The notes beneath the pieces are model-generated. The model did no database searches and had not been told where the DNA came from. It saw only the letters and a program-made list of their open reading frames with translations. Of a stretch of 54,816 nt of DNA, positions 1 to 54,816 are shown one piece after another (the stretch's first letter is position 1; every line of letters begins with the position of its first letter). The translations under genes and the position numbers were made by a program. The DNA comes from an uncultured bacterium (GTDB lineage Bacteria; Planctomycetota; Phycisphaerae; Phycisphaerales; SM1A02): the NCBI GenBank assembly GCA_903891095.1, contig CAITDI010000024.1, forward strand, positions 1-54,816, in the 5' to 3' direction.

Positions 1-513
1 CTCGTCGGCATCCTCGTCGCCGACATCTGGACGCTGCGCGAGGTGCGCGGCGAGGCGCGCATCGCGCACGCCGCGTGGGACATCGCGTGGATCGCCGGCC
101 TTGCCGCCGCGATCGCGTCGTACCGCGCGCTCGAGGAATCGCCGTGGGGCATCGCGCTCCTTCTCGCGGGGCTCTTTGCGATGACGCTCGGCGCGTTCCG
201 CTCGCGCCTCGTGCGCGCGGCGCTGTCGGTGCCGCTCATCAGCGCGATCGGCGGCGCGTGCTACACGATCTACCTGTTCCACTTCCTGTGCGTGTCGCTG
301 TTCGGGCGGTTTCTCGCGCCGTTCACGACGACGGCGTTCGAGCGCAACGTGCTGCTGGTCGCGCTGCCGTTCGCATGCGCGGTCACGCTCGCGTGCCTGT
401 GCCTGTTCCCGCTGGTCGAGCGGCCGTTCATGTATTCGAACTGGCCGCAGCTGGTGTGGCGCGCGGTGCGGGAGCGGAGGGTGGGTGTGTTGAGGGCGTT
501 GTTTGCGAAGTGA
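1..513 (+). CDS. Acyltransferase 3 family membrane protein, C-terminal part
   Basis: The reading frame is open from the first base, so only the last 170 residues are present. They contain several hydrophobic segments and the typical end of acyltransferase 3 (OafA/YrhL-like) proteins: a GGACYTIYLFHF segment at about residues 84-95, where a Tyr-Leu-Phe-His motif lies in a membrane helix, followed by the VERPFM motif that closes the last helix. Family members acylate cell-surface sugars or other acceptors in the cytoplasmic membrane. The substrate cannot be told from this fragment. The tail is Arg-rich and ends in the cytoplasm by prediction. Confidence 0.75.
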   Translation, partial: LVGILVADIWTLREVRGEARIAHAAWDIAWIAGLAAAIASYRALEESPWGIALLLAGLFAMTLGAFRSRLVRAALSVPLISAIGGACYTIYLFHFLCVSLFGRFLAPFTTTAFERNVLLVALPFACAVTLACLCLFPLVERPFMYSNWPQLVWRAVRERRVGVLRALFAK

Positions 514-515
514 GG

Positions 516-753
516 GGATCGGCGCTGCGCGCCGCGGCCATGACGTCCCTGCGGGGAAGTGGCACCCGGCCTTCGGCCGGCGACGGGTGTGGGCGTCACA
601 CAACCCGCCGCCCGAAGGGCGCGGTGGATGTGGTGACCACGAGAGCCGCCGCCCGAAGGGCGGGTGCCACTTCCTCTGCGGAGCAGAGGTAGTGGTCGCC
701 GTGCGTCCGAGTTCACGCGGGTGCGCCGGCGCAGCCGGCGATCCACCACCCCA
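516..753. repeat. Degenerate copy of a long inverted-repeat element
   Basis: This gene-free stretch carries the same arms as the element at 4259-4592. The right arm (about 658-753) contains the block GGGTGCCACTTCCTCTGCG followed by AGCAGAGGTAGTGGTCGCC, almost identical to 4510-4549. The left arm (516-575) is a shortened inverted copy, with GGGAAGTGGCACCC. Between the arms are small GC hairpins of the type CGCCCGAAGGGCG. The remaining part of the 514-929 interval (754-929) shows no gene. Confidence 0.7.
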
Positions 754-929
754 CACTCCCCACCACGCTTCGCCCGCCCCGACAACAACTTGCGTCCGCA
801 CCCGCGCCACCCGCGCGCGAAAGTCATCCAATCGCACAACATGAAACTTCTTTCCGCGCGGGCGGCTCGGTATCGTTCACGCTTCGGACAAGCGCGTTCA
901 CAAAGCGTTCCTCACGGAGATGAGAAGAT

Positions 930-3900
930 ATGAGCAAGCAGATCGGCTTCGATTGGCGTCGTGTGATGGGCTTCGCATGCGCCGGAGCGGTGATCGCCGT
1001 CGGTGGCGCGGCGGCTGACGCGCGCGCGGGGGGGACGGATGGGTGGGAGGGGACTCAGCTGACGGGTTGGGGAAATATCGATGGGGGGTTCCCCACGCCA
1101 TCGCCACGGGTTCGATCGCTGGCCATTGGCTCGAATGATCGATTCGGAATATTGGCGCGATACGACGGCATCGTCATGTGCTGGGGCTACAACGGCTATG
1201 GGCAGTGCAATGTCCCCGCAGGACTCGCAAACGTCACCGCTGTCGCGGCGGGCGGGGACCACAACGTCGCGCTCAAGGGCGACGGCACGGTCGCATGCTG
1301 GGGGTCCAACAACTCCGGCCAGTGCGATGTCCCCGCAGGACTCGCACCCGTCACCGCTGTCGCGGCGGGCCAACTACACACCGTCGCGCTCAAGGGCGAT
1401 GCCACGGTCGCATGCTGGGGGTACAACGGCTGGTACCAGTGCAATGTCCCCGCAGGACTCGCACCCGTCACCGCTGTCGCGGCGGGCTCGTACCACACCG
1501 TCGCGCTCAAGGGCGACGGCACGGTCGCATGCTGGGGGGACAACGGCAACGGCCAGTGCAATGTCCCCGCAGATCTCGCCCCCGTCACCGCTGTCGCGGC
1601 GGGCTCGTACCACACCGTCGCGCTCAAGGGCGACGGCACGGTCGCATGCTGGGGGTCCAACAACTCCGGCCAGTGCAATGTCCCCGCAGGACTCGCACCC
1701 GTCACCGCTGTCGCGGCGGGCCAGTACCACACCGTCGCGCTCAAGGTCGACGGCACGGTCAAATGCTGGGGGGACAACAGCTGGGGCCAGTGCAATGTCC
1801 CGGCTAATCTGACTCACGTCGCAACTGTCGTTGCGGCCAACGTGGGCACGATGGCAGTCGAGACGACTAACGGCCCCGTCCGCGCAATCCGCCCTGGAAC
1901 TTCGGATTTCGCCGTCTACCCAAGCATCTACGACGCATGCCAGATCTACGCGCTGCCCAGTTGGCGTGTTGAATGCGCGGATGTCGTTCATCCAGGCTTC
2001 TCCTGGCTGTCTGGTAGCAACTATCGCGAACTCGCCGCCGTCGGAAACTTCGTCACGACCGGCCCGGTGATCTTTAGTGGAAGCATCACCGTTGCAGGCG
2101 ACATGCAGATTCCATCCTTGCTTCGTGCGGGGCAGGTCACCGTTGCTGGCACCTCGAACATCAGCGGTGATGTGGAAGCCGGCGTGACTTCTGGCGGCGA
2201 CATCCAAGTCGGAGGGAGCTTGGCGGCGGGAAGCCTGGCATCAGGCGGTGATGTGCAGTTGGCAGGACACGCTCAAGGCTCGGTGACCGCTGTCGGCAGC
2301 ATTTACATCCCGGAGTACTTGCAAGGTTCTGCCGCGGCCGAAGGACATGTGAATGTTCTCGGGAACGCCAACGCATCCACGCTCAGTGCAGGCAGCTACA
2401 TCCACGTTGGCGGAAACGCCGATTCATCGACGCTCAACGCCGAAGGCACTGTGACCGTCGTCGGTTCAGCAGGGCACGCAGCGTTCACCTCGGGGTTTGT
2501 CTCAGCAACTCAGGACGGAGTAGCCGTCGGCTCAGTCAACGGACCCGGCGTGCGTTCAAGCGCCCACTCGTCAACGCGCGTGCATGGGCCCATCGATCTC
2601 CGCAACACCGACTACGACCTTCCTGCAGACATCACATCGACCCACCGCCTCATCCTCGACGGCGGCGTCTACTCCTCCGACCCCAACGGCACGCAGATCT
2701 TCCCGGATCAGACATACGCCCACTTCGACACCTGCACCGACCCCGCCTACAGCGCCGTCTCACCCTGCCTCGAGTTCGGCCCGAACTCCGTGATCGATCT
2801 CCCGCCGGGCAACAAGATCATCAGCCACGGCCCCACCACCACCCTCGTCGGCGGCCTCGCCACGCTGCGCAACGGCAGCTCGATCGAGACCGACGCCGAC
2901 CTCGCGATCGGCGGCTCGATGCGCATTCCCGTCGGCACCGCGATCTCGCTCTCGGTCGACCGCACGCACACCGCCGATCCCGCGCTCTCGATCCGCGGCG
3001 GCGGCGAGCTCGTCGTCGAGTTCGGCAGCAGCGTGCAGGTCGCCGCGCCCGCGAAGACCGCGATCGCCGGCGCGCTCACGGTCGACCAGAGCGCGCTCTT
3101 CTCGCTGCTCGGCGGCGCCGACACGCTGCGCGTCGATCCGCACGGCGACGCGCGCTGCTTTGGCGGAACGATCCGCGCCGACCAGATGATCCTCGCGGGC
3201 GCGCCCGTGGGCAGCCCGAGCTCCGTGCCCGGCGGCCGGCTGGTGGGCGTGAACGCGCTCGTCGATGTCGGCACCGTGCGCGCGCAGGGCGGCAGCGTGA
3301 ACCTCGCGACCTCGACGCTCGTCGGCGACCTCGTGACCGAGGCGCAGGCAGGCGGCAGCGCGACCGTGTCGACCATCGCGGCGTCGGGCCAGATCTTCGG
3401 CAACGTCGACAACGGCAAGGGCAAGCTGATCTCGATCGGCAACCTCGTGGTCGTCGGCGACGTGACCAACGGCGTCGGCAGCCAGGTGCTCGCGCAGGTC
3501 GGCATCATCTACATCACGGGAAGCCTGCACAACAACGGCTCGATCTACGGCAATGTGATCACCGCGCCCGGCTACAACGGCGGCGGCACCGGCGGCACGC
3601 AGGTCGGCGACGGCATCCGCGTCGCGGGCGCGGTCGATGTCGGTCCGTCGGGCGAACTCCGCTTCATCGAAGACCTCTGGAAGTTCAGCGTCTGCGGCGA
3701 CGTGTCGCTCGCGTGCACCTCGGACAACGTGCGCTTTAACGGCGCGAAGCTGTCGCTCGACGGCTGCAACGGCACCGTGCAGACGGTCGAGGCGACGAGC
3801 CGCGACCTGGGTTGCGTGGCTGGCGCGTTCAGCGGCGCGGAGACGCAGGTGTCGCTGATCGGCGAGCTCGAGGTCGCGTCGGGCGCGACGGTGCAGCTGG

Positions 3901-4238
3901 TCGACAACTTCAACAACGCGCCGGGCAAGACGGCGGAGGTCGTGTACGCGCGCGGGCTCACGGTGCAGCCGGGCGCGACGCTGATCACGAATGGCATCAA
4001 GGTCGTGACGCGCAACGCGCTCATCCAGGGCACGGTCGACAACATGGCGAACATCTGCGTCGTGGTCGACGCGCCGGATCCGGATGTGAACGGCGATGGG
4101 CATGTGAACGCGATTGATCTGGCGTTCATCCTGACGTACTGGGGCACGAGTGCGCCGATTGCGGATCTCAACCGCGACGGCTTCGTCGGCGCGCCGGACA
4201 TGTCGATCGTGCTGAATGGGTGGACGTGGAATAGCTGA
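930..4238 (+). CDS. Secreted RCC1-repeat protein with filament-like repeats and C-terminal dockerin-like tag
   Basis: The 1102-residue product starts with a signal peptide (about residues 1-34, ending ARA). Residues ~50-295 form RCC1-like beta-propeller blades of exactly 39 residues (consensus NVPAGLAPVTAVAAG, YHTVALKGDGTVACWG, NNSGQC), encoded by near-identical 117-bp repeats. Residues ~370-1030 are Gly/Ser/Val-rich repeats of the form GSITVAGDMQ and GDIQVGGSLAAG, as in beta-helical or bactofilin-like surface proteins. The C-terminus has two EF-hand-type loops (DVNGDGHVNAIDL and DLNRDGFVGAPDM) that match dockerin type I repeats. A GGAG lies about 11 nt before the ATG. The gene is flanked on both sides by copies of a long inverted repeat. 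It is probably a secreted, surface-attached structural or binding protein; ligand unknown. Confidence 0.8.
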   Translation: MSKQIGFDWRRVMGFACAGAVIAVGGAAADARAGGTDGWEGTQLTGWGNIDGGFPTPSPRVRSLAIGSNDRFGILARYDGIVMCWGYNGYGQCNVPAGLANVTAVAAGGDHNVALKGDGTVACWGSNNSGQCDVPAGLAPVTAVAAGQLHTVALKGDATVACWGYNGWYQCNVPAGLAPVTAVAAGSYHTVALKGDGTVACWGDNGNGQCNVPADLAPVTAVAAGSYHTVALKGDGTVACWGSNNSGQCNVPAGLAPVTAVAAGQYHTVALKVDGTVKCWGDNSWGQCNVPANLTHVATVVAANVGTMAVETTNGPVRAIRPGTSDFAVYPSIYDACQIYALPSWRVECADVVHPGFSWLSGSNYRELAAVGNFVTTGPVIFSGSITVAGDMQIPSLLRAGQVTVAGTSNISGDVEAGVTSGGDIQVGGSLAAGSLASGGDVQLAGHAQGSVTAVGSIYIPEYLQGSAAAEGHVNVLGNANASTLSAGSYIHVGGNADSSTLNAEGTVTVVGSAGHAAFTSGFVSATQDGVAVGSVNGPGVRSSAHSSTRVHGPIDLRNTDYDLPADITSTHRLILDGGVYSSDPNGTQIFPDQTYAHFDTCTDPAYSAVSPCLEFGPNSVIDLPPGNKIISHGPTTTLVGGLATLRNGSSIETDADLAIGGSMRIPVGTAISLSVDRTHTADPALSIRGGGELVVEFGSSVQVAAPAKTAIAGALTVDQSALFSLLGGADTLRVDPHGDARCFGGTIRADQMILAGAPVGSPSSVPGGRLVGVNALVDVGTVRAQGGSVNLATSTLVGDLVTEAQAGGSATVSTIAASGQIFGNVDNGKGKLISIGNLVVVGDVTNGVGSQVLAQVGIIYITGSLHNNGSIYGNVITAPGYNGGGTGGTQVGDGIRVAGAVDVGPSGELRFIEDLWKFSVCGDVSLACTSDNVRFNGAKLSLDGCNGTVQTVEATSRDLGCVAGAFSGAETQVSLIGELEVASGATVQLVDNFNNAPGKTAEVVYARGLTVQPGATLITNGIKVVTRNALIQGTVDNMANICVVVDAPDPDVNGDGHVNAIDLAFILTYWGTSAPIADLNRDGFVGAPDMSIVLNGWTWNS
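1203..1787 (+). repeat. Five tandem 117-bp repeats coding for RCC1 blades
   Basis: The anchor CAGTGC(A/G)ATGTCCC recurs at 1203, 1320, 1437, 1554, 1671 and 1788, a constant spacing of 117 bp (39 codons). Copies differ mainly in the codons just before the anchor and after GCGGGC. Such nucleotide identity implies recent duplication or gene conversion. Confidence 0.95.
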
Positions 4239-4258
4239 GGGAACAACTGAGGTTGTGA

Positions 4259-4592
4259 GGGACCGGCGCTTCGCGCCGCACCCGTGTGACTTCTCATGCA
4301 CGGCGACCACTACCCCTTCGGGGAAGTGGCACCCGCGCTGCGCGCGGCGAATTGCGCGATGACTTCACAACCCGCGCCTTCGGCCGGCGATCAGTGTCAC
4401 GACCACACAACCCGCGCCTTCGGCCGGCGGTTGGTGCGACGACCACGTTCGTCGTCGCCCGAAGGGCGCGGTGGACATGACAACCACGTTTGTCGCCGCG
4501 CCGGAGGCGCGGGTGCCACTTCCTCTGCGAAGCAGAGGTAGTGGTCGCCCAACTCATGAAGTCACACGCGTGCGCCGCGCAGCGGCGGTCCA
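4259..4592. repeat. Long inverted-repeat element (MITE/REPIN-like)
   Basis: The interval 4239-4751 has no gene. Most of it is one imperfect palindrome. The left arm runs from GGGACCGGCGCTTCGCGCCG through GTGTGACTTCTCATG to GGCGACCACTACC and GAAGTGGCACCC. The right arm repeats the same blocks in reverse complement order (GGGTGCCACTTCC, GGTAGTGGTCGCC, CATGAAGTCACACG, GCGGCGGTCC). The middle holds three small hairpins of CGCCTTCGGCCGGCG and CGCCCGAAGGGCG type. No ORF of transposase type is inside. A second, decayed copy lies at 516-753. Confidence 0.75.
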
Positions 4593-4610
4593 ATCCCCAC
4601 ACCCAGTACC

Positions 4611-4650
4611 CAAAAAACAACAGCGGGCCCAACCTCTGTTCGGCCCGCTG
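4611..4650 (-). terminator. Rho-independent terminator
   Basis: A 9-bp perfect stem (4621-4629 with 4642-4650, CAGCGGGCC) is followed on the minus strand by a T-rich tract (TTGTTTTTTG, 4611-4620). It lies about 100 nt beyond the stop of the minus-strand gene ending at 4752. Confidence 0.8.
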
Positions 4651-4751
4651 TCTGCCTGTACCCCTACAGGCGCTTCCCTCGGTTCGCCGGCGGGGCGCGG
4701 GCGTTTTCCGCGCCGGCCGTGCATGCTTCCCCGATGGATTCGTTGCGCTGG

Positions 4752-5921
4752 TCAGCCCCAGTGGGCCAGCAGCAGCGCGAGGTCTGAGCCGCCGACCACG
4801 CCATCATGGTCGAGGTCGTACGGCGGATAGTCGAGAGTGAACTGCGAGAGCAGCTCGACGAGATCGTCGCCGAGCACATGTCCGTCCTGATTGAGATCGC
4901 CGACGATCGGCGTCGTGGGCACGGTCGAGATCGCAAGGCCGTTCGCGAGCGGCACCGTCGGGTCGATCGAGAACTCCACCGACTGCAGCGCAGCGGTGAG
5001 CACGGTCGCGGTCCAGCGCGGCTGGTACTCGCCGTTCACGAGGCGCGTCTTGAGCGTCATGCCCGACATCCGCGATCCCGGGAACGTGTGCGCGACATGC
5101 GCGATGAACTGCGGCGCATGGACCACGACCCGCGGCAGCGCCTGGAAGTTGAACGCCACGATCTCCGCGAGATGTCCGATGGGGTTGTAGTCGACGACCA
5201 GCGTCTGCTTGCCGAGCATGTCGACCTGCCGCACGCGCCCGTTGCTGGTGCGGAAGAACATCACCGACACGCCGACGCCTTGCTCGGTCGCGAGCGACTT
5301 CTCCGAGAACATCACGTAGCCCGCGCCGGGCGCGTAGGTCTTGGCACGCGTCAGGTACGCGGCGTACTCGGCGGTCGTGAGCGCGTTCGCCTGCGTGGCG
5401 ATGTCCGCGTCCGACACGACCTGGCCCGTGATCGCGTCGACGCGGAAGCGCTCGCGGTCGTTGTAGCGCACGTCGTAGAAGATCATGAACAGCTCGGATG
5501 TCAGGTCGATGCGCGCGACCTGCTCGTCGCCGCGGCCGGTGGCCTGGCGCGCGAGCGCAAGCGCTTCGCCAAAGTCGACCGTCACGAGCGGAAGCCGTTC
5601 CAGCACCGCCGCGTTGGTGATCGCGGTCTGGAGCGGGAAGGTCTCGAGTCCCGACTCGAGGACCGATCCGTCGACCATGCTCAGGCGGTTGGTCTCGTAC
5701 GCGCTGTTGTCGGGGTAGATGCAGACGCTGTGGTAGTAGCCGCCGGCGTCGTTGTTCTGCGTGCGGTGCTTGAGTCCAAGCAGCGGCAGTCCAGGATGCA
5801 ATTGCCGCGCGATCGCCGCGGCACCCGTGAACCCGATGTCGGCCGAAGCGACCGACGTCGAGAGCGCACCGAAGGCAAGCGCGCAGAGCAGTTGAAGGGC
5901 AACGGGCAGACGACGCACCAC
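4752..5921 (-). CDS. Secreted dockerin-tagged protein, paralogue of the upstream gene
   Basis: The product of 389 residues has a signal peptide (VVRRLPVALQLLCALAFG...ASA) and an ectodomain of unknown function. The segment RVDAITGQVV resembles the end of PepSY-type repeats. The C-terminus carries two EF-hand loops (DLNQDGHVLGDDL, DLDHDGVVGGSDL) and ends exactly at the HWG after the second one. I chose the GTG at 5921 because a GGAG lies 7 nt upstream and the signal peptide then aligns with that of the paralogue at 6267-7421; a TTG at 5948 is the longer alternative. Shared blocks with the paralogue include SELFMIFYDVRYND, PLVTVDF and QVDMLGKQ. Function unknown. Confidence 0.75.
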   Translation of the reverse strand: MVRRLPVALQLLCALAFGALSTSVASADIGFTGAAAIARQLHPGLPLLGLKHRTQNNDAGGYYHSVCIYPDNSAYETNRLSMVDGSVLESGLETFPLQTAITNAAVLERLPLVTVDFGEALALARQATGRGDEQVARIDLTSELFMIFYDVRYNDRERFRVDAITGQVVSDADIATQANALTTAEYAAYLTRAKTYAPGAGYVMFSEKSLATEQGVGVSVMFFRTSNGRVRQVDMLGKQTLVVDYNPIGHLAEIVAFNFQALPRVVVHAPQFIAHVAHTFPGSRMSGMTLKTRLVNGEYQPRWTATVLTAALQSVEFSIDPTVPLANGLAISTVPTTPIVGDLNQDGHVLGDDLVELLSQFTLDYPPYDLDHDGVVGGSDLALLLAHWG

Positions 5922-5943
5922 AGAAAGACTCCAAGACGCAGGA

Positions 5944-5970
5944 ATCAACGCATGATCAACGCATGATCAA
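5944..5970. repeat. Tandem 11-nt repeat in a 5' leader
   Basis: ATCAACGCATG is present two and a half times directly upstream of the gene on the minus strand. The rest of the 5922-6266 interval holds only a terminator (6209-6241). Confidence 0.8.
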
Positions 5971-6208
5971 AGCACGAGCCGACGGCGGAAGAGCCATCGA
6001 ACCGAGCACACTGGATTGATGTCGAGGCGACCGGACGACGGGGCCGCGAGCACACACACCATGCCTCGCGTTGCCGCGCACGCAAGCGCGGTCCTGCGAT
6101 TTGGGTCGATTGCGTGCGCTGTTCCCGAAATCTCGCGCGTGCGTGCCGCGCGCCGCGGCGATTATGTTGCGTCGCGCGCGCCATCTCTGCAGACCTGCGC
6201 GCTGCCGC

Positions 6209-6241
6209 AAAAACAGCGACGGGTCGACGCATGTCGACCCG
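6209..6241 (-). terminator. Rho-independent terminator
   Basis: The 9-bp palindromic stem CGGGTCGAC (6220-6228) pairs with GTCGACCCG (6233-6241). On the minus strand a short T run (6213-6209) follows. It lies 26 nt after the stop of the gene at 6267. Confidence 0.7.
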
Positions 6242-6266
6242 CACTGCGTGTGATAGGCGTCTGTGT

Positions 6267-7421
6267 TCAGCCCCAGTTCTGGAGTAGGATCGCGAGGTCC
6301 TCACCCCTGACCCAGCCATCGTGGTTGAGGTCGTAGGGCGGATAGTTCGTGTTGAAGGTGGTCAGGAGCTGCGACAGGTCGTCGCCGTTCACGAAGCCAT
6401 CCTGGTTGTAGTCGCCGAGCTTGTAGGTGACGGGCACGGTCGCGATCGGCACGACGAATCCCACCGGCATCTTCGCGTTGAACACGACCGCCAGCGGCTG
6501 CAGCGTCGAGGTGAGCACGCTCGCGTTCCAGTTGAGGATGTTCTGCCCGTTGTTGAACTGCGCCTGCAGGCCGAAGTTGGCGACCTTGCTGCCGGGGTAG
6601 ATCGTGTTGATCTTGTCGAGCAGCAGCTCCGCGGTGATCTGCAGCTCGGGCCACTGCCCGCGGATGCCGCTCACCTTGAGCGCGAGCGAGCCGATCGGCG
6701 TGAACTCGAGCACGTCGCTCTGCTTGTTGAGCATGTCGACCTGCTTCACGTTGCCGGTCAGCGGATTGAGCATCATGATGCCGACCGCCATGCCCGTCTG
6801 CGTCGCGGCGGTCTCGCCGAAGATCGGGTACCAGCCCGGTCCCGCGAGCGCTTCGGCGCGGATCACCGCAGCCTTGTAGGCCGCGGGCGTGATCGAGTTG
6901 ACCGCGGTCGCCGTGTCGACCAGCGGCACGACCTGGCCCGTGATCGCATCGACCATCACGCGGTAGGTGTCGTTGTAGCGCACGTCGTAGAAGATCATGA
7001 ACAGCGCGGAGACAAGGCTGATGTTCTTGATCGAGCCGTCGGGCCGGCCCGTGAACTCGCGCACGCGGTTGACCGCGTCGGAGTAGTCGATCGTCACGAG
7101 CGGCAGGCGCTCGAGCACGGGCGCCGTCTCCATCGCGATCTGGTCGGTCACGAAGTTCATGCCCCAGCCGAACATCGTGCCGTTGTAGTCATACATGTCC
7201 ACCGAGTACTGGTAGGTGTTGGTCCAGTCGTTCACCGTGGCGGAGTAGAAGCCGCCGACGCCGACCTGGTAGCGATGGACGAGACCCATCAGCGGCTTGC
7301 CTGGGTACATGCTGCGCGCGATCGATGCAGCGGCGGCAATGCCGATGTCGGCCGACGCCACGGACGCAGAAACGATTAGCGCGACAAACGCCGCGAACAC
7401 GGCTGGCAGACGACTCGCCAT
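6267..7421 (-). CDS. Secreted dockerin-tagged protein, paralogue of the downstream gene
   Basis: The 384-residue product begins with a signal peptide (MASRLPAVFAAFVALIVSAS, cleavage after ASA). The start at 7421 is supported by GAGGAG 8 nt upstream and by the position of the signal peptide. The ectodomain is homologous along its length to the product of 4752-5921, with shared blocks ALFMIFYDVRYND, VDAITGQVVP, PLVTIDYSDA and KQVDMLNKQ. The C-terminus has two calcium-loop motifs (DYNQDGFVNGDDL, DLNHDGWVRGEDL) and ends at NWG. The two genes stand in tandem, each with its own terminator, so they are probably transcribed separately. The family was not recognised; an extracellular role is inferred. 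Confidence 0.75.
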   Translation of the reverse strand: MASRLPAVFAAFVALIVSASVASADIGIAAAASIARSMYPGKPLMGLVHRYQVGVGGFYSATVNDWTNTYQYSVDMYDYNGTMFGWGMNFVTDQIAMETAPVLERLPLVTIDYSDAVNRVREFTGRPDGSIKNISLVSALFMIFYDVRYNDTYRVMVDAITGQVVPLVDTATAVNSITPAAYKAAVIRAEALAGPGWYPIFGETAATQTGMAVGIMMLNPLTGNVKQVDMLNKQSDVLEFTPIGSLALKVSGIRGQWPELQITAELLLDKINTIYPGSKVANFGLQAQFNNGQNILNWNASVLTSTLQPLAVVFNAKMPVGFVVPIATVPVTYKLGDYNQDGFVNGDDLSQLLTTFNTNYPPYDLNHDGWVRGEDLAILLQNWG

Positions 7422-7637
7422 TGCCTGGCTCCTCGCGCAGCTCGAAAGATGCGCACCTCTGGTTTGCCGCGGCCTCGGACGAAGAGACCGCGTATGCAAG
7501 CACCATGGACGCGAAAAACCGACATGTCGAACGCGCGACAGGAAAAACCGCGCAGATCGACACAATCGGATTTGGCCACACGCCTTAGGCGCGGGCGAGA
7601 GCGAGATTACAGACCGTGCGTTTCGCGCGGTCGCTCC

Positions 7638-7680
7638 AAAAAAGGCGCGGGCCGAACAGCTGTCACCGTTCGGCCCGCGC
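7638..7680 (-). terminator. Rho-independent terminator
   Basis: A 13-bp perfect stem (GCGCGGGCCGAAC at 7645-7657 with 7668-7680) is followed on the minus strand by six T (7643-7638). It serves the subtilisin gene ending at 7714. Confidence 0.85.
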
Positions 7681-7713
7681 TGAGGCTTCGACTGCCTCGG
7701 AGTTTCCTGCAGG

Positions 7714-9654
7714 TCACTGAGCGGTCACGGTCACCCAGCCGGTCCAGGCGCTGGCCGAAGGTCCGTTGATCGAGCGCACCGAGTAGCGGTACTGGCCGCC
7801 GCTGGTCAGGCCGGTGTTGATGAAGCTCGTCACGTTCGCGGCGACCGAGCCGACGGTGGTGGTGTTGATCCACGCGCCGTTGACGCGCTGCTCGCGGCGG
7901 ACTTCAAAGCCGGTCTCGTTGGTCGAGCGGTCGGTCCAGGTGATGGTGGCGCGGGCGGGGCCGGCGGTCGTGCGGACGCTGGTCGGCTGCGCGGGCGCCG
8001 GCGGAGCGGTGATGTTGATGGTGCGGGTGACCGCGGTCGAGAGGCCACCTGCGTCGGTGACGCGGGCGGTGATCACGTGCGATCCGATCGAGAGGTTCGA
8101 GCGCGACACGCTGCCGCCAGTGCCGAGTGCGCCGGAGACGCTGTCGGTCCAGGTGATGCTCGCGGTGAGGACGCCGTCCTGGAGATCGGTCGCCGTGCCC
8201 GTGAAGGTCACCGTCGCGCCGAAGGCGAAGCTGGCGCCAGCGCCGGGAGCGGTGATCGTGACCGTCGGAGCGGTGTTGGTCGAGGTCGCGGCGCCGAGCG
8301 CGGCCGCGGCGTTCATCACGCCACCGCTGACGCAGAGGCCGCTGAGCGCCGCAATCGGACGAGCCGTGCCGAGGATGCGCGCCTTGACCTGCTGGAGGGT
8401 CCACGTCGGGTTCTGGATGTAGAGGAGCGCAGCGAGGCCCGCGACGTGCGGTCCGGCCATCGAGGTACCGCTGAGGTACGCGTAGCCGTTGACCGCGCCG
8501 TAGGTCGACGCGATGTTCACGCCAGGCGCGCCGATGTCGACCGACACGGCGCCAAAGTTCGAGAAGGTGGCCTTGCGGTCATCGTTGTCGGTCGCGGCGA
8601 CCGAGATGATGTTGTCGAGCGCGTACGAAGCGGGATACGACGGCGTGATGTCGTTGTTGATGCCGACGCCCGCGGCGTTGCCGTTGCCCGCCGAAGCGAC
8701 GAACACGTGTCCGACCGCGGCCGACGCGCTGATCGCGTCAAACAGGCTCTGGTCGAAGCCGCCGCCGCCCCACGAGTTGTTCGAGACCTTGACCTGCTTG
8801 CGCGTCGCGTACTGGACCGCGAGCACCGCGTCGGAGGTGAATCCGCCGTTCGGTCCGATGAAGCGGAGCGCCATGAGCTTGCAGTTCCAGGCGACGCCTG
8901 CGACGCCGACGCCGTTGTTGCCGACGGCGCCGACCGTGCCCGCGGTGTGCGTGCCGTGGCCGACATCGCTCGGATCGTTGTCGACCGAGAAGAAGTCCCA
9001 GCCGCGGGTGTCGTCGATGTAGCCGTTGGCGTCGTCGTCGATGCCGTTGGCAGCGATCTCGCCGGGGTTGGTCCAGATGTTCGCCGCGAGATCCTCGTGG
9101 GCGAGCAGCGTTCCGCTGTCGATGATCGCGACGACAAAGTTCGCGTTGCCGGTGAGCACGGTCCACGCATCAGGCATGCGGGCGTCAGCGCCAGCGGTGC
9201 CCGGGTCGAGGTTCACGGTCTGACCCGTGTTGAGCATGCCCCACTCGAGGCTGAAGAACGGATCGTTCGGCACGATCGCATCGGTGCGGCGCACGTAGTC
9301 GAGCTCCGCGTACTGGACGGCCTTGAACGCGCCGAGCGCGGCCACGGCCTGATCAGCAGTGCCTTCGATCGAGATGTGGAAGAGGCCCGGCACGAGGTCG
9401 TACGCCTTGAGCACCGTGCCGCCGACGGCGGCGAGCGCCTCGGAGCGCTGCTCGTTGGTCGAATCAGGCGTGAAGCGCACGAGCACCGAGTACGGGTCGT
9501 ACTCCAGTGCGGGATTCGCGAGGAGAAGCTGCTTGCCCGGCGAGAGCTGGTTCGGCGAGCTCTGCGCGTGCGCGCTGGTCGCGGCGACGATCATCGCGAG
9601 GCCAGTCGCTGCGACTGCTGCGAGCGAGCGGAAGAAGTTCATGTGGTTGGTCAC
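7714..9654 (-). CDS. Secreted subtilisin-like serine protease (S8) with Ig-like and fibronectin III domains
   Basis: The 646-residue product has a signal peptide (ending SAHA), an inhibitor-like propeptide region (~50-125) and an S8 catalytic domain. The triad is Asp ~179 (AIIDSG), His ~233 (GHGTHTAG) and Ser ~398 (GTSMAGPHVAG), with the oxyanion Asn in NNSWGGGG. A proline/threonine linker leads to an Ig-like/cadherin-like domain (TVTITAPGAGASF) and a terminal fibronectin type III domain (TITWTDRSTNETGFEVRR). No dockerin-like tag is present. I chose the GTG at 9654 because AAGGAG lies 9 nt upstream; the ATG at 9642 is possible. The protease acts outside the cytoplasm; substrate unknown. Confidence 0.9.
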   Translation of the reverse strand: MTNHMNFFRSLAAVAATGLAMIVAATSAHAQSSPNQLSPGKQLLLANPALEYDPYSVLVRFTPDSTNEQRSEALAAVGGTVLKAYDLVPGLFHISIEGTADQAVAALGAFKAVQYAELDYVRRTDAIVPNDPFFSLEWGMLNTGQTVNLDPGTAGADARMPDAWTVLTGNANFVVAIIDSGTLLAHEDLAANIWTNPGEIAANGIDDDANGYIDDTRGWDFFSVDNDPSDVGHGTHTAGTVGAVGNNGVGVAGVAWNCKLMALRFIGPNGGFTSDAVLAVQYATRKQVKVSNNSWGGGGFDQSLFDAISASAAVGHVFVASAGNGNAAGVGINNDITPSYPASYALDNIISVAATDNDDRKATFSNFGAVSVDIGAPGVNIASTYGAVNGYAYLSGTSMAGPHVAGLAALLYIQNPTWTLQQVKARILGTARPIAALSGLCVSGGVMNAAAALGAATSTNTAPTVTITAPGAGASFAFGATVTFTGTATDLQDGVLTASITWTDSVSGALGTGGSVSRSNLSIGSHVITARVTDAGGLSTAVTRTINITAPPAPAQPTSVRTTAGPARATITWTDRSTNETGFEVRREQRVNGAWINTTTVGSVAANVTSFINTGLTSGGQYRYSVRSINGPSASAWTGWVTVTAQ

Positions 9655-9667
9655 GGCGGGTCTCTCC

Positions 9668-9712
9668 TTGATTTGCGTGGGCTTGAATTGCGTGGGATTG
9701 AATTGCGTGGGC
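9668..9712. repeat. Three tandem 15-nt repeats upstream of the protease gene
   Basis: TTGA(A/T)TTGCGTGGG(C/A) occurs three times head to tail directly upstream of the Shine-Dalgarno sequence (minus strand) of the subtilisin gene. It may form part of the leader or promoter. The rest of the interval 9655-9940 shows nothing else recognisable. Confidence 0.9.
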
Positions 9713-9940
9713 TTGTTGAAAGCTTGCAGGGCCCAGGCGATGCGAACGGCCATCCCGGAAGGGGCTAAGACGTCTCAGTGGAGGCGTTTACACGGATGCA
9801 GATACATCCACTGCTTGAGAATCAGCCAACGGCGCGCGGACGATAGCCCTCATCAAGCCTGCGCGAGGACCGAGAAATCGCGTTTTCCCCCCGAACATAC
9901 GACGAAGGCTGCCGCACCCGCACCACGCGCGCGCCTCCGC

Positions 9941-12900
9941 TCACTTCGTCGCGGGCGCCTTCACTGGCGCCTTCGGCACCTGCGGAATCTCGCGCGGCTC
10001 ATCCTTGATGAGCTTCTTGAGATGCGCGACGGCTGCATCGAGCTGCGCGTCGCCGCCGCTGAAGGTCGCGTACGGCAGGTTGTCGACGGTGATATCGGGC
10101 TCCACGCCGCGGCCTTCGATCAGCCACGCGCCCTTGTCGTCGTACACGCCGTTCTCGCCGGCGCTCGTCAGACCGCCGTCGACCGTCGTGTTGCTCGAGC
10201 TCAGCCAGATCTCGCCGCCCCAGGTGCGCGTGCCGATCACCTTGCCGAGACCGAGCCGGCGGAAGCCCTCGGCAAACGCCTCGCCGTCCGACGCCGTGCG
10301 CGCATCGCAGAGCACCACGATGTGCCCGCGGAACGCGTACTGCATGTTCCACAGCGGCGGATGGCCCGCGGGCTGGCTCCAGTACATCCACGCCTTGCGC
10401 ATGAGCCGGCTGAGGACCCAGCTGTCGATGTTGCCGCCACGGTTGTCGCGGACATCGATGATGAGCCCCTTGCGCGCAAACACGGGATAGAAGTCGCGCG
10501 TGAACTGGCTGATGTTCTCGCCGCCCATCGCGCTCAGGTGGAGGTATCCGAGGTCGCCCTTGCCCGCGTCCTCGACGCGCATGCGGCGGGTGACTTCCCA
10601 GCTGCGGTAGCGGAGGTCGGTGTCCTCGGCCGAGCTCAGCGGGCGCACGATCACGTCGTGCGCGTCGGTCGCGCCCTTGGCGAGCACGCTCAGGAGCACC
10701 TGTCGTCCCGCCTTGTTGCGGAGGAGCGCCGACGGATGCGGCGCCGAGAGCGTCGGCACGCCGTCGATCGCGCGGATCACATCGCCCACGCCGATGCGCA
10801 CCGTCGGTGCGGACAGCGGCGAGCGCACGGTCGGCTCGTCGGGATCGCTGGTCGGGATCGAGGTCACGCGCCAGCCGCCCGCGGCTTGGTCGCGCGCGAG
10901 GTCCGCGCCGAGCGTCGCGATCGCCACGCGGTCGGTGCCGTCGCGCAGGTCGCCGCCGCGCACGAAGTGGTGCAGCGCCGACAGCTCGCCGGTCATCTCC
11001 TGGAAGACATCGTTGAGTTCCTCGCGGCTGCGCACGCGCGCGACCCACGGCTCGTACTTGGCGCGCACGGCCTTCCAGTCGGCGCCGTGCATGTCGCGGT
11101 CGTAGAAGTAGTCGCGCAGCAGGCGCCACGAGTCGACCATCATCTCGCGCCACTCCGCGGCGGGCGTGACCGACAGCGCGATGCCGCTGAGATCGACCGG
11201 CTTGTCGAGCGCGGCCTTCGCGGGCTTGGCGGCGATCACGAACCACTGCGACGACTTCGCGCCCGCGGGCTTGCGCACGAGGAGATGCTTGCCGTCGGCC
11301 GAAAGCTCGGCGTCGCGCACGCCCGACGCGACCTCGACGGGCTCGGGCTTGTCGTTGCCGATCGCGAGCGCCATGAGCGTGCCCGCGCGCGGACCCGACT
11401 CATCGCCGTCGCCGACGGGATCGAAGCTCATCCAGAAGAGCGCGTCGTCGGTCGCGATGAGCGGGCTGAGGGCGAAGTACGTGGGCTTGATCGGCAGCTG
11501 CTCGATGCGCGCGGCGAGGCCTTCGAGATCGATCTCGGTCTTGGTGGCGGGCTTTGGTTCGTCGCTCTTCTTGTCTTCAGGCTTCTTGTCTTCGCTCTTC
11601 TTCGCGTCGTCCTTCGCCGCGTCGGCCTTCTTCTTCTTCTCCGCGAGCTTGGCGGCGCGGAGCAGTTCGTCGTCGGGTTGGAACGGCGAGCGCGCGTCGC
11701 GCTTGAGCGCGAGCTCGAACACGAGCCCAGGCGCCGCGAAGAACGGCTCGGGTCCGCGCGGGCCCCACGGGCTGCTCACCGCCGACTCGAACGAGCGGTT
11801 CGACTCGAAGTACAGGAACTTTCCGTCGGCGCTCCACTGCGGCTTGAAGCTGTCGTAGCGGTCGCTCGTCGCGTCGATCGGCTTGCCGCCGGTGACGGGC
11901 CACAGGCGCACCTGCGTGTTCATGTTCGACGCGTTGGGCGACGCGTATGCGAGCCACTGGCTGTCGCGCGACCACGCGAGGTCGGTGGGCTGGTCGGCCG
12001 CGTTCTCCTCGACGAGCGTGTCCTTGCCGCTCTCGAGCTCGAGCACCCACAGGCGCAGGCGCTTGTCGGTGTGCGCGATGCGCTTGCCGTCGGGCGACGG
12101 CACCGCGAGCCAGCGCACCGTGTCGCCGCCCGAACTCTTGCGCTCGGGCGCGCCGACGCCGTTGGCGGGCAGCATGGTGACCTCGAGCTCGCCCGATTCA
12201 TCGGAGATCGCCGCGAGCCTGGCGCCGTCGGGCATGAACGCAGCCTCGCGGTAGCGCACGCCGCTGCGGCGGTCGGCGTCGACGGTGCGGCCTTGCGTGG
12301 CCTGCACGGGCGCCACGAACACGCGGCCGCGGATGGTGAACGCCACGCGGTCGCCGTCGGGCGAGACATGCGCGGCGCTCACCGCCGAAGCGGGCTCCTT
12401 GACCCAGCGCTCGCGCATCTGGTCGAAGTCCGACGCGAGGTGGATCGCGAGCTTGGTGTCGGTCGACTTCGCGAGGTCGTGGATCCACAGGTCCGGCCCG
12501 AGCTGGTAGACGACGAGGTCGCCGTCGATCGACGAGCTGCCGATGTCGAACTCCGCGTGCTTCGTGTGCTGGCGGAGATCGCCGCCGTCGGGCTTCATCG
12601 ACCAGAGGTTCATGCGGCCGCTGCGGTCGCTGGTAAAGACCACGCGGTCGCGCCACGCGAGCGGCCTGCGGCTGGTGCCGTCGAAGTCGGCGGTCAGCGG
12701 CTTGGCCTCGCGCGTCTCCGCATCGGGGATCGGCAGCGTGAAGCTCCACAGCTGCTGCGCCGTGCCGCCCTTGTAGCGATCGGTGTGGCTGCCCTGGAAC
12801 TGCATGCGCGTGAACACCACATGCGCCTCGTCGAGGAACGCCGTCTCCGAGCACTGCGCGAGCGGGATCGGCCCGCGCGCGTCGGTCGCGCAGTCGTGCC

Positions 12901-13312
12901 GCCACGAGCGCACGGCGGGAAGATCGCTGCCCGCGTTGGTCGCGTAGACGAGCGTGCCCGCGGGCGTCCAGCCCGTGGCGCCGACGCGGCCTGCGTCCCA
13001 CGTGCGGCGCACGGGGAGGCCGCCGTCGAGCGGCATGGTGTAGACCTCGCGCGGGCCTTCGTACGCCGCGGTGAATGCGACGAGCTTGCCGTCGGGCGAG
13101 ATCGACGGATCGCGCTCCTCGCCGTCATGCGAGGTGAGCCGCGACGCCGCGCCGCCCGCGGTGCTCACGCGCCAGAGGTCGCCCTCGGCCACGAACACGA
13201 TCGTCGCGCCGTGGATCGCCGGCATGCGGTAGTAGCCGAGCGTCTGGTCGTCGGCGCCCGCGAGGGTGAGTGTCGATGAAGCAACGACCGAAGCGGCGAG
13301 AAGGCTGAGCAT
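9941..13312 (-). CDS. Tricorn protease-like S41 peptidase with beta-propeller domains
   Basis: The 1123-residue product has a signal peptide (MLSLLAASVVASSTLTLAGA) and TolB/tricorn-type propeller repeats in the first half (DPSISPDGKLVAFTA, VPSPDGKRIAH). A Lys/Asp/Glu-rich insert follows at ~545-585, then the tricorn C1, PDZ and S41 parts. The His of SALHHF and the Ser at ~1008 (TASDGEAF) fit the tricorn catalytic residues, and DVRDNRGG is typical of S41. It should degrade peptides outside the cytoplasm. There is no Shine-Dalgarno; a TACCCT box lies exactly 6 nt before the ATG, which favours a leaderless transcript. Length fits tricorn homologues (about 1050-1100 residues). Confidence 0.88.
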   Translation of the reverse strand: MLSLLAASVVASSTLTLAGADDQTLGYYRMPAIHGATIVFVAEGDLWRVSTAGGAASRLTSHDGEERDPSISPDGKLVAFTAAYEGPREVYTMPLDGGLPVRRTWDAGRVGATGWTPAGTLVYATNAGSDLPAVRSWRHDCATDARGPIPLAQCSETAFLDEAHVVFTRMQFQGSHTDRYKGGTAQQLWSFTLPIPDAETREAKPLTADFDGTSRRPLAWRDRVVFTSDRSGRMNLWSMKPDGGDLRQHTKHAEFDIGSSSIDGDLVVYQLGPDLWIHDLAKSTDTKLAIHLASDFDQMRERWVKEPASAVSAAHVSPDGDRVAFTIRGRVFVAPVQATQGRTVDADRRSGVRYREAAFMPDGARLAAISDESGELEVTMLPANGVGAPERKSSGGDTVRWLAVPSPDGKRIAHTDKRLRLWVLELESGKDTLVEENAADQPTDLAWSRDSQWLAYASPNASNMNTQVRLWPVTGGKPIDATSDRYDSFKPQWSADGKFLYFESNRSFESAVSSPWGPRGPEPFFAAPGLVFELALKRDARSPFQPDDELLRAAKLAEKKKKADAAKDDAKKSEDKKPEDKKSDEPKPATKTEIDLEGLAARIEQLPIKPTYFALSPLIATDDALFWMSFDPVGDGDESGPRAGTLMALAIGNDKPEPVEVASGVRDAELSADGKHLLVRKPAGAKSSQWFVIAAKPAKAALDKPVDLSGIALSVTPAAEWREMMVDSWRLLRDYFYDRDMHGADWKAVRAKYEPWVARVRSREELNDVFQEMTGELSALHHFVRGGDLRDGTDRVAIATLGADLARDQAAGGWRVTSIPTSDPDEPTVRSPLSAPTVRIGVGDVIRAIDGVPTLSAPHPSALLRNKAGRQVLLSVLAKGATDAHDVIVRPLSSAEDTDLRYRSWEVTRRMRVEDAGKGDLGYLHLSAMGGENISQFTRDFYPVFARKGLIIDVRDNRGGNIDSWVLSRLMRKAWMYWSQPAGHPPLWNMQYAFRGHIVVLCDARTASDGEAFAEGFRRLGLGKVIGTRTWGGEIWLSSSNTTVDGGLTSAGENGVYDDKGAWLIEGRGVEPDITVDNLPYATFSGGDAQLDAAVAHLKKLIKDEPREIPQVPKAPVKAPATK

Positions 13313-13318
13313 CGGCGC

Positions 13319-13324
13319 AGGGTA
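13319..13324 (-). promoter_or_regulatory. Probable -10 box for a leaderless transcript
   Basis: TACCCT on the minus strand, 6 nt before the ATG of the tricorn-like gene. The same hexamer is the -10 box of the tRNA-Ala promoter at 18598-18603. No convincing -35 box is seen. Confidence 0.45.
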
Positions 13325-13483
13325 GCGGGGCGGCGCGCGCGGACGGTGCCGGTCCTGCGCGCGGCGCGGGTCGTTGGCATGCGTGAAGGTTGCAGCAATT
13401 GCGCGCGCTGCTGGGTCGGCGGCCCATCGCGTTGTTACGTTGCCGCTTCAACCCGCAAGAGCCCTCACCAACCCGGAGGCCCC

Positions 13484-15646
13484 ATGCTCAAGTTCGCGCG
13501 CCTGCTGACCGTCGTCGTTGCGTTCATCGCCAGCACCGTCGTTGTCCGAGCCGATCACCCGACCTTGCAGTCGGTGACGTCGCTCACCGCCGCCGCGCCG
13601 TCGAGCGCGCTGATCGCGTTCGGCTCGGCGTGGACGCCGCTCGTCGCGGGTGGCGACGGCACGCGCTTCTGGCGCGCCGACGGCGACGAGCCGTTCCTCG
13701 GCACCGCGCCGCAGCTGGTCGCGGTCGCGCGGCAGTGGGGCAAGGGGCGCATCCTGTGCACGAGCCGCGCGTTCACGACCAACGCCGCGTCGAACAACCG
13801 CTTTCAGGTCAACGCGCACGCGTGGCTGCGCAACGGACGCCCGGGCTTCATCCGCTGGACGACCTCGCATGCGGAGCAGTCGGAGCTCGGGTACTTCCTC
13901 ATCAACTTCGCGTCGTCGGTCGGGCAGGGTTGGCTGCCGATCGTCGGACCGGTCGGCACGCCCGAACTCGCGGCGACGGGCGTGCTCTACATCGACGATC
14001 CCGATCTGCAGTTCTCCGACTCCGAGCGCACCGCGATCATGAACTGGGTCGCCGCGGGCGGCGGCCTCTGGGTCAACGCCTCGGGCAATCGCTGGGTCGG
14101 CGCGCACGGCCGCACGTCGGTGCCCGAGTACGACCATCCCGTCGCGCGCCTGCTCTCGGGCACGGGGTTGCATCCCGTGCGCGGTTCGATCACCCGCCGC
14201 ATCGACGAGCAGACGATCGTCTCCGAGACCAACTTCGACGTGCTCGGCGGCAACGCGCTCACGGGCGACCTGATCACGGCGGGCGATGAGCTCAGCGCGA
14301 TCCATCTCGCGCAGGGCGCCGCGCTCGCGGTCAACCTCACGACCGACGCAGCGCTGCGCGCGCGCTTTACCGCGCTGCATGCGGTGCTCGCGTATCCCTG
14401 CACGCTCGGCATGACGGGCGACGATGTGCTCACCGCGGCCAGCGTGTGCGTGCAGGTCTACAACGCGTCGGTCGGCTTCTACAACCACGGCGCGAACTAC
14501 CACGCGCCGAATGCCCCCGCGGCGTTCGCGCGCGAGCGGCTGTGGCGCACCTACATCGACTCGGGCCTCGACGACGCCGCGATCCGCGCGCAGGTCGCGT
14601 CGATCGCGGGCTGGGTCAACAGCCGCCGCACGCTCTTCGTCGACCGGCAGCTGATGATCCTCGACAACCAGGACGCATCCGCCGCGCAGGCGAACTCGAT
14701 CCTCGCGTGGCTCTCGCGCATGCCCGCCGAGCGCGTGCCGCTGCGGGCGGTCACGATCCGCGATTTCCTCGGCACGGCGTCGCCTGAACTCTCGCTCGAC
14801 GGCAAGGGCTACAAGATCAATGTGGTGAGGGACCGCCCGGCAAGCTCCAGCGAGCCGCCGTTCCCCGCGCCGTACGACGGCTGGCTCTGCGACATCTTCG
14901 CGCAGGTCACCGCGCACGAGGTCACGCACGTGCTCGACTCGGCCTACATCTACGGAAACCCGCAGCGCGCCGCGCGCCGCGCCGCGTTGCTCGCCGATGC
15001 GGGCAACGATCCGCTCAACTACCTCCGCAGCGGCTTCGAGCCGGGGTTCTTCCAGGTCAACCAGCTCGAGTTCATCGCGTCGATCGCCAACCAGTGGGTC
15101 GCGGAGAGCGACCTCTGCTTCCGCCTGGGCAAGCTGCGCTTTGATGCTGGACGCCGCCAGCCGATCGAGCAGGCGCTGTTCTTCGCCGACATGTTCTCGA
15201 CGGGCAACACGGTGCCGTTCTTCCGTTGCCGCAAGAACGGCACGATCAGCACGCGCACCGCGACGCTCGCGCGCGACGCGCAGGGCAGGATCATCTCGGT
15301 GATCGACGGCAGCGTGGCGTTCCATGTCACCTACGACGCGCAGGGTCATGTGGCGACGGTCGCTGAAGTCGACCAGGACTGCGACGGCGACGGCGTGGCC
15401 GATGTCGACGAGATCCTGTTCCTCGATACCGCCGCCGACACCAACTTCGACATGCGCATCGACGGCTGCACGGGCTTCAACGACATCAACCATGACGGCG
15501 TGATCGACGGATCCGACCTCGCGTGGCTGCTCTCGCGCTGGGGCCTGCTGGCCGTGGCCGCGCCCGAGGCGGATCTCGACCAGGACGGCGTCATCGGCGG
15601 TGGCGACCTTGCGATCCTGCTCAACAACTGGGGTCCGGTCAACTGA
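13484..15646 (+). CDS. Secreted HEXXH metallopeptidase-like protein with dockerin-like tag
   Basis: The 720-residue product starts with a signal peptide (MLKFARLLTVVVAFIASTVVV). GGAGG lies 5 nt before the ATG, so an upstream in-frame ATG at 13346 is rejected. Residues ~25-300 look like a glutamine amidotransferase-like fold (PQLVAVARQWGKGRILCTS, DSERTAIMNWVAAGGGLWVN), an arrangement seen before some M60-type peptidases. A zinc motif HEVTH is at residues 478-482, and Glu ~529 (QLEFIAS) could be the third ligand. A calcium-binding run (DQDCDGDGVADVDE) follows, then two EF-hand loops (DINHDGVIDGSDL, DLDQDGVIGGGDL) ending at NNWG. Peptidase activity is inferred from the motif; the exact family is uncertain. 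Confidence 0.75.
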   Translation: MLKFARLLTVVVAFIASTVVVRADHPTLQSVTSLTAAAPSSALIAFGSAWTPLVAGGDGTRFWRADGDEPFLGTAPQLVAVARQWGKGRILCTSRAFTTNAASNNRFQVNAHAWLRNGRPGFIRWTTSHAEQSELGYFLINFASSVGQGWLPIVGPVGTPELAATGVLYIDDPDLQFSDSERTAIMNWVAAGGGLWVNASGNRWVGAHGRTSVPEYDHPVARLLSGTGLHPVRGSITRRIDEQTIVSETNFDVLGGNALTGDLITAGDELSAIHLAQGAALAVNLTTDAALRARFTALHAVLAYPCTLGMTGDDVLTAASVCVQVYNASVGFYNHGANYHAPNAPAAFARERLWRTYIDSGLDDAAIRAQVASIAGWVNSRRTLFVDRQLMILDNQDASAAQANSILAWLSRMPAERVPLRAVTIRDFLGTASPELSLDGKGYKINVVRDRPASSSEPPFPAPYDGWLCDIFAQVTAHEVTHVLDSAYIYGNPQRAARRAALLADAGNDPLNYLRSGFEPGFFQVNQLEFIASIANQWVAESDLCFRLGKLRFDAGRRQPIEQALFFADMFSTGNTVPFFRCRKNGTISTRTATLARDAQGRIISVIDGSVAFHVTYDAQGHVATVAEVDQDCDGDGVADVDEILFLDTAADTNFDMRIDGCTGFNDINHDGVIDGSDLAWLLSRWGLLAVAAPEADLDQDGVIGGGDLAILLNNWGPVN

Positions 15647-15677
15647 CGCGGCGGCCGAGGCGCCATCGGCAAAACGA

Positions 15678-15710
15678 CACACGCTCGGCGCGGGCCGAGC
15701 GTGTGTGTGT
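15678..15710 (+). terminator. Probable terminator hairpin
   Basis: A 12-bp perfect stem (CACACGCTCGGC at 15678-15689 with 15694-15705) with a 4-nt loop follows the gene ending at 15646. The downstream tract is GT-rich rather than pure T. It lies between convergent genes and could act on both. Confidence 0.55.
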
Positions 15711-15751
15711 TGATGAGTCGTCGTTGCGTCATGCGTCTGGAGCCTGCGCTA

Positions 15752-16630
15752 TCAGGGGCCCAACCAAATAAACTGCCCGTATCCCGCAGGGAGCTGCACA
15801 TGCGCCCTGTGAGCCTCGGCGCGAATGCGCGCGAGCAGCGTGGGCAGCACCTGGTTCCAGGTCGGGATCGCGCCGGTCATCGCCCACTGCACGCGCTCCG
15901 TGCCGATGGCAAAGCCCGAGCGAGTCACTTCGCCGAGCTCGAGCGTGAGGCCGCCGCGCGTGAACTCGATCGACACCGTGGGGAATCCGACATTGTTGCG
16001 CGGATCGAAGAACCAGCCCGAGCCATCACCTGCCGCGAGGGCCTCTGCGTGCGGGCGATAGGTGACGCGGCTCGGGTCGAGGCCGAAGACCGCGAACGCC
16101 GGAGGCGCGTCGCCGCCGTTGCCATTGAAGATCGGCGCGACGGCATCGGTCGTGGTGAACGACAGGCCCTCGCGCGGAAGCCCGCAGGCCTGCACGAGGA
16201 ACTGCAGCGCGGCGTCGAGGCTCGTGAACGCCTGGGTCTGCCCGTTGGTGTCGCCCAGGATCACGAAGCCGATGGTGAACATCGGCAGGACGCCTGGGTT
16301 CGTACGGTGCTCGATGTCGCCCACGCGCGCGGCGCGCTGCAGCCGCCACTTCGAGCTGCCGGTGACGACAGCCATCTCGTCGTCGAAGCGGATTCCGCCG
16401 TTGACGGAGTTGTCGCCCGTGAGGAGCGAAAGTTCGGCGAGCCGTGCGCACTGCATGGCGCTGGCGTACCGCGCGAACCGGCGCTCGGCCTCGGTGGCGT
16501 AGGAGCCGCCGCCTTCGCCGCCTTCGTCATCACCGCCGTCGGCACGCGCGGTGGGGAGGTTGCCGATCAGCGGAAGCGCTGCGCCCATGCCGGCGCCGTA
16601 CACGAGGAGGTCGCGTCGAGAGATGCTCAT
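15752..16630 (-). CDS. Tat-exported protein of unknown function
   Basis: The 292-residue product has a twin-arginine signal (MSISRRDLLVYGAGMGAALP) that fixes the likely start at 16630; an ATG four codons upstream is also in frame and no clear ribosome-binding site is visible. A Glu/Gly-rich linker follows, then a compact domain. The blocks RVGDIEHRTNPG, ALQFLVQACGLPREGLSFTT and IGTERVQWAM recall, weakly, the order of blocks in the catalytic core of class II alanyl-tRNA synthetases. This resemblance is from memory and unproven. The Tat signal implies export of a folded, possibly cofactor-containing protein. Confidence 0.6.
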   Translation of the reverse strand: MSISRRDLLVYGAGMGAALPLIGNLPTARADGGDDEGGEGGGSYATEAERRFARYASAMQCARLAELSLLTGDNSVNGGIRFDDEMAVVTGSSKWRLQRAARVGDIEHRTNPGVLPMFTIGFVILGDTNGQTQAFTSLDAALQFLVQACGLPREGLSFTTTDAVAPIFNGNGGDAPPAFAVFGLDPSRVTYRPHAEALAAGDGSGWFFDPRNNVGFPTVSIEFTRGGLTLELGEVTRSGFAIGTERVQWAMTGAIPTWNQVLPTLLARIRAEAHRAHVQLPAGYGQFIWLGP

Positions 16631-16842
16631 GGGTCCGAGCATGACGCGCGGCGACCGCCGTATCAAGACAATTGCAGCGCGAATGCACGCGCCGCGCGCA
16701 CGAGCGCGACGCGCAGCCAAGCGGGCCAGCGGTCTCGCGAGCCACAATCGACGACTGCGAAACGACTTGACGCTGGCGCGCACGGGCAATGAGCCCAAGT
16801 CCGGGGCCTGGGGTTCGAACTTGGCTATCTTCCCTCCGCGCC

Positions 16843-17574
16843 ATGAAATGCATGAACTGCGGATCCGATTTCGGCACGCCCTACTGCGGCCAGTGCGGCC
16901 AGGAAGCCGCATCGGGCAAGGTCACCGTCGCCGAGATGAAGCGCTCGTTGCTGCGCGCGTTCAGCCTCGAACGCGGATGGCTCCACACCGTGTTCGACCT
17001 CTGCGTGCGGCCGGGATCCATGCTGCGCGACTACCTCGGGGGCAAGCGCATCGTCTACATCGGTCCGGTCAAGTTCGCGCTGACCGCCGGCGCGGTCTAC
17101 CTGATCGCGATGGGCGCGATCCATGTGCCGTCGCCCGCAGGCGCGACCGCCGGCGAGGAACGGGTCCTCGAGCTGTGGAACGAGTTCTACCAGCGCTTTG
17201 GCCAGCCGCTCTTTCTGCTCGCGGCGCCGTTGATCGCGCTGGCGACCCGCGTGCTCTTTCCCGCGCGCGGCTATTCGTTCGCCGAGCATCTCTCGATCAA
17301 CCTGTACATCCTCGGCTTGCAGACGCTGGCGTTCACGCCGATCTTCGCGATGGCGTACTTCGGCTCGAACGCCTTCATGGTCGCGTACGCGCTGGGTGTG
17401 GCGATGATGCTCGCCTACTTCGCCTGGGTGATCCGGCAGGTGCTGGCCGAGCGCTGGTGGACGGCGATCCTCGGCGGGATGACCGCGGCCGTCGTGGCGA
17501 GCCTGGCCTACTTCGCGATCGTGCTGCCGTTTCTCGTGCTCTTTGCGCGGGTGAAGGGCGTGGCGCTCTTCTAG
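16843..17574 (+). CDS. DUF3667-like zinc-ribbon membrane protein
   Basis: The 243-residue product opens with a zinc ribbon (CMNCGSDFGTPYCGQCG, two CxxC pairs), then a short amphipathic region (FSLERGWLHTVFDLCVRPG) and an RDYLGGKR motif that is typical of DUF3667. Four to five hydrophobic helices follow (about residues 60-80, 115-140, 150-175, 180-205 and 210-235). The family's function is unknown. The start at 16843 gives the zinc ribbon at the N-terminus. A TATCTT box ends 11 nt before the ATG and no Shine-Dalgarno is seen. It is divergent from the Tat protein gene. Confidence 0.75.
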   Translation: MKCMNCGSDFGTPYCGQCGQEAASGKVTVAEMKRSLLRAFSLERGWLHTVFDLCVRPGSMLRDYLGGKRIVYIGPVKFALTAGAVYLIAMGAIHVPSPAGATAGEERVLELWNEFYQRFGQPLFLLAAPLIALATRVLFPARGYSFAEHLSINLYILGLQTLAFTPIFAMAYFGSNAFMVAYALGVAMMLAYFAWVIRQVLAERWWTAILGGMTAAVVASLAYFAIVLPFLVLFARVKGVALF

Positions 17575-17603
17575 CGGCAGGCGTGCGCGTTCAACCAAAG
17601 CCT

Positions 17604-17636
17604 CAACGACAACGCCGCAGGCGCGTGCCTGCGGCG
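17604..17636 (+). repeat. Hairpin repeat, copy 1
   Basis: CAACGACAACGCCGCAGGC followed by the inverted GCCTGCGGCG. The same sequence with two changes is found at 18440-18474. It follows the DUF3667 gene and may stop transcription, but no T run follows. Confidence 0.6.
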
Positions 17637-17773
17637 AGCTGTAGGACGCACGCAACGCGGCGGTTTAGCGGCGGGCCACGGAGCGGACCGTCCACTGCCA
17701 TCGCTTGTTCGGCCTCGCTCTCGCGTTGAAGCGAGCTGTCTCGCGCGCAGGCACTCGCCCGCGCAGGACCTGC

Positions 17774-18160
17774 TCAGCCCTTCATCGCGTTGATCATGTG
17801 GTCCATCGCGACGGCGTGCTCGTGCTGCGGGCTGAACAAGATGACCTCGGAGTCCTTGACCGCACGGACGCTGTGGCCGGGCGGCCAGTAGAAGAGGTCG
17901 TTCTCCTTGCAGATGTCGACCTTGCCATCGATGTACGTCACCACGAGTTCGCCGGAGATCATGTAGCCCCAGTGCGGCGCGTGGCAGGCGTCGGCCCTGA
18001 GGCCCTTGAGGAGCGGCGCGATGTCGGTTCCAGCGCCGAGGGAGAAGTACTCGCCTCCCATCTTGCCGAAACCGGTCGCGTCGCCGAAGTCGGTTGCGAC
18101 ACGCGCGACGGCGCCGGGAACGTTGATCTTGGCGGGAATCTGATCCTTGGGAATGCGCAT
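17774..18160 (-). CDS. Small cupin-domain protein
   Basis: The 128-residue product is a single cupin barrel. Blocks HAPHWGYMISGELVVTYIDG and the second motif PPGHSVRAVKDSEVILFSP follow the two conserved cupin motifs, with His residues at HAPHWG and PPGH as possible metal ligands. CAGGAG lies 6 nt before the ATG at 18160, which decides the start. No signal peptide is present, so it should be cytoplasmic. Substrate and activity cannot be told; such small cupins include enzymes and ligand-binding regulators. Confidence 0.75.
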   Translation of the reverse strand: MRIPKDQIPAKINVPGAVARVATDFGDATGFGKMGGEYFSLGAGTDIAPLLKGLRADACHAPHWGYMISGELVVTYIDGKVDICKENDLFYWPPGHSVRAVKDSEVILFSPQHEHAVAMDHMINAMKG

Positions 18161-18380
18161 GACAGGCTCCTGTTTCGGTTGCTCGAACAGTTTCAATCCG
18201 CTGCGGAGACCCAACAGTCATCCATGAGCGCCCCGCAGGCTCGAAAGGACGATGGAGAATGCAAGGCGGAATCTACTCTCGATGCTTCACTGAAGCCAGA
18301 AGTGAAGCATGAGTCTTTGATTTGGATCAACCATCAAGGACGCCGGAAGCAGCCTGTGCGCGCGCGGCCTCAACAACGGC

Positions 18381-18437
18381 CACGCCAACGCCCATGCCAA
18401 CGCCCACGCCAACGCCAACGCCCATGCCAACGCCACC
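18381..18437. repeat. Tandem CCAACGCCCATG-type repeat
   Basis: A run of 6/12-nt units (CCAACG and CCCATG or CCCACG) lies between the cupin gene and the tRNA gene. No coding capacity is indicated. The gap 18161-18481 otherwise holds only the hairpin at 18440-18474. Confidence 0.8.
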
Positions 18438-18439
18438 AC

Positions 18440-18474
18440 CAACGACAACGCCGCAGGCATGTGCCTGCGGCGTT
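18440..18474 (-). terminator. Probable tRNA terminator, hairpin repeat copy 2
   Basis: The stem AACGCCGCAGGCA with TGCCTGCGGCGTT (about 18447-18474) lies 8 nt after the 3' end of tRNA-Ala on the minus strand. It shares its sequence with the hairpin at 17604-17636. No T tract follows, so the terminator role is inferred. Confidence 0.5.
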
Positions 18475-18481
18475 GACTGAG

Positions 18482-18554
18482 TGGACCTGATCGGGCTCGA
18501 ACCGACGACCTCTTCCATGCCATGGAAGCGCTCTCCCAATTGAGCTACAGGCCC
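18482..18554 (-). tRNA. tRNA-Ala (anticodon GGC)
   Basis: The 73-nt minus-strand sequence folds as a cloverleaf: acceptor GGGCCTG/CAGGTCC, D arm GCTC/GAGC, anticodon stem CTTCC/GGAAG with loop ATGGCAT, T arm GTCGG-TTCGAGC-CCGAT. The loop centre gives anticodon GGC, reading GCC (Ala). The acceptor stem has the G3-U70 wobble pair that is the alanine identity element, and the discriminator base is A. CCA is not encoded. Confidence 0.95.
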
Positions 18555-18597
18555 AGCAAGTTGTCCCGCGCCGCGCTGTTCGAGCGGCGGGGTCGGA

Positions 18598-18626
18598 AGG
18601 GTAAGACAAACCCCGATCGTTCGCAA
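18598..18626 (-). promoter_or_regulatory. Promoter of tRNA-Ala
   Basis: On the minus strand TTGCGA (18626-18621) and TACCCT (18603-18598) are separated by exactly 17 bp. The -10 box ends 43 nt before the 5' end of the mature tRNA. This is the clearest sigma-70-type promoter in the window. Confidence 0.65.
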
Positions 18627-18721
18627 GCGGTTTGTCCGAGGTCGGCGGGCAATGCAATTCGCTCGCCCGCACAGAGCGACCTTTGATGGGTTGGGCCCAC
18701 ATGGCTCGCGTCAAGACCGCG

Positions 18722-19438
18722 TTATCGCGCGCGGCGGGTGGGTTTCGCGGCGCGTGATGCGCGCGTCGCGGTGGCACTCGCCCTCGGCGCATCCGCCGAG
18801 CGGTCGAGCTTGCCGCCGCGCCATTCGGTCGACAGCAGCGACCAGCACTCGTGGTCGCGCCAGGCGCCGTCGATCTCGAGGAGCCCGCGCAGCACGCCCT
18901 CGCGGGTGAAGCCCAGCGCGCGGACGAGCGCGATCGAGCGGCGGTTGGCGGGCAGGATGTTCGCGGCCACGCGATGGAGCGCGCGTTCCTCGAACGCGTG
19001 GTCGATGAGCGCGGCGACCGCGTCGCGCATGAGGCCGTGGCCCGTCTCGCCCGCGCCGAGCCAGTAGCCAGTGTGGCAGTCGAGGTTCGGCCACTGCGAG
19101 ATGCCGCCGAGCGAGACGACGCCGATGATGCGCCCGTCGTCGCGCGCGCAGGCGAGGAGCCGCAGTCGATGTCCGTCGTCGGCGTGCGGTCGGAGCATGC
19201 GCTTGAAGCGCGTCGCGAAGCCCGGCTCGCCTCCGCGCGCGGTGCGCGGCATCCACGGCGCGAGGTGCTCGCGCGACCGCGAGAGCATCGCGATGAACGC
19301 GTCGCCGTCGCCCTCGCGCGCAAAGCGCAGGACCGTGCGCGTGCCCACGCGCACGACGCCCTCGGCCGCGTCGCGCGCGGACGGCTTGGTCGAGAGCGGC
19401 GGGAGCTCATGCGGTGAAATGTCGGCCTGCGCGGTCAC
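18722..19438 (-). CDS. GNAT acetyltransferase of the RimJ/RimL type
   Basis: The 238-residue product covers a full GNAT domain: TRTVLRFAREGDGDAF at the start, then a beta-4 region (GRIIGVVSLGGI), WLGAGETGHGLMRDAVAALI (acetyl-CoA loop, here GETGHG) and IALVRALGFTREGVLRG. RimJ-like enzymes acetylate N-termini of proteins or small amines. A Ser/Ala/Arg-rich tail of ~25 residues follows. No ATG lies near the domain start. The GTG at 19438 is chosen because a TACGCT box ends exactly 6 nt upstream. That box overlaps the -10 box of the divergent hydrolase gene. Confidence 0.8.
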   Translation of the reverse strand: MTAQADISPHELPPLSTKPSARDAAEGVVRVGTRTVLRFAREGDGDAFIAMLSRSREHLAPWMPRTARGGEPGFATRFKRMLRPHADDGHRLRLLACARDDGRIIGVVSLGGISQWPNLDCHTGYWLGAGETGHGLMRDAVAALIDHAFEERALHRVAANILPANRRSIALVRALGFTREGVLRGLLEIDGAWRDHECWSLLSTEWRGGKLDRSADAPRASATATRASRAAKPTRRAR

Positions 19439-19444
19439 GGCGGG

Positions 19445-19454
19445 AGCGTACGCT
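19445..19454. promoter_or_regulatory. Palindromic shared -10 region for two divergent leaderless genes
   Basis: AGCGTACGCT is a perfect palindrome. Read on either strand it offers TACGCT ending exactly 6 nt before a start codon: GTG at 19438 (minus) and ATG at 19461 (plus). Neither gene has a Shine-Dalgarno sequence. Confidence 0.5.
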
Positions 19455-19460
19455 GCGCGG

Positions 19461-20687
19461 ATGCGCCATGCAGTCCGACTTGTTGCGTGTGTCGTTGCGT
19501 TGAACGCGTCGTCCGTGATCGCCGCGGAGGTCGTGCCGCCCGCGGAGCCTGCTGTCGCGCCGACGAGCGCGAAAGCCGCGCCCAATCCCGCGCCCAATCC
19601 CGCGCCCAACCCTTCCGCCGACGTCGCGCGCGAGGCCCGCGCGCGGCACACGCTGCGCGGGATGGTCTGCGCGATCGTGACCAAGGACGGCATCGCGTCG
19701 ATCGGCGCCGACGGCATGCGCCGCCGCGGTTCGCCCGATCCGATCACCGTCGACGACCGCATGCACCTCGGCTCGTGCACGAAGGCGTTCACCGCGACGC
19801 TCGCCGCGGTGCTCGTGGCCGACGGCACGATCAAGTGGGATTCGACGGTGGGCGAGGTGCTCGGCGGCGCCGGGGCTGGGGATGGGGCTGGCGCTGGGGG
19901 CAAGGGCGAACCACGCATCAACGACGCTTGGAAGCCCGTCACCCTCGAGGATCTCCTCCGTCACCGCGGCGGCGCGCCCGCCGATCCGCAGCCCGACGAG
20001 TGGCAGGCCGCGTTCGGCTGCAAGACCTCGCCGAGCGAATGCCGCGCCGTGTTCGTGCGCGGGATCATCGGCCGCGCCCCGCAGCAGGCGCGCGGCACGC
20101 ACGTCTACTCGAACCAGAGCTACGCGATCGCGGGGCGCATGCTCGAGGTCGCGGCGGGCAAGGACTACGAAGCCCTCCTCACCGAGCGCGTCCTCAAGCC
20201 GCTCGGCATCACCCACGCGGGATTCGGCCAGCCGTCGCGCATCGATCCGAACTCGCCCGTCGGCCACGATCCGCTCGGCATGCCGCTCGACATCGACAAC
20301 CCCGACGCGATCGCGCCCGCGGGCAAGCTGCACATGCCCGTCGGCGAATGGGCCAAGTTCATCGCGTTCGAGCTCGGCGCGACGCCGCCCAAGGAGCTCG
20401 AAGGCGCGGCCAAGCTCCTCGCCAAGATGCAGAAGCCCGGCGAAGAGCTCCCGCACGAGGCGCTCGGCTGGATGACCGCGAACCGCCAGTGGGGCGGCGC
20501 GGTGCTCTACCACTCCGGCTCGAACACCAAGTGGTACTGCTCCGCATGGGTCGCGCCTGAGAAGGGTTTCGCCGTGCTCGCCGCGGTCAACCAAGGCGGC
20601 GATCGCGCGCAGCGCGCGTGCGACGAGGCGTGCAGCGAGTTGATCAAGCGACACACGGCACCCGCGTCGCCGCCCGCGTCGAAGTAG
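19461..20687 (+). CDS. Secreted serine hydrolase of the beta-lactamase class C/S12 family
   Basis: The 408-residue product has a signal peptide (MRHAVRLVACVVALNASSVIA) and a short PNPA repeat linker. The active-site motifs of the family are present in order: SxxK as SCTK (HLGSCTKAFTATL, ~residues 109-112), YxN as YSN (VYSNQSYAIAGRML) and HxG as HSG (LYHSGSNTKWY). Such proteins are penicillin-binding-like peptidases, esterases or beta-lactamases acting outside the cytoplasm. The substrate is not deducible. A low-complexity Gly/Ala/Asp insert lies at ~140-150. The start follows a TACGCT box by 6 nt and is probably leaderless. Confidence 0.85.
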   Translation: MRHAVRLVACVVALNASSVIAAEVVPPAEPAVAPTSAKAAPNPAPNPAPNPSADVAREARARHTLRGMVCAIVTKDGIASIGADGMRRRGSPDPITVDDRMHLGSCTKAFTATLAAVLVADGTIKWDSTVGEVLGGAGAGDGAGAGGKGEPRINDAWKPVTLEDLLRHRGGAPADPQPDEWQAAFGCKTSPSECRAVFVRGIIGRAPQQARGTHVYSNQSYAIAGRMLEVAAGKDYEALLTERVLKPLGITHAGFGQPSRIDPNSPVGHDPLGMPLDIDNPDAIAPAGKLHMPVGEWAKFIAFELGATPPKELEGAAKLLAKMQKPGEELPHEALGWMTANRQWGGAVLYHSGSNTKWYCSAWVAPEKGFAVLAAVNQGGDRAQRACDEACSELIKRHTAPASPPASK

Positions 20688-20802
20688 CGATCGGTTGAAT
20701 TTCTCAGACTCCTCGCGAACGCGCGTCGGCGCGTGGTCGTAGTTCGCCCGCGCGTGTCGTCGATGCGCGCGAACCGAACTCGCACACTGAGGAGATCCTC
20801 CG

Positions 20803-21336
20803 ATGCACAGCGAAAACAACGAGAACCACCGCAGCCGCAAGCAGCGCCCGAGCATCCTTCGCAACGCGCGCTTCCTGCCGTCGCCCGAACTCGAGAGCAT
20901 GCTCGAGGCAGTGTTCGCCGACGCGACGCGGCCGCAATCGCCGTCGCCGTCGCCTGCGGTCGCCGCCGCCAGCATGCTGATCGACGTGATCGAGCGCAGC
21001 GACGGGATCATGGTCGTCGCCGATGTGCCTGGCTTTCGCAAGGACGAGATCTCGGTCGAGTTCGAATGCGACTCGCGCAGGCTCTCGATCGCCGCGAGCC
21101 ACATCGCCGACACCACGCCAAACGCGGAAACTTGCTGCAGCACCGACGCCGCCACTCCGGCGCCGCGCCCGCTCACGGTCATCCGCGAGCGCACGACCAC
21201 GAGCGTCCGCCGCGTGCTCTCGATGCCCGCGCGCGTCGCTGGCGACGGGATCAGCGCCGAGCTTTGCGACGGCGTGCTGACCGTAATCCTCCCGTATGCC
21301 GCCCTCGACTCGCCGCGTAGGATCGATGTGAACTGA
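20803..21336 (+). CDS. Hsp20/alpha-crystallin small heat-shock protein
   Basis: The 177-residue product has an alpha-crystallin domain starting at ~residue 63 (LIDVIERSDGIMVVADVPGF, then RKDEISVEFECDSRRLSI) and ending with GDGISAELCDGVLTVILPYA. This matches the family pattern of A-x-x-x-n-GVL in its beta-9 strand. It acts as an ATP-independent holdase in the cytoplasm. The N-terminal arm (1-60) is rich in Arg, Pro and Ser, and the loop between strands carries an extra ~25 residues with a CC pair. AGGAGA lies about 9 nt upstream of the ATG. A strong terminator follows. No CIRCE element is seen. Confidence 0.9.
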   Translation: MHSENNENHRSRKQRPSILRNARFLPSPELESMLEAVFADATRPQSPSPSPAVAAASMLIDVIERSDGIMVVADVPGFRKDEISVEFECDSRRLSIAASHIADTTPNAETCCSTDAATPAPRPLTVIRERTTTSVRRVLSMPARVAGDGISAELCDGVLTVILPYAALDSPRRIDVN

Positions 21337-21423
21337 TGCCGCACGCGTGACGCGCATCAGCATGATCGACCTCCTGCGACCGAGGGAGATGGGTACCTCG
21401 CGCACCAGGTTCCCGTGAAGGGC

Positions 21424-21458
21424 CCACCGCCGCCGCACCCGGCGGCGGTGGTGTTTTT
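21424..21458 (+). terminator. Rho-independent terminator
   Basis: An 11-bp stem CCACCGCCGCC (21424-21434) with GGCGGCGGTGG (21441-21451) is followed by GTTTTTG. It ends the hsp20 transcript. Confidence 0.85.
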
Positions 21459-21475
21459 GCGACGGATCCGCGCGG

Positions 21476-21557
21476 GTGTGCACCAACACCGCCGTGAGTG
21501 TTCACCAACACCGCCGTGAGTGTTCACCAACACCGCCGTGGCATTTCACCAACACCA
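21476..21557. repeat. Tandem 22-nt repeats, 3.7 copies
   Basis: GTGTTCACCAACACCGCCGTGA is repeated at 21476, 21498, 21520 and, truncated, 21542. The units abut without spacers. They lie between the hsp20 terminator and the end of the convergent pgeF gene. Confidence 0.9.
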
Positions 21558-21566
21558 ACCTCGCCA

Positions 21567-21597
21567 CCAGAGGGAGCAGCCGCAGCTGCGACCGCTC
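21567..21597 (-). repeat. Dispersed 31-nt repeat, copy 1
   Basis: The reverse complement of this segment matches 28945-28975 at 30 of 31 positions (core GCGGTCGCAGCTGCGGCTGC). It reaches into the stop codon of pgeF. Confidence 0.8.
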
Positions 21598-22435
21598 AAG
21601 CACGCGGCGCGATGATCGCCGCGAGCCTGCCGCTGCACGCGCCATCTCGGCGGTAGCTGTGAAAGCGCCGCGCATCCGCATACGTGCACGGCGGATCGGC
21701 GTCGATGTTCGCGCGCGCGACGCCGCAGCGGGCGAGCTGCAGCGCGACGGCCGCGACGAGATCCGCGTGGTGCTTCGGCCCATGCACGCCAGGCGCGACG
21801 ACGCACTCGGCGAGATCCGCCGCGGCGAGCGCGTCGGCGACCTCGGGCCCGATCTCGAAGTTCGCCGCGCGGATGCACGGGCCGACGGCCGCGATGCAAC
21901 TTCGGATATCAGCGCCCGCCGCGTGCAGCGCCGCGATCGCCGCAGGCGCGATGCCCGCGACCACGCCGCGCCAGCCCGCGTGCACGGCGGCGACCGCGCC
22001 CGACTTCGGACACGCGATGAGGATCGGCACGCAGTCGGCCACGCGAATGAGGATCGCCCCGCCGCCGCGCATGCTCGTGATCGCGTCGGCCGCGGGCCGC
22101 GCACGCAGCGCGTCGGCCGACGCGACCACCGAGCAGCCGTGGACCTGGCTCACGTCGGCCACGCGTTCGTCGCGCGCGAGTCCTGCGGCAAGCGCGAATC
22201 GCGCGTGGTTCTCGCGGATCGCGTCGTCGTGGTCGCGCGGCTCGCCGTCAGCGATGCGCGCGTTCGCCTGCACGCTCTGCAGGTTGAGCGAATCGAACGG
22301 CGCCGCGCTCACGCCGCCGAGCCGCGTCGAGAACGCATGCGCGAATCCCGCCGCGTCGAGCAGCGTGCTGCGCAGGACGACGGCATCGGATCGGTTGGCG
22401 CTGGTGGTTTCGACGAGCATGGTTCGCGCGGGCAC
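21596..22435 (-). CDS. pgeF: PgeF/YfiH family peptidoglycan editing factor (polyphenol oxidase/purine nucleoside phosphorylase fold)
   Basis: The 279-residue product has all marks of the family: FSTRLGGVS, VSQVHGCSV, RVADCVPILIACP, VAAVHAGWRGVVAGI, GPCIRAANFEIG and FHSYRRDG. The Cys and two His residues (ADC, VHAGWRG, QVHG) form the zinc/copper site. Homologues edit peptidoglycan precursors or act as multi-substrate purine nucleoside enzymes. GTG at 22435 lies only 6 nt after the stop of the upstream gene, which suggests coupling; ATG at 22420 is an alternative start. It is the last gene of an operon with a redoxin lipoprotein and a cytochrome c protein. Confidence 0.88.
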   Translation of the reverse strand: MPARTMLVETTSANRSDAVVLRSTLLDAAGFAHAFSTRLGGVSAAPFDSLNLQSVQANARIADGEPRDHDDAIRENHARFALAAGLARDERVADVSQVHGCSVVASADALRARPAADAITSMRGGGAILIRVADCVPILIACPKSGAVAAVHAGWRGVVAGIAPAAIAALHAAGADIRSCIAAVGPCIRAANFEIGPEVADALAAADLAECVVAPGVHGPKHHADLVAAVALQLARCGVARANIDADPPCTYADARRFHSYRRDGACSGRLAAIIAPRA

Positions 22436-22441
22436 GGCGCT

Positions 22442-23689
22442 CTATCGGCTGTTCGCGGCTTCGGCGTAGAGGACGACGACCATCGCGTCCTCGCCGAGCG
22501 GCGGAAGTCCGCCCTCGACATCCTGCGGCGGGCGCGACGGCTGCTGCGGATTGTCGGCGGTGTTGTCGAAGCCGAGCCGCGCGACGATCGTCGAGCCCGC
22601 GGTCACGCGTTGCGCGCGCGTAAAGACCCACGGCTCCGCGAACGCCATGCGGTAGTCGGGCACCGTGAGCAAGCGCGTGGGCGCTGCGTTGCCGGCCGCG
22701 CGCGCGTCGTTCCGCACGTCGTTCCGCACATCGTTCCGCACATCGATCTCCGCGCTGCGCAGGAACGCGCCGCCCTTGACGATCACCGCGACCACGTCGA
22801 TGTCCGCGCGCGCGGCGTGCGTGAACTCGATGGTCGAGCAGGTGTCCGCGCGCAGCAGCAGCGATTTTGCGGGGATCGCGAGCGCGCGCACGGGCCGCGT
22901 GTCGTCGGCACCGGCGGGGATCCACGCGACGCGCGGCAGCACGCGCGCGGCGCGGCCGATGGGTTCGCCGATCGTCTCGATCGCGATGTCGCCCGCGGGG
23001 ACCTCGAAGCAGAATCCAGGCGGCAGCTCGAAGCTCGGGCGCACGATGCTCAGTGCACCCAGCGCGCCGCTCGGAACGAGGCCGACGTTCCCCATCGCCT
23101 CGAAGCCGCCGTCGTCGCCCGCGTCCAGCACGCGCATCGTCCCGCGCGGATCCGCCGCGAGAAACATCATGCGGATCGGCAGCTGCGCGCGCGCGCCGGG
23201 GTCGGCCACGCGCACGCCGCGCACGCGCGCGGCCGACGGATTCGGCGCGAGGAATGTCCGCACGCGCGCGCCGCCCGATGCGGGCATCGTCCACGCGCGC
23301 GCGGGCGCGATCGCGTCGTGCGCAGGCGCGGCGCGACCATCGGTGCTCGGCTTGATCGCATCAAACGCATCCGTCGCGCCCGCAGCGAGCGCCGCGAGCA
23401 GCGTCGCGCGATCCTCGCTCGAAAGCCGCCGATCCGCGACGAGACCGTCCGCGCTCGGCAGCGCGATCGAAGGCGGCATCGTTCCGTCCTCGACGAGCAT
23501 CGACGCGAGCCGGCGGTTGCGCACGATGCGCTCGGCGGAATCAAGCACGAGCGGCGCGGAGCCGTTCGTCCCGTGACACGGCAGGCAGCTGCGCGTGAAC
23601 ACGCGCGCCGCCGCGTCGCCGCCGCCGTCAGCGCGTGCGACGCACGCACTGACCGTCACCGCGAGGATGGCAGCGGCTCGGTGCAACAT
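22442..23689 (-). CDS. Secreted cytochrome c-type protein with a monooxygenase-like C-terminal region
   Basis: The 415-residue product starts with a signal peptide (MLHRAAAILAVTVSACVARA). A single haem c site, CLPCH, lies near residue 34-38, and Met in DGTMPPS may be the second ligand, as in cytochromes of planctomycete secreted oxidoreductases. The rest is arranged as in copper type II ascorbate-dependent monooxygenase-like proteins, but I see no His-rich copper motif. A tandem DVRN repeat (four 12-nt units) interrupts the C-terminal part. An in-frame ATG at 23707 overlaps the upstream gene; the ATG at 23689 gives the better signal peptide. It should work in the periplasm with the redoxin encoded just upstream. 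Confidence 0.65.
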   Translation of the reverse strand: MLHRAAAILAVTVSACVARADGGGDAAARVFTRSCLPCHGTNGSAPLVLDSAERIVRNRRLASMLVEDGTMPPSIALPSADGLVADRRLSSEDRATLLAALAAGATDAFDAIKPSTDGRAAPAHDAIAPARAWTMPASGGARVRTFLAPNPSAARVRGVRVADPGARAQLPIRMMFLAADPRGTMRVLDAGDDGGFEAMGNVGLVPSGALGALSIVRPSFELPPGFCFEVPAGDIAIETIGEPIGRAARVLPRVAWIPAGADDTRPVRALAIPAKSLLLRADTCSTIEFTHAARADIDVVAVIVKGGAFLRSAEIDVRNDVRNDVRNDARAAGNAAPTRLLTVPDYRMAFAEPWVFTRAQRVTAGSTIVARLGFDNTADNPQQPSRPPQDVEGGLPPLGEDAMVVVLYAEAANSR

Positions 23690-23691
23690 CG

Positions 23692-24282
23692 CTACTCGAT
23701 AAAGCATCCCACGGCCTTCGGCTGCGGCGACGCGATCGCGCGTCCCTCGCTCGCCGCGCGCATCGCGTCGAGCAGGTCGTTCGAGGTCGCGCCCGCGCGG
23801 CGTCGGCCGATCGCGGCGTAGAGGTCGTTCACGCGGCCGAGGTAGAGCCGCTCGAATCCGCCGCGGCCGTCAAGCCGCAGCAGCGCGGCCTCGGGCGTCA
23901 CGGTCGCGCCCACGCGGCGCGTGAGTTCCTTCGATCGGTCGGCGAGCACCGCGATGTGTCCCTCGAGCCCAAAGTCGCGCGCGTGCGCGGCCAGCGCGTC
24001 GTCGGTCGGCCAGCTCGCGGGATGCACGGCGTAGAACGCGATTCCGCGCGCCTTCGCCTCGTCCGCGATCGCGACGATCTCGGGCATCATCGCGTTCGCG
24101 ATCGGGCATTCGTGCGAGATGAACACCAGCGCGACCAGGCTCCCGCGCGCGCCGTCGAGCGGATGCGCGTCGGCTTTGGCGGCCGGCTCGTTCACGGCGT
24201 GCAGGCTCAGCGGCGCCGAAGCACAGCCGCACGCAGCAAGCGTGACCAGCAGAATGAACGCGTGCAGCATCGATCCGCGCAT
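23692..24282 (-). CDS. Redoxin/thioredoxin-like lipoprotein
   Basis: The 196-residue product has a lipoprotein signal (LLVTLAACGCAS, lipobox LAAC) and a thioredoxin-fold domain of the AhpC/TSA-redoxin type: LVALVFISHECPIANAMMPE, where the single Cys of ECP takes the place of the peroxidatic or resolving Cys, and later AVHPASWPT, VLADRSKELTRRVGATVTPEAALL. Such ECPIA-type redoxins commonly stand next to secreted cytochrome c/monooxygenase genes in planctomycetes. Its gene ends 2 nt before the cytochrome start. A TACCAT box ends 8 nt before the ATG and no Shine-Dalgarno is visible, so this is likely the operon's promoter. Confidence 0.75.
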   Translation of the reverse strand: MRGSMLHAFILLVTLAACGCASAPLSLHAVNEPAAKADAHPLDGARGSLVALVFISHECPIANAMMPEIVAIADEAKARGIAFYAVHPASWPTDDALAAHARDFGLEGHIAVLADRSKELTRRVGATVTPEAALLRLDGRGGFERLYLGRVNDLYAAIGRRRAGATSNDLLDAMRAASEGRAIASPQPKAVGCFIE

Positions 24283-24324
24283 GGCGCGCGATGGTACGGA
24301 GTCATCGGCGGTTGCGCGCTTGGC

Positions 24325-25125
24325 TCAGCCCGTCCAGCCACCGAGCACGGCGGCGAGATCCGACGCGGCGACGATGCCGTCGCGGTCGATGTCCGCGGGT
24401 CCGCCCGCGCTGCCCCACGCGCCGAGGACCAGCGAGAGGTCCTGCGCATCGACGCGACCGTCGTGGTTCACGTCGGCGGGATTCGCCGGAGCGCCCGTGA
24501 CCGTGATCGACGCCGACATCCCGAAGATGCAGTGCGGCGCGCAGTAGTAGGGCACCGTGGTTCCCGCGGCCGAGGCGGGGACCGTCCAGGTGAAGCTCGT
24601 CGAGGTCGGCGTCAGCAGGCCGTCGAACTGACCGTCGGCGGTGCAGACCGCGCCGCTGGTGACGGTGTGGAAGCCCGCGGTGTACACCCAGCGCACCGTG
24701 TCGCCGGGATTGACGGTCACGCTCGACGGCGTGAACACGAGACCCGACTGCGTGATCACGTGCTCGACCGGCGGCGTGGTCACGGTGATCGTGCCCGTCA
24801 TGCCGAAGATGCAGTGCGGCGCGCAGAAGTACGGGATCGTGCTGCCCGCGGCCGAGGCGGGGACCTTCCACACGTATTGAGCCGACTTGAGCGAGAGAAT
24901 GCCGTCGAACTGGCCGTCGGGCGTGCAGTTCGCGCCGCTGGTGACGGTGTGGTAGCCGCCCGTGTAGACCCAGCGGATCGTGTCGCCGGGAGCGACCGTC
25001 ACGCTCGACGGGCTGAAGGCGATGCCCTTCTGGTTGATGACGTGTTCGGCCGCATGGGCGCTGGAGAGCGTGCCCGCGAGCGCGAGAACAGCGAACGCGA
25101 CGGGGAGTCGAGCCATCGTGAGCAT
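24325..25125 (-). CDS. Secreted protein with two blue-copper (plastocyanin-like) domains and dockerin-like tag
   Basis: The 266-residue product has a signal peptide (ending SSAHA) and two tandem cupredoxin domains. Each shows the ligand set of plastocyanins: His59 with Cys101-x2-His104-x4-Met109, and His153 with Cys195-x2-His198-x4-Met203. The C-terminus carries two EF-hand loops (DVNHDGRVDAQDL, DIDRDGIVAASDL) and stops four residues after the second loop's LGG. AAAGGT lies 5 nt before the ATG at 25125. It should be an extracellular type 1 copper electron carrier held at the surface or in a complex by its tag. The two domains are similar enough to suggest an internal duplication. Confidence 0.88.
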   Translation of the reverse strand: MLTMARLPVAFAVLALAGTLSSAHAAEHVINQKGIAFSPSSVTVAPGDTIRWVYTGGYHTVTSGANCTPDGQFDGILSLKSAQYVWKVPASAAGSTIPYFCAPHCIFGMTGTITVTTPPVEHVITQSGLVFTPSSVTVNPGDTVRWVYTAGFHTVTSGAVCTADGQFDGLLTPTSTSFTWTVPASAAGTTVPYYCAPHCIFGMSASITVTGAPANPADVNHDGRVDAQDLSLVLGAWGSAGGPADIDRDGIVAASDLAAVLGGWTG

Positions 25126-25352
25126 GAGATACCTTTGCTTGGTAGGTCCTTGGAAGCCGAGAACATGGGCCGAAAATGCGCCGCAGGGCGCGGGGAGAGA
25201 TGAAAGCACTCTGCCTGCGGTTCGGCGGCGGTCCACTCAATCTCGCCTTTGCCGTCGACTTCTTGCGGTTGCCGCGCGGGGGTGCGGCTTGGATGCGGTT
25301 TTTCTCCGCCACATGCCGCAGCCGCCGAGCGGACGCCGTTGGATTGGACCGC

Positions 25353-25358
25353 TATTCT
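25353..25358 (+). promoter_or_regulatory. Probable -10 box for a leaderless transcript
   Basis: TATTCT ends 6 nt before the ATG at 25365. No Shine-Dalgarno sequence lies in between and no clear -35 box is seen. Confidence 0.4.
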
Positions 25359-25364
25359 CCGCGC

Positions 25365-25811
25365 ATGAGCCTCGATCTCCTCAAGAGTCCTCGCAGTCTT
25401 GTTCGCGCGCAGTTCCGTCGCCGCGCCCCGCTCGTAGTTGCATTCGTCACATGTGCCGCGCTTGCCGCGTGCGGCAACGGCACCACGCGTGGCTATCCGC
25501 CCGAGCCGCCGCCGTACGAGCCGCCGGCCGCGACGATCGTCAAGGCCAAGGACCCCAAGTTCGAGCCGCTCATCAAGGCGCTCATCGCGCAGCGCAAGGC
25601 AGGCAAGGCGCTCGCCGACTTCAAGGTCAACGGCAAGATGGATGAAGCGCAGCAGAAGAAGTACACCGAGCTCTTCGGCAAGGCGATGGACCTGCGCACC
25701 GAGATGACCAAGGTCATCGAGGCGGCGCAGCTCGTCGCCGAGGACAAGGTCACCTGGAGCCAGATCAGCGCGCTCGACGACGCTCGGCTCGAGGCGCTGC
25801 TCAAGCCGTAA
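25365..25811 (+). CDS. Small lipoprotein of unknown function
   Basis: The 148-residue product has an Arg-rich start, a hydrophobic stretch (PLVVAFVTCAALAAC) with lipobox LAAC and a Pro-rich linker (PPEPPPYEPPA). A mostly helical, Lys/Ala-rich domain follows (IKALIAQRKAGKALADF, EAQQKKYTELFGKAMDLRTE), possibly a short coiled coil. No homologue is recognised. It is followed 35 nt downstream by a strong terminator, so it is probably monocistronic, and it is divergent from the blue-copper gene. Confidence 0.7.
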   Translation: MSLDLLKSPRSLVRAQFRRRAPLVVAFVTCAALAACGNGTTRGYPPEPPPYEPPAATIVKAKDPKFEPLIKALIAQRKAGKALADFKVNGKMDEAQQKKYTELFGKAMDLRTEMTKVIEAAQLVAEDKVTWSQISALDDARLEALLKP

Positions 25812-25845
25812 GAATCGCGACAGGATCATCGCCGCACCAAACACA

Positions 25846-25890
25846 CGAGCCCGCGCATGTCGCCGACATGCGCGGGCTCGGATTGTTTTT
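25846..25890 (+). terminator. Rho-independent terminator
   Basis: A 17-bp perfect stem (CGAGCCCGCGCATGTCG at 25846-25862 with 25864-25880) is followed by GGATTGTTTTT. Confidence 0.9.
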
Positions 25891-25910
25891 GAGTCACGGC
25901 GTGCGTCGCG

Positions 25911-26822
25911 TTACTGCAGTTCAGGCCGCACGATGCCCGGCAGCAGGATCGACGCCATGAAGCGGAACGCGGGGCGGTTGCCCGTCTCGGTCACGAAGTG
26001 CTGCGGCACGGATCCGCCGTTGGGCATCATCAGCTCCTCGAGCTGCTTGTAGATGATGTTCGGCGCGTCGACCGAGCCGTCGAGATACGAGAGATTCACG
26101 CGGCCGCGGTTCCACAGCGCGGGCGTGTCGATCCACAGGCCGCCCGAACCGGTCGGCGGGCCGACCTCGATCGCGAAGCCCTGGAAGTTGTAGCCGTAGA
26201 AATCTTCCTCGGCGATCGTGAGCATCGTGCGCGACGGCTGCGGGATCTGCGACAGCGTCACCGTCTTGAACTGCGTGTTGCGGAACTGCTCTGGCGAGTC
26301 CGCCGATTCGGGATCGGGGAACGGGTACCAGTCGTCGGCGCGGTGCGTGTAGTCGTTGTCGCCGACGCCCACGAACGCGCTGAACGAGTACGAGCGCACG
26401 CGGCCGGTCGGGTCCATCGGCGAGACGTACGCGTTGTCGTTCTTGTCGAGGTACTTCCAGAGCGCGCCTTGCTCGAGGCTCTTGCGCGTCTCGACGCCGC
26501 CGACGGTCGCGCCCGCGGTGTTGACCCAGCAGTTGCCCGAGCCGCGCATGTTGCCCGCAGGCGGATACGAATCGGTGCGCGGGCTGACGAAGCGACCGTT
26601 GTTGTCGGTCGCGTACGACTGGTTCGCGAGCGCGAGCTGACGCTGGTTCGACAGGCACGCGGTGGCGCGCGCCTGCTGCTGGACGCTCTGGATCGAGACC
26701 AGGATCAGCGCCAGCACGATCGCGATGATCGTGATGACGAGCAGCAGCTCCACCAGCGTGAAGGCGCGGCGGGAAACAGCACGGGTCGACTTCTTTGCAA
26801 TGTCAGGTGCGTAAGCCAACAT
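25911..26822 (-). CDS. Type II secretion/type IV pilin-like pseudopilin (prepilin N-terminal methylation domain)
   Basis: The 303-residue product has a prepilin leader (MLAYAPDIAKKSTRAVSRRA) followed by the processed N-terminus FTLVELLLVITIIAIVLALI with the invariant Glu5. A coiled segment (VQQQARATACLSNQRQLALA) leads to a C-terminal globular domain. Sequences of the form DGS near the end (VNLSYLDGSVDA) fit the H-X9-DG group of planctomycete pseudopilins. GGAGG lies 5 nt before the ATG. No other secretion gene is adjacent. Such minor pseudopilins are numerous in planctomycetes and their individual roles are unknown. Confidence 0.88.
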   Translation of the reverse strand: MLAYAPDIAKKSTRAVSRRAFTLVELLLVITIIAIVLALILVSIQSVQQQARATACLSNQRQLALANQSYATDNNGRFVSPRTDSYPPAGNMRGSGNCWVNTAGATVGGVETRKSLEQGALWKYLDKNDNAYVSPMDPTGRVRSYSFSAFVGVGDNDYTHRADDWYPFPDPESADSPEQFRNTQFKTVTLSQIPQPSRTMLTIAEEDFYGYNFQGFAIEVGPPTGSGGLWIDTPALWNRGRVNLSYLDGSVDAPNIIYKQLEELMMPNGGSVPQHFVTETGNRPAFRFMASILLPGIVRPELQ

Positions 26823-26936
26823 AAGTCCTCCGAGTGTACTACGGCAGACCGAGATCCTAGATGCTTGCGGTCGTTCGGGCGACGCCCGAACCGTCATTTG
26901 GAAACCCGTTCGAAAGCGCATAACTTGCCCCGCGCG

Positions 26937-28334
26937 ATGGCGACCGACATGCAACCTACCCCGCCGGCGGGCGACGCCTCGAGTTCGGGCTCCGACGCGG
27001 CCTCCAACGCAGCCTCCAACGCGGCATCGCGCCGCGCCGTGGCGCTGGTCGTCACCGTCGCCGCCCTCGGCTACTTCGTCGACATCTTCGACCTGCTGCT
27101 GTTCGGGCTCGTCCGCAAGGCCTCGCTCACCGAAGTCCTCGCCCCGCAGCTCGTGGGCAAGACCGCCGAGCAGGTCGACACGCTGCTCGCCGAGAAGGGC
27201 GTGCTCCTCGACAACATCCTGCAGACGACGGGGCTCCTCGTCGGCGGCCTCGTGTGGGGCGTGATCGCGGATCGCTTCGGGCGCCTCAAGGTGCTGTTCG
27301 GCTCGATCCTCGCGTATTCGCTTGCGAATCTGCTCAACGCCGCGGTCACCGATGTCGACCCGAACGGCGCGCTCGGGTTCTTGCACGCCGTCGGACTCGG
27401 CAGCGCGATCAACCAGTATGGCCTGCTGCGCTTTGTCGCGGGCTTCGGCCTCGCGGGCGAACTCGGCGCGGGCATCACGCTCGTCTCCGAACTCGTGAGC
27501 CGCGAGCGCCGCGGTTTCGCGACGACGATCGTCGCCGCGGTCGGAATCCTCGGCGCCGTTGCCGGCTACTTCACGCAGCTGTGGCTCTCGTGGCGCGGTG
27601 CGTTCGTCGTGGGCGGCGTGCTCGGGCTTGCGCTCCTCGGGCTGCGGATCGGCGTGGTCGAGAGCGGGCTGTTTCTCCGTGCGGAGCACGCGCATGTCCG
27701 CGGGCGCGGCGCGTTCTGGAAGCTCGCGTGGCCGCCCGCGCGGCTCAAGCGCTACGCGTCGACGGTGCTCATCGCGGTGCCGATCTGGTTCGTGGTCGGC
27801 ACGCTGGTCAAGTACTGCGACCGGATCATGCCGAGCCTCGGCCTGCCGCTCGACCAGAAGCCGAGTCCTGCGCGCGCGATCATGTGGTGCTACGTCGGCC
27901 TCGCGGCCGGCGACCTCGCGAGCGGGCTGCTCAGCCAGTGGCTGCATTCGCGGCGCCGCGCGATCGCGGTGTTCCACACGCTCACGGTGGTGGCGCTCGT
28001 CCTGTACTTCACGGTGGCGGCGAGGTCGATCGACGCCTTCTACGCGGTGATCTGCTTCGCGGGCTTCGCGAGCGGCTACTGGGCGGTGTTTGCGACGATC
28101 GCCGCCGAGCAGTTCGGCACGAACCTGCGCGGCACCGCGGCGACGACCGCGCCGAACATCGTCCGCTGGTCGGCTGCCTGGACGGGCGGCCTCTGGCTCT
28201 GGCTCGGCGGCACGCTCGATTCGCAGTGGAAGGCGGCCGCGCTGGTCGCCGCGGTGATCATGCCAATCGCCATGATCGCCGTGCTCGGACTCAAGGAAAG
28301 CTACGGCTCCGACCTCGACTTTGAAGAGGAGTGA
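26937..28334 (+). CDS. MFS transporter
   Basis: The 465-residue product is a major facilitator superfamily permease with about 12 hydrophobic helices. The loop 2-3 motif appears as GVIADRFGRLKVLFG (motif A), and the fifth helix has GAVAGYFTQLWLSWRGAF. A hydrophilic Ser/Ala-rich N-terminal tail (1-30) contains a 12-nt coding repeat (AASN three times). It resembles the sugar/aromatic-acid porter branch, but the substrate cannot be inferred. A TAACTT box ends 10 nt before the ATG, without a Shine-Dalgarno. It is divergent from the pseudopilin gene. Confidence 0.85.
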   Translation: MATDMQPTPPAGDASSSGSDAASNAASNAASRRAVALVVTVAALGYFVDIFDLLLFGLVRKASLTEVLAPQLVGKTAEQVDTLLAEKGVLLDNILQTTGLLVGGLVWGVIADRFGRLKVLFGSILAYSLANLLNAAVTDVDPNGALGFLHAVGLGSAINQYGLLRFVAGFGLAGELGAGITLVSELVSRERRGFATTIVAAVGILGAVAGYFTQLWLSWRGAFVVGGVLGLALLGLRIGVVESGLFLRAEHAHVRGRGAFWKLAWPPARLKRYASTVLIAVPIWFVVGTLVKYCDRIMPSLGLPLDQKPSPARAIMWCYVGLAAGDLASGLLSQWLHSRRRAIAVFHTLTVVALVLYFTVAARSIDAFYAVICFAGFASGYWAVFATIAAEQFGTNLRGTAATTAPNIVRWSAAWTGGLWLWLGGTLDSQWKAAALVAAVIMPIAMIAVLGLKESYGSDLDFEEE

Positions 28335-28429
28335 GCCGCCGCCGCGCTTGTCGCGCGACCTCGCGCATAGAGTCGGCTTCTGCTGTACGCTCCGCCGCCG
28401 AGGTTCAACCGCCTCGAGATCTCAACACC

Positions 28430-28885
28430 ATGGCTTCTCTCCGCACCCGCATCTCCCGTGTTCTTCTCCCCGTCGCACTCCTCGCGTCGAGCCTGCTCGC
28501 TGCGTGCTCGTCGGTCCCGAAGGGCGAGGGCACGTACCTCATCAACGTGACCGCAGCCGACGGCGGCAAGCCCGTCAGCGGCGTCGAGATCATCGCCACC
28601 GGCACCGGCGGCCGCATGCGCAGCGGCGTCCCCGAGAAGGCGACCACCGACGAGGACGGCAACGCCTCGCTCATGTTCGGCAACTGGGGCTCGGTCGACC
28701 TGCAGCTCTACGCGGGCAACGCGACCGAGCGCTGGCTCGTCGCGCAGGACCGCGTCGCGGTCAACGGCGGCAAGTCGAGCGTGAATCCGTTCCGCCTCAT
28801 CCTCGGAGCGGGCCGCAGCGGCGGCAACGCGCTCTACAACCTCTCGATCACGCGGGTTGAGAAGGGTGGGAAGGTCGACAATTAG
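28430..28885 (+). CDS. Small lipoprotein with a beta-sandwich-like domain
   Basis: The 151-residue product has a lipoprotein signal (LLPVALLASSLLAACSS, lipobox LAAC). The mature part alternates hydrophobic and polar residues (YLINVTAADGGKPVSGVEII, TTDEDGNASLMFGNWG), as in carboxypeptidase-regulatory-like or Ig-like beta sandwiches. No catalytic motif is seen. The gene follows the MFS gene by 95 nt and could share its transcript. Function unknown. Confidence 0.7.
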   Translation: MASLRTRISRVLLPVALLASSLLAACSSVPKGEGTYLINVTAADGGKPVSGVEIIATGTGGRMRSGVPEKATTDEDGNASLMFGNWGSVDLQLYAGNATERWLVAQDRVAVNGGKSSVNPFRLILGAGRSGGNALYNLSITRVEKGGKVDN

Positions 28886-28944
28886 GGAGCGCTCGCGCCG
28901 TGCGCGCGCTCGCTTTGGCAGGAGCGGCGGCTGCTTCCTCAAAT

Positions 28945-28975
28945 GAGCGGTCGCAGCTGCGGCTGCTTCCTCTGG
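28945..28975 (+). repeat. Dispersed 31-nt repeat, copy 2
   Basis: Matches the reverse complement of 21567-21597 with one mismatch. A half copy (GGCGGCTGCTTCCTC) lies just upstream at about 28926-28940. It is in a short gap between convergent genes. Confidence 0.8.
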
Positions 28976-29000
28976 CAGGAGCGCGCGGCTGTGGCAGGGA

Positions 29001-29726
29001 CTACGAGCCTGCAACCAACTCAATGAAACCCCCAGCGGCCGCAGCGATGCGGTCGCTGGTCTTTTTCAGGTTGCGCAGGAAGACCTCGTGCGTCGGTTCG
29101 TGATGGTCGACCAGGTCGGTCACGCCCTTGAGCGCGGCGAGCGGCACGCGCTCTTCGCTGCAGACGACCGCGAGCGACGCGAGCTCCATGTCCTTGGCCA
29201 GCGTGCGCGCGCGCGCGAAGAGCGCGAGCTCATCCGCGGTCGCGTCGAGGCTCGAGCCGCTTGATGCAAGGCCGATGCGCCCGCCGACGCGCGCGGCGAT
29301 CGCGGCGAGCTGCGCGTCGTTCGGCGAGAGCCGCGTGTGCGCGCGGACGAGCGCGTCAAAGCCCGGCAATTCCACGCGCGCGTCGTGGAACATCGCATCG
29401 CGCGCGACCACCAGATCCGCGATCCCGAGGCCCTGCGACTCGAACCCGCCGGCCGTGCCCATGTTCAGCACGAGATCCGGCCGTCGCGCCGCGATCGCGC
29501 GCGTGAGCGCCGACGCCGCGTGCACGGGTCCGAGCTTGTCGACGCGCGTGATTGCGCAGGTTCCGGGCGTCAGCAGCTCGATCTCCGCGCCCGCGACCGT
29601 TCCGCGGCCGCCGACGAGCCCGAGCGCGCGCGCGATCGGCTCGGCCTCGCTGTGCATCGCGACAAACAGCAGGATGCGCGACGGCGCGCTCGGAAGCGGG
29701 GGAAGCGTGAAGGCCGGCTGGTCCAT
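29001..29726 (-). CDS. Nucleoside phosphorylase/nucleosidase (MTA/SAH nucleosidase or futalosine hydrolase type)
   Basis: The 241-residue product shows the PNP/UDP superfamily pattern: LFVAMHSEAEPIARALG at the start, VLNMGTAGGFES in the ribose/phosphate region, and KDMELASLAVVCSEE plus LKGVTDLVD for the nucleoside-binding Glu and the catalytic Asp. These match the MtnN and MqnB (futalosine hydrolase) families, which cleave N-glycosidic bonds. Which nucleoside is used cannot be decided. The gene starts 21 nt after the stop of the beta-CASP gene and is probably co-transcribed. Confidence 0.8.
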   Translation of the reverse strand: MDQPAFTLPPLPSAPSRILLFVAMHSEAEPIARALGLVGGRGTVAGAEIELLTPGTCAITRVDKLGPVHAASALTRAIAARRPDLVLNMGTAGGFESQGLGIADLVVARDAMFHDARVELPGFDALVRAHTRLSPNDAQLAAIAARVGGRIGLASSGSSLDATADELALFARARTLAKDMELASLAVVCSEERVPLAALKGVTDLVDHHEPTHEVFLRNLKKTSDRIAAAAGGFIELVAGS

Positions 29727-29747
29727 CAGCGTTGAGACCGCGCGCGG

Positions 29748-31187
29748 TCAGATCTCGATCGGCACATCGCGCGCAGGCAGCGTGCACTCGATGCCGAGCT
29801 CGGTCTTGAGTCGCCCGGCCAGCGCGGCGCGCGCGCTGTCGACGCCGTGGTTGATGAGGACGCGCGCGGGCTTCTGCACGAAGCCTGCGAACCACTTCAT
29901 CAGGTCGTCCTGGTCGGCGTGGCCCGAGAGGCCCTCGACGCGCACGGTGCGCGCGCGCACGGGCACCGTCTTGCCGTTGAACTGCGCGCGATCGGCGCCG
30001 CGCTGCAGCTTCCACGCGAATCCGCCCTCGGGCTGGTAGCCGGAGAGGACGACCGTGCAATCCTCGCGATTGATCGACTCCTCGAGGTGGCGCATCACCG
30101 GACCTGCGTCCATGAAGCCGCTGCCCGCGAGGATGATTCCGCCGTGCACCATGCGGTCGATCGCCATCGATTCGCGCTTGGAGAGCACATAGTGGAGTTC
30201 GGGGAACCACAGCGGCGCGCCGCCCGCGCGCACGATCTCGCGCGGCTCGTCGGCGAGGTACTCGGGGTGCTTGTAGAGCGCCTCGATGCCGTGCACGGCC
30301 ATCGGCGAATCGACGTAGACATTGAGCCCGCGCATGAGCTCGCGCGTGCGAAGGCGCGCAAATCGGTGGACGAGCAGCTGCGCGCGGCCGAGCGCGAAGC
30401 AGGGGACGATGACCTTTTCCTTCTTTTCCGCGGCGCGCGCGACGATTCCAGCGAGGGTCTCCTCGGGATCGGACGCATCGCGGCGGCGCTCGCCGTTGGT
30501 CGACTCGACGATCACGACATCCGCGCCCGCGGGGCGGTGCGGCGTCGCGAGCAGCGCCGAGCGGTCGGGACCGAGGTCGCCCGAGAAGAGCACGGTCTTG
30601 CGCGCCGCGCCCACGCCGATCGAGAACTCCGCGCTCGCGGCGCCGGGAATGTGGCCCGCGTTTCGGAAGGTCAGCGCGACATGCGGCGCGATCTTGACCT
30701 CGCGGTCGAGCGGCACGCCTTCGATGCGCTCCATCGTGTCGCGGACCTCGGGCGTGTCGAACAGGCGATGCGCGGTCGGGAACTCCGGCGGGCCGCCGGG
30801 AGCCTCGCCCGGCATGAGCGCGCGGGACCACGGCGCGGAGCCGTTCGCACGCTCGTAGAAGCGCGCGCGCTGCAGCCGTGCGCTCGAGCGGAGCACGCGG
30901 CCGAGGAGCTCGTGCGTCGCGGTCGTGCAGTAGATGCGCCCGCGGAAGCCGAGTTCGGTCGCCATCGCCAGGCGGCCGCAGTGGTCGATGTGCGCGTGGG
31001 TGATCACGATCGCGTCGAGCAGCGCGAAATCCACCTGCGGAGCGACGGCGTTGCGCGCCTCGTCGGCGGGCGTGCCCTGGAACATTCCAAAGTCGACGAG
31101 GATTCGCGCGCGGTCCGTGCGCAGCAGCGTGCAGCTGCCCGTGACCTCGCCGGCGGCGCCGTGGAACTCAAGTACTCCGATGCTCAT
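29748..31187 (-). CDS. Metallo-beta-lactamase/beta-CASP ribonuclease
   Basis: The 479-residue product starts with the MBL fold. Motif 2 is HAHIDHCG (His64, His66, Asp68, His69), motif 3 is in FRNAGHIPGAAS, and motif 4 in LFSGDLGPDRSALL. The beta-CASP and RMMBL parts follow with DSPMAVHGIEALY, SGFMDAGPVMRHL, SGYQPEGGFAWKL and VEGLSGHADQDDLMKW. It belongs to the Ysh1/RNase J-related group, and most bacterial members are RNA exo/endonucleases. The ATG overlaps the stop of the upstream mutarotase gene by 4 nt (ATGA), indicating translational coupling. Confidence 0.88.
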   Translation of the reverse strand: MSIGVLEFHGAAGEVTGSCTLLRTDRARILVDFGMFQGTPADEARNAVAPQVDFALLDAIVITHAHIDHCGRLAMATELGFRGRIYCTTATHELLGRVLRSSARLQRARFYERANGSAPWSRALMPGEAPGGPPEFPTAHRLFDTPEVRDTMERIEGVPLDREVKIAPHVALTFRNAGHIPGAASAEFSIGVGAARKTVLFSGDLGPDRSALLATPHRPAGADVVIVESTNGERRRDASDPEETLAGIVARAAEKKEKVIVPCFALGRAQLLVHRFARLRTRELMRGLNVYVDSPMAVHGIEALYKHPEYLADEPREIVRAGGAPLWFPELHYVLSKRESMAIDRMVHGGIILAGSGFMDAGPVMRHLEESINREDCTVVLSGYQPEGGFAWKLQRGADRAQFNGKTVPVRARTVRVEGLSGHADQDDLMKWFAGFVQKPARVLINHGVDSARAALAGRLKTELGIECTLPARDVPIEI

Positions 31188-31561
31188 CGATCAGTGCGTC
31201 TCTCTGCGGCTGCGCGTGTGGGTGGGAAGCGGTCCATGTCGAAGATTTCCTCGAGCTCCGTCCACCATTCGCCGGGCTTGGCGAAGGGCGCGGGCCTCTG
31301 GAATGTCCGCATGAGCTCGTCCCATTCGCGGGTCTTCGGGTCGCGCGTGTACGACTGGTAGTCGCGCGCGGGATCGAAGCCGTCGTCGGTCTCGAAGATC
31401 ATGAAGAGCCGCGTGCCGCCTCGGAAGATGCGCATGCTGCGGATGCCGATGCCGCGCAGTCCGTCGGTCACCTCGGGCCACACCGCGTGGTGATGGCGGA
31501 GGTACTCCGCGATCCCCGCGGGGTCGTCCTTGAGGTCGATGGCCTGTGCGAACAAACGCAT
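31184..31561 (-). CDS. L-rhamnose/L-fucose mutarotase-type protein (YiiL/DUF718 family)
   Basis: The 125-residue product has the family's features: RLFAQAIDLKDDPAGIAEYL, HHHAVWPEVTDGLRGIGIRS, GTRLFMIFETDDGFDP and a C-terminal EWWTELEEIFDMDRF. The His and Trp of HHAVWPE and the final WW are active-site positions in rhamnose mutarotase, which interconverts sugar anomers. It is divergent from a fucokinase/GDP-fucose pyrophosphorylase gene, so L-fucose is the more likely substrate. A TACTCT box ends 6 nt before the ATG and no Shine-Dalgarno is seen. Confidence 0.82.
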   Translation of the reverse strand: MRLFAQAIDLKDDPAGIAEYLRHHHAVWPEVTDGLRGIGIRSMRIFRGGTRLFMIFETDDGFDPARDYQSYTRDPKTREWDELMRTFQRPAPFAKPGEWWTELEEIFDMDRFPPTRAAAERRTDR

Positions 31562-31567
31562 GGGGAG

Positions 31568-31573
31568 AGAGTA
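31568..31573 (-). promoter_or_regulatory. Probable -10 box for a leaderless transcript
   Basis: TACTCT on the minus strand, 6 nt before the ATG at 31561. On the plus strand the divergent gene has TACCCT (31607-31612) 9 nt before its ATG. Confidence 0.45.
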
Positions 31574-31621
31574 GCGAAATCGCCCGCGAAAAGCCTGAAG
31601 AACCCTTACCCTGCCGCGACC

Positions 31622-34600
31622 ATGGCGAACCCGCGCACCACCAGCGCACCGATCGACTGGCTCGTGCTCACTGCGGCGAATCGCCGGCAGGCGCGCGCGT
31701 ACGCGTCGCAGCTCGCGTCGCGTGCCGAACGCGGCGTGCTCGCGCGGGCCGAAGGCGTGATCGTCGTGCCCGACGCGCAGGACAAGCGCATCGGCTCGGG
31801 CGCGGCGACGGTGCTCGCCCTCGTGCAGGTCGCGCGGCAGCTCGCGCAGCGCACGCGCGGTGCGCGCGATTTCGCGGAACTCTTCGCCAACGCGCGCATC
31901 GTCATGCTGCATTCGGGCGGCGACTCGCGCAGGCTTCCGATGTACGCGGCCGAAGGCAAGCTCTTCGCGAGCGTGCCCGTGCGCGCGGCGGGCGCGCGGT
32001 GCGGAACGGTGTTCGACGTGCTGCTCGCGGACCTCATGTCGATCGCGCCGCGCGCGGGCGGCGAGGTGCTCGTGGGCGCAGGCGACGCGGTGCTCGGCAT
32101 CGCGCGCGATCCCGTCGCGTTCGACGGCGAAGGCGTGATCGGCGTCGCGCAGCGCGCGGAAGTCGCGCGCGCGGTCAAGCACGGCGTGTTCGTCGCGGGC
32201 AGCGCGGGTGACGAAGTCGCCGCTTTCCTGCAGAAACCAAGCGAATCCGAGCTGCGCGCCGCGGGCGCCATCGCCAAGGACGGGCTCGCGCTCGTCGACA
32301 CGGGCCTGCTGTCGTTCGACCCGAAGTCGATCGACGCGCTGCTCGCGGGCTGGGGCGTCTCGCTCGCGAAGTCGGGCGAAGTCACGCTCGTGAAGGGCGG
32401 CCTCGCCGACCGCGCGTCGCGCGCGGAGCTGCCGCAGGTCGACCTCTATCGCGAGATCCTCATGGCGTTGCCGGCGACGGCGACGCGTGCGGCGTACGCC
32501 GATGCTTGCGGCGCGGCATGCGGCGCGGCGCTCGGCGCGCACTTCGACGCGATGCGCGGCACGCGATTCCGCGTCAAGACCGCGGCGCTGAGCGAGTTCC
32601 TCCACATCGGCTCGACGCGCGAGATGCTCGAGTCGCTCGTCGGCGCGCAGGCATCGGCGCGCGCGTTCGGCATCGCGCCGGCATCGGTGCCCGCCGCGCC
32701 TGCGAGCGTCTCGGGCGCGGGCGAGCTCGTCGCGCTCGACTCGCTGCTTGAATCCGTCGAGGTCGCGCAAGGCCGCGCGCTGGTCGACTCGGTCGCCACC
32801 AGGTCGCTCACGCTCGCGGGCGACAACCTCGTCGTCGGCGTCGATCTTCCGCAAGCGCTGGCGTTGCCGCGCGGCGTGTCGCTGTTCGGCGTTCCCGTGC
32901 AGGACGACGTGAGCGCGCTCGTTGCCTGCGGACTCGGCGACGACTTCAAGACGCGCCTCGATGCGGGCGGCACGATCCTTGGCGTGGCGTTTGCGGATTT
33001 CGCGGTGAAAGCAGGCATTTCCGCCACCGACTGCATCGAGGGCGACGGCACGCTCTGGGACGCGCGGCTCTGGTGCGCGCAGGGCATCGAGGACACGATG
33101 TCGCGCATCCGCTGGATGTGGGAAGGCACGCGCGCGCCCGACGAATGGCGCAACGCGCCGCGGCTCACGCTGCGCGAGCTCGTCGACAACGCCGACCTCG
33201 AGGCGATCGCCGACCGGCGCGCGCTCGTCGCCGACCAGCTCATGCGCGCGGATCCCGTCGGCGCGCTGCAGTCCGCGGTCGATGCGCTCGACGCGCGCGC
33301 GGTGCACGAGCAACTCGTCGAAGGCGCGCGCGAGGATCGCGAGCAGGTCCTCGCCACCGGCGCGCCCGCGCTCGCGCGGGTTGAAAGCCCCGTCGCGCGC
33401 GCACATCGCCGCGACGCTTTCGCAGGTTGCAGGCGGCATCGATCGCGAAGTCGAGAAGGGCCTTCGCAAGATCGCGTTCGAGAGCGTCGGCAGCGCGGTG
33501 CTCTCGCACTTCGAGCTTCCTGCGCAGCCGCAGCGCGCGGCGATCCTGCACGACCAGGCGGTGTGGACCTCGATGCCGGTGCGCGTCGACCTCGCGGGCG
33601 GCTGGAGCGACACGCCGCCGATCTGCAACGAAGTCGGCGGCAGCGTCGTCAACGTCGCGGTCACGCTGCGCGGGCAGCTGCCGATCCAGGTCGTCGCGAA
33701 ACTCGAGGAAATCCGCAAGGGCGAAGACCCCGTCATCCGCATCACCAGCACCGATCTCGGGCAGACGCGCGAGATCCGCACGATGGCCGACCTTGCCGAG
33801 CGCGGCGACCCGACGCGCTGGTCGGCGCTCGCGGAATCCGCGCTGGTTCTCGCAGGAATCGCGCCTTCCGCGCCCAACGCCTCGCTCGCCAAGTGGCTCG
33901 AGCATCTCGGCGGCGGACTCTCGCTCACGATGTTCTCCGCGGTTCCCAAGGGCTCCGGCCTCGGCACGAGCTCGATCCTCGGCGCCGCGACCATCCAGTG
34001 CCTCGACCGCGTGCTCGGCCGCGAGCGCGCGCCCAACGAGCTCTTCGCCGCGACCAGCGCGCTCGAGCAGATGCTCTCGACGCGCGGCGGCTGGCAGGAC
34101 CAGGTCGGCGGCGTGCTCGGTGGATTCAAGATCGCGCGCACGCAACCGGGCGCGGTGCAGCAGCCGTCCGCCGAGTCGATCGCCGTGCCCGACGCGCTCG
34201 TACACGAGCTGCGCGGCCGTTCGCTCCTCTACTTCACGGGCGAGCGCCGCATGGCGAAGAACATCCTCGAGAACGTGGTCTGGAACTGGCTCGTCCGCGA
34301 GCCGAGCGCGGTGAAAGCCGTCGAAAAGCTGCGCGCCAACGCCGAGCGCATGCGCGTCGCGCTTGCCAAGGGCGACCTCGACGCGACCCTCGCGGAGCTC
34401 ACCGAGTACATGAAGCGCAAGCGCCAGATCGATCCCGGCAGCTGCCCGCAGTCGTTCGACGACCTCGCCGCGCGCTGGAAGGACGAGCTCGCCGCCTGGT
34501 GCTTTGCCGGCGCGGGAGGCGGGGGATTCATGCTGCTGGTCGCCAAGGACGCGGCCGCCGCCGAGGCGCTGCGCGACAAGATCGAGCGCGATCCGCCGCA

Positions 34601-34664
34601 TCCGCGGGCACGCGCGTTCGACTTCGAGGTCGATCCGGTCGGGCTGCGCTGCTGCGTGCTCTAG
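31622..34664 (+). pseudogene. fkp: Bifunctional fucokinase/L-fucose-1-phosphate guanylyltransferase (Fkp-like), frameshifted
   Basis: The first ~593 residues are in one frame: an N-terminal fucose pyrophosphorylase domain with KRIGSGAATVLAL, VMLHSGGDSRRLPMY and GGEVLVGAGDAVLG. The last ~421 residues continue in another frame as a GHMP kinase: VRVDLAGGWSDTPPICNE, GSGLGTSSILGAA and FAGAGGGGFMLLVAKD. The frames join near 33392-33405, inside a CGCGCGCGC run, where ...SPVAR passes into (A)HIAATLS. Adding one CG dinucleotide restores a single frame of about 1014 residues, close to Bacteroides Fkp (~950). The enzyme makes GDP-fucose by the salvage route. The break may be real, or an assembly error in the CG repeat. 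A TACCCT box ends 9 nt before the ATG. Confidence 0.82.
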
Positions 34665-34693
34665 AGCCGCGCGCGCCGCGACCGCAGCCGCCG

Positions 34694-34699
34694 TAGGAT
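34694..34699 (+). promoter_or_regulatory. Probable -10 box for a leaderless transcript
   Basis: TAGGAT ends 6 nt before the ATG at 34706, with no Shine-Dalgarno in the 41-nt gap to the upstream gene. Confidence 0.4.
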
Positions 34700-34705
34700 G
34701 CGCCG

Positions 34706-35503
34706 ATGTCCGCAACCCACGATCCGCAAGGGAAACCGCTCGCGCAGAGCCGTCCGTGGCTCACGGTCGCCGGCTGCCTCGGCGGCGGCATGATCGCGAT
34801 CGCGCTTGCGTTCGCACTGCTGATCGCGGCGGTCGTGGTGTTCGTGTTCTTTCCCGAGATCGTCGGCATGGGCAAGCCTGGTCCGACCGCGTTCATCAAC
34901 GCGATCGGCGAGCTGCGCAAGGCGCCGGCGCTGCGTGTCGGCACGCGCGAGATCGCCGTGCACGTCGACGCGTCCGTGCCGACCGAGACGACGATCCGCG
35001 CGTGGCTCGTGCCCGTCGGCCCCGGCTGGAAGGTCGAGGTCGGCCGCACCAAGGTGGATGTCTTCGCGCCAGGCAACACCGTGCAGTACATCGTGCCGCT
35101 CGAGATCGACGGCAAGAAGCTCGAGACGCCGGTGAAGTTCGGCCACGCGAAGCCGGATGGAACCGCGGGTGGCGCAGCCGACGACCAGATCTGGACCGTC
35201 ACGCTCCCGCCGCCGCGCGTCGACCAATCGCTCGTCGAGGTGCAGAGCGATCCGCGCAAGATCCGCATCGAGGTCGACCGCGACTGGGTCGATCATGTCG
35301 TGGGCGACGACAAGGCGAAGGAAGCCGCGCTGGCGTCGATCCGCGCGGCCGTCGTCAAGCAGGCGTCGAGCGAGACCGCGACCTTCGAGGTGCGCGAGAA
35401 GGGCCGCGCTGTCGTCGCCGACATGATTCGCGCGCTGCTGCCCGAGCAGTTCCGCGATCGGAGGATCGTCGTGCGCTGGTCCGACGAACCTGCGGCGGAT
35501 TGA
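34706..35503 (+). CDS. Membrane-anchored protein of unknown function
   Basis: The 265-residue product has one long hydrophobic segment (~residues 20-50, [20 protein letters not shown] and on) and a large soluble domain. The C-terminal part ([19 protein letters not shown] followed by [15 protein letters not shown]) is helical and weakly recalls DUF4230, but this is not certain. No catalytic motif is visible. Its stop is 25 nt before the first gene of the chemosensory operon, which has its own putative promoter box overlapping the gap, so a functional link is not implied. Confidence 0.65.
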
Positions 35504-35516
35504 TCGCGCGCACTGC

Positions 35517-35522
35517 TACATT
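35517..35522 (+). promoter_or_regulatory. Probable -10 box of the Wsp-like operon
   Basis: TACATT ends 6 nt before the ATG of the receptor gene at 35529. No Shine-Dalgarno sequence is present, so the operon's first transcript is probably leaderless. Confidence 0.45.
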
Positions 35523-35528
35523 GCGCGG

Positions 35529-37622
35529 ATGTCGCGCGCAGTCACATTTCGCAAGTCGCTTCTCGGTCGGAGCCTGCTCCTTGGCGTGCTGCCCGCAGCT
35601 GCCGTCGTGTTCGTGATCGTGGGCATCAACTCGTTCCGCGCCTGGAACAACGTGAACGCGCGCTTCGAGACCGACCTCCGCGCCGCGACCGAGCTGGCCG
35701 TCGGCGAGATCGACCTCCGCAACCAGCGCAACATCGACATGGCCAGGATCCTCGTCGCTTCGCAGGAAGCAGCGATGTTCGGCCGCCGCGCCGAGACGCT
35801 CGACATGCTCGAGAACGTGCTGCGCTCGAACCCGAGCATCTGCGGCACCTACGTCGCGTACGAGCCCGACGCCGACGGCGCCGATGCGCTCGGCGCGCAG
35901 GAAGGCGTGCCCGCCAACGCGCTTGGCGCGGGCGGCCGCTTCTTCGCGTATGTCAAGCGCGACGCGAAGTCGCCCGACGGCATCCAGATCGAGCCGCTCG
36001 TCGAGCCCGTCGGCGAGGATGGGCTCTGGTACCTGCTGCCCAAGGAGCGCGCGCAGCGTTCGGGCGTCGCCGATCCGGTGATCACCAAGCCGTACAACTA
36101 TCGCGGCGCCGACATCATCGAGCACGTGGTCCCGATCGTCGTGAAGGGCAAGTTCGTCGGCGTCGCAGGCGTCGACGTGGCGCTCACGGGCCTGCAGGAA
36201 CGGCTCAAGGACATCAGCCAGCGCCTCGGCGCGGATGTGTTCATCGAGACGCGCGGCTACTTCGTCGCGGCCACCACCGATGGCGAGAAGGGCACGAGCC
36301 TCCGCACCACCAGGGTCGCGGAATCGCTGCTTTCGCCCGTGTTTCGCGACATCGTGGTCCACGGATCCAGGCCGTGGGAGGCGATCGACCCGATCCTCCA
36401 CGAGGAGTGCGTGTATCTCGCGGCGACCGTGCCGACGGGCGAGTGGCGCGTGCTTGTTCGCAAGCCCACGCGCGTCGCCACGGAGGCGGTGACGACCACG
36501 ATCATCGGCAACGTGCGCACCGCGGTGATCGGCGTCGTCGTGATCCTCGTGCTGCTGTCGGTCGGCGCTGTCTCGATCAGCCGCCGCGTGCGCGCGGCCA
36601 AGGGCATCGCCGAGCGCATCGCCGGTGGCGATCTTTCCGGCGGAAGCGCCACGGCGCTCGAGTCGAAGGCCGCGACCGGCGCCGACGAAAGCGCCGAGCT
36701 CGTGCGCGCGATGCATCAGATGAACGACGAGCTCGTGTCGATCGTGTCCGCCGTCCGCGGCGCATGCGTGCGGCTCGCCGCCACGAGCGCGCAGCTCGCG
36801 GCCACCAGCCACGAGCAGCGGGCGACTGTCGGCGCGTTTGGCGAATCGACTTCGCAGATCGCCGCCGCGATCCGCGAGATCTCCGCGACGGGCATCGCGC
36901 TGCAGCGCACGATCGAATCGGTCGACGCAGGCGCACGGCGCGCGAGCGAGTCGGCGGCGAAGGGCCGCACGCGGCTCGATTCGGTGGCGTCGTCGATGTC
37001 GCGCCTCGATGTCGCGACCAGCGAGATCGCAGGTCGCCTCGAGATCATCGCCGAGAAGGCCGCCGCGATCGGCACCGTCGTCGTGACCATCACCAAGGTC
37101 GCCGAGCAGACGAACCTCCTCTCCGTCAACGCGGCGATCGAGGCCGAGAAGGCCGGCGACGCGGGCCTCGGATTCCTCGTGGTTGCCCGCGAAATCCGCC
37201 GTCTCGCCGACCAGACCGCGGGTGCGTCGCTCGACATCGAGCGCATCGTCGGACAGATGCAGTCGTCGGTCACCGCGGGCGTCGAGGAGATGTCGCGCTT
37301 TACCGGCGAGATGCGCACGGGCACGGGCGACGTCCAGCAGATCGTCGGCGACCTCGGCGGGATCATCGCGCAGATCGACGCGTCGTTCGCAAGCTTTGGC
37401 GAGGTGCGCTCGGGCATGACCACGCAGGCGATGGGCGTCTCGCAGATCGAGCAGGCGGTGATGCAGGTCGCCGCGGGCGCGCAGCAGTCGTCGCGCTCGG
37501 CGGTCGAGTTCGGCCGCGTGGCCGATGAACTCGCGCACGCAGTCGCGGTGCTGCAGGACGCGGCGGCGCGCTTCAAGCTGCGCGAGGAATCCGCGGCAAC
37601 GACCGAGGAAGGCGCCGCGTAA
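35529..37622 (+). CDS. wspA: Methyl-accepting receptor, WspA-like signalling part with a Cache-like sensor
   Basis: The 697-residue product has a first membrane helix (~14-36), a periplasmic domain of about 290 residues, a second helix (~330-352), a HAMP segment and a cytoplasmic signalling coil. The periplasmic part ends each half with patterns of a dCache domain ([38 protein letters not shown]). The coil's hairpin tip reads [20 protein letters not shown], then [15 protein letters not shown]. The AEKAG form is what I remember for Pseudomonas WspA, as are the following regions ([31 protein letters not shown]). Pseudomonas WspA has a much shorter sensor, so the input differs. It should form clusters in the membrane with the CheW-like and CheA-like proteins encoded downstream. 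Confidence 0.85.
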
Positions 37623-37637
37623 CGCGGGAACCACGCG

Positions 37638-38114
37638 ATGCACGTCCTCTTCACCATCGTCAACGAACGCCGCTTTGCGATCGATTGCGCGGAGATCATC
37701 GAGGTCCTGCCCGTGGTGTCGCATCGGCCCGCGGGCACGGGCCCCGCATGGCTGCTCGGCCTGATCAACGTGCGCGGCGAGCTGCTGCCGCTGGTCGACC
37801 TCTCGGTGATCGTCGACGGCAAGCCGACGCAGCCCAAGCTCGCATCGCGCATCGTGGTGCTGCGGCTCGAGACGGAGCTGTTCTCGTCGCAGGCGACCAA
37901 GGTCGGACTGCTCGTGCCCGAGATCGCGGGGCCTGTCATGCGCGACTTCGATGCGGCGGGAGTGCACGCGGGCTTTGCCTTCACGGGCGGCTCGCACCTC
38001 GGGCCGACCATCGCCGACGAGGACGGCATGGTGCAGCTGCTGCGCTGCCGCCGCATTCTCGAAGGCGACGCGGCGCTCAGGCAGCTGCCTGCGACCGCGT
38101 GGGAACAGCCGTGA
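37638..38114 (+). CDS. wspB: CheW-type coupling protein (WspB-like)
   Basis: The 158-residue product is a single CheW domain: MHVLFTIVNERRFAIDCAEI, IEVLPVVSHRPAGTGPAW, LLGLINVRGELLPLVDLSVI. It couples the receptor to the histidine kinase. The gene is 15 nt after wspA and overlaps the next gene by 4 nt (GTGA), so translation is probably coupled. Two different CheW-type genes in one cluster, separated by a CheR gene, is the Wsp arrangement (WspB and WspD). Confidence 0.85.
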   Translation: MHVLFTIVNERRFAIDCAEIIEVLPVVSHRPAGTGPAWLLGLINVRGELLPLVDLSVIVDGKPTQPKLASRIVVLRLETELFSSQATKVGLLVPEIAGPVMRDFDAAGVHAGFAFTGGSHLGPTIADEDGMVQLLRCRRILEGDAALRQLPATAWEQP

Positions 38115-39382
38115 GCGACCAGGCCGTCGCCGCCGCCGCCGATGCGCTCATCGCGCGGCTGTGCAGCGAGAGCGGCTTTACCACGGAACTCATCTCGCGC
38201 GAGCGACTGCTTGGGCATGTGCGTTCGCGCATGGGCGAGCTGCGCGCGAAGGACATCGTCGAGGTCTTCGCGCGCATCGCGAACGATCCGTCGGAGTACG
38301 CGCGCGTCGAGGGCGTCTTCGCGCCCGCCGAAACCTGGCTCTTTCGCTACCGCGAGTCGTTCGAGTTCATTCGTGCGTTTGCGGCTGCGCGTGGCGGGCG
38401 GCCGCTGCGCGTGCTCATCGCAGGCGCGGGCGGCTGGTGCGAGCCCGTGTCGGTCGCGGTCGCGATCGCGTCGGCCGGCAGCAGCGCGGCGATGGTGGTG
38501 TTCGACCGAAATCCCGCGGTCTTCGCGGGTCCGCAGCGATTCGAGGGCATGCATGTGCGCGGTGGCGTTCCCGACTGGGCGGAGCGGTTTCTGCCGAGCG
38601 ACGGAGATGCGCGCGTCGCAGATCCGCAGATCGGCAGCGCGATGCTGCTGCATGTCGGCGACGTCGCGCGCATCGGCGGCCGGCTTGTCGCGGATTCGGT
38701 GCGGTTCGACCTCGTGCTCTTTCGCAACGTCGCGATCTACATGAGCGAGGCGCCGCGCGCGGCCGCGTTTCGCACGCTGGCGGCGCTGCTCGTCAAGGAC
38801 GGCGCGCTGATGGTCGGTCACGCCGAGGTGCGCGCGGCGTGCGACGCGACGGGGTTCGTGCCGTCGACTTCGGCGGGCGCGTTCGCGGTGGTCGCGCCGA
38901 ACGCGCAGTCGCAGCCGCTGCCGAGCGCGGCCGATCTCGCGCGGCTTGCCGCTGCGGCTGAACCGCCTCAGCGGGCGGCGCAATCGCAGGGCTTTCAAGC
39001 GCATGGTCTTCAACCGCATGGTCTTCAACCCCATGGTTTGCCGCAGCAGAACATTCAACCGCACGCCTCGTCGCCGCAGCCCGAGCCGCGCTTTCCCGCG
39101 CCGCTGACCCCGGTCGATGCCGCGCGCGTCGCACTTCGCAAGTCGCCGACCGACATCGCGCTGCACCTCAGGCTCGCGCGCGAACTCGAGGCCGCCGGCC
39201 AGCTCGGTCCCGCGATGGACGCCGTCGTGCGGGCGATCTACCTCGACCGCAGTTGCGAGGAGGCGCTCGTCCTCGCTGCTCGGCTCGCCGACGAGCAGGG
39301 CCATCCCGCGGATGCCGAGCGATTTCGCATGAGAGCGTTGCGCGCGCACCTCGATCGCACGCGCGACGACGAAAACGCGTGA
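38111..39382 (+). CDS. wspC: CheR-type methyltransferase with TPR tail (WspC-like), unusual SAM motif
   Basis: The 423-residue product begins at a GTG overlapping the wspB stop. The CheR N-terminal helical part is followed by ETWLFRYRESFEFI, PLRVLIAGAGGWCEPVSVAVAI and VRFDLVLFRNVAIYMSEAPR. The last of these matches the FDxIxxRNvxiY motif of CheR. In the SAM-binding loop, the usual TGEEPYS is here GWCEPVS. A Gln/Pro linker with a 15-nt coding repeat (GLQPH) leads to a C-terminal TPR pair (IALHLRLARELEAAGQLGPA, AVVRAIYLDRSCEEALVLAA), as in WspC. It should methylate glutamates on the receptor, provided the altered loop still binds SAM. Confidence 0.82.
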   Translation: MSDQAVAAAADALIARLCSESGFTTELISRERLLGHVRSRMGELRAKDIVEVFARIANDPSEYARVEGVFAPAETWLFRYRESFEFIRAFAAARGGRPLRVLIAGAGGWCEPVSVAVAIASAGSSAAMVVFDRNPAVFAGPQRFEGMHVRGGVPDWAERFLPSDGDARVADPQIGSAMLLHVGDVARIGGRLVADSVRFDLVLFRNVAIYMSEAPRAAAFRTLAALLVKDGALMVGHAEVRAACDATGFVPSTSAGAFAVVAPNAQSQPLPSAADLARLAAAAEPPQRAAQSQGFQAHGLQPHGLQPHGLPQQNIQPHASSPQPEPRFPAPLTPVDAARVALRKSPTDIALHLRLARELEAAGQLGPAMDAVVRAIYLDRSCEEALVLAARLADEQGHPADAERFRMRALRAHLDRTRDDENA

Positions 39383-39401
39383 TACCCTGCAGGACGCGCG
39401 C

Positions 39402-40019
39402 ATGGAACAGCCCAAGCCCACCAATCAACCCCGCGGCGACGCCCACGCGCTGACGCAAGCGGACGACGCCAGCCTCGCGCGCATGCGCGCGCTGCTCGAC
39501 CGTCCGTTGCCCGCCGAGGACATCGCGGCCAACACCGTGCTCGTCGCCTCGAAGGGCGACGTCAAGCTCGGCCGGACGCGCAGCGTGCTGGTGTTCGTGG
39601 TCGGCGACGAGCGGCTCGCGCTCGACGCCGAGGCGACCCATCGCGTCGTGCCCGTCACGGCGATCCGCCGCGTGCCGCACCGCACGAACCGCGTCTTCGC
39701 GGGCATCGCGAACATTGCCGGCGAGCTGACGCTGGTCGCCAACATCGGCGCCGCCATCGGCATCGAGCAGGGCGCGCAGCAGACGCATTTCATCGTCATC
39801 GGCGATGCCGGCGCGCGCTGGGCGTTTGGCGCCGATCGCGTCGAGGGCGTGCGCCGCGTCGACGAGTCGACCGTGCTGCCCGCACCGACCACGGTGCGCC
39901 ACGCGGCCGACGGCTGCACGAAATCCTTGGTCCCGCTGATCGACGGCGATTCCGACGCGCTCATCCCCGTGTTTGATGCGAAGAAGTTGACGCAGCTGGT
40001 GGCAAGGAGCTTCGCGTGA
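39402..40019 (+). CDS. wspD: CheW-type coupling protein (WspD-like)
   Basis: The 205-residue product has an N-terminal extension (ASLARMRALLDRPLP) typical of WspD and a CheW domain: TRSVLVFVVGDERLALDAEA, VPHRTNRVFAGIANIAGELT, LVANIGAAIGI, and a C-terminal LVPLIDGDSDALIPVFD. The ATG follows a TACCCT box by 13 nt, without a good Shine-Dalgarno. The gene's last six codons are part of a tandem 20-nt repeat that also forms the next gene's start. Confidence 0.83.
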   Translation: MEQPKPTNQPRGDAHALTQADDASLARMRALLDRPLPAEDIAANTVLVASKGDVKLGRTRSVLVFVVGDERLALDAEATHRVVPVTAIRRVPHRTNRVFAGIANIAGELTLVANIGAAIGIEQGAQQTHFIVIGDAGARWAFGADRVEGVRRVDESTVLPAPTTVRHAADGCTKSLVPLIDGDSDALIPVFDAKKLTQLVARSFA

Positions 40020-40059
40020 TGAACAGGAGCTTCGCGTGAGAAATGGAAGGTTCGCGTGA
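40000..40059 (+). repeat. Three tandem 20-nt RBS/stop-start modules
   Basis: Copies at 40000-40019, 40020-40039 and 40040-40059 each contain a Shine-Dalgarno (AAGGAG, CAGGAG, GGAAGG), TTCGC and a GTGA stop-start overlap. Read from each GTG, two nested seven-codon ORFs (40016-40039 and 40036-40059) link the wspD stop to the wspE start. Confidence 0.85.
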
Positions 40060-42419
40060 GCGGCATGGGCGACCTTGGCGGCTTCTCGCTGCACGAACTC
40101 TTTCGCGGAGAGGCGGAGGCGCATGCCGCCGCGCTCAGCGAAGGCCTCGTCAAGCTCGAGGGCACCAGCGATCCTGCGACCGTCGAGCCGTTGATGCGCG
40201 CCGCGCACTCGATCAAGGGCGCCGCGCGCGTGATCGGCCTCGACATCGCCGTCAAGCTCTCGCATGCGATGGAGGACGTGCTCGTCGCCATGCAGAAGGG
40301 TCGCGAAACCATCGCGCCGTCGCGCATCGACCAGCTGCTCAAGGGCACCGACATGCTCGCGTCGCTCGCGCGCATCGACGAGGCGAGCGTCGCGAGCTGG
40401 ACTGCCGAGAACGATCCCGCGGTCGACGAACTCGTCGCGTTGCTGCGCGAGCTGCCGCCGGCGGGCGCGCCGAAGCCCGTCGCGGCCGCTCCGGTTGCGG
40501 CACCAGTTCCCGCGCCTGCGCCTGTTGTTGCGGCTCCCGTTGTTGCGGCGCCTGTCGTACCAGCGCCTGTCGTAGCGCCCGCTCCCGCACCCACGACCGC
40601 CGTGCAGAAGCCCGCGCCGCCGCAGCAAAGCATGCCCGCGCAGCCCGCCGCGCCCGCGGCGACGCGCGTCTCCAGCGTGCGCGTGACCGCGGAAAAACTC
40701 GACCGGCTCCTCCAGCTCGCGGGCGAGACGATGCTCGAGTCGCGCCGCCTCGGCGCGATCCGCGATGAAGCGATGGACCTCAAGCGTCAGCTCGTGCGCC
40801 TCGAGGACGAGCTCGATCGCGTGCGCGCCACCGTGCGCCGCGCGGGCCTCGATCCCGCGACGATCGCGCCCGCGCGCACGCTCGTCGACGGCGCTCGCGA
40901 TCGCGTGCTCGGACATCTCCTCACCGTCGAAGGCGCGATCCGCCGCGGCGAGGAGACATCGACGCAGCTCTATCACGAGGTGCTCTCGAGCCGCATGCGT
41001 CCGTTTGCCGACGCGACCAGCGCGCTCAGCCGCACGGTGCGCGACCTCGCGCGCCAGCTCGGCAAGGACGCGCGTCTCGAGATCGTCGGCGAATCCGTGC
41101 CCGTCGACCGCGACATCCTCGCGCGCCTCGATGCGCCGCTCAATCACCTGCTGCGCAACGCGCTTGACCACGGCATCGAGATGCCCGATGAACGCCGCAA
41201 CGCAGGCAAGGCCCCGCAGGCCACGCTGCGCGTCGAGGCGCGCCATCACGCAGGCATGCTGCGCATTCGCGTGAGCGACGACGGCCGCGGCATCGACCTC
41301 GAGGGCCTGCGCCAGCGCATCGTGCGCCGCTCGCTCGCGACGAGCGACATGGCGGCCGCGATGAACCGCCAGGAACTGCTCGAGTTCCTGTTCCTCCCGG
41401 GATTCTCGACCGCGCAGCAGGTCACGGAGATCTCGGGTCGCGGCGTTGGACTCGACGTCGTGCAGTCGACCGCGCGCGAGATCGGCGGCGTCGCGCGCAT
41501 CGAGACCGAGCTCGGCCGCGGCACGGTGTTCGAGCTCGAGCTGCCGATCACGCTGTCGGTCATGCGCGCGCTGCTCGTCGATGTCGCGGGTGAAACGCTG
41601 GCGTTCCCGCTCGCGCGCATCGATCGCGTCGTGCAGCCCGAGGCCGGCGCGATCCGCTCGGTCGAGGGCCGCAGCCAGTTCCTGCTCGACGGAACATCGG
41701 TCGGCGTCGTCGACGCGGCCGTCGTGCTCGCGCTCGCCACGGAGCGCCGCAAGGGCGAGCAGGAGCACATCGTCGTCCTCGGCTCGGGCGAGGAACGCTA
41801 CGGCTTCGCGGTCGACGGACTGTCGGGCGAAGAGGATCTCGTCGTCCGCGCGCTCGACACGCGCCTCGGCAAGGTCCCGCATCTCGCATCGAGCGCGGTG
41901 CGCGAGAGCGGCGAACCCGTGCTCATCGTCGATACCGAGGACATCCTGCAGTCGGTGCGCATCGCGCTCAGCGAAGGCCGCCTGCGCGGCGCGCGCAAGT
42001 CGCTCGAGTCGAGCAGCGTGGCTGCCAAGCGCGCGCTCGTCGTCGACGACTCCGCCACCGTGCGCGAGGTCGAGCGGCAGCTGCTCGTGCGCATGGGCTT
42101 CGTGGTCGAGACCGCGGTCGACGGCGTCGACGGCTGGAACACGCTGCGCGAAGGCCAGTTCGACCTGATCGTGAGCGACATCGACATGCCGCGCATGAAC
42201 GGCATCGAGTTCGTGCGCACGCTGCGCGGCGACGCGCGGTTCACGCGCATTCCCGTGATCGTCGTGAGCTACAAGGACCGCGAGGACGATCGCATCGCGG
42301 GCCTCGAGGCCGGCGCCACCGCGTACCTGACCAAGGGCGCGTTCCAGGACAGCACCTTCGCCGACACCGTGCGCGACCTCGTCGATGTCACGGGCTCCGC
42401 GCGCAGAGGCGCGTTTTGA
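40056..42419 (+). CDS. wspE: Hybrid histidine kinase CheA-REC (WspE-like)
   Basis: The 787-residue product has an Hpt domain with the phosphorylated His at ~51 (MRAAHSIKGAARVIG), an Ala/Pro-rich linker, and a dimerisation region with VRVTAEKLDRLLQLAGE. The kinase core has LNHLLRNALDHGIE (N box) and GRGVGLDVVQSTAREIGG (G box). A CheW-like domain (ALLVDVAGETLAFPLARIDR) and a C-terminal receiver (ALVVDDSATVREVE, LIVSDIDMPRMNG) follow. Kinase-receiver fusion is the WspE layout. It phosphorylates CheB and the response regulator. GTG at 40056 has GGAAGG 5 nt upstream; an ATG lies three codons later. Confidence 0.92.
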   Translation: MSGMGDLGGFSLHELFRGEAEAHAAALSEGLVKLEGTSDPATVEPLMRAAHSIKGAARVIGLDIAVKLSHAMEDVLVAMQKGRETIAPSRIDQLLKGTDMLASLARIDEASVASWTAENDPAVDELVALLRELPPAGAPKPVAAAPVAAPVPAPAPVVAAPVVAAPVVPAPVVAPAPAPTTAVQKPAPPQQSMPAQPAAPAATRVSSVRVTAEKLDRLLQLAGETMLESRRLGAIRDEAMDLKRQLVRLEDELDRVRATVRRAGLDPATIAPARTLVDGARDRVLGHLLTVEGAIRRGEETSTQLYHEVLSSRMRPFADATSALSRTVRDLARQLGKDARLEIVGESVPVDRDILARLDAPLNHLLRNALDHGIEMPDERRNAGKAPQATLRVEARHHAGMLRIRVSDDGRGIDLEGLRQRIVRRSLATSDMAAAMNRQELLEFLFLPGFSTAQQVTEISGRGVGLDVVQSTAREIGGVARIETELGRGTVFELELPITLSVMRALLVDVAGETLAFPLARIDRVVQPEAGAIRSVEGRSQFLLDGTSVGVVDAAVVLALATERRKGEQEHIVVLGSGEERYGFAVDGLSGEEDLVVRALDTRLGKVPHLASSAVRESGEPVLIVDTEDILQSVRIALSEGRLRGARKSLESSSVAAKRALVVDDSATVREVERQLLVRMGFVVETAVDGVDGWNTLREGQFDLIVSDIDMPRMNGIEFVRTLRGDARFTRIPVIVVSYKDREDDRIAGLEAGATAYLTKGAFQDSTFADTVRDLVDVTGSARRGAF

Positions 42420-43507
42420 AGATCGCGATCGTGAACGACCTCGCCGTCGCGTGCGAGGCGCTGCGCCGCGCGATCGCCGCGGATCCCGCGCTTTCCGTCG
42501 CGTGGATCGCGCGCGATGGCGACGAGGCCGTCGTGCAGGCCCAGCGCTCGAAGCCCGACCTGATCCTGATGGACCTCATCATGCCGCGCGTGAACGGCGT
42601 CGAGGCCACGCGCCAGATCATGCGCGTCGCGCCGTGCCCGATCCTCGTGGTGACCGCGACCGTGAGCGGCAACGCGGGCCTCGTGTACGAAGCGCTCGGC
42701 GCGGGCGCGCTCGACGCGGTCAACACGCCGACATTCGGTCCGGGCGCGAGCGTGCAGGGCAGCGACGATCTGCTTCGCCGCATCCATCTCATCGGCAAGC
42801 GAAGCGGTGTGTCGATGGCGCCGAAGGTCGCTGCTCCAGCGGTTCCACCGATCGCGCCGCGTGTGGTGACGGCGCAGCCGCAGCCGTTCGTCGCCCCGTC
42901 CATCGCTCCGTCCATCGCCCCGTCCATCCCGCGCACCGCGTCCGTCACTCCGCCGATCATCGCCATCGGCGCATCGACCGGCGGACCGCGCGCGATCGCG
43001 GATGTCCTTCGCGCGATGCCGCAGGACCTGCCCGCGGCGCTGCTCCTCGTGCAGCACGTGTCCGTGGACTTCGTGCGCGGATTCGCCGAGTGGCTCGCCG
43101 TCGAGACCAAGCGCCGCGTCGAGCTCTCGCGCCCGGGCTACGAGCCGCGCGCAGGCGACGTGATCATCGCCGGCGAAGACCGCCACATGACGCTCGGCGC
43201 GAATGGCCGCATCGAACACCGCGAGGAACCCTCGACGCAACTGCATCGTCCCGCAGTCGACGAGATGTTCGCATCGCTCGCCGCGAACGCGCGCCCGGGC
43301 GTCGCGGTCCTGCTCACGGGAATGGGCCGCGACGGCGCCGAGGGGCTGCTCAAGCTCCGACGCGCCGGCTGGCACACGATCGCGCAGGATGAAGGCACGA
43401 GCGTCGTGTGGGGCATGCCCGGCGCGGCGCACGCGCTCGGCGCGGCGGTGGAGACGCTTCCGCTTTCCGCGATCGGCGCGGCGGTGGCGGCGAGGATCAA
43501 GCGATAG
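42416..43507 (+). CDS. wspF: CheB-type methylesterase (WspF-like)
   Basis: The 363-residue product has a receiver starting MKIAIVNDLAVACEALRRAI with phospho-acceptor Asp53 (LILMDLIMP), closely like Pseudomonas WspF, including the ND in place of the usual DD. After an Ala/Pro/Ser linker with a 12-nt coding repeat (APSI), the CheB domain has the catalytic triad Ser187 (IGASTGG), His214 (VQHVS) and Asp306 (GMGRDG). It removes methyl groups from the receptor. Its TTG start overlaps the wspE stop (TTGA), with AGAGG upstream. Loss of WspF locks the Pseudomonas system on, so this is the likely adaptation brake. Confidence 0.9.
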   Translation: MKIAIVNDLAVACEALRRAIAADPALSVAWIARDGDEAVVQAQRSKPDLILMDLIMPRVNGVEATRQIMRVAPCPILVVTATVSGNAGLVYEALGAGALDAVNTPTFGPGASVQGSDDLLRRIHLIGKRSGVSMAPKVAAPAVPPIAPRVVTAQPQPFVAPSIAPSIAPSIPRTASVTPPIIAIGASTGGPRAIADVLRAMPQDLPAALLLVQHVSVDFVRGFAEWLAVETKRRVELSRPGYEPRAGDVIIAGEDRHMTLGANGRIEHREEPSTQLHRPAVDEMFASLAANARPGVAVLLTGMGRDGAEGLLKLRRAGWHTIAQDEGTSVVWGMPGAAHALGAAVETLPLSAIGAAVAARIKR

Positions 43508-43539
43508 CGCACCGCGCAGGCTGACTGAGGAGTCCAACC

Positions 43540-44745
43540 ATGAGCAATCCGATTGACACCATCGACCGCGTGCTTCTCGTCGACGACCAGGCGATCGTCG
43601 GCGAAGCAGTGCGCCGCATGATCGCCACGCAGGGCGCGTGCGAGTACCGCAGCGTGCAGGACCCGCTGCAGGCGCTTGCCATCGCCGCGGAGTTCAAGCC
43701 GACCGTGATCCTGCAGGACATCGAGATGCCCGGGCTCAACGGCCTCGATCTCCTGCCGCAGTACCGCGCGCATGAAACGCTGCGCGATGTGCCCGTGATC
43801 ATGCTCACCGGCAAGGAGGATCCCGCGGTCAAGGCCGACGCGTTCGGCCGCGGCGCGAGCGACTACCTCGTCAAGCTGCCCCATCCCGTCGAGCTCGTCG
43901 CGCGCATCCGCCATCACTCGCGCGGCTACCGCATGCAGCTCGAGCGCAACGCCGCGTACGACGCGCTGCGCGCAAGCGAGGAGCACATGAAGAGCGAGAT
44001 CAACCGCGCCGCCGCGTACGTGCGCTCGCTGCTCGATCCGCCGATGGACGGCACGGTGTGCGCGGACTGGCGCTTCATCCCCTGCGAATCGCTCGGTGGC
44101 GACGTGTTCGGCTACCACTGGATCGACGAGGACCATCTCGCCGCGTACGTGCTCGATGTGAGCGGCCACGGCGTCGGCCCCGCGCTCATGGGCGTGTCGG
44201 CGATGAACCTCATCCGCTCGGGCTCGCTCGAGAAGGACCAGATGCTCTCCCCGGCGCGCGTGCTGCAGGCACTCAACGCGGGCTTCTCGATGTCGCGTCA
44301 CGACGGCATGTACTTCACGATCTGGTACGGCGTGTACAACCGCCGCACGCGCGAACTCACGTGGGCCGGCGGCGGACATCCGCCGTCGTTCCTCATGCGC
44401 GGCCGCGAGGTCACGCCGCTGCCGTCGACGACATACATGGTCGGCGTGAGCGACGACTACGACGTGCCGACTGAGCGCGTCACGCTGATGCCCGGCGATC
44501 GGCTGTATCTCTTCTCGGACGGCGTGTTCGAACTGCACATGCAGGGCGGCGGCATCTGGGGCGTCGATCGCTTTGAGGATTTCATGCGCGCCACGCCGAC
44601 CGAAGGCATCCTCGACGCCGTCATCCGCGAGACATCGCGCGTGATGCTCGAAGGCCGCGGCGTGCCCGCGACCGATATCCCCGCCGAAGGCGTGACCGCC
44701 GGCTGGGACGACGATTTCTCACTCATCGAGTTGCGGTTCAACTAG
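43540..44745 (+). CDS. Response regulator with WspR-type receiver fused to SpoIIE/PP2C phosphatase
   Basis: The 401-residue product has GAGGAG before its ATG. Residues 1-135 are a receiver (VLLVDDQAIVGEAVRRMI, acceptor Asp60 in TVILQDIEMPGLNGLDLL, then DYLVKLPHPVELVARIRHHS) that matches the WspR receiver block for block. A coiled linker (AAYDALRASEEHMKSEINRA) follows, as in WspR. The output, however, is not GGDEF. Residues ~165-401 form a PP2C-type SpoIIE phosphatase: LGGDVFGYHW with the metal Asp188, VLDVSGHGVGPALM with Asp206, GDRLYLFSDGVFE and AGWDDDFSLIELRF. It should dephosphorylate a Ser/Thr target, such as a STAS-domain antagonist, when phosphorylated. No STAS or anti-sigma gene lies in this window. 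Confidence 0.9.
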   Translation: MSNPIDTIDRVLLVDDQAIVGEAVRRMIATQGACEYRSVQDPLQALAIAAEFKPTVILQDIEMPGLNGLDLLPQYRAHETLRDVPVIMLTGKEDPAVKADAFGRGASDYLVKLPHPVELVARIRHHSRGYRMQLERNAAYDALRASEEHMKSEINRAAAYVRSLLDPPMDGTVCADWRFIPCESLGGDVFGYHWIDEDHLAAYVLDVSGHGVGPALMGVSAMNLIRSGSLEKDQMLSPARVLQALNAGFSMSRHDGMYFTIWYGVYNRRTRELTWAGGGHPPSFLMRGREVTPLPSTTYMVGVSDDYDVPTERVTLMPGDRLYLFSDGVFELHMQGGGIWGVDRFEDFMRATPTEGILDAVIRETSRVMLEGRGVPATDIPAEGVTAGWDDDFSLIELRFN

Positions 44746-44846
44746 CCCTCGCGCACGTGCCGATCAACCCGTCTACCCTTGCCGCCCCCTCGCGGCGGGT
44801 GGTTCATTTCCGGGTTTGAGCGAAGGCCGCAGACACGAAGGCACAC

Positions 44847-45926
44847 ATGAAGAACGTCCTCATCATCGGAGCTGGCAAGATCGGCCGCATGGCGGCGCAC
44901 CTCCTCGCGCACAGCGGCGACTACAAGGTGCACATCGTCGATTCGCACGAGCCCTCGTGGCGCGAGTCGATCGCGGGTCTTCCCAACGCGACCGGCGCGA
45001 CGACGGACTTTGCCAAGCAGGCCGACCTCGACGCGGCGATGAAGGGCCAGTGGGCGCTCATCTCGTGCGCGCCGTTCTTCTGCAACACGCTGATCGCCGA
45101 GCGCGCGAAGGCGCATGGCGTGCACTATCTCGATCTCACCGAGGATGTCGCGGTGACCAAGAAGGTCATGGCGCTCGCGCAGGGCGCGTCGACGGCGTTC
45201 ATCCCGCAGTGCGGACTCGCGCCGGGCTACATCACGATCGCCGCGAACCACCTCGCGAAGCCGATGAGCGAGATCCACGAGCTCCGCTGCCGCGTCGGCG
45301 CGCTGCCGCGCAATCCCACGAACCAGCTCAAGTACAACATGACCTGGTCGACCAACGGCCTCGTCAACGAGTACTGCAATCCGTGCGAGGCGCTCGTCGA
45401 CGGCAAGATGACGCTGCTCCCGCCGCTTGAGAACCTCGAGCGCTTCACGATCGACGGCATCGAGTACGAGGCGTTCAACACGTCGGGCGGCCTCGGTTCG
45501 CTCGGCGAGTCGCTCGCGGGCCGCGCGCGCAACGTGAACTACAAGACGATCCGCTACCCGGGCCACTGCCAGCTGATCAAGTTCCTGCTGAACGACCTCG
45601 GGTTCATCGATCACCGCCAGCAGCTGTGCGACATCCTCGATCGCTCGGTCCCGTCGACCAAGGACGACGTGATCGTGATCGTGTGCGTCGCGATCGGCAT
45701 CGAGAACGGCAAGCTCGTCGAGAAGATCGACGCGCGCCGCGTGCCCGCGCTCACGCTGCAGGGCAAGCATTGGACGGGCATCCAGATCACGACCGCCGCG
45801 GGCGTGTGCGCGGTGCTCGACCTGCTCAAGGATGGCAAGGTGCCGCAGAAGGGCTTCGTGAAGATGGAGGATGTCGGCTACGACGACTTCATCGCGAACC
45901 GGTTTGGCAAGCACTACGCGGTCTGA
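44847..45926 (+). CDS. Saccharopine dehydrogenase-like NAD(P)-dependent oxidoreductase
   Basis: The 359-residue product starts with a Rossmann motif (MKNVLIIGAGKIGRMAAHLL) and continues with ALISCAPFFCNTLIAERAKA, GVHYLDLTEDVAV, FIPQCGLAPGYITIAANHLA and GGLGSLGESL. These agree with the saccharopine dehydrogenase/carboxynorspermidine synthase family, which reduces or oxidises imine-linked amino acids. Its exact substrate is open. GAAGG lies 5 nt before the ATG. The family's C-terminal domain appears complete. A repeat element begins 8 nt after the stop codon. Confidence 0.85.
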   Translation: MKNVLIIGAGKIGRMAAHLLAHSGDYKVHIVDSHEPSWRESIAGLPNATGATTDFAKQADLDAAMKGQWALISCAPFFCNTLIAERAKAHGVHYLDLTEDVAVTKKVMALAQGASTAFIPQCGLAPGYITIAANHLAKPMSEIHELRCRVGALPRNPTNQLKYNMTWSTNGLVNEYCNPCEALVDGKMTLLPPLENLERFTIDGIEYEAFNTSGGLGSLGESLAGRARNVNYKTIRYPGHCQLIKFLLNDLGFIDHRQQLCDILDRSVPSTKDDVIVIVCVAIGIENGKLVEKIDARRVPALTLQGKHWTGIQITTAAGVCAVLDLLKDGKVPQKGFVKMEDVGYDDFIANRFGKHYAV

Positions 45927-45933
45927 TCCCGCC

Positions 45934-46152
45934 GGTGCCTGGCACCAACCTGGCACCAACCGCGCACCGACCGCACACCAACCACGCGAACCAGGTCGGT
46001 TCCGTGCACAGCGCCGTCGCGCGTCTGAATCCAGCGTCTGCAGCGAGTTGCGTCAACCTGCTGCGGTGCCAAGTTGCGACCAGGCGAACCTGGTTGGTGC
46101 ATGGTCAGTGCATGGTCAGTGCATGGTTGGTGCCAGGTTGGTGCCAGGCACC
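45934..46152. repeat. GTGCC(A/T)GGCAC inverted-repeat element, copy 1
   Basis: The left end GGTGCCTGGCACCAACC and right end GGTTGGTGCCAGGCACC are inverted copies, extended inward by further (T)GGCACCAACC / GGTTGGTGCCA blocks. Tandem CAGTGCATGGT units lie near the right end. It fills the gap between two convergent genes, reaching within 1 nt of the stop at 46154. Confidence 0.85.
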
Positions 46153-46153
46153 G

Positions 46154-46849
46154 TCAGAGCTTGCGGACGCGCAGGTTCTTGTAGCCCACGCGATCGCCGT
46201 GCCCGCAGAAGCCGACGTGCCCCGTCTTGCGCGCCAGTCCATCGACCTTGTGGCCGCTGACCGTCTTGCCCTCGGGCGCCGCCTTGTCGAGATCGACGTC
46301 CACGATCACCACGCCGTTGAGCTCCACCTTCGCGTGGTTGCCCTTCATCGTGATCGTCTCCTGGTTCCACTCGCCCACGGGCCGCAGCGCGGTCGCGGTC
46401 GCGGCCGACACGCCGTAGATCGAGCCGTGGTACTGCCAGACCTGAAGGCCCTTGTACATGTCGGCCGTGTTGTCGAGCACCTGGCACTCGAAGCCGACGT
46501 ACGCGGGGTCGCCCTCGAGCGGCGAGCGCAGCGCGATGCCGTTGTTCCCGCCCGGCGTCAGCACGAACTCAAACCGCAGCTCGAAGTCGGCGAACTCGTC
46601 CTTCGTGAAGAGGTTCGTGCCGTTGGGCTGGCAGAAGATCGCCGCAGCGCCCTTGTGGTCCTCGACCTTGTAGCCCTTCGTGTCGCCGACCCAGCCGTCG
46701 AGGTCCTTGCCGTTGAACAGCGTGATGAACCCGTCGGCCTTCTCCTTCGCGGCGTCGAACTCGACGGGCTTCGGCGCGACGGTCGTCGGCGGCAGGGTGA
46801 CGGGAGCGCAGGCGGCAACGAACGCGACGAGTGCGGTGGCGGTGTGCAT
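46154..46849 (-). CDS. DUF1080 (3-keto-disaccharide hydrolase-like) lipoprotein
   Basis: The 231-residue product has a lipoprotein-like signal (ATALVAFVAACAPV, lipobox VAAC) and one DUF1080 domain: FITLFNGKDLDGWVGD, FADFELRFEFVLTPGGNNGI, VGFECQVLDNTADM, QYHGSIYGV, WNQETITMKGNHAKVELNG and GHVGFCGHGDRVGYKNLRVR. The fold is a concanavalin-like beta sandwich. Members of this family include 3-keto-glucoside hydrolases. The start at 46849 gives the lipobox; a TACACT box ends 7 nt upstream (46857-46862). It is divergent from a soluble sugar dehydrogenase, which fits periplasmic sugar oxidation. Confidence 0.87.
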   Translation of the reverse strand: MHTATALVAFVAACAPVTLPPTTVAPKPVEFDAAKEKADGFITLFNGKDLDGWVGDTKGYKVEDHKGAAAIFCQPNGTNLFTKDEFADFELRFEFVLTPGGNNGIALRSPLEGDPAYVGFECQVLDNTADMYKGLQVWQYHGSIYGVSAATATALRPVGEWNQETITMKGNHAKVELNGVVIVDVDLDKAAPEGKTVSGHKVDGLARKTGHVGFCGHGDRVGYKNLRVRKL

Positions 46850-46923
46850 GCGCGAAAGTGTAGGGAAATCCGTCGGCAGGATCGATGTGGCTCGCGCTAA
46901 CATCGCCGCTCCAGGAGCTCTTC

Positions 46924-48204
46924 ATGATCGCAGCCTTCCGCGCAGCCTCGTTCGTCGCAGCATCGTTCGTCTCAGCCTCGTTCGTCGCAGCATCGTTCAT
47001 CGCCGTGTCCGCGAGCGCGCAGGCGCCGGCCGCACCCTCGAAGGGAACGCCGAAGCCTGAAGCCCCGAAGGTTGACGCCCCGAAGGCCGCGCCCATCCCC
47101 GAGCTCCGCTTCGAGCGCATGCTGCCCGAGCTCCCGCTCGTCCGCCCGATCCAGACGCTGCAGCGCCCTGGCGACACGACGCATCTCTACATCGTCGAGC
47201 AGCCGGGCCGCATCCTCGTGGTCGACCCGTCCAAGCGCGACACCAAGGAAGCGTCGGTCTTCCTCGACATCCGCGAGCCGGTCAACGACGGCGGCAACGA
47301 GGAAGGCCTCCTCAGCGTCGCCTTCGCGCCCGACTTCGACAAGTCGCACAAGCTCTACGCGTACTACACCGCCGCCAAGCCGCGCCGCTCGATCCTCGCG
47401 CGCTTCACGGTGAGCGACGACGGCATGACCTGCGACCCCAAGTCCGAGGAGCTCATCCTCGAGCAGTCGCAGCCGTACTCGAACCACAACGGCGGAGCCG
47501 TCGTCTTCGGCCCCGACGGCATGCTCTACCTCTCGCTCGGCGACGGCGGCGCGGCCAACGACCCGCACAACAACGGGCAGAACCTCGGCACCTTCCTCGG
47601 CAAGATCCTGCGCATCGACGCCTCCAAGACGGGCGCGAAGGGCGAGCCCTACGCGATCCCCGCCGACAATCCGTTCGTCGGCAAGGAAGGCGCGAAGGGC
47701 GAGATCTGGGCCTACGGCCTCCGCAACGTCTGGCGCATGGCGTTCGACTCCAAGACCGGCGACCTCTGGGCCGGCGACGTCGGCCAGAACATCTGGGAGG
47801 AGATCGACCTGATCGAGAAGGGCGGCAACTACGGTTGGAACGCCCGCGAAGGCACGCACGAGTTCGAAGGCGGCAAGGGCGACGGTCCGTTCAAGGAGCC
47901 GGTCGTCGACTACCACCACCGCGAGGGCCAGTCGGTCACGGGCGGCCAGGTGTACCGCGGCAAGGCGATTCCGGCGCTCGACGGCGCGTATATCTACGCC
48001 GACTTCCAGTCGTCGAACGTGTGGGGCATCCGCATGGCGGACGGCAAGTCGACCAAGCCCAAGGTCATCGCCATGAAGCGCGGCGAGCTCGTGAGCTCGA
48101 TCGACGCGATGCACGACGGTTCGCTCGTGGTGTCGACGTTCAACGGCGGCCAGGAGAAGGGCAACCCCGGCTCGCTCTGGCGGCTTGTCGAGGCGTCGAA
48201 GTGA
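46924..48204 (+). CDS. PQQ-dependent soluble sugar dehydrogenase-like protein (Asd/YliI family)
   Basis: The 426-residue product has a signal peptide built of a repeated (A/S)ASFV unit, a Pro/Lys linker and a six-bladed propeller. Family marks are LYIVEQPGRILVVD, NEEGLLSVAFAPDF, SNHNGGAVVFGPDGMLYLSL, GDGGAANDPHNNGQNLGTFLGK, WAYGLRNVWRMAFD, GDVGQNIWEEIDLIEKGGNY and VTGGQVYRG. The His of SNHNGG is the catalytic base in soluble glucose dehydrogenase. It oxidises an aldose outside the cytoplasm. AGGAG precedes the ATG at 46924; an upstream in-frame ATG (46885) is less likely. Confidence 0.88.
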   Translation: MIAAFRAASFVAASFVSASFVAASFIAVSASAQAPAAPSKGTPKPEAPKVDAPKAAPIPELRFERMLPELPLVRPIQTLQRPGDTTHLYIVEQPGRILVVDPSKRDTKEASVFLDIREPVNDGGNEEGLLSVAFAPDFDKSHKLYAYYTAAKPRRSILARFTVSDDGMTCDPKSEELILEQSQPYSNHNGGAVVFGPDGMLYLSLGDGGAANDPHNNGQNLGTFLGKILRIDASKTGAKGEPYAIPADNPFVGKEGAKGEIWAYGLRNVWRMAFDSKTGDLWAGDVGQNIWEEIDLIEKGGNYGWNAREGTHEFEGGKGDGPFKEPVVDYHHREGQSVTGGQVYRGKAIPALDGAYIYADFQSSNVWGIRMADGKSTKPKVIAMKRGELVSSIDAMHDGSLVVSTFNGGQEKGNPGSLWRLVEASK

Positions 48205-48225
48205 TCGCGCCGATGGAACGGCACC

Positions 48226-49392
48226 ATGGGCAAGCCACTCCGCTACCAGACCGCCGGTGAATCGCACGGGCCCGCGCTTGTCGCGATCATCGACGGCCTG
48301 CCCGCCGACCTCGCGGTCGACGCGGCGCGGGTGAACCACGAGCTTCTGCGGCGCCAGGGCGGCTACGGCCGCGGCGCGCGGCAGAAGATCGAGACCGACA
48401 CGGCGGAGTTCCTCGGCGGACTGCGGCAGGGGCGGACCATCGGTTCGCCGGTCGCGCTGCGCGTGGCGAACAAGGACAACCGCATCGACGACCTCGCGAA
48501 GACCCCGCCGGTCACGCGTCCGCGGCCTGGTCACGCAGACCTCGCGGGAAGCCTGAAGTACCTCACCCCCGATTGCCGCGGAACGCTGGAGCGCGCGAGC
48601 GCCCGCGAGACGGCGGCGCGGGTCGCGGCCGGCGCGGTGGCGCGAAGCGTGCTCGATGCGTTCGGCATCCGCGTGTTCGGCTTCGTCCGCGGCGCGTGCG
48701 ATGCGTGGAGCGACATGGCGATCCGCGGCGCGGAGCTCGATGCGCTGGTCGCGGCGCGCGACGCGAGCGAGGTGTATTGCCCTGACGCAGCGGTAGATGC
48801 GAAGCTCGTCGACCTGATCCACCGCGCGAAGACCGAGAAGGACACCGTGGGCGGCTGGTGCGAGGTGCATGTCTTCGGCTGCCCGCCGGGCGTCGGCTCG
48901 TGCATGAACTGGGACGACCGTCTCGATGCGCGCCTCGCGTTCGCGGTGATGGGCATCCAGGCGTTCAAGGCGGTCGAGATCGGGCTTGGCCGCGAGTGCG
49001 CCGCGCGCTTTGGAAGCGGCGTGCATGATCCGATCACGTTCGACCCCGCGCAGAAGGGCAGCGCGAACCTCGGTTACGCGCGTCCGTCGAACAACGCCGG
49101 CGGCCTCGAGGGCGGCATGACGAACGGGATGCCGATCGTCGTGCGCGGAACGATGAAGCCGATCTCGACGCTCCTCCGCGGGATGCCGAGCGTGGAGTTC
49201 GGGTCGCATGAGCCGGTGCAGAGTGCGTACGAGCGCAGCGATGTGAGCGCGGTCGCCGCGGCGAGCGTGGTCATGGAGAACGTGGTCGCGTTCGAGGTCG
49301 CGCGGGCGTTCCTCGAGAAGTTCGGCGGCGACTCGATGCGCGAGGTGCGCGGGGCGTACGAGGCGTACATCGCCGCGGCCCGCGACATCTAG
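48226..49392 (+). CDS. aroC: Chorismate synthase
   Basis: The 388-residue product has the three chorismate synthase signatures: GESHGPALVAIIDGLPA near the N-terminus, RPGHADLAGSLKY and RASARETAARVAAGAVAR in the middle, and GSGVHD with NNAGGLEGGMTNG further on. It converts EPSP to chorismate with reduced FMN, the last common step of aromatic synthesis. Length fits the family. It begins 21 nt after the sugar dehydrogenase stop, with which it is probably co-transcribed though unrelated in function. A repeat element starts 4 nt after the stop. Confidence 0.95.
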   Translation: MGKPLRYQTAGESHGPALVAIIDGLPADLAVDAARVNHELLRRQGGYGRGARQKIETDTAEFLGGLRQGRTIGSPVALRVANKDNRIDDLAKTPPVTRPRPGHADLAGSLKYLTPDCRGTLERASARETAARVAAGAVARSVLDAFGIRVFGFVRGACDAWSDMAIRGAELDALVAARDASEVYCPDAAVDAKLVDLIHRAKTEKDTVGGWCEVHVFGCPPGVGSCMNWDDRLDARLAFAVMGIQAFKAVEIGLGRECAARFGSGVHDPITFDPAQKGSANLGYARPSNNAGGLEGGMTNGMPIVVRGTMKPISTLLRGMPSVEFGSHEPVQSAYERSDVSAVAAASVVMENVVAFEVARAFLEKFGGDSMREVRGAYEAYIAAARDI

Positions 49393-49395
49393 AAA

Positions 49396-49563
49396 CGGTG
49401 CCAGGCACGTGCCATCCAGTGCCAGGCACCACACGGCACGTGCCAGTCACCGTGCCCCGTGACCACAACCACATGCCGACCCCGCGCTTGCATGGTGCCA
49501 GGCACGTGCCAGCCACGTGCCATGAGGTGCCAGGCACCACACGGCACGTGCCAGGCACCGCCT
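49396..49563. repeat. GTGCCAGGCAC repeat element, copy 2
   Basis: A cluster of GTGCCAGGCAC and GGCACGTGCC palindromes. Its first 49 nt match copy 3 (54769-54816) at about 90%, and the second half (from about 49491) repeats the first half. No gene is present in the interval 49393-49646. Confidence 0.85.
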
Positions 49564-49646
49564 GAAAGGTGCGCGTGGACCGCGGGTTTCACCTCCACAG
49601 ACCGCCCATCCCCCAACCGCACTTCCGCTAGCATCGCCGACGCACC

Positions 49647-51650
49647 ATGGCCACCCTCGCTTCGAAGCCGTTGCCCACCACCTCGACCTCCAACCCCGCC
49701 GCCGCAACCCCGCGCGCGTACTGGGAAACCGCCTCGCCCGCCGAGCGCACTCCCACGCGCGTCTTCGAGCGCGCGAAGGACGTCAGCGTCACCGTCGCGC
49801 GCGAGATCGCCGACCTCATCCGCGCCAAAGCCGCGAAGGGCGAAAAATGCGTCCTCGGCCTCGCGACCGGTTCCACGCCGACCGGCGTGTACGACGAGCT
49901 CGTCCGCCTGCACCGCGAGGAAGGCCTCAGCTTCAAGAACGTCGTCACCTTCAACCTCGACGAGTACTGGCCCATGCAGCCGCACGAGCTGCAGAGCTAC
50001 CACCGCTTCATGCGCGAGCACCTGTTCGATCTCATCGACATCGACGCGCAGTTCACGCACATCCCCGACGGCACCTGCAGCGAGGACGACGTCCGCGCGA
50101 TGTGCGAGCGCTACGAGCGCGAGATCAAGGCCTCCGGCGGCATCGACCTGCAGCTCCTCGGCATCGGCCGCACCGGCCACATCGGCTTCAACGAGCCCGG
50201 CTCCGGCCGCTCGAGCCGCACGCGACTCATCACGCTCGACCGCGTCACGCGCAAGGACGCCGCGAGCGACTTCTTCGGCGAGGAGAACGTCCCCACGCGC
50301 GCCGTCACGATGGGCGTCGGCACGATCCTCGAGGCCAAGCGCGTCGTCATGATCGCGTTCGGCGAAGGCAAGGCGCCCGTCGTCGCGCGCGCGATCGAAG
50401 GCGCAGTCACCAACTCGATCGCCGCGAGCTTCCTCCAGGAGCACGCCAACGCGCAGGTCTACCTCGACCTCGCCGCCGCCGCTGAGCTCGAGCGCTGCAA
50501 GGCGCCGTGGTGCAGCGCGAACCACGACCTCGAGTGGACCGACGCGCTCGCGCGCAAGGCCGTCATCTGGCTCGCGCGCACGACCAAGAAGGCGATCCTC
50601 AAGCTCACCGCCGAGGACTACAACGAGCACCACCTGCAGGATCTCCTCGCGGGGCGCGGCAAGGCGTACGACCTCAACATCTCCGTCTTCCGCGATCTGC
50701 AGCGCTCGATCACCGGCTGGCCCGGTGGCAAGCCCGCGGAGCGCAAGCAGGCCGGCGACATCAACCGCCCCGGCGACGACATCTTCCCCAAGCGCGTGCT
50801 CATCTTCTCGCCGCATCCCGATGACGACGTCATCTCGATGGGCGGAACCTTCATCCGCCTCGTCGACCAGGGACACCAGGTCCATGTCGCGTACCAGACC
50901 TCGGGCAACATCGCGGTGTTCGACGCGGAGGCGCTGCGCTTCCTCGACTTCGCGAGCGAGTTCAACGGCATGTTCGGCTTCGAGGGCGCCAAGACCGAAC
51001 GCATGGAGCACGACATCGCCCGCAAGCTCAAGGCCAAGCGTCCCGGCGAGGTCGATCCGCCCGAGCTGCAGAAGCTCAAGGGCCTCATCCGCCGCGGCGA
51101 GGCGAAGGCCGCGGGCATCTACTGCGGAGTTCCCGAGGAACGCCTGCATTTCCTCGACATGCCGTTCTACGAGACGGGCCGCGTGCGCAAGAAGCCGCTC
51201 GGCACCGAGGACATCGAGATCGTCAAGGCGCTTCTCCGCAGCGTGAAGCCGCACCAGGTCTACGCAGCGGGCGACCTCAGCGATCCGCACGGCACGCACC
51301 GCGTGTGCCTCGCCGCGATCTTCCGCGCGATCACCGAGTGCGCGAACGACGCATGGATGAAGGACTGCACGACCTGGCTCTACCGCGGCGCGTGGCAGGA
51401 GTGGGACGTCGAGCAGACCGAGATGGCCGTGCCGCTCTCGCCCGACGAGGTCGCGCGCAAGCGCACGGCGATCTTCAAGCACCAGTCGCAGAAGGACCGC
51501 GCGCTCTTCCCGGGCGCCGACGAGCGCGAGTTCTGGGAGCGCGCCGAGCAGCGCAACGCCGCGACCGCGAAGCTCTACGACGCGCTCGGCCTCGCCGAGT
51601 ACGAAGCCATCGAATCGTTCGTCCGCTGGGACGGCCGGCCGCTCGACTGA
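49647..51650 (+). CDS. nagB: Glucosamine-6-phosphate deaminase fused to a PIG-L/LmbE-type deacetylase
   Basis: The 667-residue product has two enzymes. Residues ~40-290 are a NagB isomerase/deaminase: LGLATGSTPTGVYDEL, FNLDEYWPM with the catalytic Asp, SYHRFMREHLF, GIGRTGHIGFNEPGS, ALTMG-like AVTMGVGTILEAKRV. Residues ~385-640 are a PIG-L domain with the zinc motif SPHPDDDVISMGG and the later DPHGTHRVC. The pair suggests deacetylation of an N-acetylglucosamine derivative and deamination to fructose-6-phosphate, in the cytoplasm. Similar fusions are known in other bacteria, e.g. Bacteroidetes. A TAGCAT box ends 12 nt before the ATG and no Shine-Dalgarno is visible. Confidence 0.9.
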   Translation: MATLASKPLPTTSTSNPAAATPRAYWETASPAERTPTRVFERAKDVSVTVAREIADLIRAKAAKGEKCVLGLATGSTPTGVYDELVRLHREEGLSFKNVVTFNLDEYWPMQPHELQSYHRFMREHLFDLIDIDAQFTHIPDGTCSEDDVRAMCERYEREIKASGGIDLQLLGIGRTGHIGFNEPGSGRSSRTRLITLDRVTRKDAASDFFGEENVPTRAVTMGVGTILEAKRVVMIAFGEGKAPVVARAIEGAVTNSIAASFLQEHANAQVYLDLAAAAELERCKAPWCSANHDLEWTDALARKAVIWLARTTKKAILKLTAEDYNEHHLQDLLAGRGKAYDLNISVFRDLQRSITGWPGGKPAERKQAGDINRPGDDIFPKRVLIFSPHPDDDVISMGGTFIRLVDQGHQVHVAYQTSGNIAVFDAEALRFLDFASEFNGMFGFEGAKTERMEHDIARKLKAKRPGEVDPPELQKLKGLIRRGEAKAAGIYCGVPEERLHFLDMPFYETGRVRKKPLGTEDIEIVKALLRSVKPHQVYAAGDLSDPHGTHRVCLAAIFRAITECANDAWMKDCTTWLYRGAWQEWDVEQTEMAVPLSPDEVARKRTAIFKHQSQKDRALFPGADEREFWERAEQRNAATAKLYDALGLAEYEAIESFVRWDGRPLD

Positions 51651-51676
51651 AATCGCGTGCAAATCACGGGGGAAAC

Positions 51677-52726
51677 GTGAAGGTACCGATCGACCGCATT
51701 CCGCCGCTCGCCGCCTGGACCGAAGACGTGTCCGGCGCCGAGCGGCGTTTCGTTCCGTTCATCGGCGGAAGCGCGCCGCAGCCCGACCAAGCCGCCGTGC
51801 GCGCGATGAACGCCGCCGCCGCGCGCGAGGCCGTCGAGATCACCGGCGAATACGCGCGTGTTGCCGCGCTTCCGCTTGCGCTGCTCGTCAGCTGCGGCGT
51901 CGGCGCGGGCATGTTCCTGCTCGTCGAGCGCTCGAGCGAGTACTGGGCGCTTGAGATCGCGGCAAGCATCGCGTTCACGGCGGGCGCGCTCGCCTACGCG
52001 GTGCTGCGCCAGCGCTTCGTGTGGCGGCATCGCGGCTACGCGGCGCGCACGGCGCTCATGACGCTCGGCCGCTGCGGAACCTGCGGGTTTCTCCTGCGCG
52101 GAGCGCGTCGCCGCGTGCAGGGCCACACCGAGATCGTCGAGCTCTGCCAGTGCGGAGAATGCGGCAGCGCGTGGCCGGTCGAGGCGTCCGAGCGTCCCAA
52201 GCGCAGCGACACCGGCGAGCGCGCGGATCTGCCCGAAGTCGCGGGCCTCGACGCCGTGCGCACGCGCATCCGGCTCTGGCGTGCGCTTCGCGCGCAGCCG
52301 TCCGACTTCATCCGCGATGCGAGCAATGAGCCGCGCTACATCGCGCACATGGACGGCGATCACCGCACGGGCCTCGTGGCCCTCGCGCGCGACATGTTCG
52401 ACTCGGCATCCGCCATGCTCATGACGCTCGCGATCGGCGCAGGCCTGCTGTCGTTGCCGTCGTCGTGCATCTCCGCGCTGGTGCGCGCGCTCACGTTCGG
52501 CGCGGCGCCACCAGTGCGATTCGGGATCGAGGTCGCCATCGCGCTCGCGCTTGCGATCGGCGCGATCGCGCTCGTGCGCCGCATCTTCACGCCGCGCCAC
52601 CGCATGATGCAGTCGCGCCGCCTCTTCGCGAACGGCATGTGCCCGTGCTGCACGATGGAGCTTCCGCCGCTCGACGCCGCGCACCACACGCGATGCACTT
52701 GCTGCACGAGCCTCTGGCGCAGATGA
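51677..52726 (+). CDS. Membrane protein with two zinc-ribbon segments, unknown function
   Basis: The 349-residue product starts at a GTG with GGGGGA just upstream. Two helices (~62-105) are followed by a cytoplasmic zinc ribbon (CGTCGFLLRG, then CQCGECGSAW, four Cys pairs). A second pair of helices (~235-300) precedes a C-terminal Cys cluster (CPCCTMELPP, HHTRCTCCTSLW), which could bind a second zinc ion. No family is recognised. It follows the NagB fusion by 26 nt and may be co-transcribed. Confidence 0.72.
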   Translation: MKVPIDRIPPLAAWTEDVSGAERRFVPFIGGSAPQPDQAAVRAMNAAAAREAVEITGEYARVAALPLALLVSCGVGAGMFLLVERSSEYWALEIAASIAFTAGALAYAVLRQRFVWRHRGYAARTALMTLGRCGTCGFLLRGARRRVQGHTEIVELCQCGECGSAWPVEASERPKRSDTGERADLPEVAGLDAVRTRIRLWRALRAQPSDFIRDASNEPRYIAHMDGDHRTGLVALARDMFDSASAMLMTLAIGAGLLSLPSSCISALVRALTFGAAPPVRFGIEVAIALALAIGAIALVRRIFTPRHRMMQSRRLFANGMCPCCTMELPPLDAAHHTRCTCCTSLWRR

Positions 52727-52778
52727 TGCGCCACTCTGCGGCGGGACTCGCCCGCGCTTTCAACCGAGGAACAGCACC

Positions 52779-54113
52779 ATGATCACCACGACCCCGCTCT
52801 TCCTCGCAGCCGCCGCAATCACCGCGGGCGGCGACGTGAGCTTCGCCAAGCAGACGCTCACCAAGGACTTCGTCGCCGAAGGCTGCGCGGTCGCCGACTT
52901 CAACCATGACGGCAAGCTCGACGTCGCGTCGGGGCGCTTCATCTGGCTCGGGCCCGAGTTCAACCAGCAGATCGCGTACACGCCCGAGCGCAGGAATCCC
53001 GCGGGCAGCATCACGCAGACGCCGTACCGCGCGGACACGGGATACTCCGACTACTTCATCCAGTTCGCGCACGACTTCAACGGCGACGGCTGGCCCGAGG
53101 TCCTCGTCTATGGCGCGCCGGGCGAGCCTGTGTCGGTGTTCGAGAACTCGAAGGTGATGCCCGAGCCTGCGGCGAAGCCCGGACCAAAGGCCGCGCCGAA
53201 ACCCGCGCCGCGCCCCAGGCTCGGAGCGAAAAAGCCGCCGGCGCAACAGCCCGCCGCCGAAGAGCCCGCGGACTCCGCCGCCCCCGAGACATCCTGGACG
53301 CGCCACGACCTCTACGACGTGTGCAACGGCGAGTCGCCCGACTTCAAGGACATCGACGGCGACGGCAAGCCCGAGCTGCTCTTCCATACCGGCGGGCAGA
53401 TCGGCTACGCGACGATCGACTGGGCGAATCCCTTCGCGCGCGCGCGTTTCCACGCGATCACGCCCAAGTCGCTCGACAACGACCAGCGCGTCGTCCGCTA
53501 CATGCACGGCTACGGCGTGGGCGACGTCAACCGCGATGGCCGCATCGACATCGTCGAGAAGGGCGGCTGGTACGAGCAGCCCGCGGACATCACGAGCGAT
53601 TCGAACTGGGCGTTCCACCCCGCGAACTTCGGCGAAGGCGGCGCGCAGATGTACGTCTACGACGTCAACAGCGACGGCCGCAACGACGTGATCTCCGGCA
53701 TCAAGGCGCACGACTACGGACTTTCGTGGTTCGAGCAGAACGCCGACGGCTCGTTCACCGAGCATGCGATTCTCGGCAGAAATCCCGAGGAAAACGCCAA
53801 CGGCGCGGGCTTCAGCCAGATCCACGCGATCCAGCTCGTCGACATCAACGCCGACGGCGCGCTCGACATCGTCGCGGGCAAGCGCCGCTGGGCGCACGGT
53901 CCGATGGGCGACGTCGAGCCGATGGGCGATCCCGTGATCTGCTGGTTCGAGCTCAAGCGGGAAGCGGGCGGCGACGTGAAGTATGTCAAGCACGTGATCG
54001 ACGCCGACAGCGGCGTGGGCACGCAGTTCTGGACCGGCGACATCAACGGCGACGGCAAGCCCGACGCGGTCGTCGGCAACAAGCACGGCGTGTTCGTCTT
54101 CACGCAGAAGTAG
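52779..54113 (+). CDS. Secreted FG-GAP/VCBS repeat protein
   Basis: The 444-residue product has a short signal-like N-terminus (MITTTPLFLAAAAITAGG) and seven calcium-loop repeats of the FG-GAP type: DFNHDGKLDVASG, DFNGDGWPEVLV, DIDGDGKPELLF, DVNRDGRIDIVE, DVNSDGRNDVIS, DINADGALDIVAG and DINGDGKPDAVVG. They fit an integrin-alpha-like beta-propeller. A Pro/Ala/Lys-rich linker (~127-168) splits the propeller. GAGGAA lies 7 nt before the ATG. Such planctomycete proteins are extracellular, perhaps carbohydrate- or surface-binding. Confidence 0.85.
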   Translation: MITTTPLFLAAAAITAGGDVSFAKQTLTKDFVAEGCAVADFNHDGKLDVASGRFIWLGPEFNQQIAYTPERRNPAGSITQTPYRADTGYSDYFIQFAHDFNGDGWPEVLVYGAPGEPVSVFENSKVMPEPAAKPGPKAAPKPAPRPRLGAKKPPAQQPAAEEPADSAAPETSWTRHDLYDVCNGESPDFKDIDGDGKPELLFHTGGQIGYATIDWANPFARARFHAITPKSLDNDQRVVRYMHGYGVGDVNRDGRIDIVEKGGWYEQPADITSDSNWAFHPANFGEGGAQMYVYDVNSDGRNDVISGIKAHDYGLSWFEQNADGSFTEHAILGRNPEENANGAGFSQIHAIQLVDINADGALDIVAGKRRWAHGPMGDVEPMGDPVICWFELKREAGGDVKYVKHVIDADSGVGTQFWTGDINGDGKPDAVVGNKHGVFVFTQK

Positions 54114-54125
54114 CGAGCGACGCCC

Positions 54126-54767
54126 ATGGCCAAGAAGTCCACCGCGCGCCCGCTCTATCGCGTCCACTCGGGCGTGCTCATGCTCATCAAGTGGGAGCGC
54201 GAGCTCAAGGACAAGACGGGCCGCACGCTCGAGCAGTGGTGCCGGCTGCTCGACAAGCAGCGCAGCGACGAAGGCGAGCATCTCGACCGCGCCGCGCGCA
54301 TCGCGTTCCTCAAGTCGCATGACCGGATCAACGCGAACTCCGCGTGGTGGCTCGCCGATCGCTCGCTCGGCGAACTTCATCCGTGGGACTCGACCGAAGA
54401 GGGCTATCTCGCGAAGTGCCCCGAGGTCGTCGACGCGCAGTTCGCCGGCGCGAAGGCGCATCTCCGCCCGATCGCCGACGCGTTGCTCGACCTCGCTCGC
54501 GCGCTCGGTCCCGATGTCGGCGTGTCGCCGTGCGAGACGATCATCCCGATCTACCGCACGCATGTGATCGCGCAGGTCGCCGCGGCCAACCGCAAGTGCG
54601 TGCGGCTTTCGCTCGCGCTCAAGGGCGAGCGATTCACCAAGCGCATCGTCGACACCGGCGGAACCGCGAAGAAGGACCGTCTCACGCATCGCATCGACAT
54701 CGCGGAGCTCGACGAGATCGACGATGTCGTGAAGCGCGCACTCCACCGCGCGTACCACGCCGGATGA
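54126..54767 (+). CDS. DUF4287/DUF5655-like protein
   Basis: The 213-residue product has an N-terminal part with KDKTGRTLEQWCRLLDKQ and FLKSHDRINANSAWWLADRS, which recalls DUF4287 (Gly-Arg-x-x-Glu-Gln-Trp motif). Its C-terminal part, with VGVSPCETIIPIYRTHVIAQ, VRLSLALKGE and HRIDIAELDEIDDVVKRALH, recalls DUF5655. Proteins of this type often act as small stand-alone proteins of unknown role. No signal peptide is present. It begins 12 nt after the FG-GAP gene. A repeat element begins 2 nt after its stop codon. Confidence 0.75.
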   Translation: MAKKSTARPLYRVHSGVLMLIKWERELKDKTGRTLEQWCRLLDKQRSDEGEHLDRAARIAFLKSHDRINANSAWWLADRSLGELHPWDSTEEGYLAKCPEVVDAQFAGAKAHLRPIADALLDLARALGPDVGVSPCETIIPIYRTHVIAQVAAANRKCVRLSLALKGERFTKRIVDTGGTAKKDRLTHRIDIAELDEIDDVVKRALHRAYHAG

Positions 54768-54768
54768 C

Positions 54769-54816
54769 GGTGCCTGGCACGTGCCATCCAGTGCCAGGCA
54801 CTGCATGGCACGTGCC
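54769..54816. repeat. GTGCC(A/T)GGCAC repeat element, copy 3 (runs off the window)
   Basis: GGTGCCTGGCACGTGCC followed by ATCCAGTGCCAGGCACTGC and GGCACGTGCC, nearly the same as the start of copy 2. Confidence 0.85.

Follow-up and report, generated by a model that had tools for sequence, protein, structure and literature searches.

The seven genes at positions 35529-44745 of the window, which is the whole stretch of 54,816 nucleotides analyzed here from an uncultured planctomycete of the Phycisphaerales, form an operon (MCP, CheW, CheR, CheW, CheA-REC, CheB, and REC-PP2C) that probably encodes a Wsp-type (alternative cellular function [ACF]) chemosensory pathway with a receiver-gated PP2C phosphatase as its output, acting on a STAS/RsbW switch. 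At the level of sequence, this reading is supported by the gene content, the Wsp affinity of the CheA and the last receiver, the intact phosphorylation and metal-site residues, the conservation of the output, and the partner genes located beside four sister operons.

Organization of the operon

The seven open reading frames lie on one strand, where no gap between neighbors exceeds 36 bp and the overlaps are of 4 bp (Table 1); the CheR gene starts with a GTG that overlaps the stop codon of the first CheW gene. An earlier reading made from the DNA letters alone (the sequence-only reading) had recognized the Wsp order MCP-CheW-CheR-CheW-CheA(REC)-CheB-response regulator, and the open reading frames, the Pfam matches, the related loci, and the comparison with Burkholderia agree with it. 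The motifs that it quoted are all present (the CheB receiver motif, ILQD, YLVKLP, LGGDVFG, LDVSGHG, and WDDDFSL), and FSDG was found besides. The signalling part of the chemoreceptor is 42% identical to that of Burkholderia WspA over equal spans (299 aligned residues), and the CheB shows the same identity (42%) to the CheB of a Burkholderia wsp operon. The third protein had been described as CheR-TPR. The CheR assignment holds, with a Pfam match that covers the SAM domain only and with the arginine of TWLFR, the SAM-site aspartate, and the RNxxIY motif retained, but the TPR part gave only weak matches, the best to TPR_19 (E = 0.004) and all below the Pfam curated cut-offs. No Wsp-specific family was found among the NCBIfam matches listed for the operon proteins (up to 25 per protein). 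The 265-aa protein encoded upstream of the receptor has a counterpart at this position in nine loci of the same genus, and its gene is possibly part of the same transcript as the operon.

Table 1. Features of the operon and its upstream gene in the window
Feature	Position	Strand	Domains and basis
265-aa protein, function unassigned	34706..35503	+	25 bp upstream of receptor gene; no Pfam match
Chemoreceptor (WspA position)	35529..37622	+	PDC/Cache-type sensor and MCP signalling domain with receptor tip; Pfam MCPsignal and MCP-like_PDC_1
CheW (WspB position)	37638..38114	+	Pfam CheW, E = 1.4e-17
CheR methyltransferase (WspC position)	38111..39382	+	Short TPR-like C-terminus; Pfam CheR, E = 2.1e-10
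Second CheW (WspD position)	39402..40019	+	Pfam CheW, E = 1.2e-15
Hybrid CheA-REC (WspE position)	40056..42419	+	Pfam Hpt, HATPase_c, CheW, Response_reg
CheB methylesterase (WspF position)	42416..43507	+	IVND-type receiver; Pfam Response_reg, CheB_methylest; NCBIfam NF009206 above cut-off
Response regulator, REC-PP2C	43540..44745	+	WspR-type receiver, 49-residue helix, SpoIIE/PP2C domain; Pfam, alignment, model

Wsp ancestry of the CheA and the last receiver

The 20 top-listed plasmid-borne CheAs share 46-50% identity with the CheA of the window, and the identity falls to 33% or less for the next ones (best 50 of 444 records). Three of the 20 were checked and belong to wsp operons, one of them by its GGDEF regulator. 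With the CheA of a Burkholderia wsp operon, the identity is 49% over 584 aligned residues. In the CheA trees, the protein groups with the Wsp CheAs and apart from the non-Wsp CheAs at the root (support of 99, and 100/100 in the second tree). With the receiver of a Burkholderia WspR, the last receiver shares 53% identity (residues 11-150), and in a receiver tree built from few columns it falls inside a 74-row clade together with the WspR receivers (SH-aLRT of 98). A Wsp-type ancestry of both proteins is thus supported by sequence comparison and phylogeny, in agreement with the relationship to WspE and WspR that had been proposed. An origin from an unrelated chemosensory class, which would have spoken against the sequence-only reading, is rejected by the drop in identity, the CheA trees, and the receiver tree.

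The output protein is of the REC-PP2C type

As predicted from the motifs, the product of the last gene matches Response_reg (E = 1.2e-21) and SpoIIE (E = 3.8e-37) in Pfam, and it has no Pfam match to GGDEF. In an alignment of 21 REC-PP2C proteins, the first three metal-site motifs (GGD, DVSGHG, and SDG), which were also aligned with PDB sequences, have invariant aspartates, and the last pair (DD) is kept in all 20 rows that reach it, one of the 21 ending at the end of its contig. The metal site that the sequence-only reading had recognized is therefore retained. The predicted structure (mean pLDDT of 91.2) has a continuous helix (residues 116 to 164) linking the receiver to the phosphatase. 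In a Foldseek search with this model, RssB (3f7a) ranked first (E = 4.6e-26, TM of about 0.55), and WspR (3bre and 3i5a) ranked seventh and eighth. RssB is the nearest solved structure by sequence as well as by fold, which could suggest that the protein is mainly a phosphorylation-controlled adaptor and not an enzyme, like the RssB of P. aeruginosa in RpoS proteolysis, which is described as an adaptor whose full-length phosphatase domain is active (PMC12143880). We consider this very unlikely, given that conservation of the metal-site aspartates extends across phyla, suggesting selection for catalysis.

Distribution of the output

A REC-PP2C gene is present at all 24 related loci whose contig extends that far, three further related contigs stopping before its position; the output is therefore a conserved pattern and not chance. 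In the survey of the class that had been suggested, 6 of the 150 genomes drawn had a match at E 1e-80, four of them (the window's own genome included) at no less than 49% identity and two at 31-32%. Wsp-type operons ending in REC-PP2C were also found in metagenome-assembled genomes named Desulfovibrio, Syntrophobacterales, Acidobacteriaceae, Sphingomonadales, and others. The phosphatase type is not restricted to the operon, because some receiver-less PP2C proteins from relatives (L115, L116, and L126) nest among the operon phosphatases. Class III nucleotide cyclases were found at the output position in cyanobacteria and Myxococcota.

Partner-switching genes

In four of the six non-Phycisphaeral PP2C loci (L140, L152, L166, and L173), an RsbW-type kinase gene is located less than 0.5 kb from the operon on the same strand, and a STAS gene also lies within the fetched stretch, compared with no such linked RsbW-type gene at any of the 45 loci with a GGDEF output. 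At L166, from bacterium SM23_31, all the components lie side by side. This supports the partner-switching output that had been suggested for the operon, but the partner genes are unlinked in the window's own genome, and none was found near the operon in the Phycisphaerales, either at the seven named PP2C loci or at the 25 related loci L046-L070. The recommended search of the genome for STAS/RsbW partners did yield one clear pair, a single HATPase_c_2 match above the cut-off that adjoins a STAS gene on contig C82. This sole clear pair is not linked to the operon and is nearly universal in the order, so the target of the phosphatase is one that we infer. Among 101 relatives, STAS genes of the C82 type occur in 93 and RsbW genes in 95, with or without the operon, and their co-occurrence with the operon was therefore rejected as evidence of a link; PF13581, present in all 101, was uninformative. 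The STAS/RsbW searches found neither C82-type gene in the operon-bearing genomes G015 (95% complete) and G007 (82%), and a search of the same type gave no STAS match in the operon-bearing G020 (96%). Three other PP2C proteins in the window's genome could also serve the C82 pair.

The phosphatase might instead act on other Ser/Thr-phosphorylated proteins, such as those of eukaryotic-like kinases. The Phycisphaeral loci examined, all without a linked partner, would fit such a substrate, as would the status of the C82 pair as a core feature of the order that is independent of the operon. However, the phosphatase domain is of the SpoIIE/RsbU kind, and the RsbW-type and STAS genes adjoin four sister operons, which makes this alternative unlikely in our view. 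Characterized phosphatases of the SpoIIE/RsbU kind mostly act on STAS proteins.

Sensing and c-di-GMP

Sensing of the surface or envelope, which the Wsp likeness had suggested, is not supported, because the receptors carry Cache-type sensors (MCP-like_PDC_1 in the window) and not the helix bundles of WspA. At E 1e-4, none of the 27 PP2C-operon receptors scanned matches 4HB, CHASE3, or TarH, whereas the 31 GGDEF-operon receptors scanned have 4HB (25), CHASE3 (3), or TarH (3).

It had also been proposed that the pathway acts through dephosphorylation rather than c-di-GMP. The exclusion of c-di-GMP is doubtful, because the genome gave three GGDEF matches and encodes a REC-GAF-HD-GYP protein (C103) whose receiver lies in the WspR-type clade. 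The receiver of a REC-FAD/NAD(P) oxidoreductase (C66) lies there too, and the two are 44% (C103) and 57% (C66) identical to the last receiver of the operon. With these identities, the domains of the two regulators, and the GGDEF matches, it is conceivable, if somewhat doubtful, that the pathway is branched, the CheA also phosphorylating both regulators and c-di-GMP breakdown standing beside the phosphatase output. However, both regulators are unlinked to the operon, kinship of receivers is no proof of a common kinase, and the genome encodes one more CheA, which differs from that of the operon.

Which output is older

The operon had been described as carrying a phosphatase instead of a diguanylate cyclase. 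A PP2C domain does occupy the place of GGDEF, but the direction implied may be backwards, because the GGDEF-output operons form one nested clade in the CheA tree (100/100, 21 rows), with PP2C operons of several lineages outside it. Most GGDEF receivers are likewise nested in the receiver tree. The base of the Wsp CheA tree is unsure, since the constrained "Phycisphaerales plus outgroup" tree was slightly better in the AU comparison than the tree from the free search. Replacement of WspR by PP2C, as opposed to PP2C being the old state of Wsp-type pathways, is an appreciable possibility that we nevertheless rather doubt: the AU test does not reject the grouping of all PP2C outputs in one clade (p of 0.06), which would allow one late fusion spread by transfer, and the tree base lacks resolution, but the nested position of the GGDEF operons and receivers speaks against it. 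With confidence a little short of even, we propose that Wsp-type pathways may have begun as controllers of Ser/Thr partner switches, in an early arrangement (from receptor array to CheA, to receiver-PP2C, and to STAS/RsbW) that spread over several phyla, and that the c-di-GMP-making WspR of Pseudomonas and the class III nucleotide cyclases may have arisen later, when the output domain was exchanged while the receiver and helix in front of it were conserved.

Proposed mechanism and its meaning

In the pathway that we favor, the hybrid CheA would have its autokinase activity set by a Cache-type receptor, which CheR and CheB would tune through methylation. We infer the phosphotransfer, the activation by phosphorylation, the substrate, and all steps downstream of it: the CheA would phosphorylate the REC-PP2C protein on its WspR-type receiver, and phosphorylation of the receiver would probably order or dimerize the long helix and thereby switch on the phosphatase, as has been proposed for RsbU and RssB (PMC12143880). 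The phosphatase would then remove phosphate from a Ser/Thr-phosphorylated STAS protein, which would capture the RsbW-type kinase and so free the other partner of that kinase. In the window's genome, the substrate most likely belongs to the unlinked pair on contig C82.

It thus appears that one well-studied sensing front end drives cell responses of different kinds, because a Wsp-like operon ends in a phosphatase and several of its relatives carry partner-switch genes alongside. Output swapping has run as a natural experiment in this operon family, where the same type of kinase and receiver is coupled variously to diguanylate cyclases, PP2C phosphatases, class III cyclases, and histidine kinases, and the family supplies matched receivers and linkers bearing different outputs. 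The proposed pathway would link partner switching with receptor arrays that adapt by methylation, and it gives the uncultured Planctomycetota a concrete pathway for assay.

Comparison with known systems

REC-PP2C regulators in such chemosensory clusters have been in print since 2012, when Munoz-Martinez et al. included fusions of REC to a Ser/Thr phosphatase of family 2C in their list of regulators from CheR-TPR (ACF) clusters (PMC3447774). The main text of that paper does not contain SpoIIE, Planctomyc, RsbW, STAS, RsbU, anti-sigma, or partner switch. Among the publications listed in literature searches, none concerns a link of Wsp or chemosensory systems to partner switching, judged by titles and the beginnings of abstracts; one of them, PMC9239204, contains the words chemosensory, SpoIIE, and STAS.

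The RssB/RssC of P. aeruginosa (PDB 3EQ2 and 3F7A), the closest solved structure, has the same REC-helix-PP2C architecture, but the identity is only about 24% in the fold alignment and RssB serves RpoS proteolysis. To our knowledge, it is not encoded in a chemosensory operon. Its operon contains an rsbV homologue, and RssB doubles as a proteolysis adaptor (PMC12143880). In the RsbM-RsbK-RsbY-RsbV-RsbW system of Bacillus cereus, as in the proposed pathway, a methyltransferase-tuned histidine kinase phosphorylates a receiver-phosphatase, which there dephosphorylates RsbV; however, the kinase is a single hybrid protein and not a receptor-CheW-CheA array, and the output is sigma-B (PMC9912610). 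The Wsp system of Pseudomonas and Burkholderia (WspABCDEFR) shares with the operon the gene order, the hybrid CheA, the WspF-like CheB, the receptor signalling domain, and the WspR-type receiver, whereas the operon of the window has PP2C in place of GGDEF as its output and a Cache-type sensor in place of a four-helix bundle.

The operon and its conservation

All seven genes that a sequence-only reading had placed in a Wsp-type operon were found at their positions in the window. Pfam assigned MCPsignal and a PDC/Cache-type sensor to the receptor, CheW to the second and fourth gene products, CheR to the third, Hpt-HATPase-CheW-REC to CheA, and REC-CheB to CheB. The last protein, for which a PP2C phosphatase had been read in place of the diguanylate cyclase (GGDEF) of WspR, is REC-SpoIIE and lacks GGDEF. 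Neighboring genes overlap by 4 bp or are separated by no more than 36 bp, so the seven are likely to form a single transcript. The upstream gene for a 265-aa protein, which is matched ahead of the receptor in nine same-genus loci, may belong to it as well. CheR ranks with the least conserved genes of the operon, at 38-44% across most of its length in loci of the same genus; its TPR part is weakly supported, and its SAM-site motif is changed (GGWCEP where STGEEP is expected), with the arginine and aspartate motifs kept.

Coordinates and arrangement of the features
Feature	Sequence	Position (nt)	Remarks
265-aa protein, function not assigned	window	34706-35503	25 bp upstream of receptor gene
CheR	window	38111-39382	
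REC-PP2C regulator	window	43540-44745	last operon gene
STAS/RsbW-type pair	L072 (G000:C82)	1666-5751	also L121-L125
REC-NAD_binding_9	L109 (G000:C66)	5360-7216	
REC-GAF-HD-GYP	L110 (G000:C103)	4654-6315	minus strand
REC-PP2C genes divergent from GGDEF-output wsp operon	L147; L165	2613-4309; 3076-4287	minus strand; Methylococcaceae-like MAGs
CheB, REC-PP2C, kinase, STAS	L166		RsbW-type kinase gene 108 bp after REC-PP2C, then STAS after 31 bp
Kinase	L152		~450 bp behind regulator
STAS	L152		~5.6 kb upstream of receptor gene, other strand; looser link
STAS and kinase	L140		adjoining each other, just before receptor gene
Kinase; STAS	L173		kinase overlaps receptor gene by 17 bp; STAS nearby, other strand

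A nearly full-length REC-PP2C match at 46% identity or more is present in 29 of 101 genomes (the window's own included), all in the window's own family. The gene lies beside chemosensory genes in all 24 fetched loci with enough contig to include it; three contigs that stop short of its position are left out. All seven genes were detected in 16 of these 24 (tblastn, E 1e-5), and in the other eight at least one gene was not detected, owing to divergence, loss or the end of the contig. We conclude that the operon with a PP2C output is real and conserved. A reduced form, CheA-REC and REC-PP2C side by side, occurs in L067 (genome G050), where receptor, CheW, CheR and CheB matches were not found in the fetched stretch. 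In a draw of 150 genomes from the class, a CheA at least 49% identical to the window's turned up in 4, its own genome among them; in one of these, G148 from another family, the REC-PP2C gene is divergent from the operon and not at its end.

Affinity to Wsp systems

The yardstick was L127, part of a Burkholderia stagnalis replicon that carries a full wsp operon, to whose products the window's proteins are 49% (CheA, over 584 aligned residues), 42% (CheB), 42% (receptor signalling part, over 299 residues in equal spans) and 53% (last receiver, over residues 11-150) identical. Among the best 50 of 444 matches in a plasmid collection, the first 20 CheAs are 46-50% identical over approximately residues 208-776 and the next 33%; the three of those 20 loci inspected (L127, L241 and L240) have a GGDEF regulator, and in L241 the annotated gene order was seen as well. 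In trees rooted on non-Wsp CheAs, the window's family groups with Wsp CheAs, apart from the non-Wsp ones (86 rows, SH-aLRT 99), a placement repeated in a second tree (57 rows, 100/100). The window's receiver lies inside a 74-row WspR-type clade that excludes CheA and CheB receivers (SH-aLRT 98), in a tree with few alignment columns for its 107 rows. The proposed kinship with Wsp thus holds for CheA and the last receiver, neither of which joins an unrelated chemosensory class.

The phosphatase and its predicted structure

The PP2C metal site is retained in an alignment of 21 REC-PP2C proteins, as the sequence-only reading had it: in its first three motifs the aspartates never vary, and the final pair is conserved in all 20 rows long enough to include it. 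The nearest solved chains are Pseudomonas aeruginosa RssB, SpoIIE and SiaA. In the structural model (mean pLDDT 91.2, pTM 0.71), one helix (residues 116-164) joins receiver to phosphatase. Full-length RssB was the top Foldseek match (E 4.6e-26, TM 0.54-0.57), and seventh and eighth (TM 0.36-0.47) came 3bre, titled PA3702, which we take to be WspR, and 3i5a, titled WspR of P. syringae. As modeled, the protein joins a front end like that of WspR to a back end like that of RssB. In the PP2C-domain tree, the three other phosphatases of the window's genome fall outside the operon group (SH-aLRT 86), and the operon phosphatases are interspersed with three phosphatases of relatives that have no receiver.

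Outputs and sensors

The best 80 loci (of at least 80) from a named-genome scan with a CheA alignment were classified together with L127 according to whichever receiver protein, CheB aside, comes first after CheA. These 81 listed loci comprise 45 GGDEF, 13 PP2C, 10 other and 13 with none seen, and are not additive with those from the relatives, since several are the same genomes (e.g., L128 = L048). Seven of the 13 PP2C loci are Phycisphaerales or Planctomycetota records; the other six are named Desulfovibrio sp., uncultured Syntrophobacterales, uncultured Acidobacteriaceae, Sphingomonadales, bacterium SM23_31 and one uncultured bacterium, names that may rest on a wrong bin because nearly all are MAGs. 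A domain scan of six of the ten other regulators gave five REC-class III cyclases and one REC-histidine kinase; in L200, also among the ten, a REC-cyclase is followed by a REC-PP2C gene. The REC-class III nucleotide cyclases occur in cyanobacterial and myxococcal Wsp-type operons (L138, L141, L143, L144, L198 and L200). L147 and L165 have two outputs in one place, as a REC-PP2C gene is divergent from a GGDEF-output wsp operon; in L147 a STAS gene lies 59 bp behind the REC-PP2C gene.

Surface sensing, which had been suggested for the window's operon, was not borne out. All 27 PP2C-operon receptors scanned match MCPsignal, with 14 MCP-like_PDC_1, 8 dCache_1 and 3 Cache_3-Cache_2 matches (which may overlap), and no 4HB, CHASE3 or TarH match was found at E 1e-4. 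The 31 GGDEF-operon receptors (29 loci) gave 25 4HB_MCP_1, 3 CHASE3 and 3 TarH matches (again possibly overlapping) and no Cache family match. Sensor type and output go together in this sample, and both also track phylogeny. The usual ligands of Cache domains are small extracellular molecules, and surface sensing should therefore not be carried over.

In the 57-row CheA tree, one clade (100/100) unites 20 GGDEF operons with a single histidine-kinase operon. Outside it lie PP2C operons, both those of Phycisphaerales (14 rows, 99/99) and six of other origin. Most GGDEF receivers are likewise nested in the receiver tree; the two from Methylococcaceae (L147 and L165) fall apart from the others, which makes a repeated gain of GGDEF possible. 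These topologies favor GGDEF as the derived output, although the base of the tree does not resolve and the sequences sampled were chosen for their similarity to the window; the alternative, that all PP2C operons form one clade, is not rejected by the AU test (p 0.06).

The window's genome encodes two further WspR-type receivers and has three GGDEF matches. The receiver on contig C66, 57% identical to that of the operon, is fused to an FAD/NAD(P)-binding oxidoreductase domain, an unusual output; receivers of 56% identity also occur in G001, G008 and G014. The one on contig C103 belongs to a predicted c-di-GMP phosphodiesterase, possibly a second output through which the pathway would branch to c-di-GMP.

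Candidate partner-switch genes

STAS/RsbW partners had also been anticipated; such genes are linked to four non-Phycisphaeral PP2C operons (L166, L152, L140 and L173), but none lie near the Phycisphaeral operons examined. Pfam confirmed the RsbW-type and STAS domains at the four loci, where the kinase genes are on the operon's strand and, in L140 and L166, adjoin STAS. A local profile that started from the C82 pair (unlinked STAS and RsbW-type kinase genes of the window's genome) detected both genes in four of the six non-Phycisphaeral PP2C loci versus 0 of 45 GGDEF loci, 12 of which extend less than 8 kb upstream or 4 kb downstream of CheA, and in none of the 7 Phycisphaeral PP2C, 10 other and 13 none-seen loci. 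The Fisher p values (6e-5 without the Phycisphaeral loci, 0.0017 with them) are guides only, because the split was made post hoc, kin genomes are not independent and some GGDEF stretches are short. Of the remaining PP2C loci, L145 gave no pair, and the L148 contig ends at the regulator, so that a pair behind it could not show.

The window's genome has four SpoIIE matches, one being the regulator, and one HATPase_c_2 match over the cutoff, adjoined by the C82 STAS gene, whose product has a serine pair where comparison with SpoIIAA would place the phosphorylated serine. Of 101 relatives, 93 have the C82-type STAS gene and 95 the RsbW-type gene; the pair is thus near-universal in the order, and it mostly lies behind a long protein of ~1000 aa. 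Neither was found in the operon-bearing G015 (95% complete) and G007 (82%), no STAS match was found in the operon-bearing G020, and neither gene was found near the operon in 25 related loci (L046-L070). Since these genes are near-universal, missing in G015 and G007 and never near the operon in those loci, we infer rather than assign the target, for which the C82 pair would be the best candidate partner.

Comparison with known systems

No tie of a Wsp-type pathway to RsbW/STAS was found in the literature searched by title and abstract start, with most subscription journals outside its coverage. REC-PP2C regulators in CheR-TPR clusters are already known: they were reported in 2012 (PMC3447774), where the main text yielded none of the terms RsbW, STAS, RsbU and partner switch. 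The proposed mechanism is likely, and RsbM-RsbK-RsbY of Bacillus cereus is a functional parallel to the window's operon (PMC9912610).
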